Assembly: GCA_021234155.1 (NCBI GenBank)
Contig: JAJEKV010000030.1
Span: 3,756,761 to 3,820,760, forward strand
DNA: 64,000 nucleotides
Direction of reading: 5' to 3'
Source: Isoetes taiwanensis
Taxonomy: Eukaryota; Streptophyta; Lycopodiopsida; Isoetales; Isoetaceae
In this document: positions 1 to 64,000 of the stretch, one piece after another
Layout: every line of letters begins with the position of its first letter
How positions within the stretch are numbered: the first letter of the stretch is position 1
Position numbers and translations under genes: made by a program
The notes under the pieces: model-generated
What the model was told of the DNA's origin: nothing
The model's database searches: none
What the model saw: only the letters and a program-made list of their open reading frames with translations

Positions 1-98
1 TTTGCATCTTCTGGGTTGAAAGAATGCTTCTGCAACAGTGCATTTAAATCAGAAAATGCATTCCATGCTTCTAATTTTTTAATGGTAGATCGTGGCTT
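1..98 (-). pseudogene. In-frame continuation of gene A beyond its stop codon
   Basis: On the minus strand the gene A reading frame continues without another stop from the codon after TAG (99-101) to the window edge, about 32 codons, including a plausible helical peptide (TIKKLEAWNAFSDLNALLQK). RAG-like transposases normally extend well past the HxxxRxxE region, so the natural C-terminus may lie to the left and the TAG may be a disabling mutation. An open run of this length is not rare by chance, so the case is suggestive only. Confidence 0.35.
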
Positions 99-3000
99 CT
101 ATCTCGTTCTATCCTTCTCGACCGCATGAAAGCTTCTTCCGAATTCAAACATACCTTTACGTTTTAGATCTATGCTTTTCAAAAAGCGTCGCGCTTTCTC
201 ACCACCCAAAGAGACTTTGGCAGGCACTGAACTCTTGGTTGATTTCTTCTCATCCTTCTCCAATGTGACAAAACCACCATGTAATCCAACCTCTGATAAA
301 ACCTTCTCCACTCTTTCTATTCCTTCATTTCTTTCTTTCTCACCTTTAATATTCCAGACAAAGCAACAACTGTGATGGATCATTTTCTCCACAATTCTGA
401 CCAATGCATGCAAGGTGCAAAAGTGAACTCTGTTCAGGGGAATTGGCAATATAGCATTAAAGTTTGAATCCTTCTGGTTCCTATTGGGTGGCAATTCTTG
501 GTTACATGCCAAGGTGCTAAAACTTCTGCCTCTCTTCTGTTCTTTCAGTTTATACATACAATAAATGCAATTGCTATGGGTTTGTAATGGTGTGGAAGAT
601 ATGTTATACATTGCCTTCTCAGTCTTTAGGTCTGAAGCCAAATGAAACCTGATTTTGAAGGAACCGTGGCCATCCACTTTTAGCAATTCTCCTGATTCGT
701 AGAACCCAATTAGTCGCGGGTAGTTAAATCTCCGAAAGACCCATTTCAATATGCTGTAATTTTCTTTCTGCACTTGGAACATTCCAAGCCACCACGTATG
801 CTCTTCTGACTGCACTGAAAACCATTCTGGATCCCTCGGTTTCTCGCCCTTCTTTGGCTTCCGTCCTCTCTTCTCATAGTCTGAACGAAGAGCATAATTC
901 ATCAAGACCATTGATACCCTCTCAAACTTCTTCTTGTTGGTTAGTTCCATTTCATCAAGTTTAAGACATATCTCTAGCGTGCCTTGAACTTCAGCCTCCT
1001 GTACCTAATAATGATGAGAAAAGCTTGAGATTAGATATGAAATATTGTAATATCATTGATGCTCCTATTGTAATATTAATTTTGTATAATTCTATTGTAA
1101 TATGTAATATTAATTTTGTATAATGTATAATGTTTTATAAGCTGGACAGGGTATCTTATTCTAAACTGGATTGCAATTGCAACCTGTGGTCACTATCATA
1201 GAGATCAAGTATACAAGGATGAGTATATTTGATGAACTTATGGAGGCAGCTGCTACTATCATTCGCTGTCTGAATACTTGGCTTTTATGCTAAAAGGCAT
1301 CTATAATTATTTCTGCAGAAAAACATGACATCATTATGGAGCAATACAGAAGTCAAAACAGCCAAGATTATGGTCAAATATCAGACATCTACTCATGCCA
1401 TGGCCATGCTAAGAACACTCAGTGATCCTTGCATTCCTAAAGGTATTCTGGAGTGGCCTTGTGTAACTAGTTTTGGCTGCATGGTGGCCTTGTATAACTA
1501 GTTTTGGCTGTGATTTCTGTATGCATAGTGGCCTTGTATAAATAGCTTTGGCTGAATAAAGCCAAGCTTGTTGAACTCTAACTTGGACATATCTTTGATA
1601 TGCTGTTTTGCAGTAGTTGCAACGCTGGAAATTCCTTGAGTGCAACATGGCAATAAAATTGTTTCAAGTCTATAGTGATGTTAGTAGTGCATGAGAACAT
1701 AAAAGTCACAAAGACATCAGCTCGATTGGGATATCCAATATAGTTTGCTACTTTAAAGAAAACCCAAATGCAGTGCATTATTAAAACAGTCCCCTTCACA
1801 CAAATACTTGCCATTCTGTTCCACTATAAACTATGAAAACTTAAATAAAAAAAGATTCATATAGTATTATCTGAAGTATTCCACAGTAATTGAAGCCAAG
1901 TGAGAGTTCATGCTCGCAATCCTAGATCTCTGTTGCAGGTACAACCTCGTCACAAAAGCAAATGGCAGCAAAAAGTGCAAGCTTTCGTAAAATTTAAAAC
2001 ATTTTTTCCAACTAAGGCATGGCAAAACTTGCAAATGTGATCCAAATAAAATCAAAATCAGACTTCAAATGAGTCAAATGCGCATACCTGATAAAAGACA
2101 ACCATGAATCTTAGCAATGCTTCCATGTCAAACCAGACATTGTTGTTCTCGTTTAAGCCAACACTTTCACATGCATTATTCTTCTTTGTGCTTTTATTAA
2201 ATGGGCAGCCCGACTCGAGTGAGTGCATGCCACCTAGAACATCATCAATAGTCGCATTTCTTCTTCTTCGAATTAACTTTAATGCATAAGGACGAGGTGC
2301 AACAACCTTTTTGGTTCCCAATACTTTAAGAGCATCTTGAAATGACTTAAACAAAACTCTATATGCTTCTCTACTGATACCTGATGAGTCACAATGGGCT
2401 TGCACTTCATTTGCATCAATCTTAGAGTAAATTTCTTTCATGATCATGTCCACAACACCTCTACGCAAAGAACTATTCCTTGGATCATTCAACATAGCCA
2501 GCACCTCATCTTTTGTTGCAATACTTCTAACAATCTTTCCTATGTTACCTCTAACATTATTCTTCTCCTTTTTTGTGTTAAGAACTCTCTTTATTGCATA
2601 AATTCTTCTCCTTGCTGCACCGCAAGTCGGATTTAGTGACTCAATTGGCTTTGTTTTCCTATTCCTTTCCCGAAGACCTAATGGCGTCATCTTCAAGCGT
2701 TGCAACCTTTTCTCCAAAGTCTTGACTTTGCATTCTTCCTTCCTGCACATGCTTATGGATGATCTCAATTCCCGATTAGTTTGATTGATCACAAAGGTCT
2801 GCAAAGAATAATCTTGTTGCAAGTTAGAGAGTTTCAGCTCAAGCTTTACAACTTTTGATGCCAATTGCTTGTCTTGTTCTCTTAGCGTGCTTAATTCTTG
2901 CTCCTTCTCCTTTACAACTGTATGTAATGGCATGAATTCTAAAACAAAGTCTGTTGAATATAGTTTGTCATGTTCTCACAAGAACCTAGCAAACCACTTT

Positions 3001-3356
3001 TGCCTTCACAACTAAACTTCACTAAACCACTTACGAGTTGAATTCAGAAATTGGCCCGTGATAGGATCCCGTGGATATATGTCTCCTCTGCCCATATATG
3101 CCGCATGTTTTGCACCTAAAATTCTTAGTAGGTTCTCGTCCACTTTTTGCTTCAATCCACCTCCTTTCCTGGACCAAGCTGGTGCATAATCTTTGGATGG
3201 CAAAGAGACTCTAATTTCTGTCATTGTGTGAGCAAGAAATTGAGGTAGAATAGGATGAGGTAGAATAGGATGCAAAAATTTCAATCGAAGGAATTGAACC
3301 TTCAAAATTCCGTGCAACCAGGGAGGCGCCATGTTTGAATTTTGGCTCAGCGCCAT
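99..3356 (-). CDS. Gene A: three-exon coiled-coil protein, possible DDE-transposase-like
   Basis: Three exons join in frame: 3356-3035 (donor GTAAGT), 2938-2088 (acceptor TTTTAG, donor GTATGC) and 1004-99 (acceptor ATTATTAG), giving about 692 residues. After a short N-terminus there is a coiled coil (about residues 115-180), a basic patch, and a helical region with an 'ISREAYRVLF' motif. The C-terminal third has 'KVDGHG', 'ASDLKTEK', a CIYC pair and 'CTLHALVRIVEKM'. This acidic-residue/CxxC/HxxxRxxE layout resembles uncharacterised RAG-like cut-and-paste transposases of invertebrates as I know them, with VDG, SDL and the E of RIVE as candidate D, D, E; this is inference from motif layout only. 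The TAG at 99-101 may be premature, because the frame stays open to base 1. Family and function are otherwise unknown. Confidence 0.6.
1005..2087 (-). other. Intron 2 of gene A
   Basis: A GTATGC...TTAG intron of about 1.08 kb between exons 2 and 3. It contains a local tandem duplication of a roughly 45-bp AT-rich phrase around 1435-1565 ('gtggccttgtataa.tagttttggctg', three copies) and no supported ORF. Confidence 0.5.
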
Positions 3357-3702
3357 ATTTCGATTTTGGAGGTCTGAATTTAGAAGCTCAACTTTGAAAT
3401 TGATTTGTGGGATAATCCTGCTTTGCCGCGAAGCTCACAGAAATGGAGTTCAACGATTTGGCATTTTTTGCAAACGTGGATGATGAGTAATTAATTTAGT
3501 TAGGTGCTACGAAGAGGGTTAACGAAAATCATTAAATAGATGCATTAGTTAGGTTCATTAAATAGATGGGTTGTTGAGTTGGTAAGTTAAAAATGGTGCA
3601 TTAACTACATGGGAAGGATGACATGGAAAATAGGAAAAAATGACGTGGAATTTCTCTTATAGGGACAGAAGTTGATCTCATTTTTCCTCTAATGTCCCAG
3701 AA

Positions 3703-5277
3703 TTGCGAAAAAACCTTTTGTCAGTTGCACGTGCAGCAGATGCTGGTCTGCAAGTTTTCTTTGATGATAAGGAAGTTCTTTTCTTGAAGAATGCACAGAT
3801 TGAAGGGGATATAGTGGCTAAGGGCTCAAGACATGGAAATTTGTATGAGCTGGAGGTGTCTGATCCAAATCAGGCCCTAGTCGTATCAGCAAAAGAGAAG
3901 GAGAAAGTGCTACTTTGGCACAAAAGGTACGGTCACGCTAATGTTCAAGCTTTAAAAATAATGCAGCGGAAGAACATGGTTCATGGCATGAAGATAACTA
4001 TGAAGGCAGACCCAGATCTTTGTGAAGCATGTATCCTTGGTAAGCACCCTCGCAGATCATTTGCAAGTGTAGGCGTGAGAGCTAAGCAAGTCGGAGCTTG
4101 TCCACTCGGATCTTTGTGGACCAACGAGAGGTGTCTACTTGGCGCCTTGGTAAGGCAGTATATTTCATCACATTTATTGATGATTTTAGTTTGAAAAACA
4201 ATTGTCTATTTTCTAACCAAGAAAAAGTGATGCTCTTGAGGCTTTTAAATTGTATAAAGCATGTGTAGAAAATCGGGACGAGGGAGGAAGATCAAGCAAT
4301 TGCGCGCGATGGTGGTGGAGAGTATCTTAGTGATCTCTTCCATGATACATGTGGATCAAAGTGCGGGGATTCAGCGTCAATGCACAGGGCTACTCCACAA
4401 CAAAAACGGTGTTGCGGAGGAGGAAGAATCACACTTTATGCAATGCGGCAAGAAGTATGCTTGCTGAAAGTCATTTGCCAAAGTATTTTTGGGCTGATGC
4501 AATTGCTTTAGCCAGTTCATGTGCAAAATGCATTGACCACGCTTGCATTGGATAATGAGATGACTCGAAGAAGCTTGGTCCGAGAGAAACCGGATGTTTC
4601 TCATTTGCGCACCTTTGGATGTACCGCATGTACATGTTCCTGAAAAGCATTTCTTGCGAGAAAATTTGATGCCCGTGGCACCAAATGCACTTTTATTGGC
4701 TATGCACCTAATCATAAAGCATACTTGTTGTGGGATCAAGAGCGGAGAAAGGTATACACCAGCTCAGAAGTAGTTTTTGATGAGTCAAATTCTATGTGTA
4801 TTGATCCACTTGCAGATGGAAACTTCATTCAAGACAAATATCTTGTTCTTGATGATCCTCCACTCATTGAGCTTCAAGATTTGAGGCTGGACCAGCAGCA
4901 AGATGTGCCTTTGCCAGCAGATGTGCAACAACCCATCAATGATGATCCACCTCATAATCAAGTTCTTCCTGATCCTCGGCTCATTGGAATGCCCCCTCCT
5001 CCTGATCAACCGTTGTCACCATGTAGCAGAACACCTTCTCGTAAAGTTCTTGAAAATGCTGAACTTAGTTTGGTTGAATGGTGTTGCTTGGCAGTGCAAG
5101 GTGAACCAACAAGCATTGAGGAAGCATGGGCTTCCTCTGAAGCTCCACATTGGAAACGGGCAGTTGAGGTAGAGCTCGCATCCATGGATGCAAACTAACT
5201 TGCTGATTTGCCCATTGGGCACAAAGCAGTGGATTGCAAATGGCTATTCAAAAAAAGGTACAAGGCTGATGGCAGCC
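3703..5277 (+). pseudogene. copia pol, 5' part: GAG-pre-integrase and degenerate integrase
   Basis: The first segment (3703-4192) carries the GAG-pre-integrase zinc motif: 'LLWHKRYGHAN' followed by 'CEACILGK', an HHCC-type arrangement. The integrase core is broken by several frameshifts between 4090 and 4725. Recognisable pieces are 'NGVAE' and 'RTLCNAARSMLAESHLPKYFWADAI' across two frames, then 'FIGYAPNHKAYLLWD'. From 4725 the frame is open through the variable linker (rich in P, D and Q) into the N-terminus of RT ('EAWASSEAPHWKRAVEVELASM'). An in-frame TAA follows at about 5197, and the RT reading then runs 'KWLFKKRYKADG' up to the insertion point. Confidence 0.88.
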
Positions 5278-6277
5278 CCGGGGGTTTCACCTAGGCATAT
5301 GGGGATACCACATCTGCGTGCAAGGGGTCCAGAGAAAACCCCTGTATACGACTTTTTGGAGGTGGAAAACCCCTACATACGTAAATAGGAAAAGCCAGTT
5401 TCCAAGCCCCTTTCCGTAGATGTACTTTCGGACGATCCTAGTTTTTACATACCCCTACCCGATCTTGTACTTGAGTTTGTGTTTGTGCACCCTACCCCTA
5501 TGTACGGAATAAATAAAATTTCAAAACGTGTGCCCGGCCTAGTAAACGTATGCCCGGCATTGCCGGGCCAATACAAATAAGTAGTCAGGATCTTGGCTTT
5601 AAGTCAAGATCTTGGCTTTAAAGTGCAGTATCCAAATTAGAACTTAAGATTGTTAACTACTTTCAAGTAATCAAGTTTGAAAACTGCAAATAAAAATGAA
5701 TGTGTAGTGACTGTCAAACGTAACAACATATCTTGTTTTCGCCTAGCATATTAATCAGCAAATAATGCAAAAGCTTAAACTGCACAACTTTTTAGTGTAT
5801 GCATTGGGGCAGTCTTTTTTAATTCTACAGTTGCATGAAGCCCATTAGCTTTGCCAATTAAGGATAAAGGAGATCAGAACTTTCATCAACCTAAAGCATG
5901 GAGCTGAACAGTGCCCACCAAATGAATTGTATTCCCTGTTGTATAAAATTTCAACTACACATTCATATGGGAGGCATGAGACATATATCTACATATATCT
6001 GGAACTTGATTCAGCCATTGAGTGTTTTCTCAGAAAGAAGACAAACAACGTATACTCACTCACTGCTATTACACCTCTATAAATTTCTGAGACAGACCCA
6101 CTTCTTGCAGCAAAGAGACTTGGAACGCTTGAGAAGCGACTGTTTGGGTGTCCGCAATGACGAAGATTATAGTCTGTTTTGGCAAAGTGTCTAGCGTTGT
6201 ACAGTACGACTTTTGCATGTTGAGGAAGCTGGGTATAGTCGCCATAGCAGGAGCAAGGGTCACAAAGCTGTTTCACT

Positions 6278-6680
6278 TACCTGCCAACATAAACTCTAAG
6301 AAAACCTCCTCTGGCTCCACCAGGGAGAAAATAGATACGTTATTGCGCAAAGAGCATTCAGAAAATGTCTCTGCAGAAAATGTTTGTCTTGTAACCAGGC
6401 CAAACTCTAGACAAAAATTATAGATGGTCTTGTAATAGAAATAACTCTTACCAATTAGATCCGGCACTCCCTTGTAAGAGGAAAACATAATATAATAGAA
6501 TTCAGACTTCTGGTGTGCTTAAGCTCAGTCTCTGTTGGAGCTAGAGTCACTGCTTTCAAACATAAAAAAGGTTTAAGTCCGGCATTTCCTGTAGCAATCC
6601 ATGCAAGAAGGGAAATTAGAGAATCTGCTACCAGAACGACAAATAAGAGGCATATGCTAACAAATGTAACTTGTTTCATA
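6278..6680 (-). other. Exon-like minus-strand segments inside the TIR element
   Basis: One open segment (6679-6520) encodes a hydrophobic stretch containing 'VVLVADSLISLLAWIATG' followed by 'KAVTLAPTETEL', which looks like a membrane protein. A second (about 6375-6286) is bounded by TTTCTGCAG and GGCAG|GTAAGTG and reads 'EPEEVFLEFMLAG'. I do not recognise the source gene. They could be captured exons or chance ORFs. Confidence 0.25.
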
Positions 6681-8037
6681 TGGCAAGGAAGAAAGAATAC
6701 CTATGGAATGGAAAAATGCAATTTCATAGGATTATAGAGAGCAAATGACTATAGAAAAGAGTGGCTGACAACTCATTAGACAGACAAATATAAAACAAAA
6801 ATATGACAACAATCTGGCCTTGTCTTGTCTTGTCTTGTCCATGGCCTTGTTCTGTTCCGTACATAAATGCAACCAACGATATGCTCTAAATGTGTTTCCT
6901 ACAGGCAGCTTAGGACGATATATTTGGTGGAAAAAAAGACATATAAAAGGATAGACTCCAACACAACCTTTGATTAAGATTTAACTACTTAAATGAGGAA
7001 AAGATAACACATTTGATATAAGCGTGGCCTATGATTAAGAAAGTACCTTGCTCATGTCTATATAATATTTATAGCTCCCCAAACTACACTGCAGGGCAGG
7101 GCACTAATATCCTCTAAAGGAACCTCAAAATGAGGGGACCATCTTGGCATCAAAATGAGGGGATCAAAAGTACCGCAAGCCCTTGATTGGAGGTTTATCT
7201 GCATTATAAGAAGACTTAGTTAGCTGATTGCAGCAAAAACAGTCATGAAAAAGCAGCTAAAAGCAATTACGGTTATACATAATTGAGCTACTGGATTAGC
7301 TGGCTTATCCTACTTCACAATCACTATGTAGAATTTTTGGCTTCACAACTACATGATCTGTGCAATAGAGAGGAAGAGCATTCTCAAAAATCAATAGGGA
7401 GACGCCAGTTATGTATTGTACTTTCAAAAGCTTCAAAGATTGAAAACTAATAGGAAAGAAAAGATAATGATAAAGCAATACAAACATCTCAGGTGTTTCC
7501 GACCTCCATTGGTGGTTAGTTAGATAGATGCACCATGAAGTACGTGAAGAAAAGAATGGAATCAAAAAAAGGCCTTCTGGTCGTTACTATTTTGTCACAA
7601 TCCAAAATAACACCATTCAAAGATATTGATTCCCATAAATCAAAGTAGATCTAAAATAGATGCTTCAAAACCTGCGGCAAACCTTTTTTTTTTAACTACG
7701 AAAAATAGATGCATAGTTGCAAAAACCATTTTACTGAAGCTCCAGCTAATTGTAGCTCATATCACGTTTCTATCTAGGCTCTAACAAGCGCACACAAGCA
7801 ACAAAAAAAAATCAGGTTAAGACCATTTTGCAAATCACCGAAGGAAATGGAAACTCCAAATATCTAGTATGATTTCTTACGGACCTAAAAATCAACACCG
7901 GATATTAATCTACTCCTCAAATGTTGCACTAATACCTAATCCCAAGATCTTGCGGTGACCATTACGCTTTGGAGAGAAAACCTAGAAAAAAAAAAGTCGT
8001 TTTGCAAAGAATCGGCAAATGCATGCCGGATCAAAGA

Positions 8038-8240
8038 TGTTGCAGACTGATTCCTCATTTGAAGCCGTGAAGGAATAACAGAAGGAATTGTCTCGGCGGA
8101 AAACCAAGACATAACCGGAAAATTTCAACTCGGAGTTGGAGTAGGCCCTAACGTAGATGCTACGGATCGGACCTTCCCGCCCAACTCCCCCTTCTCGACC
8201 ACCTAGGGGGGAATGGTGGTCGACCGTACGAAGCACCAGT
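8038..8240 (-). other. GC-richer exon-like segment near right end of the TIR element
   Basis: This stretch is richer in G+C than its surroundings. On the minus strand it encodes an open segment with 'GPIRSIYVRAYSNSELKFSG' and 'NEESVCNIFDPACICRFF'. It is not identified; a captured 5' exon is one explanation. Confidence 0.22.
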
Positions 8241-8335
8241 CCGTATACGGACGTCGCGAGTTCAAAAAAACCCCTACCCAGTCACGCTCTTGGGTCATAC
8301 GGGGTTTCAATGGTGAAACCCCCGGGATGGCAGCC

Positions 8336-9680
8336 TTGACAAGTATAAAGCTAGGCTAGTTGCTCGAGGTTTCAGCCAAGTCAAAGGTCTTGAGTATGAT
8401 GAGACATTTTCACCGGTCGTGAGAATGAATAGCTTGCGTGTTTTGCTTGCCTTAGGAGCCAAATTGGATTGGGAAATTCATCAAATGGATGTGGATACGG
8501 CATTTCTAAATGGAGATCTTCTTGAGGACATCTATATGCTGCAACCTCCAGGTTTTGAAGTACCCGGCCAGGAAAACAAGGTATGTAAACTCCGGAAGGC
8601 CATTTATGGCTTAAAGCAGGCGTCTAGGGTTTGGTATATGAAGTTTGATGATGCACTTAAGCATGAAGGATTTCAAGTTGCTACAACAGATTCTAATGTC
8701 TACATCAAGTGCATGGGAGGTATGTATTTGATTTTAGTGCTGGGCAGCAATCTTCTTGATGTTCAAGCACTTAAATCTCAACTAGCTAGCAGGTTTAAGA
8801 TGAAAGATTTGGGTGCAGCTAGCTCTTTCTTGGATATGCAGATACATCGTGATAGAAAGAAGAGGCTAATTCATATCAGCCAACCTCGGTATGCTGAATT
8901 TCTGCTTGAGCAATTTCGCATGGCAGATTGTAAGCCTGTTTCCACGCCAATGGAAGCTGGCCTCAAATTGTTTGAAGATGAGTCTGTTTGTGATAATATG
9001 CAGTCATCTTCTCTACCATATAGGCAGCTTGTTGGGAGTTTGATGTATCTCATGACCATAACACGACCTGATCTTTGTTTTGTTGTGATTGCATTGAGTC
9101 AATTTAACCACTGTTATGAGTTAAAGCATTGGCAGCTAGCAAAGCGTGTTCTTCGCTATTTGCAAGGAACAAAGGAGTATGGAATCTGTTATTGTGATAA
9201 CAGATCAGCAAGTCTTCATGCATTTACTGATGCAAGTTGGGGCAACAACAGGGATTCTCATTCCACTACAGGTAGCACATGCATGTTTTATAGAGGTGCC
9301 GTAGGCTGGATAAGCAAAAAGCAATCTGTTGTAGCGCGATCTTCAGCAGAGGCAGAACATTGACTTATCTACTGGAGTTGCAGATCTTATTTGGTATGAT
9401 CATTTGCTTAATGATATTGGTATTTCTGTGCAGCAACCTATCCATGTTTATGTGGACAACCAAAGTTGCATGAAAATGGCAGAGCGACCAGGACATCATC
9501 CTCGGACAAAGCACATTCCAATTCATTATCATTATGTCCGTGATCTGGTGGAGAAAGCAATCATTTCATTAATCTATTCGCCCACTGGTGCAATGGTTGC
9601 AGATATCTTTACTAAGCCACTGGGCACACAAAAGTTTGTACAGTTTAGATCAGCACTTGGTGTTATACCATTGCAGTAGC
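8336..9680 (+). pseudogene. copia pol, 3' part: reverse transcriptase and RNase H
   Basis: The frame opens with 'KYKARLVARGF' and passes 'DETFSPVV', 'HQMDVDTAFLNGDL', 'VCKLRKAIYGLKQASRVWY' and 'FKMKDLGAASSFLDMQI', all standard copia RT. At the place of the catalytic YVDD the sequence reads 'MYLILVLGSNLLD', so the box is missing and the enzyme cannot be active. RNase H follows with 'AFTDASWGNNRDSHSTTG' and 'SSAEAEH', where a TGA (9361) and a frameshift intervene. It resumes as 'VDNQSCMKMAERPGHHPRTKHI' and 'DIFTKPLG', ending at TAG 9678-9680. Confidence 0.95.
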
Positions 9681-9697
9681 TTCAGATTATCCAGCTT

Positions 9698-9707
9698 GAA
9701 AGGGGAG
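9698..9707 (+). other. Polypurine tract of the copia element
   Basis: The purine run gaaaggggag lies directly before the TGTTAG start of the 3' LTR, where the plus-strand primer of LTR elements is expected. Confidence 0.8.
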
Positions 9708-10009
9708 TGTTAGAATTCAAGCTGTACATTAGAGTACATTTAGAGTACATTGATGTACATTAGATACATTGATGTACATTAGAGTACATTAGAAGTACAT
9801 CATGTACATCTGTGGCCTTTGGCCTTCTGTTTTCGGCTGTTGGCCTTTCAGTGCCATTCATTCCATGTATTTATAGATTACATACAATACATAGAACATT
9901 CAGATTGTTCCTATTCTATTCCTATTGTGTCTCTTCCATTCTTACTTCCGCTTTGGCTCACTCTGTGCTGTAGGTTTGTATCAGTCCATAGCTGATACGT
10001 TTTCCAACA
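9708..10009 (+). repeat. 3' LTR of the copia element
   Basis: About 302 bp, starting TGTTAGAATTC and ending TTTTCCAACA, so the copia termini TGTT...AACA are present. The U3 part (9722-9812) is built from tandem variants of 'tacattagag' / 'tacattgatg', a candidate enhancer. A TATA-like tttataga lies near 9871. No matching 5' LTR exists in the window. Confidence 0.85.
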
Positions 10010-11274
10010 AAAAAGACGGCGGTGTTGTTCGCGTTGCTGCAATTCCGATTTGGTGGAGCATTCCTTGGAAGGTGGTGTTGTTTTGAAACCAAGCCAGCGG
10101 GAACCCGATATCACTACACTGTAGCAATTGAAGAAAGCACTGTAGCTATAAATCATCACCACCTTTGTTCTATCCTTTCTTTAATTTCTTTCTCGCAGGA
10201 TAATGATCTAAAGAGGACTGTATATGTCCCATGGCAAATATCAGGGTAGATAAACCATAGATGCACCCTACATCTAGTAGCTTCTTCCATAGATGATCAT
10301 CAGTGTGTAGACAACTTCGACATGATGCACTGAAGATTCAACAACAGACTTTCGCAGAGATAATATGTACTTCATTTTCCTACCACCAGGAGGTGTTCCT
10401 ACCCACTAGTTTCTTGGCCTGCTCAACAATTGTCTGTCTCTTTTCTCCATGTGCAATTAAAGTCTCTATTTCCAGCTCAAGATGCAAACATGGGACAAGG
10501 AGAAGCACTGAATAACAGTAACATATAAGCTTGTCTTGACAGAATGAATGGCATTATTTGCTTTTGAAAGGCAGTTATTCAATGTACGTTTCTGCGTTAT
10601 TGTATATGTAGCAACATGGAATACATCTGATAGAAGCCCCTAAAGCATTTTAAACCGAACAAGCACAACAGAACATATTTAATAAAGAAAAAAGGAACAC
10701 ATGCATGTAAATAGCAGGGCGGTTTCTGCTTTTATTTACCCAGGGTGGTTTTGCTTGCCTGGAATTAGATTGATTTCTGCAATGTCTGACTGCTAAACTG
10801 GGATGAGCAACAACACTGTCATATGTCAGCATCATAAAACTAAACATAAATATATCATACAACCATTATCTCAGACTTACATAAATATCCAATGACAGAA
10901 GCATTCTGATATAAAGCATTCAAATGACAAATAATTGAAGAACTTAAACTTGGTTGCACATCAGTGACAAAAGTAGTGACAGAAGCATTCTGCTATAATG
11001 CATTTAAATGGCAAACAATTGATTGACCTGTTTGCACATAAAACCTCAATATAAATTGTGTTCCGATAAAAAATCTTCTGCTGCCTCATCATCTATGTAG
11101 CAACATGATTTGTACTTGGTTGTTTGCAAAATTGGAGAATGGCATGCAGCCATGAATGATGCCAATTGTTCTGCATATATGGGCAAGCAACTACGGAGAT
11201 TATTTGTTAGTCAATGACATTAAGAAAATGGAACATGAATTTCCTATTAAGTTAAAAGAAAGTTTTGTTACCCA
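10010..11274. other. Noncoding DNA downstream of gene B
   Basis: AT-rich sequence with no supported ORF, probably including the 3' untranslated region of gene B at its right end. It contains the tandem duplication listed at 10893-11041. Confidence 0.5.
10893..11041. repeat. 84-bp-period tandem duplication
   Basis: A segment starting 'tgacagaagcattctg.tata' occurs at about 10893 and again at about 10977 with a few substitutions; each copy ends near 'ttgcacat'. A related phrase (gcttctgcaacagtgcattta) occurs in inverse at the left edge of the window (25-50). Confidence 0.75.
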
Positions 11275-14255
11275 CTAGTCCTCTGGTTCCACCAAGTCTG
11301 CAGTTGTCACCTCATCTTCTTCATCTTCAATATTCTTCATGGCACCAGAAATGTGAAAGGGTCTTGGCCTGTTACAGCCCTGCAATTCCATGACAATCTG
11401 ACATAGCTTTTTATCCTTCTCCATTCCATAGTAATTAGCACCCCAAATAGCAGCTGCCTCCATCATAGAGCCCATACCAGCAAATAGTTCCAATACAAAT
11501 CCACTTGGGACACAAAACGAGTGCAATAAAAATTGCATGAAAACAATACTCTTTTGAAGATTGTATCTACATCCTCCAGAACCATCTGATATCAGCTTCT
11601 CTGATTGTATACATTCATGCTTTATAATGTTTGACATGTGATTTAGCTTTCCTTCAACAAAGGCCATAGGGTGAACTAAATTACCCTGATAACCAATTCT
11701 GCCATACAACGTCACACACAAAGTGCTCGTGTCAATAAGACCTAACATATCACTTCCATAAGAGAAAGGGACATCACCAATCAGCGTGTATGTTCTTCTC
11801 CTTTCCATGTTCCGTTTCTTTGCAATAACTTCAACACTTTTAAATTGTTCCACTGTGCAGATACAAACAAGATAGCCCTTATCATCTAAGCAGAGGTTAC
11901 CAATAGAAAAACAATCATCTATAAGCTGACTGTCACATCTGTTCCAATCAGGGATATGTGGATGTCCAATAGTAGGATATTGATTGGTGGGAAGATCAAT
12001 CAGCAAAAGATCAACACCCCAATCTCTGGTCTCACCATTTCTACTATATCTTTTCGATGCAATCTTTATGGACTTACCAAAATCACGAATGACCTTAAAT
12101 GGTGTATCGGGGTTCTTGCATGTCAAAGTTGCAGAAACATTTCTAACATCATCTGTTATTAGCCGTAAAGCCACATTTTTGTAAATTGGACCAATTTCCA
12201 TGTCAAGAGCCATGTGGCTAGGTGCCTGGCTGCTTACTTCCTGTGTCTCTCGCAAGTTCCCTCCTGTATACATGGCAGGTGTTTGCACATGGTTTGATTC
12301 ATCAGACAATTGAATGTGTCTTCTTTTCCGTTTCACTTTTCTTTTATCCACATCTCTTGCATCATCACTATAACCTGTTTGCATAGAAGCAGCACTAGGA
12401 CTCTTTTCGTTCTTAGAATCTGTATTGAATCTAGCAGCCCATACATGCTTTTCTTCTTCAGGCATACATCCTTTTTTAAAATCGAGCCACCAAGGGCAAT
12501 TCTCTAGCTCCCATTTGGTCATGGGTGGTTCACGATCCAACTGGCCCGGTCCAGAATACATGTAGGATTCACTACCAGTTACTGTCCATGACTTTGAGAC
12601 TGCTGGAAATTTTAAAATATATTTCTTTGCAAGAGCATACTTGAAGTACCTGATATACATTTTAGTTAGTCGAAAATAGAAGTAACTGAAAAACATAAAA
12701 TATCAGCGCAAAAATAACAGGAAAATGGATTACCTATATGTGACACGCATAGAGACCTTGTTGATGTCGAATGCTTCCTCAGCTGAGGCTGTGTAGGACC
12801 GTTTTTTTTCAATCACATGGAAAAGAATAGAGCAATGTTGCAACTAAAATTCTCTAAACCAAGAGTCCAAATCGTCATCATTGTGGCTAATAGCGATATC
12901 ACTTGCCAAACATACAGACTCCATTTGCTGAGTAGCTTTCTTCAACATGTGCTCCATCCATGTCTCCTTTTTAACCCACTCACGGAATTGTTTATCATTG
13001 TTTGGTATCCCATATGTGTCTATCATCGCTGTGCCAGATGCCATAATATTTAGCCACTTATTCCTTTGCTGGTTACTCACTGTGGATTTAGATAAGGCGA
13101 ATAACTTCTCTAATGTTAGTGCCATTTTCTTATTATCCAAATCTCTATTTGTAACATTCTTCAGCCAATCGGATTCTAGCATAGGATTTACAATTGCCAA
13201 ATATTTTTGAAATTTGTTTTGCCACTTTCGTCTTACTTCCCTTTCAGCTTTAGCAACTCTGTCCTCTTTAAGCAGAGGCTCTTCCATCAAGTTTATAGCC
13301 TCCTCAATTTCGGCTTCTATTGTGGACTGTTATAAGAACAAATCATATTGGCATTAAAGCATATTCTTATTTGCTTGGTACGCATTCAACATGTATATAA
13401 AAAGTTCAATATTATGTGCAATTATAAATTCAACTAACTTTGATATCTGGTACATAATTTTTGCGAGCAAATATTTCGTAAGAGGAAACCATGGCTCTTC
13501 GCCAAGAACCTGTTTCTCCCGCTCTATGCTCAATCTGAGTTCGTCCACAGATAAATGTGAAGTATATGTTGTAAGATCAGAAGTAGTTAATCGGTGGACA
13601 CCATACAAAATATCTTTCAGTTTGATCCGCACCACACCTGTCTCATTTAATCTGGAATGCAAAACAAACATTGTAGAAGTTATAAACCTCTTCTAAAGTG
13701 GCAGGACAAAAATCAAACTGACACTTACTGATTGATACGCTGCATAGCTGCAATAAGTTGTGTCTCATGTTGGTGATCTACTTCTACAAAAGTGGCATGC
13801 ACAGAGAAATGCATAGATCTAACGTCTTGATGCCTCTCCCTTATCTCTTGCATCCAAGCATCCGTGCGATGATTGCCGTCCCAACACAAGAACATTCTGC
13901 CACTAAGTTCTTGCCAATCCGGATGGCTGACTAATTCATCTTCAAACTTATCATTCTCTTCTACCCACAGAGGGTTCCACGTAGACTTGATATTGTCAGT
14001 TACTGGTATGCAATTGCCTCCTGTGCCTGATAAAGATAATATGAAACTTCCCTTCTCTTGCACATACCCATCATTTCTCAAAGTATCCCTCATTGCTTTA
14101 GAGCCTCTGGACACAAGACGAACTGCTTCATTAATCAAAATTCTGCATAGAGGAATAGGTGGTGGAGGGCTCAGTTTGACTACTCTGATCTCTTGCAAAA
14201 TTTCAGAAATCTGTTGAACTGTGAACTTTCTAGAAAATTCATCTGTCTCAGTATC
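11275..14255 (-). CDS. Gene B: ParB-like domain fused to a beta-class DNA-methyltransferase-like domain
   Basis: Five exons join in frame: about 14255-13729 (donor GTAAGT), 13651-13435, 13326-12916 (donor GTATGT), 12843-12734 and 12649-11275, coding about 879 residues; the first exon(s) and start codon are not found. Exon 1 holds 'CWDGNHRTDAW' (13880-13866), the DGxHR signature of the ParB/sulfiredoxin fold. Exon 3 is helical and basic. The last exon has a nuclear-signal-like 'KRKVKRKRRH', then 'LLLIDLPTN' (about 11995) in the place of the catalytic [DNS]PP[YFW] box, and 170 residues later 'VLELFAGMGS' with 'YGMEKD' (about 11484-11425), the SAM-binding motif. Motif IV before motif I is the beta-class order of N6A/N4C methylases. 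DLPT lacks the aromatic residue, so activity is doubtful. ParB-methylase fusions are known from phages and plasmids; a spliced plant copy is unusual. Confidence 0.72.
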
Positions 14256-14284
14256 CTCGGTTTCCTTTCACTACCACCCCAAAA

Positions 14285-14990
14285 CTGGGTCCACATGTTG
14301 TTTTTCAGTGTCTTTTTTGCAAAAAAACAACACCAAAAAACTACGTGTTGTTTTTTGTCCGGATTTGCTAGAAATGACGTGTAGTTTTTAGCAAAATTTT
14401 TATACATGTAGTTTTTGTTGCCAAAAGTCTACACATAGAGTTTTGTCAAAATTATCTACACGTAGAAATTAGCATGTATTTCCTACATGTTGTTTTTTAA
14501 TAATAGCTATAGTTTTCAAAGGTTGTTTTCCTAAAAAGTAGACGTGTTTTCCTAAAAAGTAGATATGTAGACTTAAAAGGTCTACATGTTTTTAACTGTT
14601 CTTTTGCAAAAAATCAACATGTTGTTTTTAATAATAGCTGTAGTTTTCAAGTGTTGCTTTCCTATAAAGTAGACGTATGGTTTTTAATAAAACTTAAAAG
14701 GTCTACAGGTTGTTTTTAACTGTTCGTTTTTAAAAAAAAACCAACACCAAAAAACTATGTGGAGAATTTTGTCCAACTTTGCTAGAAACTACACGTAGTT
14801 TTCTGATTTTTTTTTTTTTTTAGTGTGTTGTTTTCAAGTGTTGGTTTCCCCAAAAAATGATGCATGGGTTTTTTTTTTTTAAGATGTGGTTTTCCAAAAA
14901 AATAGCTGTTGTTTTCAAGTATTATTTTATATATAATCCAGTATGTAGTTATAAAAACAAATACTTTCAAGTGGCGTTTTTTTAAATAAG
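14285..14990. repeat. Low-complexity GTTGTTTTT/CTACACG tract
   Basis: About 700 bp of degenerate short units such as 'ctacatgttgtttttaa', 'agttttcaagtgttg' and 'aaaagtagacgtg', on the upstream side of gene B's first found exon. It is the reverse-complement counterpart of the tract at 23877-24600. A shared edge phrase (tgggtccaca next to ccacc.caa) is present at both. No ORF is supported. Confidence 0.8.
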
Positions 14991-15603
14991 AGATATAATT
15001 GTTGTTATTTTCTGTTTCTATCTAGAAAAACCCTTTTGGGAATCGAACCCAAATAAAATCCAATATGCAGGAAATAATAATTCCACATAAAATGCTTGCT
15101 TGGAATTGCTTGAAATAAAAAAATAAAGCAAAGCATACAGCCTTCCAGATTTTTTTTGTTTTCATTGTTGTAGTTTTGGATTTTTTATTATTGAAATAGA
15201 TGAAACCAAGGGTGGATCTGCAAGCGAAATAAAGGGAGGACAAATTGGACAGCAGTAAGCCTCTGCAACCAATTTAGGTAAGAAAAAGCAGAACAATTAT
15301 GGTAAAAACATAGTACCTGCCAGAACTTGTATGCAAGAGCCAAAAAAGGGAGAGCTTGAAATGGCAGCAGGAGCTATGCGACTTGCACCACGATAACCTT
15401 GTTAGAAATGGTCTGTTCTGAAATACAAAGATCTGGCAAAAATTTCCTCCGTCAAAGAGCCACTCCACTGCTGAAATTAGCGTATTTGCAAGAAAGCATT
15501 TGTGCACTAAAAAACATCATAATCTGAAGAAAAACAAAAGAAAAGCTTGCAACAGAAACAAGGACTTTGAGCCCAAAAACAACAAAAGCAAACGTAGTGT
15601 TAC

Positions 15604-15906
15604 CGGAGATGCCATTAAATTGGTATGAAAGAAACCAGAAGCATCAGCTGTGATTTCCCCTTCAGACCAGAAAATTGCATTGTAAATATCTATGAATGCT
15701 CTGAGGCTCTGCAACCTGTTGCTGAATTATACAGAGTTTTTTTTTTCTTACTTGTGGGGTCTTATAAATCCAAGCAACAGAACTACCCATGTGCTTACCA
15801 CTACCACAAACCCTAGAGGCCCATGAAACAGGCTTTGTCCTGTAGTTTTCGAGTTGGCAGTAATGGGTAGCACTACACCCACCGTGGCGCATACAATTGC
15901 CAATAC
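15604..15906 (-). CDS. Two exons of a possible cytochrome b561-like membrane protein
   Basis: Exon 15906-15752 has a good acceptor (CCGAACAG) and donor (AA|GTAAGA). It translates to two hydrophobic segments joined by 'TANSKTTGQSLFHGPLG' and ending 'LLLGFIRPHK'. Exon 15715-15604 (acceptor CAACAG, donor GTAACA) continues in frame with 'LQSLRAFIDIYNAIFW'. The H-x2-(I/L)G...RPxK-x3-R...YN spacing recalls the third/fourth helices of cytochrome b561 domains; that resemblance is weak and was judged by eye. The reading may continue into 15466-15330, where a TAA interrupts it. No start codon is fixed; 'MAALNQVWQNYTL' at about 16058-16020 is a candidate N-terminus but meets TAA. Confidence 0.35.
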
Positions 15907-16399
15907 CTGTTCGGATCACAAATGCAGATTATCAGACGTTCTAGAAATAGAGATAGATAAATCAGAGAATGGAAGTCAAAGCTTGCCTGCAGCAGCCTGT
16001 GGAAGTGGAACCACTTCTTAGAGAGTGTAGTTTTGCCAAACTTGGTTCAATGCGGCCATCCTTGAAAATGCAGTTTTGCCTAACTTGTCGGAACGTTTCA
16101 AGGATTCGTTGCAGGTAAGAAAAAGCAGAACGAAACTTGGCGGGGAAGAGGACGCCAAATGCAGACCATGTTCTGATTTCACATCCGCTGCGTTTGCCCG
16201 ATGCTACCATTCCCATGAGCACAAAAAAGCGGGGAGGGGGTTTGAAAACCTAAGATCGGTCTGCAAAGCGGCGAAGGCGGGAAGGAAAACGTGGAAACAA
16301 GTGGCCAATCGGCTGCAAAGACCGAGATCAAAATCTCGGCCGTCCATTTCAGTTCATCTCAGCCGTTGGATAAGAGGAAGTAGCTATATTGGACTCTAG

Positions 16400-18780
16400 G
16401 TGACTACAGCCCGTAAAATGCCAACACTAGACTATTAATTAAATACCCATTAGACACCCTAGCGCAGTGATTTTAGCTTGTTAAATACCTAGGTGCTGCA
16501 AACTATTCCTTAAGAGAAAACTGGACTGGAATGTTCCATCTTGCAATTGCATATATAACCCATATGAGAGGTATGGTAATGTAGGCCTTAAACTATAAAA
16601 TTTGAAGCTTAAGACCTTTAGATATAGCAAACCATTTGAATACCGTAGAATTTGATTTAAAAATGAATTCAAATGTTTGAATTAAATTTCATGGTTGAAA
16701 CGTTCCGACAAAAAATAGGGTGATATGATTTTTTCTCTGGTAACATCAAACGGAAAGGCGGCATTTGTCCCAGTTGGGTGTGCACCTAAATTCAACCCCT
16801 GCGGATATACCGATATCATGCGTGACAAACTATAATTTCATTTTCACGTGTGTGACAAATCATAATTTTTTGTTTTGCCACGTGACAAAACTTAATGTTT
16901 GTAACTCGTGACGTGTGTGCCAATAAGCTGCCAGGATGTGGCGATGACATGTCAAAAATGGCATGATGATCTGACAAATGTTATTTCTGTAATTTTCACG
17001 AGATGAGTGGGAAAAATGGAAATTTGCAAAAGTTAACATGGAATATGATGATGCGGCATTCCAAGTGGTGACATGTCATGCCAAGTAAGCAAGGCCAACC
17101 AAAAATGTACAACCGTGGACTTTCATGGGGTGGTGTAGCAATGTTTGGATGACAGCACAAGATATGGATGATTGTGGACATGTTGATTAAGCCATTTTGC
17201 TAGAAATATGACAACTTTTAATGTCTCGTAAAAGAATTGATATGGAAATTTAGGGGGCACTAAAAAAACCTACTTATCTCTCTAAAAAAAATCTTTTTTC
17301 CAAAAAAATAGCCTAGTCATTTTCTACTATCTAAAGCGCATATTATGCTTAGTCATCATGTGGCATGCCACAACATCCAAAGAAAAGCCATCTCACCACA
17401 GAGAAATGTCGTTTTCTTAAAAAGTTGCAAAATTGTCTAAGCAAAATGTTCATTTTTACACCCCTGCCACCTCGACACTAATCTTTGTCACCTCAACATA
17501 CTCATGCCATGTCATCCCATAGAATTTTTGCAAATAGTCACCTTCTCAAAAAGAAAGAAGTTTGTTTGCTCTAATCATGTGACCTCGTCATTTCTAGAGA
17601 GGGGACATTAGCGTACGACCTCACGGAGGTACGCAACTGGGATATTGTTTGAATGTTATGAAGCACTACAAGATGATGAACTACTTAAAGATGCAAAATC
17701 CGAGACTTGAACCTGAGTATGAGTGAAGATAGCATACGATGAGGAGCATATATTGTTGTTATATTTTTGTGCATTAGCTTCCCTTCCGACCTCCCCTTCA
17801 CTGGAAAGGGGCTATGATGAATGTTCTATCGAGACACTGCAACTCTCGCAAACGACCATTGGATTGTCAATTCCCATGGATATTCCGAGGATCCGACTAT
17901 CACTGGTCGCCCTGATATTCCATGACAAGATATACTGAGCTCGTCCACCGTTGAAAACTTGCCTATCCATTTTGGCCAAAAGTAAAAAAAATATGTCATC
18001 ATATGACAAATTCCTACAGGGTTAGCATTAGACAAACACAAAAAAATTGTCATTGCTCCTTAACATGTTATTAGCTCTTTATATTTGAAGGATTTACGTT
18101 TTGGAGGTCGAGTTTTGGTCATTTGTGCTTGGGACATGGTCGAGAACTTGCAGTTAAAAACATCGAAGCAATGAGACCTGACGGAATGGAATTTGGATTT
18201 GTCCTCCACCCGATGTAGCAATTCGAATTGAAAAGCCGCTTTTTGTAGTAGCAAGATATTGTTTGGGATCATTCTAGCTGACCAATAGATCCAAACTCCA
18301 TTTTTTTCAGTTGCCATGGCTCTTTATACATGCTTAGAAATGGTACACCAAGTTATCCATGAAAATGACCACGTTTCGGCCTCCGAAACGTAAACCTTAT
18401 GAAAACCTAGTAACTCACAGGATTTACATTTTGGAGGTTGAGACGTGGTCATTTGCATGGATGACTTGGTGCACCATCTCTCACGTGTTCATGCCTCTTT
18501 CATTGCAAAAAATGACCATGTAATTTGGTCCCTAGGGTAATTTCATCATTCTGAACAATGTGGCAAAGTCGAATCTCCATTCCTGAGCCTTTGTACTGCC
18601 CAAACGACAAAACACTTAGGTTTCTACATGATCGCCCGCAGGATGCTTCGCGGTCTTGGATATTCTTGAACCTACTTGAAGCTTGATCCTTGAAAGGAGG
18701 ATTCAATAGATGGATAGGAAAATCGAGCTCTGCGAGGGAAGGCATTAGCATAGGGCCTCCCGGAGGATCACTGCCAGAAA
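16400..18780. other. Intergenic AT-rich DNA
   Basis: No supported gene. It contains degenerate phrases such as 'gtgacaaa.cataattt' near 16820-16910 and two related phrases with 'cctc.cggagg' (17610 and 18745). The foldback at 18340-18477 is listed separately. Confidence 0.5.
18340..18477. repeat. Foldback (inverted repeat, about 57-bp arms)
   Basis: Left arm 18340-18396 (atggtacaccaagttatcca...) pairs with right arm 18420-18477 (...tggatgacttggtgcaccat) around a loop of about 23 bp, with a few mismatches. A third, partial copy of the inner phrase 'ggatttacgttttggagg' lies at 18088-18140. The structure is MITE-like, but no clear target duplication is seen. Confidence 0.75.
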
Positions 18781-18875
18781 TGGCTATCTTGGCAACCTTT
18801 CTAGGGTTCGTCTCTTGGGAACTTGCCTCTCCCCTCGGGTGAGGCAGCCGCGCAAAGTCCTGGCTTTATTTGACT

Positions 18876-19758
18876 TGGCATGTTTGAGCCACCTTGGCAT
18901 GTTTGAGCCACCTTGGCATGCTGGAGCCACCTTGGAGGTTTGAGCCACCTTGGCATGCTGGAGCCTAGGTGGCATGTTGGAGCCCACATGGCATGTTTGA
19001 GCCACTTTGGCATGTTTGAGCCACCTTGGCATGTTGGAGCCTAGGTGACATGTTGGAGCCCACGTGGCATGTTTGAGCCACCTTGGCATGTTTGAGCCTA
19101 GGTGGCATGTTGGAGCCTAGGTGGTATGTTGGATCCCACGTGCATGTTTGAGCCACCTTGGAATGTTGGAGCCTAGGTGGCATGTAGGAGCCCGCGTATT
19201 ATTTTTAAGCCACCTTAGCATGTTGGAGCTCGCGTGGCATACACCTTGGCACGTTTGAGCCTAGGTGGCATGTTGGAGCCTAGGTGGCATGTTTGAGCCA
19301 CCTTGGCATAGGTGGCATGTTGGAGCCCGCATGGCATGTTTGAGCCACCTTGGCATGTTTGAGCCTTGGTGGCGTGTTGGTGCCTAGGCGGCATGCTTGA
19401 GCCAAATTTTAGCGGGGTTGGAGCCTAGGTGGCATGTTGGAGCCCACATGGCATGTTTGAGCCACCTTGACATGTTGGAGTCTAGGTGGCATGAAGCCCA
19501 TGTGGCATGTTTGAGCCACCTTGGCATGTTTGAGCCTAGGTGGCATGTTGGAGCCTAGGTGGCATGTTGGAGCCTAGGTGCCATGTTGGAGCATATAGAT
19601 GGCATATAGGAGCCCGCATGGCATATTTGAGCCACCTTGGCATGTTTGAGCCTAGGTGGCATGTTGGTGCCTAGGTGGCATGCTTGAGCCACCTTGGCAT
19701 GTTGGCACCTAATTGGCATGTTGGAGCCCATGTGGCATGTTTGAGCCATGTTGGATCT
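18876..19758. repeat. 19-bp minisatellite array
   Basis: Roughly 45 tandem copies of a 19-bp unit in three interleaved forms: ttggcatgtttgagccacc, a form with gagcctaggtggcatgttg, and a form with gagcccacgtggcatgttt. The types alternate irregularly, and a few units are short or disrupted. Because 19 is not a multiple of three, every frame gives repeating peptides, so the open frames across the array are not evidence of coding. Confidence 0.95.
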
Positions 19759-19849
19759 AACCGTTGAAGTTATTTTTCACGAATGTAAAACAATACGATA
19801 CATTCCCAAAGTTGAGCACACAAACAATATTCCAGGTGGCGGTGCTTTG

Positions 19850-20647
19850 TGATATGGGGCATGCTAAGGGGAGTGGTGCAGAAGAAAAGAATTAAGGCAA
19901 TGGGGAGTTAAAAACCAATGGTTATGAGATATCAAGAGAAAAAGGGCAAGATATTCAACGACCATTAAAATAAGGAAAAATATCTTATTTAAAAGGGGCA
20001 AATATCGAAATAGGTCTTGAGCAACTATATTTTACTGTAAAAAAAGGCATGGATCGAGATGTGATGGAAATAGCAAACGCGACTACCTTTTCGCCAACAA
20101 AAAGGCCCGACTTGGGTTATAATAGAGGAGAACGGCCAGCCTTATAGAGACGGCAGCAACAAACTTCGATCTTCACTTCCAGCTCCAGCAGCGGCGACCT
20201 GTAAATCTTCAACTCGGCTCTAGTAAAACCGGTCCCTGATCGCTGCTGCCAAATCCGACCTGCAACTCCTTGATTTGGCCGAAGATCTTGTAGGCGGAGC
20301 TTCTGGGTCTGCTCTGTTTGCAGGCTTTCCTGATAAGCCTGAGATTGAATCGAATTCTATTCTTTGGTGATGGTGTTTGAGCCCATCCAAGCCCATAACT
20401 GTTGTAAGATCGGATTGATCATAAGCTGAAGTGGATAATAGGCTGTGATCAATCCCTTTCATTCTTTTCCCTTGGAAATTGCCTTAGTTCTTGTTCTGGA
20501 TCCGGTTGGGTGGAAACTGGATGCCCAATCCTTTGGTTGTGGAAACCAAGTTATTTGTTCTTATCAACGGATTGTCATCTACTTTACTTTGTCTATACAA
20601 CTGTTGTTCTTAATAGTTGCGCCTTTGAGTCCCCTTAAAGCGTATCA
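19850..20647 (+). repeat. 5' LTR
   Basis: 798 bp, starting TGATATGGGGCATGC and ending AAAGCGTATCA. It is nearly identical to the right copy apart from a few substitutions and short indels (for example extra sequence near 19875-19895), so insertion looks fairly recent. Confidence 0.95.
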
Positions 20648-20649
20648 AG

Positions 20650-20661
20650 TGGTATCAGAGC
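20650..20661 (+). promoter_or_regulatory. tRNA-iMet primer-binding site
   Basis: TGGTATCAGAGC, the plant initiator-methionine tRNA complement used by many LTR elements, lies two bases after the 5' LTR. Confidence 0.92.
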
Positions 20662-20708
20662 TTATCGATCCTCAGATCTGATCAATGGCCCAACCTCAGA
20701 TCTGATCA

Positions 20709-22046
20709 ATGGCCCAACGCTTCAATGTTACTGAAGCACAATATCAGCAAGCCTTGTCTAATGCTGGTTACATTGCATCTCAGTCAGTGTTGTTTCCGTA
20801 CGGGTACGGTACCTTTCAAGTACTTAGCATACCGTACCAGAGGTACGGTACGTACGGAATGAAAAATGAAATGTTTTTGCTTCAAATTTTTGGAGTTTTC
20901 AACACAAATGCGGTAAAGTATTTTAAAGGTGCGGTGCGTTATTTTTATAGGTAATCGTAAGTTTTTACAAGTATTTTATAGATGCAGTGCATTTTTTATA
21001 GGCACGGTAACAACACTTTTAACGTCTTTTTTTTTGCACGCTAAAAAACTTCGGTAGTGCGTTACGGTATGATCACGTAAAATACTTACCCATTGCCGTG
21101 CAATGCGGTGAAATGCGTAACAACACCGATCTCGCTTAGCATTGCCTCGCCTAGCGGGCGGCAAAGAGTATGGCAGGGCAAGTGGAATTGCTTTCCTATT
21201 CTATACCGCTTCCTTCCGGATATTTATCTCAACCTTCGCGAACCTCCTTTGCCTAATAGTCCTCCTCCAAGAACTCCTCCACCGCCACCTAAAGCCGAAA
21301 AATGGTTAGAAAAAGCGATATGCAGATTTCAAAGGGGAAAGACAAAGCCCGCCAAGGTTGTCCAGTTTCATCGGCCATTGGGAAAAGTTCTTTGAACGAG
21401 TGCGAGCAACGAGATGTGGAAAGACTGCAAGCCATGGACACTTACTTGACAGGTCGAGCTCAAGCATGGTGGCAAGGCAGACGAGAATGTGATCCCAGGA
21501 TTAATAATTGGGAAAGTTTCAAAACGGCTTTTGAAGCACATTATTTACCCTCTAACTATCACAGTGAGTTACACAGGGAATGGGATCGTCTGAAACAGGG
21601 GGAAACTGAGAGTATTCAGTCCTACACTTCCAAATTCACTCATTTAGCGGCACTAATAAGGAATCTGGATGGGAAAGAGCTTCTGAGAAAATATGTCAGT
21701 GGATGTAGGTATGATATCTATGTGGAAATGGAAATATTTCTCCCTAAGGATTTAAATGAAGCCATAAGACTAGCATCTGCAGTGGAGCGGAAACTAGATC
21801 CAAAGTCTAGGAAGTTTGATATTTGGGATGAGGAAACCTCAGATCAAGAAGACAAAAAGAGTAGTAAAGAGAAAAACGGAAGTTTAAGGATTCTTCCAAG
21901 AACTTCAAGAGGAAGAGAAATAATGGCAATGGTAACGGTTCCAAAAGGAAGCGAGAGGAGGGAAGTCAAATTAGACTGCGGAAGGAAACTAAGGAACCAA
22001 CGGGAGGATGCTATAGATGCGGAGGAAATCATTTCTTAAGGGATTG
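20709..22046 (+). pseudogene. gag gene of the LTR element, interrupted by a MITE
   Basis: The start ATGGCCCAACGC at 20709 opens 'MAQRFNVTEAQYQQALSNAG'. A 340-bp MITE interrupts at 20787. After it comes a proline-rich linker (about 21240-21300), then a retrotransposon gag domain at 21302-21830 with 'LTGRAQAWWQGRR', 'WESFKTAFEAHYLP' and 'ESIQSYTSKFTHLA'. The zinc knuckle 'CYRCGGNHFLRDC' (about 22011-22049) is in the +1 frame relative to this ORF, which stops at 22037-22039, so a frameshift separates them. The knuckle and gag identify a gypsy-type capsid gene, now inactive. Confidence 0.85.
20787..21126. mobile_element. 340-bp MITE with GTGTTGTT termini
   Basis: It starts gtgttgtttccgtacg and ends gcgtaacaacac, an inverted repeat of about 10-12 bp. 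The interior is rich in 'cggtacg', 'gcggtg' and 'acggta' phrases that fold back. It breaks the gag reading frame. No convincing target duplication was found by eye, so the exact ends are tentative. Confidence 0.6.
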
Positions 22047-22116
22047 CCCGTTTGGAGAAGGGGGGATCACAAAAGTTGAACCACCTAAATCTCAAAGGGG
22101 TGCGCAAGTGCATGCT

Positions 22117-22437
22117 GGGTGAAAGCTGCTAGGGTGTACCATCTAAAGTTCTTTTTAGGGAGTGCGAAACTACCCAGAAAAGTACCCAACCCTGGGTACT
22201 GGGAACTTGCATTAATGTCTCAATAAACAATAAGTTTGAGAGTTTATTCATCCATTTTAATCTCTAATAGTATTTTCATCCTCTAATACTATAGATTGAT
22301 ATGTTATTGACCTTCAACTCAAAATTTTTGGATTGATTTTAATGGAAAGAAAAAGTAGAAAGTACTAGTTTTAAAAGTACCCAGTGTAGGTACTTTTGAG
22401 GGTTCCAAAAGTGGTACACCGTAGCATGCTTTCACCC
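22117..22437. mobile_element. 321-bp MITE with GGGTGAAAGC termini and TSD tgct
   Basis: The left end (gggtgaaagctgctagggtg) and right end (gtagcatgctttcaccc) form an imperfect inverted repeat of about 30 bp that includes ggtgtacca. Direct repeats tgct lie at 22113-22116 and 22438-22441. The inner part is itself inverted ('gtacccaaccctgggtact', 'aaagtacccagtgtaggtac'). It interrupts the region after the gag knuckle. Confidence 0.8.
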
Positions 22438-22789
22438 TGCTATTGAAGGTCCTAAGCCCGTGGTTGTACAAATGCATGCTATTGAAGGTCCCAAGCCCGT
22501 GGAGGATATACCTGAGACCTCTAAAGCTGCTGATGAGCAGAAGAAAGATGAGGAACGAGCAAAGGCTATTGCCAAAGAACGGAGGTGGCTCCAAATTGGA
22601 ACTATGGGGTAAAAATCGTAAAATTTACATTTCTTAGGATAAGATTTATAAGATTTGATTTGATTTGATTTGATTTGTAAAATTTGATTTTTATGTGGAA
22701 TAAAAATTAAATTATTATGAAAGCATGGTGCATTAGATGTAATTTTTGAAAGGTGGTAATTGTTGTTATAGCACAATAGGCCTAACAAA

Positions 22790-22985
22790 AATTACATCGG
22801 TATCGCGGAGATACAATTAAGTAGTACCGCGGTACGAAAAATACTAACGTATCATGGAGATACAATAGTTTAGTATCGTGGAGATACTCCCAAATAGTAC
22901 CGCGGAGGTACGAACGATAGCAATGTGCCGCGGAGGTACAAGGATATATCGTACTGTGGAAGTATGCGCATATCCGTAACTATTT
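22790..22985. repeat. Cluster of quasi-palindromes of the type GTACCGCGGAGGTAC
   Basis: At least seven short units of the form gta(t/c)c-g(c)gg-a(g)gtac recur every 20-35 bp (tatcgcggagata, gtaccgcggtac, tatcgtggagata, gtaccgcggaggtac, gtgccgcggaggtac and variants) just inside the 3' LTR. Their role is unknown. Confidence 0.75.
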
Positions 22986-23096
22986 CTTGAATTTGCAGAA
23001 CCTTCAAACGTATGGGGCAATCGCCTTGAGAAGGGATGGGTCCCTCTGGAGCGTCTCTGGAAGATCGCGGACGATCTTCTTTAAGAAGGGATGGAT

Positions 23097-23871
23097 TGAT
23101 ATGGGGCATGCTAGGGGGAGTGGTCCAGAAGGGACTTAAAAACCAATGGTTATGAGATATCAAGAGAAAAAGGGCAAGATATTCAACGACCATTAAAATA
23201 AGGGAAAATATCTTATCTTAAAGGGGCAAATATCGAAATAGGTCTTGAGCAACTATATTTTACTGTAAAAAAATGGATTGAGATGTGATGGAAATAGCAA
23301 ACGTGACTATCTTTTCGCTAACAAAAAGGCCCGACTTGGGTTATAATAGAGGAGAACGGCCAGCCTTATAGAGACGGCAGCAACAAACTTCGATCTTCAC
23401 TTCCGGCTCTAGCAGCGGCGACCTGTAAATCTTCAACTCGGCTCTAGTAAAACCGGTCCCTGATCGCTGCTGCCAAATCCGACCTGCAACTCCTTGATTT
23501 GGCCGAAGATCTTGTAGGCGGAGCTTCTGGGTCTGCTCTGTTTGCAAGCTTTCCTGATAAGCTTGAGATTGAATCGAATTCTATTCTTTGGTGATGGTGT
23601 TTGAGCCCATCCAAGCCCATAACTGTTGTAAGATCGGATTGATCATAAGCTGAAGTGGATAATAGGCTGTGATCAATCCCTTTCATTCTTTTCCCTTGGA
23701 AATTGCCTTAGTTCTTGTTCTAGATCCGGTTGGGTGGAAACTGGATGCCCAATCCTTTGGTTGTGGAAACCAAGTTATTTGTTCTTATCAACGGATTGTC
23801 ATCTTCTTTACTTTGTCTATACAACTGTTGTTCTTAATAGTTGCGTCCTTGAGTCCCCTTAAAGCGTATCA
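23097..23871 (+). repeat. 3' LTR
   Basis: 775 bp with the same termini as the left LTR (TGATATGGGG...GTATCA), followed at once by the target duplication ctttg. Confidence 0.95.
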
Positions 23872-23876
23872 CTTTG

Positions 23877-24600
23877 CTTAAGAAATAGCCTCAAAAAAAC
23901 CATACTTCCTTAAGAAATAGCTATGTAAAAACTACACTACTTCAGAAAACTACACTTCTGTAAAAAACAGCCACTTAAAGACTACACCTACTTAAAAACC
24001 ACACCTCAAAAAACTATACTTACTTTAAAAAACAACTACTTAAAAACTATACCTAGTTCTATAAACCACACCTAAAAAATCATACTTCCTTAAAAATAGC
24101 TTCCTAAAAACTACACCTAGTTATAAACTACACCACTTCAAAAAACCATACTGCATTAAAAAACAACCACTTAAAAACTACACCCACTTATAAACCACAC
24201 TTCAAAAAACCTTACTTCTTTAAAAAACAGCTATTTAAAAACTACCCCCACTTATAAACGACACCTCAAAAAACAACACCTCGATTGAAAAAAATCATAC
24301 CACTTCAGAAAACCATACTTCCTTAAAAAACAACCACTTAAAAACTATACCTCCTTATAAACCACACTTAAAAAAACTATACTTCCATAAAAAATGACTA
24401 CTTAAAACTACACCTAGTTATAAACTACACCTCAAAAAACAACACCTTCTTAAAACCAACATCCCCTCAAAAAAATAAGCAACACTTCTTTTAAAAAAAC
24501 ACCACCTCAAAAAAAGACCATATCTTCAAAAAAAAAAAAACTATAGCTCCATAAAAAAAACTACACCGCCTCCTTAATAAACCATACCTCCACATAACCA
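23877..24600. repeat. Low-complexity AAAACTACACC tract
   Basis: About 720 bp of degenerate phrases such as 'cttaaaaactacacctcaaaaaacc' and 'ataaaccacacct', built almost only from A, C and T on this strand. It is the mirror (opposite strand) of the tract at 14285-14990. The tail of gene C's reading frame runs into it. Confidence 0.85.
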
Positions 24601-25680
24601 CATGTAGATTTTTTGGAACAACGACATGTGGTCTTTTTGTTACTGTTGTTTTTAGGTGTGGACCCAGAATTGAGGTGGTTGTGTTTTTCTTCTTTTTTCC
24701 TTTTGCAAGACTGGCATTCTTTGATGGACTACCTCCCAAAACCTCCTTCTGATCATCAGCAATTGCATCCTCAAGTGTACATGGCTCTATGGAGTCTGGC
24801 TCAATGCATTCAATATTTTGTTCCATGTCTTCCTGTGCCATAGCTTTTTCTTGCAATTCAGTATGAAAAAACTTAGACTTCCTAGACCTTCTAGGGGGAG
24901 TCTGAAGAAGACTGTAGACAAACTCCTCTTTATGTTGGCGAGTTACAACCACGCCCTCCTGTGCAAGCAAATCAACCCACCAATTCACCAAACGGTGCCA
25001 CACAAGAAATATGCATCTAGAAGATTAAATGGTGATAGTGTTTTCAGATACCTTGAACTCTTGAGCCAAGCAAAATAGACACCAACATGCTCTTGTGCTT
25101 CATACAACTCATATGCCCATTTTACTAAACGGCGCCAAACAAAGAAACTGCATTTGATAATAAGAAAAATTCAAAGATATGTTGTAATGCACACTACTAG
25201 CAAAACAGACATTATGTTTCTGCAAAATTGACTGGAAGAAGAGTTAGGGACATACCAAAGCCATAAACGGCGCCGTTCAGCAAAATTATATTCAAGGAGG
25301 AGCCCAATTGAATGAGATTTCAGCTGGAACAAAGTAGAAATTAGGCTTCTACTAATTCTAAAATGGAATCAAGAAAGAGCTAAAGGCATACCAAATCCAT
25401 AAACGGCGCCGTTCAACCAAAATTGTATTCAAAGAGGAGCCCATCTGAGCAAGATTTTGGCTGCGGCAAATTAGAGATCATGCTTCTACTATTCCTGAAA
25501 TTGAATAAGAAAGGAGCTAGAGACATACCAAATCCATATGACAAACCATAAACGGCGCCGTTCACTCTGAATCGGATTCAAAAAGGAGCCCAACTGAACT
25601 AAAATTTAGCTCAAAATGCACAGAAGTTTAGGGTTCGAGGAAGACTTTAGGGTTCGATTATGAAGAAGCTTACTATAATA
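24491..25680 (-). CDS. Gene C: protein built from repeated exon cassettes
   Basis: On the minus strand, exon-like units share a start of the type 'F(V/L)W.RLV.W'. One unit (about 25138-25051, donor GTATCT) reads 'FFVWRRLVKWAYELYEAQEH'. The next (about 25003 onward) reads 'VWHRLVNWWVDLLAQEGVVV' and continues through an acidic, then Lys-rich region ('KGKKKKN') into the simple tract, where the stop at 24491 is. Upstream, three tandem units of about 120 bp (25650-25262) each contain the palindrome-like 'aacggcgccgtt' and end at a GTATG(C/T) donor, coding 'ERRRLW(I/L)W'. This looks like exon duplication. Start codon and function are unknown, and I do not recognise the family. Confidence 0.45.
25262..25650. 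repeat. Three tandem ~120-bp units with core aacggcgccgtt
   Basis: Each unit runs 'cataccaaa.ccataaacggcgccgttca', then '.ttcaa..aggagccca.ctga', then a divergent tail with 'aaatt.g...c.tgcttctacta'. Cores lie at about 25265, 25398 and 25550. The conserved edge coincides with a minus-strand splice donor, so whole exon-intron units are repeated. Confidence 0.8.
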
Positions 25681-26227
25681 CATTTCTAATTTCTAATTTC
25701 ATTTGTGTTTGTGTCTAATTGTTAATTTTTTTAAACGTTAATTTTCTAATTGTTCTTTACGTTTTTTTTTTTAAACGTAAAGAACGTTTTGTAGTCATTT
25801 TAACGGATTAGAAAGGGTTTAATTTAAAGAAAGATTACCGTTAAAGTCTACTTAATTTGTTCCGTAAATTCGTTTTATGGGATTCGTCCAAAAATGATTA
25901 CCGTTTTAAATTTTTATAATCGAGAGGATCTACAGGTAGGTATGCCAACTTTAAAATTAAAACACTATTATAAATGATTATTTAAACGTTCACCAAATAA
26001 AACGTCATTTGTAATTATAGCATGGAATACCTAGGATTAACTTAAAAAGACCTCAATGTTTCATTTTATGAACTGTTATCTTGCTAATGGCGACGTTCTT
26101 GACTATTAGAGGATTTCTGAAGGAGCAGTACATAAATATTCCTTTCTGAAATGGCATTGCACTTGTCAAGCAAAGCTATCTTTGCCAAATCTTTGGATTT
26201 ACTAATAGTTCCGTCCTTGTTGTTCAA
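25681..26227. other. AT-rich spacer upstream of the MULE gene
   Basis: No ORF supported. A hairpin-like 'ttacgttttttttttt...aaacgtaaagaacgtttt' lies at 25757-25790. The promoter of the MULE gene should be here, but I cannot place it. Confidence 0.4.
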
Positions 26228-29200
26228 ATGGATGGAGAGGATGAGGATGTACAAAGGACACAGAATTTGTTGCCAAATGTTGATGAGGCTGGAGAGCCAA
26301 CATTTGAAGTGGAAGAGAAAAATGGACATTCAATAACGGTGTATGGCACAACATTGTTAGGAAGTTCCCCTCAATATCCAATACCTGTTGAGTCCTCTAC
26401 ATCTCCAAATGTTTTAAGGAGGAATAACAATTCAACGTTCTACAACATTATCAAAAATCCCAACAAGAACAAGATCCAGAAGATACTACAATATGTTGGA
26501 GAGGCTCGAAAGGTAAATTGTCTCCCCCCATTTTACAATGATACTATAGTATTTGAATTGCCATCGCAAGCGGAAGCTGGTAGTAGTATGGAGGGAATGC
26601 AGCAAAACATGGATCCCCATGTTTGGACCCATCCCAACAATAGCACATACACCCATTTTTCTGGAACAGTCCGTTTGGTGCATTGTGCTGGGCATTTACA
26701 GTGTCAAAATAAGGTGTGTGATCATTTATTAGCCAAGCGAGTTTCTAATGAGTTACAATGGCGTGGAACACTCTATGAAAGACCAAGGCTTGGAGAAATA
26801 AGTGATGGTTTAGGTTCTTTGATGTGTGATTACTGCAAAGAGCAACCAACATGTATATCCAGTTGTGAAGCTATTTTATATTACATACTTCCAGATAACA
26901 TTCATGAGACAAGGTTAGCTGTTCATCATGGTGTGCATAGACATCCGATAAGAATGGTTGAAAGTAGAGAAGAAATAGCTAAGTACAAGCAGTTGATAAG
27001 TATCTCAGCCAGAAAAGGATCAACTTCTAATGGCACAAGAAAATCTCAACATTTGCTTGCTATGGATGCTATTTGCAACAATTTGCTTGATAGTGAGTCT
27101 ATTGATGATGTTCAAATGCTTAATTCTGAACAATTGGATGAGCTTCTTAAGAGACTCGAGCCATTATGCAATCAAAGAAGGTAATCAAGCATCCTTTTAA
27201 ATGTTCTTCATTCATTGTTTACTAATGTTGTTTCTCACGTAGATTGCGAAAATGGTTGGATGATTGTCGTAAGAGGAATAAACAATGTATTGATGACCAA
27301 TCTAGTATTTTTCATTTGAAGAGACGTTTAAAATACGAGTATTTTCATGGTTCAAGATTCCCTTATCAAAACCATACAGAGAAGGATAAGTGCTTTGTGT
27401 TTAAGATGTCAACAGTAGGTCCAGGATTAGGTGTTAATTTGGTGAATAGAATGCGACCTGGAGGTGATCTTGATAAGTCTTGGGTCCACTTTGACCATGT
27501 TAAAAGGATTAGTGTTGGACAACCATTGCCTGCCATGTGTATGACCCAAGGTATGTGATGTTTTCAATTGTATCTGTTTAGACTATCTAACTAATGTCAT
27601 TCTATGATCCATCTGTTGTTTTCAGCCTACAGTCTCTTCTCACAATAGCTATATGTGATATGAAGACAGAAAATCTTGAATCTCAAAGACTCTTTTGGGA
27701 ATTGCTAAATGAGGTCATGATTTCCAAGAATTACCCTCCTGCCAACTTTCATGGATTTATGGCCGATGCGGCCCAGGCAAATTGGAATGCCATAAGGGAG
27801 GTCTTCTTCAATGGGAAACATTTGCCTGACAAAGAACGTTCTTGTGTCTTTCACTTTGAACAATGCATGCAAAGGCACACAAAGAAGTATATATACCAAA
27901 ACACAGAGAAGAGCACAAGGAATTATGTAGACAATGGCAAAGAAGCCGTACAAAAGAGGATGCAGATAAATGCTATTACAAAATTATGAGCTGGTGGGAG
28001 GGTAAAGCAGCTCCCAATGACATCAGAGCTCTCACAACCTGATTGTCATGGTGGCACCATCGTGCTAGCCGATGGGGTAATTTCCTTCATGCTAAATAAT
28101 AGAGGATTAGAAGCAGCTATACATGTTCCCAATACAAATTTATCTGAATCAAGACATGGCAGTTGGCTAGCTGCAAATGGTTACAAAAAAACCATGAGCT
28201 TGTGTATGATGCTTGCATTTTTTTATCTTACTGAGGCTGTTCTTCAAAGTACAAAATACAGATCACATTTAGACCACAATTATGTTGGAGCAGGACCTGG
28301 CATCAGCTCTTTAATACAAAGATTTGAACAAAGAATGGCCAGTTTGTCAAGCCTACAGAAGCTGTCAATATTATAAATTAGACCACCAGCAAGATGGGTT
28401 TGCTAATCCACGATAGTGGAGCAGGAGGCAATGAACAGACTGTCTATAAAAGAGCTAGAATGACAGAAACTATATATCTGACAGATGAGAATGGTTCACA
28501 TAGGCCAGACAAGCAAATGAGAAATACATCTAGAATTCCACATTCAGATCCTGTTGTTAAGAACCTATTCAAGAACACAACAGACATCCTTGTGCAAGAG
28601 AAGATCCTACATGACTCATTTTGGGCTCTAAGAAGGACAGAACCAGGTAGCAAAGTTAGATGCCAAGGACAAACTAAACCTGGAGCACGAAAATGTGACA
28701 AGCTTATAAACAAAGGTACTTCCTCTGCTGTAGCCCCTTGTTACTATAGTGTCCCAAAGTGATTCGGAGGTACTCAATCTCGCTTCTTTTGGTTTTGTTC
28801 TGATGATGTTAAACATACTTGGTTCCCTTCAAAATGTTATTGTCCCCTACTTTGTCGTCTTGTTATGTGGCCTTGTAGCAAAAGGGGTGAACTTAACACA
28901 ATCACGAAATCGAAACTTCTGATCTTTGGTTTTAACATTGAGGGCTTGGGTAGACATGTAGAAGAGGTTGTCCCAACAACTTTGGCTAGCAGCCAAAGGC
29001 ATAGAGATAGTGGTAAAGCTCAGCTAAGAAGATGTGGAATTGTGCATATGAGGAATAAACTAAATAGAGATAGTGAGATCCGTTTAAATTCAAGCTACCA
29101 GATGCAAGGCTATGTTGTGACTCAACAGGTTGTGCTAAATAAAAGCCATGTGGACTTCTTTATTGGAAAAGACAACAACAGCTATAAAGTCTCTATCAGA

Positions 29201-29313
29201 AGAGAGCCTAGTTGTACTTGTGAAGACTTCATGAACAGTGAAAGGAAACATGGGTACATTCCTTGCAAACACTTGTTCTACATCATGCATAAAGAGCTTG
29301 GTGTGGATCCTAC
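26228..29313 (+). pseudogene. MULE transposase gene, multi-exon, decayed (5' and main part)
   Basis: Exon 1 (26228-27180, donor GTAATC) has an N-terminal Cys/His region ('VRLVHCAGHLQCQNKVCDHL'). Exon 2 (27243-27550, donor GTATGT) joins in frame via 'CNQR-RLRKW'. The third part holds the MULE core: 'AICDMKTENLESQRLFWELL', 'ADAAQANWNAIREVF', 'ERSCVFHFEQCMQRH'. The frame then shifts near 27945 ('SWWEGKAAP') and again near 28010-28060; a later frame has 'NTNLSESRHGSWLAANG'. A Cys-rich stretch (28650-28840) and a SWIM zinc finger follow ('CTCEDF...IPCKHLFYI', 29213-29281). An LTR element interrupts at 29314. MULE transposases cut and paste DNA flanked by 9-11-bp duplications. This copy is dead because of several frameshifts. 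Confidence 0.88.
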
Positions 29314-30807
29314 TGTGACGTCCCCTACTCGTATACGATGCCCGCACCGTATACAACCAGGAGTTCATCCCCCATACCAGCTCCATACTGATATAGGGCC
29401 CTCCACAGATCACTGTGACCATCTGGAATCCACAGTGGGGAAGAATGAAGGGGTCATTTTACCCCGTCTCCCTCGGGGCCTACCTAGCTGCGGAAGCGTA
29501 AACATACACGTCAGTAACATAACATCATATATCCACCTCGAAGGGTGGTACATCAACATCTGCATAGACAAAGATCAGCACAATACAAAGGGGATCCTAC
29601 CCAAGGCTCAGACACAGGGATGGACTGACAAGCTTGGGTCTCCAGAGTTCGTTGCAGACGGAATCATGACAATGGAATTGGCTGGCATAAGAACATGGCA
29701 TTGGGTTGTCCACTCCATCCGCCCCTCCTGTACACACTTTGCAGAGTAGGTTGAAGAGTGTTGGGACCTGACTGTAGCCCGCCGGGTGCATAGCCAAAGG
29801 GGCTATTTCTGGGTTACATCTCCCCAGTCCCGATGGGGCAGGTAGGGATCACTCCCTCCAGAGATCTACATGCTGACCCAAGGTGACTAGAGGGCCACTG
29901 CCCTTATTCGACTTAACCCACTGGAAGGTGAACTCCACCCCACGGGTGTCGGAGCCCATGCCTTACCCACACTTTCGGTGGCAAGCCATTAGACCTAGTC
30001 ACTCGATCCCCAGGTAGGCCTTACACACCCGAGGGATCGGTCAAGGGTCGAAACACGAACCTCATTCTAAGCCGGTCGCCCCTTCACCCACAACCGTGGG
30101 GTTCTTGTGCACAGGCGAAATCTAGTAATGCACTAAGAGGGACTAGCTAGGAGCATCATCTAATTGAGCTTTAAGTCTCTACCCCCTTCCCAATACAATG
30201 AGTCCACGTAATACATCCGTCCATCATATCAACATAAGTAAATAGAACTAATCTAATTCATAGAGTTAGGTTCTTTAATTAGAGTCAATCTCGAGGATCG
30301 CTTGGCTACTAAGGGTGATTTAATAGGCTAAACCTACTTGGTTCGAAGGCTGGAATAAGGTTTAGGCTATTCAATCGACAAATACCTGATCCTTGGTTCA
30401 CTCCTCGATCCGGCGTCCCATGACTTTGTTACGCTTGAGATGCGGTTTTAAGGATGATCGACCAAATTTGAGGCGCCGCACGGCGGATCGTGGGAGTTGG
30501 AATTAACTCCTCAAAGCCTTGAATCGGAGCTCCGAAGGTCTCGTGGCGAAAAAGGGAATGTTAGGGTTTGGTGCCTTATGAAGGCTATCGCTAGGTTTAG
30601 GGTTTCCATGACCCTTGGTCTACCTTTAATGGGTTAAAGGTCTAAAAGTGCGACATTGCTAAGTGTGTGCACCATTGCAAGCTGCCCCCTAGGGCCCTTT
30701 GCTTGGGTACACGCCGTCGGCATACCGTCGATTGGGGCGGCGTGTGCGCGTGGCCGATCGCGATGACGATATGCCCCGGGACCGTATAATGTCTTCGGAA
30801 CGCCACA
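29314..30807 (-). repeat. Left LTR (3' LTR in element orientation)
   Basis: 1,494 bp, from TGTGACGTCC to CGCCACA. Its first 379 bp have no counterpart in the right LTR; from 29693 on the two copies match closely. The MULE frame runs into it as an artificial read-through up to 29747. Confidence 0.9.
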
Positions 30808-33800
30808 TTCTCCCCACCTTGAATGATGTTTGTCCGCGGCAAAGATCGGGGTCTCCCCACCTTGGAATCTTGCTAACCTGCAATCAACCTGATGCATACG
30901 ATATACTACTATAATACTTACACATTTATTAAGTTTACCTTAAGGTAATATTTTTAAATTATTATTACGCCATTACATTATCAAATAACTTGTCAATTCG
31001 TAACTTCTATTAAAACAGGGTACTTTATTAGTCTCCGTTATCATAACATTTAGTTTATCACAATTTAACACTTTGATATACATTTATTATTTAAGGTACT
31101 CTTCATTCCTTGCAACACATTCCAACAAAATTTGTGTTGCAAGTCTTCGCACCTTAAAATCCTGCATTAATTTTACAATATCTATAATTACATACTTATT
31201 ATTATCTTAATTATTAGAATTACTCTAAGATAATGTTTAAGACATTACTGTACTATTTCATTATCCAATTAACTTATCACTTCATATCTTAATCCACACA
31301 AGGTAATTATTAACCTTACTTAATACAACATTTAAGTTTATCAAAGTTTATAAATTTCATACAAAATTTACACTTCTAAGGTACTCTTCACCCCTTGCAA
31401 CACATTATAACAAAATTTGTGTTGCAAGTCTTCGTAGCTCGACCTCCTTGCCCTTCGGAGCGCTCTATTGGTCTACAGGTCGACCCACGTTATTACCATT
31501 TTAATTATTAATAAAATTTTGGTTATATGGTGACCACCCCACCTATCTACATGAATGCATGGCTAATCTCCCGGCGTAGGAAGAGGATGATTCTTCCATC
31601 GTGGCCGCGGAGACAGCACCTATATGCCTATATGCCGCTCATGCCTACACCTCTAGTTGCCCAGCGTGGAGGATATCCTTCCCGTATATGGGGCGTGAAG
31701 GATAAATTCCTCCTATCAAAGCATATATGGGGCTAAAGGTGCCTTTCCTATCAATGCATTCCTCAATGACCTCCTTTCTCTCGAGGTCGTCTACTTCCGT
31801 GGGACAGAAGTAGACTTTCTAATCTACCTTCCACTCGTTCAAGCGGAAACGCGGTCATGCCTACATTGACATTACACCACGCCCTAGAGATCACCGTAAT
31901 GATCTCATCATCGGTAGATACGCATGCAACCCATACCTGGCATAGGTTGCATGCGTAGATTAATCTTAACTACACATGAAACTAATCTAAACACAAATCG
32001 ACATGCCCGAGCCGATTTTTTTTGCTGGCTCCTTTAATGCATGTGATTAACATAATTACCCTAAGGCAATATTTATGAATTAACATTATCATAGTACCGG
32101 ATACATTACTTCCGATAGTACGATTATATTTACTCTAATCTTTACAATATTTAACGACTTTAGATCGCGGTTATTTAAACAATAACCCTGATTTTTGACC
32201 TATTGTTACATAGAGAAGGTTTTAATTATCATACACAAGAATTAGATGTGCTTCTTATTCTCTTCCTTGGGCCCTGCATTACCCTTGGAAGTATATCCCT
32301 AAGATGCACTTAAGTGTATCTGAATTCTATTTTCTATCTATATTTATAAGGACCCCGAGGTCGTATAGCTATCCTTGGAAGGAATTGCATTCTTGCGAAG
32401 GATTAATTAACATGCTACCTCACATTATCGTTGTTATTTAACTTATTTCCGTATGATACATATATGTACAGTAAATTCTATGCAATTATTAGGATCTATA
32501 TTTAACTTATCTATAAGACACACTAAAGCTTATAATGCATGCGCACGCCTTACCTAAGGCTAGAATGCTTCCACCCGTTGAGCCGGCTTCGAGTAATTTG
32601 GAGATGACTTGGTCGTTGCGTTGCTCCCATAGTTTTGCTCCACTTCATTGGTGTAGATAGCTACTACGTCAGTCTCGCACGTTGAAGGCCTCCTGAGCCT
32701 AAGGTATCTATCTATTTTACGCTCTATTCGCTTCGGCCATTGCCGGAGTGAACTCTATTCTACGGGTCGGTCAATTCGATGCAAGTACGTTCAATCATAA
32801 GATCCCTCCCACTTTCCTCGAAAAGAAAATGGTCCTGCACCCCTTCAATGACGTTGTACACAACGTCATATCTATTCTCTCCCCTTAAGAGGTTATATGC
32901 TTCTTACTTATCACATTAATTTACTAGCCTTAGCTACATATATAACCATCTAAGATGGATGCACATATTATGTTATCATTTATTTCAATATAGTTATGGG
33001 TTACCTACTTAGTTAGAACGATTCCAAACTACCAGGTTTTGTCATTATGACAATTCCTTTTGTCTCAAAAGACTATTTGATTACTATAATTCTTATTTTA
33101 GATGTACCTTACATGTATTATTCTTTTATATTCTAGAGATTCCCCCTTTCTTAGTTATTTAAACTCTTGGAATATTCCTACCAATCGAATTGATGTCATC
33201 GTAACAAGTTGGCCGGACTTGTTAGATTACTTCTTTTCTTTCGGTTGGATTATTCTTTTGGAGGTACTAGATTTATACATGGTCAACAATTATCCTAGTA
33301 ATGATTCCTTCTTAGCGAGGTGATCAATCTCACCAAGTGGTTTCAATATGTTGGATGTCTGTTAACAATCGTGTATAATTTTAGTTACTCCTATGTGTTT
33401 CCTTCCCAATATTTGACGCTTAGCTCAATATTGGGGCACTCCTTTCGGCGAGAATGTCTAACAATGTCTTCTAATCCCAATATGGATGTTACCATCCCTA
33501 CATTTAACCTACTAGGCCCCATGGCCTTAGATGCTGAGCTTGCTAGAAGCTCATCCACTCGTTACTTTTTGAAAATAGCAAGGTAACGTTCTTCCGAGTC
33601 GCTCGATACTTCAGTCTCCTTGACGGTGGATCCTCTTTGATGTAGAGGTTGACTTTGTTCGTTAGAAGCCTCTCATTGCTGGTGGCTTGCTGGTGTAGTT
33701 GATCACTTGAAATCTTCCATGCCTCTTTTCAAAAGCTTTGAAGGTGGCGCGTTGAAAAAAAAAGTTTTTTCATCTTGAACTCTTTGTCTTGGCATTCTAA

Positions 33801-34751
33801 CGACTCAGATCCGATATTGTTTTTTTTTTCGACTCCATCGATGTCTCATACGCCGAGTCCTCTTGTTGCTATCGTGTTGCAGAAGAGTGTTGAGGATGTG
33901 GATTGCTTCACCCCTGCAAATTGCACGACATCTCTTCTTTTGATCCGTTATGCTATGGGAGGGAAGGAATAACAGGGAACTATACATGCAAAACATATAG
34001 CTTACATAACTACAATTACTACTAGCTATTAGGTCCCCTTGTGCCTCCCTCCGAGTTGCACACCTATTCCTTGGCAATGTCATACCGATTCCTCCTGTGC
34101 AATGGTGCCGGCGATCCATATCCTCCTATTTGTGCGTCAGCTCGTACTCACTGGGTAACTTGTTGATGTACTTGGGCCCCTCCGATGTTTGTCGGCTATG
34201 GCACAACACGCTTTGGATCACATTCTAACTAAAGGTGTGCTGGTCGTTGATGCTTCAACATTTTTGGTTCCGCTTTTTGATCCCGTTTCTCGGTGTAATT
34301 ATCCCCCCTTCATGATACTTCGAAGCTATTTGAAGGCGTCTCTTGAGGCCGTGGCGATTCCTTTGGTCGCTGTACTCCTCGAGTTGTTGTTCTCTTCTGC
34401 AGCTTTTTCTTTGAATCGTCCATCCTTGGGTTCACCAAGTTGCATGCAAGTCCACGCAAAGTCATCGGCTCGCCTCGCCTAGTTGCTTCTCCATCGAAGC
34501 TTCCAAACTTCCTTGTTTGATCCCCTCGATCACATGGCTTGGGCGTTGTCACGTTCCACTATGCCGCCTTCTTGTCTTGAGGTACCTTCCGGTGGCTTTG
34601 ATTGTGCTCGTCGGTTTGATCCTCCTGCTTGCCTCTAGGGAGCTTTCGTGGAAGAAGTCGGTTGCTAGCACTTCTCCAGCTTTCAGTTCCTGACCTTTGT
34701 CCCTCTATGCATGTCGGTCTCTCTGGCAAGTAAAGCATCATGGCTCTCCTC
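30808..34751. other. Non-coding interior of the LTR element
   Basis: AT-rich to about 33000, then more mixed. A diverged tandem duplication of about 285 bp lies at 30930-31149 and 31215-31434, best preserved in 'ggtactcttca.tccttgcaacacatt' through 'tttgtgttgcaagtcttcg'. The right third (33800-34750) has several minus-strand open stretches rich in R, K, S and T, but none matches a gag or pol motif I know. Confidence 0.6.
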
Positions 34752-35864
34752 ACATGGCATTGGGTTGTCCACTCCATCCGCCCCTCCTGTACACACTTTG
34801 CGAGTAGGTTGAAGAGTGTTGGGACTGATCAGAGCCATGCCGGGTGCATAGCCAAAGGGGCTATTTCGGGTTACATCTCCCGGTCCCCGATGGGGCGGTA
34901 GGGATCACTCCCTCCGAGAGATCTACATGCTGACCTAAGGTGACTAGAGGGCCACTGCCCTTATTCGACTTAACCCACTGGAAGGTGAACTCCACCCCAC
35001 GGGTGTCGAGCCCATGCCTTACCCACACTCAGTGGCAAGCCATTAGACCTAGTCACTCGATCCCCAGGGCCTTACACACCGAGGGGATGGGTCAAGGGTC
35101 GAACACGAACCTCATTCTAAGCCCGGTCGGCCCCTTCACCCACAACCAGGTGGGGTTCTTGTGCACAGGCCGAAATCTAGTAATGCACTAAGAGGGACTA
35201 GCTAGGAGCATCATCTACTGAGCTTTAAGTCTCTACCCCCCTTCCCAATACAATGAGTCCACAGAATACATCCGTCCATCATATCAACATAAGTAAATAA
35301 GAACTAATCTAATTCATAGAGTTAGGTTCTTTAATTAGAGTCAATCTCAGGATCTGCTTGGCTACTAAGGGTGATTTAATAGGCTAAACCTACTGGTTCG
35401 AAGGCTGGAATAAGGTTTAGGCTATTCAATCGACCAAATACCTGATCCCTGGTTCACTCCTCTCGATCCGAAGGCGTCCATGACTTTGTTCTGCTTCGAG
35501 ATGCGGTCGGAAGGATGATCTGACCAGCTGGGGCGCACGGGCAGATCGTGGGAGTTGGAATTAACTCCTCAGGCGCGCGAATCGGAGCTCAGAAGGTCTG
35601 TGGGCGAAAAAGGGAATGTTAGGGTTTGGTGCCTTATGAAGGCTATCAGTTAGGTTTAGGGTTTCCATGACCCTTGGTCTACCTTTAATGGGTTAAAGGT
35701 CTAAAAGTGCGCACATTGCTAAGTGTGTGCACCATTGCAAGCTGCCCCCTAGGGCGCCCTTGCTTGGGTACACATCGGCGTACACGTCGATTGGGACGGC
35801 GTGTACGCGTGACGGTGCAGTACAGTATACGTCCTGGGACCGTATACTGTGCTGGAACGTCACA
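34752..35864 (-). repeat. Right LTR, truncated by about 380 bp
   Basis: It matches 29693-30807 with many single-base indels, concentrated in G/C runs, and short substitutions; it ends GGAACGTCACA before the cctac duplication. The missing 380 bp is the LTR part next to the expected primer-binding site in minus orientation, so the deletion probably also removed that site. Confidence 0.88.
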
Positions 35865-35936
35865 CCTACGACAGATGTTGCTATGATACAACCAATATTG
35901 TTCGAGGATGTTTTATTTAGAATCTTGCCCGATTAA
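35865..35936 (+). pseudogene. Last codons of the MULE transposase gene
   Basis: After the LTR element the frame left at 29313 resumes through the duplicated cctac: 'ELGVDP' is followed by 'TTDVAMIQPILFEDVLFRILPD' and a TAA at 35934-35936. The fit identifies this piece as the 3' end of the gene at 26228. Confidence 0.85.
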
Positions 35937-36179
35937 TTATTGGCTGAGAATTGATGATTTCTAGTTGATCATCATCAATTTCTAGTTGTGACCTTCATTT
36001 CATATATTAATGAAAATATGTTCTCATTGTATTGTAGGTAATTCTCTCCATAGGTAGCCAAGGGGTTGAAATCTCTTTTTCTTTGTTATATACAACTTAA
36101 CAAATTAAAAAAAAAAACACTTTGCATATGTTGAAATTGCACGCAAACATTTTACACTCGGAATTGACATACTTTAAAA

Positions 36180-37350
36180 TTGGTATAGAGATCCCCAAGC
36201 ATGAGTATGCTACTCATGAATGATACTTTGTTGGTAATAGAATAGAGGGTTGAGCAGTATATGTGAATAAGCATGTGAAATGCTCTAGACATCCTCATAG
36301 ATGATACTTTGGAATTGGTAGTGTTCTCCTCATGAGCGATACTTTAGAGAAGATTTTTGGAAACTTTGCAAACACTCAAAATAGAATGTTCTAGAATGTT
36401 TCAGATGCTCATATGCAAGCACCTCACTCTAGAAATAGTGAATGTAATAGATGTGGCCTCATGGGTGTAGTTGCGATATGGGTCCTCATGTGTGTATGTG
36501 TGAATATGCTACCCATGATAGTAAGTGTGAGTAACATCCTCATAGGTGATACTTTAGTAGGGCATGTGTACGGTAATAGGTGTGAGTAAACTCCTCATAC
36601 ATGGGTGCCAAGAAATAGATGTGGTAAAGGTCCTCATGGCTGTAAATGTCGTATGGGTCCTCATGGATGTGTGAGTATGCTCCTCATGCCTAATACTTTG
36701 GAATTAGTAATAGGCATGAGTGAGCTCCTTATGGATGGTTGAGCAATGGATGTTGAGTAACATGGGAAGTTTCTTGAACATATAGAGGTTGTAATTGGAA
36801 TTAGTAGCATGGTAGAGGTGTAAGTAGCCTCTTCATGGGTAATACTTCACAATTAGTAACAGGCGTGAGTAAACTCCTCTTGCACAGGTGCCAAGTAATA
36901 GATGTGGTAAAAGTCCTCATGGGTGTAGATGTGGTATGGGTCCTCATGGTTGTATGTGTGAGTATGCTCCTCATAGGTGGTTGAGCAATGGATGCTTAGT
37001 AACATGGGAAGTTTCTTGAATATATAGGGGCTGTACGTTGGAATTCATAGTAGATGTAGTAAGCTCCTAACGGGTGATACTTTAAAAATAGTAGTAGGTG
37101 TGGGTAAGCTCCCAATGGGTGATAGTTTGAAATTGGTAGTCGCCGTAATAAGTGTGAGTCAGTTTTTAATGGGTGAGAATTTGGAGTTGATAGTAGGTTT
37201 GAGTAAACTCCCAATGGATGATACTTTGAAATTGGTAGTAAATGTGACTAAGCTCCTCAATGTATGATGGTTTGGAATTGGTAAGTAGGTATGTATGAGA
37301 GAATGCCGAACCGAGGTTGATTAAGCTCCCTACGGGTGACACTTTAGAAT
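36180..37350. repeat. Degenerate ~45-bp tandem repeats
   Basis: About 25 loosely conserved units of the form 'gatactttggaattggtagtaggtgtgagtaagctcctcatgggt', often with an inserted 'gtagatgtggtatgggtcctcatg'. Conservation is higher toward the right (37060-37260). No ORF persists through the units. Confidence 0.8.
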
Positions 37351-37362
37351 TAGTACTAGGAC

Positions 37363-37560
37363 TACATGGGTGGGCCCAAACCGAGGCGAGGCCTCAGGCC
37401 GAGGCCGAGCCGAGGAATAGTCCCAAGGATGTCCAAACCGAGGCGAGGCCCTGGAGGGCCCGAGCCGAGGAAGGCTACAAAAGAAAAGGGTCCGGGGCCT
37501 CGAGCCGAGGAAGGCTACAAAAGAAAAGGGCACATGGGTGGGCCCAAATCGAGTAAACTT
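37363..37560. repeat. Short GC-rich duplications
   Basis: 'acatgggtgggcccaaa.cgag' occurs at 37363 and 37530; 'gagccgaggaaggctacaaa' occurs at 37461 and 37503; 'aaaccgaggcgaggcc' occurs at 37378 and 37436. The block abuts the broken 5' end of a LINE. Confidence 0.75.
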
Positions 37561-37564
37561 CTTG

Positions 37565-39103
37565 GTATTCCTTGGAAGGTGCTTCCTCATGGGAAGGCTA
37601 CTAAACTTCTTGGTATTCCGGTGGGCATTCATATTTCTACCTCTGATGCTTGGGATATTATCATAGAAGGGTTGCGTAAGCATTTATTTTGGTGGAATAC
37701 TGCTAAGCTCTCTCTGCCAGCGCGAATAACTGTTGCTAAGCATGTTTTAAGTAATTCCCATGCCCTTCTGGCTTCTCAGTCAAAATTTTAGGTGATTGTT
37801 ACTATTGTTCGTAATTTTATTTGGGGTGGGACTGAGGAGCATGCTGTGGTCAAGGTTGCATGGTCCAAGAAATTTGCAGGTGGTTTGGGTATGACAGACT
37901 TCCATTTGCAGAGTAAGATTCTAATTTCTAAATTCATTTGGAGGATCCTCAAGGATATGGTTGACTCACCTGGAGTGCGGTTGGTGAGGCAACCACTTGC
38001 ACATTGTGTTCCTTTTGGGAAAGCTTCATTAAAACCGCTTCTTCCTTGGAGTCTCTTTTATCAGCTATGCCCTTTTCCTAATGCCTCTCCTTTTTTGAAA
38101 GGCTTACTGGAGTCTTGGGAGACAATACAGACCCTGTTTCGTATTGATCTTGTGGCATGTCATCAGTTGAGTGCCCCTTGTTGGTGGATACCTGTGGAAA
38201 ATAATCTTCTACTTTGTGCCTCGGTTATCCATTAACTCAACGGCATTGGAGGTTAGCAGGAATCTGGACAGTTGCGGCATGGTATGATTCTGGCCAGTTA
38301 GCGACATGGCAAATCTTTCAAACAAAATTCTCATTGTCTCGATGGGACAGACCTATTTGGCAAAAGATTGCTAGTACTCTGCCATTGGTTGCTCCAGAGG
38401 CTATTGAAGGGTGCAGAGTGTTCACGAGCATAGGCTTGTGAACTCTATGTATAGGCTGCTTGTCAATAGTGATATCCTTCCGCCATCCACTAGGTGGTCC
38501 CTTCAGCTTTCACCTCCTAATTGGAGACATATGTGGACTTGGGCTTGGAATAAACTACTCCATCCTAAGGTGGCGGTGCTTTAGTAGCAGATTCTTCACA
38601 GATGCCCTCGTGTGAACGTGCTTGTCCACAGATTTGATCCTCGAGTGTCAGCACTCTGCCCACTGTGCAAGCAAAGGGACGAGACCATTGAGCATTGTTT
38701 CTTTTTACGTGTTCATCTCCAGCCTGTTTGGTCTTGACTGCTTTTCTTTTTTTCATGTGACATTGACAAGTTAGCAAGTGCTTCTGGCTATTTATCCGGA
38801 TGCTTGGAGTAAGTTGCGGAGCCAAGCATTTCATTTAGCACCAGGATGGTTGTCGTGGTCCATCTGGAAGCACAGAAGACTGTGTATCTTTCAGGGTTTG
38901 GATATTCCTCCTGCAGTTGTCCTCCAGGACGCACAAGCTAGAATCGCTAAGGCATACCATTGTTCTTCGCTTGCTCCTGCCAAGCGACAGTTGATATTTG
39001 AGTCCTACTTGAGTGTGCTGTCTTATGCATAGGCTGGTGGTTCTATTCAGTGGATCATGGAGTTTCAATAAAGTTTGTCGTTCTTCAAAAAAAAAAAAAA
39101 AAT
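37565..39103 (+). mobile_element. 5'-truncated LINE (non-LTR retrotransposon), 3' end with poly(A)
   Basis: It begins in the thumb region after the RT catalytic core ('KLLGIPVGIHI', 'KHLFWWNTAKLSLPARITVAKHVLS'), passes 'FIWGGTEE' and 'KILISKFIWRIL', and reaches the LINE zinc-binding region at about 38600-38740 ('SALCPLCKQRDETIEHCFFL'). It ends 'CAATAAAGTTTGTCGTTCTTC' plus a run of about 16 A (39088-39103). An in-frame TAG (37789) and several frameshifts inactivate it. Truncation at the 5' side is normal for LINE insertion. Confidence 0.88.
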
Positions 39104-40225
39104 ACCTTCCGCGAGTCTCATCCAATCTAAACAGTTAATGTGGAGAGGGTAGTTGATATTTGGATGCTATCAGTATGCATAACTTTTTTGGACAAATCTT
39201 TTACCCAAAGAAACACCTGAGGGTAAACGTCGATCCTATGCTCAGCACAATTAGGAAGCAAATTTATATTATCTGCAACAATTTTCCAGGAAGAGGAGTC
39301 CCACCAGAGCAAACCAAACTTATGCCTGAATCTATCCCAAGAAAGAAGACGGCATTCTTATACCATGCCTCCAAAGAGTTAACTCCAGTAGCTTTCCATC
39401 TGTGCTAAGTGGCAGGATGCATTGTTGTAGCCAGGGGGAGATGGCCTATAGGAACCCACAAAAAAGACGAAGTGGTCTGAAACTAGATAGCAGGGTGAAA
39501 TGTGATGAGGAGTCTAATAGCATCCCATGCCTTAACTCTTCAACAATGGTGAGGAGCAAGAGGATACAATAGCGCCCAAGCTAGAGGAGGCTAAATGGTT
39601 AGTTTACCAAGTGGACCCTTACATGACGTGGGTCTGCTTCTTGGCTCGTGTTGTGGCTAAAATAGAGGTGTCTTTTGAGTTATAAAAATCTACTTCAATG
39701 ATTTGAGATTGTACCTGGCGCCTCCCACGATTTGGAAGGCACATCATCGAGAATTTTAGCCAGACCTATCAATCTATGCACCCCCACTCTGCCCCATCGC
39801 ATCACCAGAATAACCATATGAGTTTCAAATATATAGCATAATAACAGGGGGTTTTGTTTGTATCTTTGATGGCCATATTAGATAAGGTATACTAATTAGT
39901 ACATCTAGAGTGCGTCAATTATTTGCATGCAACTTGTGCCAATTTTTTTCTTTGTCAAGATCAAAGGGCTTACGACAATCATTTAAAAAAAAAAAGACAA
40001 AATCTAAGGTCCTACAATAAAAGCCCCCTTTTAATAATAATAACTAGAAATGCGTGCCCGACAATGCCGAGCATTACTTGTGGGCGTATGAAATGTGAAA
40101 GTGAAACAGAATGCATAGGTGGATAGAATAGATTGATGAAATGGGGTGGGGGGAGGAAATGGATAGATGCGGTGAGCCTGTAGATGAAATGGAGATTATA
40201 TTTGATGTTTGTGAACTAAAGGCCA
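39104..40225. other. Spacer between the two LINEs, possibly old LINE-derived DNA
   Basis: No clear gene. A minus-strand frame at 39330-39127 reads 'FGLLWWDSSSWKIVADNINLLP', reminiscent of other LINE-derived ORFs but not assignable. A phrase 'gcgtgcccgacaatgccgagc' (40049-40069) resembles 'cgtatgcccggcattgccgggc' at 5546 inside the TIR element. Confidence 0.35.
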
Positions 40226-43200
40226 TTTTTTTTTGGAAGGACGAAAACCGAGAAGTTTATTAATCAGATAAAAAGTACAGAATTTACATGTCTCATCTAA
40301 CTGTGTAAGCACAAAAAGGTGCCACAGGAGCACGAGCCTGGAGCACAATGTACTTACTTCAGAATAGGAGACTAACAATAAGAATCAATTCGAAGATACT
40401 AAATCCAAATGCGTTCCATCATTTCTGATTCAAGGGAGGAACACTATGCAGTCAGTATTTTTTCTGGACCACCGTCATAACACCAATGCGGATGAATAAA
40501 TGCCCTGAAAGATATGGTGTCTGCGACTACAGAAGCCAACCAGAACCAAGATGGAATGCCTTCTGTTTAGCTGGGGGCCATGCGTTAGGATAGGACGCCA
40601 AGAGAATGCATCGGCAGTCCAATGTACTGTTCAACGAACCTTGTAGTCAGGACTACGTTGGTTGAACCTCTGGACAATCTAACACGCAGGCACATATAGA
40701 TAACCTGCCACCATAGTATAGAGACTTTAGGGTGGAGCAACCGATCTTAAAGCCATCACCATGTATGACACAAAATGGGTTGTGGAACCTGTAGGTGCAA
40801 CCCATCTGCCAACTGAAGGGGCTGTGATGCTAAAAGAATGCGATATACTGATCTGACAAAGTGCTTGCTCTTCTGAATATTTTCATGACAGTCTCAAGAC
40901 ACCCTTTTAGCAACACCAACTTGCACTATAAGAGGCAAATTTTCTGCGACCTTATCCCAAAGAGACACATCCCAAACTTTGCCTGAAATTCAGGCCGAGA
41001 CAATAGGCGACCCCATGCTTGAATAGAGACAACAGCTGCAAGAACCCATCATCTTTGTGTAAGGGGATGAATTGATGCTGCCAGTGGAGGTGCTGAGGGA
41101 TTTGAAGGCAGTGGTGCCCACCACCATGGAGTCTCTAATAGGGCGTGGATGGAGGGGCAAGGCCAGAAAAGATGTTTGACTGTCTTTCGTGCTGTCAATA
41201 CGTCAGGCGAAAATGGAGAAGCACTTGGAAAAGGCTGCAGAGTCTGAAATGATGCCCAAGGTAGGACTGGTTTGACAACCTTCTTGCCTAGAGGGATATA
41301 GTGATCAAGAGCTTATCTAAGAAGGCATAATCAGGAGAGCCATCTTCACCATTCAGGAGTCTCCAAATGAACTTTGAAATAAGGACTTTGCTCTGCAGTA
41401 AGAAGTGCATCATACCCAGAATACCTTCCCATTTTGGAAGGATGCACTTTGACCAAATCACCTTAATCACAATACCTTCCTCAGTACCCACCCATATAAA
41501 GTTTCGAGCTATTGCAATGAGCTCACGTACTTTGATCTGTGGGGCTAGCAATAAGGATGCCATATAAACATGAGTACTACTAAGGACTGACTTGGCCACT
41601 GTAATGCGACCCGCAAGAGACAACTTTGCGGTGGACCACCAGAACAAGTGCTTCTCCAAACCCTTAATGATCTCCTCCCATCCAGCTCCCATCGTAACAT
41701 AGATGCCAACTATTATCCCCAACAACTTGATGGCCTATCCATGTGCAAGTAATTTCTATGGATAATCATGAACAAAGGCCGGAGTTGGAGTATCCAATGT
41801 CCATGAAGAAGTATACTTATGCCACCCCAAAAGGACACCGGAAGCTAGTGAAAAAGTGTCTAAGAGCAATTTGGCAGCTGCAAGATTCCCAGCATTAGTG
41901 ACTAGGAAGAGGAACATGTTGTCTGCATATTGATTGCAAACCTCTTGTATGCCATCCTCCATTGCAAGACCATGGAGAAGTCCCTTTGTGGTTGCAACGG
42001 TGAATAACTGTGACAAAGCCTCTGCGACAATTGTAAAAAGTAGTGGTGCTAAAGGGCATCCCTGGCGAATACCACGATTGGGTTGTTGAGATGGACTCTT
42101 TCAAGATGTCCTTCACTCGCTCTGCAAAAGCCTTGGCGAAGATCTTATATATAGATGACAATAAGGTGATGGGCCGCCTATCTGAAATAGTCTGAGGATC
42201 CTTGACCTTGGGGATGAGTGAGATGGCACCTTTGCTTAGAATTCTATCCAAAGTAGTGGACCGCCGAAAGTCACATAAAGCATCATACACATATGGCTCC
42301 ACCCATTCCCAATACTCCTGGAAGAACTCAATTGGGAAACCATCCAAACCTGGGCATTTGCCTCTTTTCAGTTCAAAGACTGCCGAACCTAAATCATCAC
42401 CTGTCATGGCCGCCTCTATTGACACGCGCTGCTCATCAGAGATGATGGGGGAAATCCTAGACAAATAGTATCTCGCATTTTCGATTGAAAGGGAAGATGT
42501 TTCTCAGCGAAAAAAATCTAAAAGTGGGTATGCAGATATTGCTTGAGTTCGGTTGACACTGTTAGCACCGTGCCATCCGGCAAAAGCAATGAGGACATGG
42601 TTACGTCATGCGACACCTCTTAGTCACACGAAAAAAGAAGCCTGTACAACGATCTCCATCACAACCTGCCTTCATCTTTGCCTGCTGGATTTGCTCCTTC
42701 TTCAATGCTTAAATCTGTGCCAAAATATCTCGATCATGAACACTTGGAAGGAGTCCCTCTCGAGAATGGAGCAGGTCCTGATACAAGGTGTCCCATAAGG
42801 CACGACCTACTGCTGTAGACTCTCGGCCCCACTGTTTGGCAAAGTCTTTGATTGCCGCAATTGCATCCACTATGTCAGTCATGCCTCGACGTCGGCTGAA
42901 GGCAGTTGTCCAAGTGTTCTTGCAGCCTTCTTGAAAGTTAGCATCCTTTAAGAACCTTACATTCAAGCGAAAACACGTCCGCCCAGGTCGTGGCTGCTGC
43001 AGAGGCTTGTCTGAAAGGAATTGCGGATGGTGGTCTGAATCTGAGTTGTCTTTGAGACAGAACCGAAAGAGATCTAGAAGCGCCACAACTGCATCTGCAT
43101 TCCAGTAAGCTCTATCCAACTAAGAGCTTGCGCGACCCCCATCAACTTGACCATTGTACTAAGTAAAGGCACCTTCACTATCAATCTCGAGAGGTTGCAG

Positions 43201-43290
43201 TCATGGAGTAGATGGAGCAACTGCTGGCGTTCAAAACCAGACACCATTGTAGAGGTAGCCCCCAACCGACCGGACTCCATTTCCGCACAT
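40226..43290 (-). mobile_element. LINE of the same family in opposite orientation
   Basis: On the minus strand: the end of an endonuclease domain (43119-43010, 'LDRAYWNADAVVALLDLFRF' and 'SDHHPQFL'); the RT ('GKCPGLDGFPIEFFQEYW', 'IPKVKDPQTISDRRPITLLS', 42464-42080); the catalytic box as 'QYADNMFLF' (about 41932-41906), where YADD has become YADN; then 'KLLGIIVGIYV', 'KHLFWWSTAKLSLAGRITVAK' (41725-41290), homologous to 37600-37750. It ends with 'TTAATAAACTTC' and a short poly(A) (plus-strand T run at 40226-40235). Frameshifts and the D-to-N change make it inactive. Confidence 0.88.
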
Positions 43291-43842
43291 TCTCATTTTA
43301 ATAAAGAAGATAATTAAAAAAAAAAGGGTAGGCTTGGGGCAAAGCTACGATTTTGGAGAGATAATAAAGTTGATAGAAGTTGTTGGTTTGTGAATGAGCA
43401 ACACATAAAATGGACACTCATAAATGGAGGAATGAAACATAATTCATTTGGAGGGCATAAGAGATACCATATGGAGGGTGAGTGTCATCTTCCTTGTATA
43501 TTGGCAATTCTCATATGGAAAGTGAGGTGAGTGTTCTTGGATTTGGGCCAATCTAACCATATTTAGTATCAACAAATAATGTGTAATGCATATGCGTGCC
43601 GAAGTTAACATTTAACAACATATAGAATTGGCATTACAATTGTCGTTCAAACTTAGATCCCTTCCTACACACGTCTTTAATACTTCTTATTCCAAAAGGT
43701 TATGTCAAGAAAAAATAACATTTTATTATTTTGCTATAAGAGAGAGGAAACCTTGATAACTTTGGATCCAAGTTTGTTTTCAAAAATTTGGGGTGAGCAG
43801 AATAAACTCAAAAGAAAAATGGATATAAAGACCTATTTTTGC
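43291..43842. other. AT-rich spacer
   Basis: Nothing recognisable apart from an A run at 43313-43326. Confidence 0.4.
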
Positions 43843-44466
43843 TCAGTTCTTAAACAAAAATCCTGGATAACCATTGAGTAGCAAAGAGCGATATTGATTT
43901 TCTAAGATGCCGACAGTTTTATCAAGAAATGGTGAATGCATTGGTGCAAACTTTAGCTCCTTAAATTGAGTGACCATCCATGCTGTAGGAAGCCAGACAA
44001 CAGGAAAATACTCAGAGTTGTTGCATTCAAGAAGTCTGGTCAGTGTGCTAACCTCGGCTCTAGCTCTCACGCTATGTTCTTGCAACAAACTTATTCTTAA
44101 CAAATCCACATCCAGAGTTTCAAGTACCTACTGGAGTTATCGAAATGCAAGGAGTCATGCTTGACTATGCTTTGCCTATGCAGGCATGCCACCCTCATCG
44201 TCATTCTTGGAGGATGCAATAACCAAATTTGCATATACAATTAAATCATTAGCATCTTGTGGCACTGAACTCCACGAAACCCACAGAACTGGCGACCTCC
44301 ACTCTGCTTTGCCTATGTCGGATGCAGCCGGGAAGAGAGGAAGCCGACAGATGAAGGAGATTGGGAAGCCATAGCTGACGTGGGTATGATGTTGGATTCC
44401 ACGTGGACAAACTAGAATTGGATCGCCTAGAATTGCACCAAATTGTGCTAAAAAAAAAAAAAGCAA
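43843..44466 (-). pseudogene. Fragment of an unidentified host gene (two exon-like pieces)
   Basis: Minus-strand piece one (about 44400-44190) reads '...FPISFICRLPLFPAASDIG', 'SVPQDANDLIVYANLVIASS' and 'NDDEGG'. Piece two starts after a good acceptor (CCAGTAG, 44132) with 'VLETLDVDLLRISLLQEHSV', 'NNSEYFPVVWLPTAWMVTQF' and ends 'FLFKN' at a TGA (43843). The two phases do not join cleanly by eye. The composition looks like a real protein, but I do not recognise it. Confidence 0.35.
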
Positions 44467-46383
44467 GAGTCCACCATTGTGAATACGAAACTCTAGGGTT
44501 TCAAAAGTGGTTCATGGAGCCAGAAGACTAGGGCAAGGAAGGGTAAGGGCAAGGAAGCAGTTTCTTTCAAAAGGATTGTAGATTGTAGACCTGTGTAAAA
44601 CGATGCCAGCAAGCCCAAATTGTCGCCTTTGTAGCACGTTACAGTACCAGGCCAGAACATTTGTGTCAGATTCGGAACATCTGGAATTGCTGCACTGGAT
44701 TAGATGGCCAGAACTTGCTGAGCTGCATGAAATCAGTTGCTCAAGACAATCAGATTTCTTGCTACTAGTAAACGATTTGTTTATGCTTTATCTCTCCAAT
44801 AAAATATCTATCTCTGTGATATATTTGTTGAAGAGCTCTGTGTTCGATTCATCCTGTGTGGATTGTTGTATATAGGAGAAAAACCTTTGCGGATGTTAGT
44901 GAAGTGTAGGAGGTCAGAATGGAGGAGATTATAGGAGGTTGAGCTTTGGAATTACTCTAGGTTCAAATCCCAGGCTTAAAAACCTTATGTTTCTAACAGT
45001 CGGGTTCTGGCAAGCTATGGCAATAGGCGTTTCTGGACAAACGTATCTTCAATAGGCAACCACAAGCTATAGTTGTGGTTGCTTGGGATTGAATTGGCAG
45101 GCAAGTTTTTAATTACGTCCCCAAAATATCTCTTCTCTATGATTTTGGCGTAGGTGGGCCGGAAAAAGGGGGACCTGGAATTGTTTTTTGTGTATGGTCT
45201 GAGGGGCGTTCTTTTTTTCTTCACTGCTCTGCATGGTCGGAAATAGCAGCTGTAGGGTTCACGGGGGCTTCTAAGAACAGCCCGATGTGGGCGCCTCTGC
45301 CCAAATGAAGCATTTTCGGCGTCTGTTCATAGAGTGAGGCCAATTCCGACTGCCTTGGAGGTAGTTGATGTAGATCGGGTAGGCATAGGGTGAAGGGGGT
45401 GTAAGCTGTGGTTTAGATCCTTCTTCATATATGGACAGAGGGATGGACAGCAACTACATAGATGAAGAAATCAGCAGGAAACATGAAGATATCCTGTTCC
45501 GTTGGTTTGTGTGCAGGTCGAGAAGAGAGGTGTAGTTCGACATAGAGGCCGGCATGAACAAATTCAATGTACAACCTTTTTGTTTTAAGCAATCGGCTGT
45601 TTTTAGCAGGCCATGGATGTTACTGATATGAATAGCAGAAGCTGCAGGGATTTAAGCCTTCTTTAACCGCCATTTCTCACCCATATCGTCTTTTTGTTGG
45701 GCTGTTTTAAGCCGAGCAAGAGATCCTAAATTCGCACTGTCTAAAACTTGTTGCTAGAAGGGCTGTCAGTGGTAAGGACGCCCCCAATATATGAAAGCAT
45801 CTGTTGTTTGCATATGGGTTTCTGTTGCTTTCACTCTCTGTTCGTTCGGGATTGTGGAACCTTAGGTGCTGTCATGCATTGTTATTGGTGTACGTATATG
45901 AAGCATATAGGGAGCGTGTTCATATACGGGGGTGTGAGATGTAAAATCTGACACCCTTGATTTGGCATATCCTCACGACTATACCTTCACCCAATGAACA
46001 AAAAAAAACATTAACACATAGAGGCATTTAACACATGGAAAGTCCAAGTTTTTAATAAGGTTTCGTTATGTATGGCATAAAGTTTCTAATTTGTGCACAG
46101 AAAATTACGAGACAACAGTCTCAAGACTTTTGGAGCATTACCATAACCATTGCATATCCAAAAGGTTTGTCGCTGGACAACAACGGAAAGGCCCTTCTGT
46201 TGGTTATTGGTCGTGTATTATTTCGGTGGTCATTTCGAAGATGAAAAGGTAGCTTATTTGGATAAATAGAGGTACTATTCTACATCTAAATTATTTGTTT
46301 ATCATCTTTGAAAGTCCCTTGCAATTCCATTCTAAGTTTGTCAGTATCTCTCTCGGGGGTGGTTGTGCTTTGCAGGTTTAACC
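44467..46383. other. Noncoding stretch
   Basis: No supported gene. An A-rich run at 44449-44462 is followed by a region ending 'tctctccaataaaatatcta' (44790-44812), which could be an old LTR or transcript end. The rest shows no structure I can name. Confidence 0.35.
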
Positions 46384-46477
46384 TTAGGTGCAATTGGCAG
46401 ACTCAGAAGACAAGAACATTTTGAAACAACAAATACACTCCGTATTCAATGTAAGTATTATTTCTGAATGTCTATGT

Positions 46478-47305
46478 AAAGTTCTAGAACTACTCTGAGA
46501 ATACACAGACAAGAATGCTGAAATGCCATCTTGGACATCTCCTTGATAACCAAACCAAATACATAAAGATAGCAAGTCAGTGGAACCATTATGGCTGGGA
46601 TTAACAAACCCCGCCCTTTCGGGTTTTCGAGGAAAAACCCTGACCATAATGGGACCACTAACCAACGCTAGAGACAAAGCATAAAAGCCCTTATACCCTC
46701 ATGCTGACCAGCCTTGTCGGGTGGGAACTACAACAAAGTAATGACCTTGCGAAGACACAACATGTTTGAGTTTCCTTCTCCATTGATCTCAATCTTACGC
46801 CCAGCATCAACACTTTCGTCAAACAGCCCTGCCAAAGGAAAATCGCACACGAACCATTTCCTGCAAACACAAAAAGTAAACCAAAAAGCCACCAAGGCTA
46901 TCCAGGCATCAGAGCCTACAACCAGCCACCAAGGCTTCCAACTAGGCACAAAGGCCACCACTAGGCACACAGGCCTCCACCAGGCACCAAGGCCTCACCA
47001 GGCACTCAGCCTCAACCAGGCACTAGCCTTCAAACCAAATGTTAGTATACCAACAAGCCAAACATGCAAGGGAGGGTGGGGGTGGGGAGTTGGGCCCGGT
47101 CAGAGAAAAGGAAGACGGAGATGCTAAGAGGCTGATGAAGAGGGAAATGAGCGACCAAGAACTAAATAGGGATCTTAGGAAACTGCCAACATAACTAACC
47201 CTAACTGCATCGTACTTCTAGAATTATGTTTTCCTTCTATTCGGTGAAACGAAGGAAAACATTATTTCTAGAACTACTCTGAGAATACACAGACAAGAAT
47301 GCTGA
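46478..47305. repeat. Pair of ~40-bp direct repeats
   Basis: 'ttctagaactactctgagaa' followed by 'tacacagacaagaatgctga' occurs at about 46483-46523 and again at about 47265-47305. The intervening 780 bp contains a short proline/alanine-coding stretch of 'ccaccaaggc' / 'caggcac' repeats (46886-47035). Confidence 0.7.
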
Positions 47306-48067
47306 AGAAGAGGCAGACGAAAGCAGTGAAAACCGATCGGGCTTGGCCCAAGCGCACAAGAGTAGAAGTTGTTGATGGAAAACCCCAGAGCCAGATACCA
47401 TATAAGGTCACCTACTACCAAAAATTCACAAAGGCAGTTGACTCTTAGAGAACATAGGAAACAAGTGGTATATAAACAAGGGGCAAAATGTCTATAGTGA
47501 AAGTTGGGCATAAGGTTGAGAGGCACAATGCCACAGGTAAAACTATACCGCTTCCTCACAACACATCAAAGGGACCAACTTAACCACAAACAATGGTCGG
47601 GTCACAACCCCAAAGAACAAGCAACCGACAAACAACAAGGTTATAGCCCATAACTGGCCCTTAAATCCCTTGAAATATACTACAACCCGTTTAGTTAGAC
47701 TGAATTATTCAGAAGCCATTCCTCAAAATAAGGCCAATTAGTTCACAGAATTGATTAAGCAAACATATAGAGGGCATCATGCTTTAATAAACAAGCCATC
47801 TTGCCATGTTACACACGCCACTACATGACTAAGGAACATGAAGTAAGATAAAAATAATGACTAAGGAACATGAAGATAAAAATAATAAAGAAGAAATGTC
47901 TGAAACATTAATTAGATGCATTTTGAGAAATGGGATTGAAAAAAGAAACGATGCACAATAGGAATCCACAACAAAGTCAAATGCCATGTTTCCATATATT
48001 TTAGTTAGTGCTTATCACCTTTTTCCATTATTTATAGTGCCTTGAAGCCTGGTAATGTTCATTGCAG
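47306..48067. other. Noncoding AT-rich stretch
   Basis: No supported gene. A phrase 'gactaaggaacatgaag' is tandemly duplicated at 47827 and 47858. Confidence 0.4.
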
Positions 48068-48288
48068 ATTGTGGGTCTAGACTGTTCGGAAGCAATTCTT
48101 TGTTCCGGAAAAAGTGGGTATATCTGAGTCGTATTCTCTTAAAAAGCACCAACCATACAGAACATCTTGTTTTTGCAAAATATGATCAGAAAGGTATTGG
48201 AATCTCTAAAATACTAGAAGCTATTGTCAAAAAGATACCAGCTCCAAAAGACACAACAGAACAACCTTTACGAGCTCTTATTTTTGAC
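48068..48288 (+). pseudogene. Two-exon fragment of a LepA/GUF1 (EF4) translation-factor gene
   Basis: Exon 48068-48113 (acceptor TTCATTGCAG, donor GTGGGT) reads '[15 protein letters not shown]'. Exon 48194-48288 (acceptor CAGAAAG) continues in frame as '[20 protein letters not shown]' and ends 'PLRALIFD'. This is the conserved end of the GTPase domain of LepA/GUF1, the elongation factor that acts on organellar ribosomes in plants. Only about 47 codons are present and the next exon (usually SYYDPYRG...) is absent, so this is a stranded fragment. Confidence 0.82.
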
Positions 48289-48488
48289 AGATAGGATTTG
48301 CTCTTTCAGTCCTTCATGTTTGAACGCAGCATACTCAACTACTCATTTTTGTCAACTAGCATACATAATGAGACAGTGCATTTCTAAGGCCTCACAAGAA
48401 TTTTGGCAAAGTAATTACGATGTGGACAAGTTAAGCAGACAAAAAACCAGACGAACATGGTAAGCCATCTTTTAGTCAGGGTTTAGTT

Positions 48489-48700
48489 GTAGAAGTGGCA
48501 GGATGTAAGTCACAGTTGCTGACAATGTCTGGATCATGCCTGGCAATTGAGGTCAAGCTAAGCAGCAATATGGTCTCATTTGATACAGTTGCACTTGGTT
48601 CACACATGACAAAAAGTATACAGCTTGAAAACCATGGAGATTTTGGTGTAAGCTTTAAGTGGGATGTGTTTAGATGTGCACCAGAATTCAGCATATTAAG
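48489..48700 (+). pseudogene. HYDIN-like: Single exon of a HYDIN-type ASH/MSP-domain gene
   Basis: The open segment reads 'LAIEVKLSSNMVSFDTVALG' then 'SIQLENHGDFGVSFKWDVF' and 'APEFSIL', the repeat pattern of ASH (MSP-like) domains in HYDIN: F.tV.lGs...k.i.leN.Gd.g..FkWD....p.FSI. A donor A|GTAAAT follows at 48701. HYDIN is an axonemal central-pair protein found in organisms with motile cilia. No neighbouring HYDIN exon is seen, so this is a fragment. Confidence 0.75.
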
Positions 48701-48783
48701 TAAATAGATTGTATTTTCTAGAGGTCACGTAACCAGATCGATATTTGTATGGCCTTGCTCTATGTCTCTCCGGTTCATTGCAG

Positions 48784-48873
48784 AAGAACAACCGTCCAAA
48801 ACCAGGGCCCCCTAAAGGAAGTGTTGGCAACTCGCTGTCTGTGGTTGAGGGCCTAGAACACGAATATGAATAG
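48784..48873 (+). pseudogene. Terminal-exon-like fragment of an unidentified gene
   Basis: After a strong acceptor (GGTTCATTGCAG) comes 'KNNRPKPGPPKGSVGNSLSV' and 'EGLEHEYE', then a TAG. Its sharp start after the splice site and its own stop suggest a last exon of some host gene. The source is unknown. Confidence 0.35.
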
Positions 48874-49552
48874 AGCTTGCTGAGCCTCAGCTTCTTTTCC
48901 ACCCCAGTGATCAAGGCAACTGTCCTAGCTAGATGAGTCTAAGCAAAGCTAGTGGAATTGATGTTTATTTGTGCTGTTAATGTGATCTCTTCCCATATCG
49001 ATGTACCAAATCACAGTGTCCTGTGGTAAACCTTAAACCTGCGCCTCTGCCTTATTAATTCAGATCCAAAATCTGGTTGCCTTACAAGATATGCAGCTGT
49101 AGGTAGAGTAAACGCAAACAGGGATGGAAAGAACCAGACAAACATGGTAAGCAGGGTTTTGTTTATCACAGTTCTTTGGATAAAGCGGCCTTCTTGCCAA
49201 GATGTTGGGTCATAAACCACCCGCAGCTAAGGTAGGCCGAGAACCAGCCCAGAAATCATTAAGGAAACAAGTGTAGCCTGGAAATTATTAACCTGGAAAT
49301 TACTAAGCTTTATATTAGCAGAACAACAATTGTTAAAGAAACCAGCTATGAGCAACCCAAACATATCTGTAACATACTTCCAGAAACTTGTGTCTTATTC
49401 AGCATAAATCAACAACACCGTCTCAACCAACATAAACAAACAATACTGTCTCAACCAACAACAACCGAGCAGCATAAGCAGAACAACTGAACTAACTGGA
49501 ATCCCTACTGCAGAGTTAGAATAGGCTTAATAAAACAGCAAACACCCAAGCC
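48874..49552. other. Noncoding stretch next to the gene fragments
   Basis: No supported gene. The phrase 'ccagacaaacatggtaagca' (49134-49153) repeats 'ccagacgaacatggtaagcc' (48449-48468), so part of the fragment block may be duplicated. 'atactgtctcaaccaaca' type repeats lie at 49418-49465. Confidence 0.4.
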
Positions 49553-50098
49553 TTATGACAGGGTTACCACAGGTCCATCGAGCCCAATTTTTGGGCCATT
49601 TTTCAAATCGAATAGGGTGAAATCCCCCATTTCAAAGAACTCCGCAACTGTTGGCCCCTCCCTATCCCTGATGCAGATTATACTTTTCCTGTTAGAAATC
49701 AAAACCTTACCTCTATCAATGATGCCTCTGGTCGTAGCGTCCAGGGTCTTGCGCGACTGTAAGTGGCTCTCTAAATCAAGAAAACAAACCTCCAACTGAT
49801 CGAAAACCTCATACAACTTTATATTTTCATGATATCTTAAGAGAGGAGCTCTTGCCCTCCCACTCCTCTGTTGGATTTCTCCCTGCAGAGACACAACCTT
49901 GGACTCCAGGACTGCACGAACTTCTGCCCTTGAGCTACACAGATCCTCTAACTTTGCCTGCAACCTGGTCTCCATAAGGCCACTCAGAGTGTCAAGTTTC
50001 GCTTCCAATCTGCCTTCCATGGCTTTAAGCCATGCCAGGACCTGCTCAAAAGAACCAGCAACCTGCCTTTTCTTGAGCTTTAATAGGGCTTGGTAATA
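49553..50098 (-). CDS. Coiled-coil ORF of unknown function, partial
   Basis: The minus-strand frame is open from the gypsy boundary near 50098 to a TGA at 49553 (about 180 residues). It starts 'VIPGGKGYYQALLKLKKR', has a long helical region with 'MEGRLEAKLDTLSGLMETRL' and 'AVLESKVVSLQGEIQQR', and ends with a less helical 'VAEFFEMGDFTLFDL'. The 5' part may be lost where the gypsy element begins. It could be a host gene fragment or an element-encoded protein; I do not recognise it. Confidence 0.4.
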   Translation of the reverse strand, partial: YYQALLKLKKRQVAGSFEQVLAWLKAMEGRLEAKLDTLSGLMETRLQAKLEDLCSSRAEVRAVLESKVVSLQGEIQQRSGRARAPLLRYHENIKLYEVFDQLEVCFLDLESHLQSRKTLDATTRGIIDRGKVLISNRKSIICIRDREGPTVAEFFEMGDFTLFDLKNGPKIGLDGPVVTLS

Positions 50099-52068
50099 TC
50101 CCTTGCCACCTGGAATGACATGGAGCAGGTGCAGAAAGCCTTCCTAACTCCAGTACTTGGGGTGAAGTTCCTCTATATAAAAAACATGTTTCTTGCCCTT
50201 CAAAGGGTCGCACTAAACTGCCATATCATCTACTTTCAAAAGGTGGTTGATATGGGTGATCCTCATTGCTCGTCTCACCAAGCTTGCTTATGCCGTGACA
50301 CTGGATCCGCAACATCTTGAAGCCCGCTGGAGGAAGTCCTTGGAGAAACCAGACCAAGATCTGGCTCTGTGTGGGGTACTCCTTGAGTTACCTGCGCCCG
50401 AAGACTTTGGAGCAGGCTATCGACCTTGTCAATCACTCAGTCAATGTTTCCTCCCGTGGCGTGGCTCTTCAGGAGCTCCCTTTCATTCCTCCTGTCATGG
50501 TTCCACAGACAGCTGTCCAACCTCAACACGCCAATCCGCAGCGCAGTCAGATCTGGTGCCATATCTGCAAATATCAAGGCCACTTGGCGAATGAGTGCAA
50601 CTCCACCAATGGCCCGCCTCATTGTAAAAGATGCAACATGTGCAATCATGCCACGGAAGAGTGCACTCGCACTCATCCTACACCTTTCCGCAACAAGATG
50701 GTTTATCAAGTGCAAGCAACCCCTCAGCAACAATCCCACTATCAGCCGCAACCACTGCAGACTCAACCCAATCAACTCTATCAGCAACCAGAGCAACAAC
50801 GGGGACCCACCACACGCCCCCCTTTTGATCCTTCTAAAGCTCAGTGTTATGACTGTCAAGAATGGGGTCATACCACCACGGCATGTCCTCAACTTCTACA
50901 AGTTCAGGTGCAGCTTCCTGGTACAAATCAGACCACCTCGGTACGCCTCACGGCTTACCAACTTTGGATTGCCAATGGCAAACAAGGCCCGCGTCCGGTT
51001 CTTCGGAAGCCACCTCGTGCACCTCAGCAATCACGCTATCAACCAGCTCCTGCAAATCAACCTCAGATGGATCAACAAACACAGGAAGAAATTTTTCAAG
51101 CTCTCAATCCTCCAGTCCAGCCGTCAAATTGGGTTGGTTTGGTCTCACGCCAGACCAGGGCGTCACGTCCCTTAACCATTATTCCTAATGGCACGCAACC
51201 TGCCTTTGCAGTCGACACAATTCTGCATGCAGAAGACAAAAAGGTCCATTTTGCACCTGACTTGGAGAAACTCATGCCGCATGTCATGCCTAAAGTTCGC
51301 CAAAGCATTCTGAACCTCATGCAAGCTGCTGAAGGCCGCACGTTGGCTAATGTTCATGCCACCACTAGAGCTCAACAAAGACCAGACGCCCCTTCCACGT
51401 CTCAACCTCCACGCTCTCAGACATATCCAAATATAGCTGCTGAGGTTGACCTACTCAAAGAAGTTGCTGCTTCCTTACCACGCACTCCAGCACCCGTGGA
51501 TCCAGCGGATCCTTTTTCTCATGTGCCTCTGGAACTCCAAGAGGAGCTGGCAAAAATCAAAATTCCTCTAAGTCTTGCAACGATTTTGAAACTCTGTCCT
51601 GCTCTCAAGGACCAGTTACCACTCCCGACTGTTTTGGTTGGGACTGTAGCTACCTCTACACCCACGGTACATGCCACGGTGGGCAATCAGCAAGTCAACC
51701 ATGTTCAAATTGACGGAGGTAGCGCCGTTAATCTCATCACGGATAAACTCCGCAAACAAATGGGCATCAAACAACTCTATCGTGCCCCATATGACATCAA
51801 ATTGGCCAATGGCCATATCACGCGACCTCAAGGCGTCACGCCTCTTTTTCACATCAACATTGGTGATCTCCGATTCCCCTTGGAATTTGGTGTTTGGAAG
51901 GCTGGAGAAGATCCAGGTGATTATGAAATGTTGGTCGGCAGACCTTTTCTCCGCCAGGCCAAGAGTATCCATTACTGGGCCACGGATCAGTTAGTCATCA
52001 CAGATGGTCACCTCAATGCCACCATGGACTTGGAAACAGGCAAAATCATTTCCGTCGACAATGCTTGA
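50095..52068 (+). pseudogene. gypsy gag and protease
   Basis: Gag begins broken ('WNDMEQVQKAFL') and shifts frame before 50317. From there 583 residues are open. They carry 'LRPKTLEQAIDLVNHSV', then three CX2CX4HX4C zinc knuckles (residues 81-94, 103-116, 177-190 of this segment), a Gln/Pro-rich spacer, and an aspartic protease with 'VQIDGGSAVNLI' (D466). The usual D(S/T)G is DGG here, as in some plant gypsy lineages. Three knuckles are more than the usual one or two. Confidence 0.9.
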
Positions 52069-52546
52069 ACCCTCTCTCCGGACACCGATTCGAGGGCGCC
52101 CGAATATCTATCAAGTTCGGGCTCCACCATGATGCCTCACATCCCATCCCCCCGAATATCTTTGATCCTTGGGGAGAAATGACTCTTGATCGAGGACCAG
52201 GTGTGGCTGCTTTGCTTGACCCTTACCTGGCTCCTTGCAATCGAATCCAACGTGTTGATCACTTTTCGAATCTTTGAACCTCCTGCGGCTCCTCAGATGT
52301 ACACGCCAACATGAAGCAACCTGCGCTTGATGAAACTTCGGCAACCTCTCTTTTTCACCACGCAGAGTGCCACGCATCCCGTTATGCTTCAACCTCCTGC
52401 TCATATTGTCTAGGACACGAAGTTATCCCCATATTCGGACTCGATGATGTCCCAATTGTCGCGAAATCTTCCGACACCCTATCGTAACAGGGGCCATCAC
52501 GCTCTTCAAAAGTTCAAACACATTTTCACCGGAGCTACTGAGATCT

Positions 52547-53446
52547 TCTGGGGATCAACAAAACCTTGGGGAACTCACCATTCCTACCAAATCTGATGCA
52601 CGCCCGTATAGCAACGACAAGACGGCTCCAACCCCAATTACCGCGGATCGCGTCAAGGCGGAAATTGACAAACTCCTTGCTGCCGGTTTGATCTATGAGG
52701 TCAAACATTCTGAATGGGTGAGCCCCATCGTCATTGCACTCAAACACAATGGTAAGATCCGCGTTTGCGTGGACTACCGCAAACTCAATCAGGCCACGGA
52801 GCGTGATCATTTTCCACTTCTCTTCACGCACCGTGTTACGAAGAGGTTCTTTGGACATGAGATGTACTCCTTCATGGATGGTTTTTTCGGCTACAATCGG
52901 ATCTCAATCAAAGAATCTGATCAACTCAAGACTACTTTCACCACCCCGTGGGGCACTTTTGCCTACAAGGTGGTTCCTTTTGGATTATCAAACTCTCCAT
53001 CAACGTTTCAACGCATCATGCTCTCAGTCTTTCATGATTTTATGAAGGAAAATCCCTTCTTGCAAATTTTTCAAGATGACTTCTCTGCCTACAGTTCCAT
53101 GGCTGACCATTTGGATAAATTGGAACTCATCTTTCAGAAATGTGATGAGTCCGGCATTAGTCTCAATCCTCGAGAAATGCACCTTTTTAAGTCACTTCAG
53201 TGTGTTCTGTTGGGACCGTTGTCGCCAAAGCGGTATCACCACGGATCCCACCCAAAATCGGGTTATTGTGCTCAAGGCTCAAGCACCAGCCAATATCAAG
53301 GAGACACGCTCTTTCCCTGGGTAAGGTCAATTATTACTCCACCTTCATTCCTCGGCCTTGCGACCATAGCGATCCCATTCATAAACTCACGGGGGTGATG
53401 AATCCACCCGGCTTGGAATTCCCGGGCGGATGTTTGCTTTCCAACG
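52547..53446 (+). pseudogene. gypsy reverse transcriptase
   Basis: 'AGLIYEVKHSEWVSPIVIAL', 'IRVCVDYRKLNQAT', 'TPWGTFAYKVVPFGLSNSPS' and the catalytic box 'FLQIFQDDFSAYS' (FQDD for YxDD; about 53070) are in one frame (52688-53205). The frame shifts after 'LHLFKS', and the RT connection to RNase H (53210-53640) is scrambled. Between protease and RT (52069-52546) stops in all frames show decay. Confidence 0.92.
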
Positions 53447-53669
53447 GTTGAAGCTCTTGCTTACTCGTGCCCCTCGTTCTTGTTCCTCCTCAATGGGACA
53501 AGCCCTTTCATGTTCATGTTGATGTCTCGCGTTTGCTATTGGAGCCGTTCTTTCTCAAGAATATGATGCGCTGCCCGACAAACCAAACCGATATGCCGGT
53601 AGAAAACTCAATTCTCACGGCGCAACTACTACTCGCCACGTAGGCGTGAAGCCTTGGGTTTAATTTTAC

Positions 53670-54300
53670 GTGTCCGGTAGCTTCCGTCACTATCTCTTGG
53701 GCAGTCAGATCAAATTCTTTGTTGACCACCAAGCACTTCTTTATTTGATCAAGAAATCCACGCCCACGGGCCGCATAGCTCGTTGGGTCCTTCTTCTGCA
53801 AGAATTTGCACCTTTTGAAATTGTTCACAAGGCAGACAAATCTCATGTTGTTCAGGATTATCTTTCACGCATCCACACAGATGATCCCTCCACTGGAGTC
53901 TCAGACGCCTTTCCTGACGCTCAACTCTTTCTGGTCACGGCAACACCACATTGGTTCCATGACTTTCAGCAGTATCTCCTCACCGGTGCTCTTCCACCAG
54001 AGGATGCCACACTCTCACAAGCCAAGCGACAATCCCGTCGACACCAATTTCTCCGCGAGGTCCGTGACTACACCATGGTTGCAGGCCATCTTTACAAAAA
54101 GGGTAAGGATACCGTCCTTCGACACTGTGTTCTCCCTCATGAGGTCCCAGATATTGTTCGAGAAGCCCATGAAGGGCTCGGTGGTGGTCATTTTCATGGT
54201 GACACCACGGCACGAAAAATCCTTCTTGCTGGTTATTTTTGGCCCACGCTCTTCAAAGACGCTCACGCCCACGCCCGCCGCGTGTGATGCTTGCCCGGTG
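53670..54300 (+). pseudogene. gypsy RNase H and integrase zinc domain
   Basis: 'GSFRHYLLGSQIKFFVDHQA' and 'GRIARWVLLLQEFAPFEIVH' are the RNase H tail. 'LRHCVLPHEVPDIVREAHEG' and 'GGGHFHGDTTARKILLAGYF' begin the integrase HHCC finger. The Cys pair falls in another frame at about 54286-54300 ('CDACP'), so a frameshift separates it from the core. Confidence 0.88.
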
Positions 54301-55286
54301 TGGGGCGGCCCACGCCCGTGGCGCTTCTTCCCTTGACGCCGGTCCGCCACGCCCACTTCCCTTCAAAGAAATGGAGGATGGATTTTGTGGGACCCATCGA
54401 CCCTCCTGCGCGGCACACCCGTGCCCGCTACATTCTGGTTCTCACTGACTACGCTACCAAATGGGCGGAAGCTTGCGCACTTCCAGACAACACTGCGGCA
54501 AGCACCGCCAAGGTCATCTATCAACAAATTATCACGCGCTTTGGCTGCCCCACGGAGCTGGTCAGTGATCGTGGTGTCCATTTTATCAATCATACCATCA
54601 AGGAGCTGACGGATTATCTCCTGATACATCATCACAAGAGCACACCTTACTATCCTCAAGGGAATGGTTTGGCAGAAAGCACCAACAAAACTCTGGTTAC
54701 AATTCTCAAGAAAATTTGTGACGCTTCTCACACTGACTGGCAAACCAAACTTCCTACTGTTCTTTGGGCTTACAATACTTGTTTCAAAATAACTACTGGT
54801 CACACTCCTTTCAAATTGGTTTATGGTCAAGAAGCTCTCATGCCTTTTGAGTACATTCTCCCAACTCTCCGTTTTCAACTGGCTACCGCCCATAATCCGC
54901 CTGCTGCACTCAAAGAAAGGGTTTATCAATTGGAACAGTTGGATGAACTTAGAAGGGATGCTTATATTCGTGTTCTTCATGGACAACGGTTGCAAAAATC
55001 TTTACATGACAAACGTCTGAAGACAAAAACATTCAAAGAAGGAGATTTGGTTCTTCTTTATGATTCTCGGTACAAAAATTTTCCGGGTAAACTAAAGTTT
55101 CGCTGGCTTGGCCCTTATCAAATTGTTCAAGTGGTGCAACCCAGCGTTTTCAAACTGGCTGAGTTAGATGGAACTCCATTACCTACACTGGTTAATGGCT
55201 TTCGCCTCAAAACATTTCATACCACAGAAAGTGAAAATCAACCAACAGATGCTGTTTCAGACGCAAACACAACAAGAAGTGACTAA
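54301..55286 (+). CDS. gypsy integrase core and GPY/F module
   Basis: One long open segment. It contains 'WRMDFVGPIDPP' and 'LVLTDYATKWAEA' (first Asp), 'LVSDRGVHFINHTIK' (second Asp) and 'GLAESTNKTLVTIL' (Glu), so D-D-E is complete. It ends with 'KFRWLGPYQIVQV' of the GPY/F module and 'NGFRLKTFH'. A TGA ends it at 55284. No chromodomain follows. The best preserved part of the element. Confidence 0.92.
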
Positions 55287-55425
55287 AACCAGCGGCATAT
55301 TTATATTATAGGTGGAATTTTTTACAAAATGTGGGCACAGCCCAGCTATTTCCGCTATGGGCACTGCCCTATATACAAAAACGGGCTCAGAGCCCTATCT
55401 ACTATGTCCTAAGAAGAAAAACCCT

Positions 55426-55713
55426 CTACTCCGGGTTCGGAGCAGAGGTGATACGCAGGATGTGGTACCAGTTGTGCTCAGGGTCCCAGCGCAGGTGCAG
55501 AATCACCTCCATCCCGTTGGTGTGGGGATCGGCATGCTCGGCCATGCCGGCACACCACCCGTCCATAGCAATGCCACGATTGTGGCACCGCCAGAGGTCC
55601 AGACAGTCCATTTTGCACGTAATCCACTCCAGGCAGTTGGAAGGCATAGTGTATTTGTCATGCAAACCAGCAGCAGACATACTGAGCGCCATCGGGTGTC
55701 TCCGCTTCAACAT
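55426..55713 (-). CDS. Antisense ORF in the gypsy 3' region, with TATA box
   Basis: A 96-codon minus-strand ORF; the ATG at 55680 may be the real start (84 residues). A TATATAAG (55729-55722) lies about 42 bp before that ATG, a normal distance for a transcript starting near 55695. The protein is rich in Cys, Trp and His ('CLEWITCKMDCLDLWRCHNR', 'MDGWCAGMAEHADPHTNG', 'LRWDPEHNWYHILRI'). Tat-lineage elements are known to carry antisense ORFs of unclear function at this place. Without homologues I cannot exclude chance. Confidence 0.5.
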   Translation of the reverse strand: MLKRRHPMALSMSAAGLHDKYTMPSNCLEWITCKMDCLDLWRCHNRGIAMDGWCAGMAEHADPHTNGMEVILHLRWDPEHNWYHILRITSAPNPE

Positions 55714-55721
55714 CTGCTTCT

Positions 55722-55729
55722 CTTATATA
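55722..55729 (-). promoter_or_regulatory. TATA box for the antisense ORF
   Basis: The minus-strand TATATAAG in a GC-richer context directly upstream of the antisense ORF. Promoter function is inferred from motif and position only. Confidence 0.45.
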
Positions 55730-57099
55730 GCCAACCGAGGAACTCCCTGTCGACGTGGACCAATCCCAAAAACCCGCCAACATGGTTGCAATGCAAGGCT
55801 GTTACTAAATGGGGAATCTTTTCTCCCGCCGCATATCTAGCCATGGTACCTTCTGACACCTTCGTTTTAATGATATCCCACTTCGAGTTGCCAGCATTAA
55901 ATGACATTCCTTCTTTTCACGCCCGTCGAACATTAATGTGTGTCCTTTTGCCACCTGTCACATCAGATCATTCACTTATGTCTCATCGCCACCGTTCATT
56001 GCTTCTCCCTTTACCATTTGGGGACTTAGCCAAATTTTGCCTTTCAATTGCCCACTTCGCATCTGTCGCCACCTGGCATCATCAACGGTTGAAGGTTCGC
56101 CCTCATCATGCCCCTTCACCTACATTTGCGTGCCCTAAAACCTTTTCGTCTATCTGCGCCTTCGTCTTACGTTCTCGCTCTCTCCGCCTTCTTCAAAATG
56201 CAGTTCCTTACGTTCGACGCTTTTTTTATGGCTGCCCCAAACTTTCTACACTTCAAGCTTCCGCTCCAAGGGATCGCGACTCTTTTTTAGTCAGTGTCTT
56301 TCTCGATGCCCACCTTTTGAGGCCCTTGTTGGTCCGAAGTCGGGAAGTTGGGAACGCCACAAGCTTTAAAACTTTTCACAAATGGAGCTCCCTGCCCCAA
56401 ATCCGGGCGCCAATTGCGGCGGGTTCATCGCTCACATCGTCAAACAGCCAGAGGTCGATGGCACCACCATTTTACTTACTCGGCATTTTGATTTACGAGG
56501 GTATTCCGCATCCCTTTGCAAAACCTTTCGCCTTGGGCTGCTTTACAGGGACATGGGCGTCACTTTCGGTTTGGCTCTTGCTTATCAAACCAACCAAAGA
56601 TCGCCTCACAAATATTGCCAAACCACATGAGACTTTTGTGAAGTTTTACGTGGCCGAAATTGCTTGGGCATTCCATTAAGAACACCCACATCAATAAGCC
56701 GCTTTTTATAATATGGTCATCACGCCATCCACTCCACTCTCCATGTTGATTGGCCACGGCTCTTATTCTACCGCCTTCTTCAAGAAGTAGACCGCGATCG
56801 GGGCTACTCCCTCCTCTGTCTCCTCGAAATTTCCGTGGGTGGCCATCTTCGGCCCCTCATTCGTCATTACCTTCCTCGTTCTTGTGAGCCCTTCCACTTC
56901 CCATACCTCCCTTTCAGCTCTCTCGCATTCCCGGATCAAACCCAAAAGGCATACCTTCACGCCAGACTTCCCCAAATCATGTTCAACACCAGACCACGCA
57001 TGTTACTGTATCCTCTTCCTCCTCTGAGGCCACGCCTTCTCATTCCCGTCATGCCTCTCAACAATCTCGGACAAAGGCGGAATAGGGGCCCTGCCTCCC

Positions 57100-59220
57100 C
57101 ATCCTCGATAGCTCTATACAAATTCCAGCCAAGATGTTCAAGCCGCCGCCATGCAGCCTACATGCATCCCGTGAGGCTCTCATGATCGGTGTTCAAAGGC
57201 CCCCGAGGCTTCCGGCGCTGTTCAAAGAGACCTTCAAGCTGCCACTTCCCATGTTCAAACTTTGGAGGCCCAACTTTAAGAAAAGCACGCGGCTCTATTA
57301 CAGGCCCGTATAGATCTCAAAAGTGCTCAGGATCAGACCAGCCTACTTACAGATCAGCAGGCTCAGCTCCAAACCCAAATTCAGGACTTATTGGAACAGA
57401 ACAAGTCCAAAGATACCCTCCTGGGTGAAAAGGAGAAAGACATTGCTAAGCTAGACACCTTGTACTCAGAGCTTTGTGACAATTACAGCACTCAAGTTCA
57501 AAATCTCACTGAGCGTGAAGCTCGACTCACCTCCCTTGAAGCTCAACTTTCCACGCTAACCAATCAGTTAACGGCCCTCCAGACTCAGCTTTTGGAGGCT
57601 CAGAAACAAAAGGTCATCGATGACGCGGAGATTGCCACGCTTCGCCTCCATACTCCTGGGCAATCCTCTTCACATGCCACGCTTCGTAGTAAACGGGTCC
57701 GTGATCAGTCCCGTCTTTTGTTAGAAAAGGAGCATCGGATCCGTGACCTTGAACATCAGCTCCAGCAAGCAGTTCAATCGGCTGAGGAAGCCCAAAACAA
57801 ATAGGAGGGATATCTTGACATTGCTACAAACATCCCGGTGGACTTCTCTACTCCTTCCAGCTATCTTGACTATGTGGTGGCCCGACGGCACCTCTTTCTT
57901 TTGAAGTGGTACACGGCCCATGGCAATGTTCATCAACAGCCACTCAAAAGTGTGGACTTCCTTCGGATCTGGCCGGATCTTTCTATAGAAGACAAGGGTT
58001 TATTTTGTGCACTCTTAGTCTTTGATCAGCTTACGGTTGAAGATCCTGAATTAGTCATCTTCCGAGTTCTTCAGCCCATGGCTTATGTTTTTCATGACTT
58101 CTACCTGGCGGATCTCCATGATAAATTCCGGGATGAGGCCCATCGTGTTTTTAGAGGCAACTCAAATGCTGCTTGGTTGTTATCACCAACAAACAAATAT
58201 TTCCAGGATCCTGCTCAGTCTCAGACTTTTGAACAGGAGTACATGCCTGAACTGGCTCGACGCACCTACCTTCCGTGGCGTGTCGAAGCGTTGGAACAGG
58301 TAAACAAAAATGCGGGCGCACCACGATGATGCAGAGTTTGCCCGTTTATATGCTGACTTGGGAGGCTACAATCAACTCCAAGGGCCTTCGGACGGCAAGA
58401 CCATCCCGCGGGTTGGGTCAATCCTCTCACGTCTATCAATTACTCTCTACTTCGTAGAATGGGACCATTGGTGTCGCGGCTCTTGATCCAAATCTTGTTC
58501 AAGCATTTAGGGACATGGCTCTGCAACCCACGCACACGGGCATGCTTCCCTCTCCATATGCTTCCTTAGGAGCCCCTCCCCCTCCGCGGTTCCTTTCTTC
58601 TCGACCGTCTTCCCGCTTTGGGCCCGAAGGTCATGGATGGCCCGCTGGGTCAACTCGCTCATCTCCACGGATCTCCGTGGGATCCCCGATTTGTCGACGC
58701 CCAATTGGGAGGATAATGCCACTTTAAACACAACTAAAAATTGGATTTATATCGGTAATGAGCGTGGTTGGCAAAAGCCTGCTGATGCCTTGCATGGTCT
58801 TGATACCTTCTTGCGCATCGCCGCCACCTCACCGGACCCTTCACCAATCGTCAAGCTGGTTTTAAATGCTGCTCTCAAATGCATCCCGCTTTCGGCTCTT
58901 TAAATCGGCGGCGTCAATCTTTCATCGCAATCCGAATGCCCGGCGTGGTTGTTTCGGTCTCCAAACCTGCCTTCTTATGGAGTGCCAGTTTGTTCCTTCG
59001 GCCGCCCATGCTGCCCTGGAAGACATGGTGCGCTCTCACTTCCTCATTGAGGCCCATCCTGCCCTAGGGCTCAACACCCCTGACGCTCTTCAAACACGCC
59101 AGGACCTCATTGCTCATTACCACAATGGCGCCCTCCTCATTCCTGAGGATCACTTTCCCGACCGGCCGTTTCCCGCCCTCGGAGCACTTCCTCCTTTTCT
59201 TGGTGAGTGTCATTTGGTGG
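57100..59220 (+). pseudogene. Extra ORF of the gypsy element between integrase and 3' LTR
   Basis: A run of same-strand open segments with frameshifts. First comes a coiled coil (57391-57804: 'LLGEKEKDIAKLDTLYSELC', 'LTSLEAQLSTLTNQLTALQT') ending at TAG 57802. In the same frame after it (57838-58329) lies 'TPSSYLDYVVARRHLFLLKW', 'KSVDFLRIWPDL' and 'PELARRTYLPWRVEALEQ'. Later pieces (58637-59220) include 'LNTTKNWIYIGNERGWQKPA' and 'FPALGALPPFLGE'. Function is unknown; position suggests an accessory or gag-like ORF of the element, or the gag end of a second one. Confidence 0.5.
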
Positions 59221-59224
59221 GGAG
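59212..59224 (+). other. Polypurine tract of the gypsy element
   Basis: The purine-rich ttggtggggag directly precedes the TGTTAGTCCC start of the LTR. Confidence 0.65.
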
Positions 59225-59731
59225 TGTTAGTCCCAGGCCTCCCGGTATGGGACTATTCATGCATACAAATGACGAGGTCAAGCTCAAGGATCCCGCAGGG
59301 CGAGGCCACGGGTCAGTCGTCCAAAGCCCAGCAGAAGACCAAGCAGCAGACCACGCAGTCAAAGCTTGGGTCTGCTACCAAGAGGCGCCGCGACAAGTGA
59401 TGACCCGTCACCGCCTACGTCAGCGTGGTTATAGGCACTTCAAGAGGCACCGCCAACATTCCTGCAAATCAGGCCTCCTTCCAGGAGTCGGCAAGAGATC
59501 CGGTCGAGTGTCTATATTGGGCCAAAGGCCATTGTACTATATATATGAGTAGAGCTAGCACATGATTTTTTAGATGAGTTTTGAGTCTTGTCTCTCTTCA
59601 GTCTTCTCTCGATTGCGAGAGCTCATGTATGTTCATCATTGATATCAAGGAAGCTTATCATTTTCCTCTCATTGTTCTCTTTTGTTCTGTTTTCTTCCTC
59701 TTGTTCTCTTCTTGCAAATCCCGCGTGACAT
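59225..59731 (+). repeat. 3' LTR of the gypsy element (right end tentative)
   Basis: It starts TGTTAGTCCCAGG. A promoter-like 'tactatatatatgag' lies at 59532, followed by pyrimidine-rich sequence typical of an R/U5 region (59580-59715). The end is placed at CGTGACA (59731) because a TG...CA pair fits, but there is no second LTR to confirm it. Confidence 0.55.
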
Positions 59732-59806
59732 AGTCCCCCGGATTCTCCTGTTAGATCCATGGGTCCTCACAGAGGGCTGTCTTGCAGGAGTTCCCGAACC
59801 CAGACC

Positions 59807-59889
59807 CCAAACACATGTGTGAAATGGGGGTACTTGCACTTTAATTTCAGTGCATGTGTGAAATGGGTGTACTTGCACTTTAATTTCAG
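59807..59889. repeat. 41-bp tandem duplication
   Basis: 'catgtgtgaaatggg.gtact' followed by 'tgcactttaatttcag' occurs twice in tandem with one or two mismatches. Confidence 0.85.
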
Positions 59890-60180
59890 GACCACACGGT
59901 AAGAATTCTTAGCCTCATCAATGGGTGAAAATATTTTTACCCCAGTTATTGTGATTCCATCGCAAGATATTCCCTCCCGCAGAATCACCAGGCCGGCGAA
60001 ATGGGGTCCGTTCGAGACCCCAGAACCGCATACCACGACAAGGTCACGCGCACCCTCTGATGCATCCCGGTACCGCCGGTCGCCCATTCTATCGGCCGTT
60101 TGTTTTGAAACCTTCCTGAATCGCCCGCGGAAAGAAACCATCGGGATAGAATCACAACTCTTATATTCCACTAGAAGGAA

Positions 60181-60531
60181 TCCTGGCCAGGTAGGATAAA
60201 ACAAGCGAATCACGAGAATACGATTCTACCGAAAAGAATCGCGTGAGCGTTACGCCCGATGGAATCACATACGTGTGGGTATTCAGCGTGGGCGGAATCA
60301 CCCACGAGAGATTCCGGGCGGAATCCACGGTTTTGTGATTCCCCGTTGAACGGAATCCTGGCAGAGTAGGATAAACGCTTCGGAATCACCGAATGCGATT
60401 CCACTTTCGAAGAATCCGTGTGAGCGATTACGCGCGATGGAATCACATTACATTATTCAGCGTGGCGAGAATCACCATAGAGATTTTTGGGGCGGCATCA
60501 CGGTTTTGTGATTCCCCATTCGACGGAATCC
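60181..60531. repeat. ~175-bp tandem duplication rich in GGAATC/GATTCC
   Basis: Copy one (about 60181-60357) and copy two (about 60358-60531) share order and phrases: 'gtaggataaa', 'gtgagcg.ttacg', 'gatggaatcacat', 'attcagcgtgg', 'cacggttttgtgattcccc', 'acggaatc'. Divergence is about 15-20%. GAATC or its complement occurs about 20 times in the block. Confidence 0.85.
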
Positions 60532-60826
60532 ACGCCACCCGGAGACGATCGACCTTTCGATTTGTTAGGTGGATATTTTGGCTATTTTAATTATGTCCCA
60601 GTATATAATTATTATTATTAAGTAGATTTTATTTCATAATATATTATTTAAGGGTTTTGAATTCTGGCGACTCATAATTATGCGGGACACCTGCCACCGA
60701 CAATGTCATGATTGAAGGCGCTTCTGGCGTATCGGTCCTCCACGTCAAGCCCTAGCATGAACTGCACCCATCCGAAGGAATCACACCTTAGCGCCAAAAT
60801 TTCCCTTTCTCTATTTCCAAACATTC

Positions 60827-60955
60827 GTTTCCTCACAGGTTCGTTCCGGCGCCCCATTCTTCCCGGTGCCCCCTTTTTTCTAGCATGGATCCGATTCGTT
60901 TTCTCACAGGTTCGTTCCGGCACCCCGTTCTTCCCGGCGCCCCCTTTTCTACTAG
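60827..60955. repeat. 74-bp tandem duplication upstream of gene D
   Basis: 'cgtttcctcacaggttcgtt' followed by 'ccggcgccccattcttcccg' repeats as 'cgttttctcacaggttcgtt' then 'ccggcaccccgttcttcccg', ending at 'ccccctttt'. It probably lies in the 5' untranslated region of gene D. Confidence 0.8.
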
Positions 60956-60995
60956 TGTCTGTTCTTGTCTTTTTGCTGCCTCAATCCCTTTCCAG

Positions 60996-63295
60996 ATGGC
61001 GCAGAGTCTTGAAACCTCGCTGGGCGAGAACTTCCAGGTTGAATCCGATGCAAATTTGGTTTTTGTGTTCCCTGTGAACAATCCCTTGCAAGAAGAGTCT
61101 CTTGATTCGGAGGTGGACTCCCCTCCTGGTAAGGGTTTTGCAGCTGAGGGTTTTGGGACAGCTGCAGGCGTAGGTGTGGAGCCGGATCCGCAATCTGTTC
61201 GTGCTAAGCTCATTGTTGAAGCTTCTCGTATATTCCCAAATATTTGGCGGGTGCAGATGCCTTCGAAAATTCTATTCCAGTGCCTCCAGAACCCAAATTA
61301 GAGGATGTTGATTGCAAGGATGCAGAAGCCAGTATAGAGTGCGAAATTGATTTATGCAGCGATGCCGTGGAAAACCCTCCTTGGGAGAATGCCGAAAACA
61401 TGGCAGAATTTTTCAACTGGAAGTTCGATGCGGGTGATGGTCGGTGGTACTGCCAATTCAACAACTGTGATCGCAGTTACTCTAAGAAGTGGGATTTGGA
61501 AATCCACAGGTTAGCCAAGCACAGCATGACCGGGGATTACAAGCTGCCAGCAGCAAATCGGGGAAGGAAACCAAATGCCCCTGAGTTAGCCAAGAAGAAG
61601 AGGGATTTTGAAATGGTGAAGTTGCAGCGGAGTGTAGATGAGGATTACCTGTGGCATCACAACCTGAGACGGATTTTGGCAAGGGCCAGGCGCAGGGCCG
61701 AAGCTATGGCAGAGGAGCAAATAGAGCATGGGATTCTTAAACTGGCAAACAAGGCTGCTTGGGTCATTCAGCAGGTGGAGATAAGGCGGATGGTGGAGGA
61801 GAGTTTGGAGGATCAGAAGAGGGCAGCAATAAGAAATAACATTGCTAGAAGGTTCAATGTTACGGTTGAAGAGTTGAGGGCCGACATGTCTATGGTTAGA
61901 GAGCAGGAACAGGTCGACCGAGATGGTTTCAGTATGGAAGTTGCATAAGCAGAAGGGGAATTTGCATCCCCCCCTCCCAAGAAAGCAAGCAAGCTCCCGG
62001 CCAAGAGCCTTCCGAAAACACCGAGGAAAAAGAGGGGTGCAAATAAAACAGAGGATTGCATAGCTCCTAATCACATTGAGACGTCCAGCTACATTCAGGG
62101 TCTGCGCGATGCTATTCAAACAGCCGGTCTTCCGGACCCCTGTGCTTCGTCGGAAGAGGAAGGGACAATTATTGAGATTCCCATGATGCATAGACTGGAG
62201 GCCACATTTCTTGATTCTGTTTTTGCTTACCAATCAGGCCTTGTTTCCAGGAATTGGACCTGTAATTTTACATTCAAGTATCCATTGACAATCTGCAGCA
62301 CAGCAATTCGGGTAGGGAAGAAATCGGCCGCATCGGAATTTCGGATCTATGGCAATTTTGCCCAGGATTTCATGACAGTGCCCAGTGTAGGAGACGATGT
62401 GGACTGCAGAATCAACGAGGAATGCGTTGGTGCCTATCTTCTGTAAGTTCAGAGTTGAGTTTTTTTGGGTTTCACAATGCACAATGCCCTTCACAGAGCC
62501 TTAATACATGCCATCCCGCAGAACAAGAGGTCCCAGCATGTTTTCATCCATCCCGCGGCCTTCGGCCTGTTCTTGCAAAACTGTTTGGAGGGTCAATCAG
62601 ATGCATATGAAATGTTCGGTAATCTAATCCCACCGAAACCTTTTAGCAGGCAGAATTGGCGGATGCAAAATGTCGGTTTCTACTACTTTCCAGTAATGAG
62701 CAGGTATACAATTCGATTTTGAATTCATAGGTAGGCAATTCGATTCCTAAAACTTGTTTTGCAGCAATCACTGGAGCCTGCAGCAATATTGGTATCCAAC
62801 GAAGAGGCATGCCGGAGGCTTCAAACACCGTGCCCAGTGGTGCTGCATTTAGATTCAGTGTCGCCCATGCACTCCAACTTAAGATGTTTCGCCACTATGT
62901 AAGATGAATTGGCACCTTTCCTATCGAATTTGCCTTCCCTGATTGCTATATTTGTGCACAGCTTCATAACAAACATTATGAAGAGGTGGAATTTTGAATC
63001 CTCGAGCCTGCACAATGCCCCTTGTGTCCCCTTGAATATGCCCCAGCAGGAGAACACCCAGGATTGTGGGATATACACAATTTGTTTTGTCAAGAGGTTC
63101 CTGTTGGACATTTGCAACACGAAAGATCATTCTATGAGTGTTATGTGTGCAATTTTTACCTAATTTCGTGATGTTTTGTTCTAAACCGCCCGCTTGTAGG
63201 TAATTGACACATCCAAATGGTTTGGGCGGAGCGAAATCGACATGACAAGGTCGACATTTGTAGTGATGCTGCAAAAGTTATTTGACTGCATCTAG
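60996..63295 (+). pseudogene. Gene D: C2H2 zinc finger plus Ulp1-like (C48) cysteine protease, broken
   Basis: Inferred exons: 60996-62442 (donor GTAAGT), 62497-62703 (donor GTATAC), 62765-62898 (donor GTAAGA), 62962-about 63136, 63200-63295. After an acidic N-terminus comes a C2H2 finger (61451-61522, 'CQFNNCDRSYSKKWDLEIH'), a long helical Arg/Glu-rich segment, a basic 'KKASKLPAKSLPKTPRKKRG', then the Ulp1 domain. Its triad is visible: His in 'SNHWSL', Asp in 'VVLHLDSV', Cys in 'QENTQDCGIY' (63065-63067). Ulp1 enzymes remove SUMO-type tags, and plant transposons often carry them. Defects: a frameshift near 61215-61260, an in-frame TAA at 61946-61948 with the frame open on both sides, and a shift just after HWSL. 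Probably a dead element-encoded or host gene. Confidence 0.75.
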
Positions 63296-63444
63296 CAAAG
63301 GAAAAGCACCTTTCATCTACCCCAGGGGGATTGGTTCGAGGAGGGTGGCTTGCTAACCCGTCTGAGGAGAAATGGCCCATGAGTTCAACTCTGCTTTTGA
63401 ATAGAAAACAAGAATTCCCAGCTTTGCTGGTTTTATTTTCACAG

Positions 63445-63556
63445 GAATTCATACCACTGTATATGAAGCTCTAAGGAAGTTTTTTGAATTTGAATTTGAA
63501 AGATTTTCCACTGTATATGAAGTTCTAAGGAACTTTTTTGAATTTGAATTTGAAAG
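63445..63556. repeat. 56-bp tandem duplication
   Basis: 'ccactgtatatgaag.tctaa' followed by 'ggaa.ttttttgaatttgaa' and 'tttgaaagatttt' occurs twice in tandem with very few differences. Confidence 0.9.
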
Positions 63557-63603
63557 ATTTTGAGCGGGAACCAATTATATGCTAGATTCTATTCCGTGGA
63601 ATC

Positions 63604-63979
63604 TGTTGGGGTGGTCACCACTCACCACACTCGTCACCACTCACCACTCACCACACTCGTCACCACACTTGTCACCACACTCGTCACCACTCACCACTCA
63701 CCACACTCACCACTATTGAGGTGGTATAGGAGATTATATACCGTATATGAAGTGATGTACGCACATGCACGCGTGCAGGGTATTTGCACGTAGCATTGTG
63801 GAGCCATGATGATCAGAGGATTATCTGAGCAGAGAGAGAAGAACAAAGAGATGGTGTATTGAGAGAGAGTATTTTGCTTGATCTAGCTATGGAGATGATG
63901 ATTCTTTGTGTTGTGCATTGCCTTGATCTGATAGATTGAGCTTGAATTGTTGGGTTTTTCATCCTTCTTGCATCTAACA
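63604..63979. mobile_element. Solo LTR with TSD gaatc
   Basis: A 376-bp segment begins TGTTGGGGTGG and ends ATCTAACA. It is flanked by the direct repeat gaatc (63599-63603 and 63980-63984). The TG...CA termini and 5-bp duplication fit an LTR left after recombination between two LTRs. It contains the CACCACTC microsatellite. Confidence 0.65.
63615..63715. repeat. CACCACTC/CACACTCGT microsatellite
   Basis: About 100 bp of interleaved caccactcacc and cacactcgtcac units inside the solo LTR. Confidence 0.9.
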
Positions 63980-64000
63980 GAATCACAGGTCAGTGATTCA

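Follow-up and report, generated by a model that had tools for sequence, protein, structure and literature searches.

The methylase-like gene in this region of the Isoetes taiwanensis genome belongs to a family of Mutator-type DNA transposons, in which it is the second, accessory gene, and is not a stand-alone host gene. It lies within a multicopy element that carries its own transposase-like gene, bearing out the original prediction that the gene might be transposon-borne. We are nearly certain of the element and of its head-to-head pair of genes. The product of the accessory gene is about 900 residues long, and the promoter region shared by the two genes contains repeated copies of a short palindrome, to which the protein may bind. 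Below, the window is the whole stretch of 64,000 nucleotides that was analysed, and names beginning with L denote matching loci in the same genome.

Results

The gene lies within a multicopy Mutator-type element

We searched the 1.66-Gb genome (1,658,258,908 bases, 1110 contigs) for the two ends of the gene. The last exon gave at least 101 matches (90 of 792 candidates scored) and the first exon at least 150 (150 of 462 candidates scored), counts in which pieces of one copy may be counted separately. A minority of matches were approximately 70–97% identical to the window, and most were approximately 31–69% identical. Many first-exon matches at approximately 49–51% identity are frames of 169–191 residues with one internal TAG, possibly a subfamily that multiplied and then decayed.

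Sixteen neighbourhoods of 10 kb (copies L086–L101) were aligned to the window. Three copies showed both ends, with the left tip placed at the same point in each, and were flanked by 9-bp repeats identical at 9/9, 9/9 and 8/9 positions (chance of at least 8/9 identity, approximately 2e-4 per pair). These elements measure 9708 bases, 9331 bases and, from its end coordinates, approximately 10.1 kb, a range of 9.3–10.1 kb. The tips, GAGTGTAAAATGTTTGCGTG (window 36159, read leftward) and ..CAAAGATTTTNCC, form an imperfect terminal inverted repeat. Mutator elements duplicate eight to eleven bases of target (PMC6446971), and a 9-bp duplication at the inverted ends was seen in 3/3 both-ended copies. 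We use the label Mutator-type because of these duplications, the transposase being without a MULE profile match. The window holds the following parts of the element:

10036..14268, minus strand: left element piece, the 3′ half of the ParB/methylase-like gene and its 3′ flank (alignment to L086–L101)
24684..29313, unstranded: middle piece, the 5′ gene end, shared promoter region and transposase-like gene (alignment to L089 and L091)
35865..36159, unstranded: right end piece, with tip GAGTGTAAAATGTTTGCGTG on the minus strand (alignment to copies)
36160..36168, plus strand: right flank GGAATTGAC, the expected 9-bp target duplication, adjoining the right tip

The left terminus of the element and the partner of the target duplication were not found within the window, and an Rfam scan of the window gave no match.

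Its long reading frames and orderly splice sites could at first sight suggest a domesticated single-copy gene in host service, domestication being one of two alternatives that the original prediction had offered. This reading is now extremely improbable, and is refuted for the window copy, which is one of many, is broken and forms part of a larger unit with target duplications on either side.

Gene structure and state of the window copy

The motifs on which the prediction was built, DGNHR (13880–13866), DLPT (11997–11986) and FAGMGS (11484–11467), are all present in one orientation on the minus strand, and the spacing from DLPT to FAGMGS in the window copy is 171 residues. As proposed, the sequence allows an open frame of 869 residues whose joints all have GT..AG, but the five-exon model fails. 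Its third "intron" (12902–12789) was rejected and the model ruled out, because copies L089 and L079 are coding through this stretch, which in the window contains an in-frame stop (12846–12844); the gene therefore has four exons. The gene start proposed at 14255/14268 was also wrong. The start codon is at 24841, beyond an insertion at 14269–24683: nine of the 16 fetched copies align up to window position 14268 exactly and then break off, and for the four copies used as queries the alignment picks up again at 24684. The revised gene comprises:

24684..24841, minus strand: opening coding segment of the ParB/methylase-like gene, which begins MAQEDMEQN... at start codon 24841–24839
13729..14268, minus strand: remainder of exon 1, which has WDGNHRT in its ParB-like candidate domain (DGNHR in 13/14 rows of the exon 1 alignment, YGNHR in 1/14)
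13435..13651, minus strand: exon 2 (comparison with L079)
12734..13326, minus strand: exon 3, formerly drawn as exons 3 and 4, with the in-frame stop (L089, L079)
11275..12649, minus strand: last exon, methylase-like domain with DLPT and FAGMGS (Pfam PF01555, family alignment)

The last intron (12733–12650) is supported by L079, in which both sides are fused at the same point. At intron 1 (13728–13652) and intron 2 (13434–13327), L079 shows a frame change and an excess of 24 codons.

The window copy is a pseudogene, with exon 1 split by a CACTA-type insertion and an in-frame stop further downstream. Stop-free last exons occur at other places in the genome. Two insertions foreign to the element are nested in the window copy:

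14269..24683, unstranded: CACTA-type insertion in exon 1, imperfect inverted ends CACTACCACCCC / CACAACCACCTC, TTT on both sides
29314..35864, unstranded: second insertion, TG..CA ends, CCTAC on both sides, 1.1-kb direct repeats

The CACTA-type insertion is 10,415 bases long. The second insertion cuts the transposase-like gene and is probably an LTR retrotransposon, given its TG..CA ends, the CCTAC on both sides and its direct repeats (29693–30807 and 34752–35864, 91% identity). Other repeats lie nearby. At 3676–10015, the left part of the element, we noted pieces of Copia-type polyprotein and, at about 9708–10015, a stretch resembling an LTR. The minus-strand open reading frames in 99–3434 match zf-Tnp_2 below threshold and include a coiled coil, and may represent a further DNA transposon.

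A transposase-like gene is the constant head-to-head partner

The second gene of the element lies on the opposite strand:

~26228..29313, plus strand: transposase-like gene, decayed, cut by the second insertion, head-to-head with the methylase-like gene (frame open from 26150, start codon uncertain)

In copy L098 this gene reads as an open frame of 592 residues. The transposase copies contain a SWIM-like finger below threshold (Pfam E 0.035), and no Pfam match to a MULE-type DDE domain was obtained in 12 transposase open reading frames or the two from the window. The arrangement is also found in distant subfamilies: L081 and L072, picked for their stop-free last exons, have a transposase-like frame upstream on the opposite strand, with 52% and 44% identity.

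Genome-wide, we found at least 85 transposase places (82 of 1184 candidates scored). An exon 1 place lies within 7 kb at 35 of the 85 listed, and all 35 pairs are head-to-head; approximately 0.1 pairs would be expected by chance at this distance. Within 20 kb, there are 41 pairs among the matches listed, 37 head-to-head and four otherwise. Conversely, 34 of the 150 listed exon 1 places have a transposase partner within 7 kb. The two halves of the methylase-like gene are also found together, with an exon 1 place within 7 kb upstream at 44 of 82 typed last-exon places (67 of 150 exon 1 places typed).

The last exon encodes a methylase-like domain

The predicted relationship of the last exon to DNA methylases is supported by Pfam, PHROG, profile comparison and PDB profile matches. 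Pfam N6_N4_Mtase (PF01555) matched residues 360–437 (27.2 bits, cut-off 26.7, E 4.4e-6), spanning only positions 145–220 of the 221 in the profile, which is the motif X to motif I region. PHROG and NCBIfam methylases matched weakly, and matches to phage and plasmid proteins were marginal, mostly in the motif X–I region only (best E 2e-4). A profile of eight family members compared to 31 methylases from plasmids, phages and viral contigs gave 96.6% probability (E 6e-10), while one reversed and five shuffled controls reached at most 0.5%. An hmmsearch of the family profile against the PDB returned chains 9c3u and 8urk (M.BceJIV) at E 2.5e-4. Only the motif X–I half aligned with significance, the DLPT half alone giving E 0.1–0.2. 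DLPT is assigned as the probable motif IV from its spacing and from the resemblance of VDLLLIDLPTN to VDLVLTDPPYG.

MAFFT alignments of the methylase domain that placed DPPY opposite LDDKGY were judged wrong. Relatives were trimmed at motif IV, which removes this misalignment by construction, so the domain model from the trimmed alignment (mean pLDDT 49, 81–94 in the region of motif I) and the Foldseek matches obtained with it (best E 3e-3, none at or below 0.001) are not independent evidence. No full-length relative was found among approximately 5.8 billion predicted proteins, where candidates share short words only, or in IMG/VR, both being collections that appear plant-poor; the two phage methylases examined lack a ParB domain.

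We regard the presence of a methylase-fold domain as highly probable. The domain resembles the β-class N6A/N4C methylases (PF01555; M.BceJIV, M1.HpyAVI) in its motif X–I region and in the placement of motif IV before motif I, but has DLPT instead of DPPY and sits inside a plant transposon protein.

The altered catalytic box predates the spread of the subfamilies

Fourteen of the 16 aligned last exons are readable at motif IV, two frameshifted rows having been left out there. They read DLPT in 12, DLPN in one and DFPT in one, and a (D/N/S)PP(Y/F/W) motif was found in 0/14. The first glycine of the motif I GxG is present in 14/14 readable rows and the second in 12/14. For pairs with dS below 1, dN/dS was 0.08, 0.13, 0.10 and 0.07 in exon 1 and 0.21, 0.26, 0.21 and 0.11 in the last exon (four pairs each), indicating that both halves were under purifying selection. 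Since the altered box is common to the subfamilies, it predates their spread and is not a product of decay in the window copy.

The original prediction had noted the altered box and suggested a protein that binds or guides. This idea is strengthened, because the alteration is common to diverged subfamilies under purifying selection. From its sequence, the methylase domain is likely to be catalytically altered. It would probably still bind S-adenosylmethionine, the motif I region being mostly kept, and base methylation has probably been lost or strongly changed, because D-P-P-Y has become D-L-P-T.

Alternatively, the protein could be an active enzyme that uses the unusual DLPT box for N6-adenine or N4-cytosine methylation of the element's own DNA, for example its CpG-rich iterons, and so shields it from host 5mC silencing. 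The largely kept SAM-binding region and the retained D and second P of the box are compatible with such activity, and the authors of work on Ectocarpus propose that an accessory protein binds and modifies its own transposon (PMC12477816). However, none of the 14 readable copies retains the first P or the aromatic residue of DPP[YFW], and a rotifer N4CMT became inactive after a change from SPPY to APPA (PMC8885841). We consider an active self-marking enzyme improbable.

A ParB-like domain in exon 1 is a lead

The original prediction also placed a ParB-like domain in exon 1. The DGNHR motif is there, but no statistical test confirmed the domain and the resemblance stays at the level of the motif. 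Exons 1 and 2 gave no match in Pfam or NCBIfam and, in PHROG, one of unknown function (E 0.18). The family profile found no ParB-like chain in the PDB, and of two phage and plasmid searches with exon 1, one gave no match and the other a match at E 2.

Compared with a set of 46 YbdM-type ParB sequences, the exon 1 profile scored 16.7, its own shuffles 10.8–14.8 (n = 5) and its reverse 13.0. The methylase half, although unrelated, yielded a profile that reached 16.8 with these ParB sequences; reversing it gave 19.9 and shuffling it as much as 16.9. One shuffled exon 1 profile scored 27.9 against methylases. With unrelated controls reaching the level of exon 1, this result carries no evidential weight. 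The best local match, with DGNHR and DGFHR in register, is as expected for a ParB relationship, though the score of 16.7 is statistically meaningless. An AlphaFold model of exon 1 alone was uninformative (pLDDT 42). A relationship to the ParB/Srx fold is thus a lead, as apt to prove right as wrong.

Palindromic iterons occupy the shared promoter

The region between the two genes contains tandem arrays, with a period of about 137, that bear the palindrome AACGGCGCCGTT:

25239..25538, unstranded: tandem array of period 137 in the shared promoter region (TRF)
25266..25277, unstranded: palindrome AACGGCGCCGTT, iteron 1
25402..25413, unstranded: palindrome AACGGCGCCGTT, iteron 2
25551..25562, unstranded: palindrome AACGGCGCCGTT, iteron 3

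The core of the palindrome, CGGCGCCG, has three CpG dinucleotides per site and occurs at least twice in the shared promoter of 6/7 subfamilies tested, which are approximately 48–62% identical to the window in exon 1 and not all independent. Within 1.6 kb upstream of exon 1, the window has three exact sites, L173 and L174 two each, L177 four, L178 three, L179 none and L180 six. The expected number is at most 0.007 per region, and for none of the six positive regions did any of 300 resampled sequences reach the observed count. The motif was first noticed in the subfamily of the window, and L173 and L174 had been fetched earlier; in the test set alone, L177–L180, three of four are positive. The exception, L179 (G000:C1100:24117167-24118766), has no exact CGGCGCCG in its upstream region. 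This region is AT-rich (GC 0.30) and has TAAATTTA and TTTATAAA repeated seven times each instead. Within the window's own subfamily, two of 11 copies are without an exact site and the other nine have one or more.

Around the core, the flanks differ between subfamilies: GTCGGCGCCGAC is common to L174 and L177, while AACGGCGCCGTT is found in the window and AAACGGCGCCGTTT in L178. The palindrome may be a site for a host transcription factor that drives both genes, with the methylase-like protein uninvolved, and a core kept while flanks differ would be expected from a host factor as well. Against this, the subfamily-specific extension of the palindrome to AACGGCGCCGTT, GTCGGCGCCGAC or AAACGGCGCCGTTT is more like a factor that diverges with its subfamily, a weak argument. 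We give the host factor a modest chance.

A transposition co-factor, which would bind element DNA and aid excision or integration, is a further alternative. Its orientation relative to the transposase-like gene is constant, and MULE accessory frames with such a role have been described, mudrB being apparently needed for integration in maize (PMC6446971). The iterons, though, lie in the promoter and not at the ends. Of the 19 exact sites in the 16 fetched copies, 17 are located no more than 1.6 kb upstream of exon 1, which gives 17 in the 16 kb inside these regions and two in the 144 kb outside. We view a co-factor role as unlikely.

Proposed role of the accessory protein

VANC proteins bind arrayed motifs in the non-coding parts of their elements and cause loss of methylation; the motifs of these VANDAL elements evolve by tandem repeats and differ between families (PMC5735166). 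Here too, an accessory gene is combined with a site array in a shared promoter and with diverging flanks, and by likeness to VANC we infer a sequence-specific DNA-binding factor, encoded by the element and acting on its own promoter. The chances that the protein is such a factor seem to us evenly balanced. The transposase or a host factor could be what binds the iterons instead. Binding of the protein to the iterons is, on its own, a putative step that may equally well hold or fail. The ParB-like part of exon 1, the methylase-fold domain or both would contact the repeated CGGCGCCG palindrome and, by occupying the palindromes or spreading from them, the protein would keep both element genes unsilenced or regulate them. 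An anti-silencing role, drawn by analogy, is conceivable, at somewhat less than even chances. A fuller version is a parS-like system, in which a fusion of a ParB-like domain and a retired methylase would load onto the CGGCGCCG iterons of the bidirectional promoter and block or reverse host CpG silencing, with site flanks and protein co-diverging between subfamilies. This version is speculative, and we think it rather unlikely to hold in full.

Discussion

The closest description is that of Sola1-1_Ec32 in Ectocarpus, whose accessory gene combines a ParB-like domain with an N4C/N6A methylase, and for which similar proteins are cited in transposons of green and red algae (PMC12477816). ParB/methylase accessory genes of transposons have thus already been reported in algae, and the kind is therefore known. 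The Isoetes protein shares with that of Sola1-1_Ec32 a methylase domain, a DNA transposon as carrier and a strand opposite to the transposase, a likeness by description and not by sequence; its ParB-like candidate domain may be a further parallel. It differs in its Mutator-type element, its land-plant host, the DLPT box and the promoter iterons. A prokaryotic fusion of a ParB domain to an adenine methylase, for which nicking activity is reported, is similar by domain description.

Among Mutator-type elements, maize MuDR likewise has two genes, mudrA and mudrB, but mudrB is of unknown function and is described with no mention of a methylase part (PMC6446971); the word methyltransferase is absent from the available text of this MULE survey. 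VANC, from the VANDAL elements (MULE) of Arabidopsis, is also the product of an accessory gene in the Mutator superfamily and is likewise associated with arrays of short motifs in non-coding parts. It is described with DUF1985 and DUF287 (PMC5735166), neither of which was found in Pfam scans of the exons studied here, where the parts are methylase-like and ParB-like. Binding and hypomethylation were demonstrated for VANC, whereas the Isoetes system is known from sequence.

At the level of titles and abstracts, with subscription literature mostly outside the search, we found no report of a Mutator-type or land-plant case, of the altered box or of the palindromes. The algal ParB/methylase proteins were presented as a possible class able to mark its own DNA, with no target named in the text available (PMC12477816). 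To this, the present family adds a possible target site within the promoter of the element itself. It also extends the kind to a land plant and to another transposon superfamily, and its active site has an alteration that selection has retained. With the Isoetes taiwanensis family, the choice between "mark" and "bind" becomes directly testable. If the protein does counter silencing, the problem that VANC solves would have been solved a second time, by apparently unrelated means.
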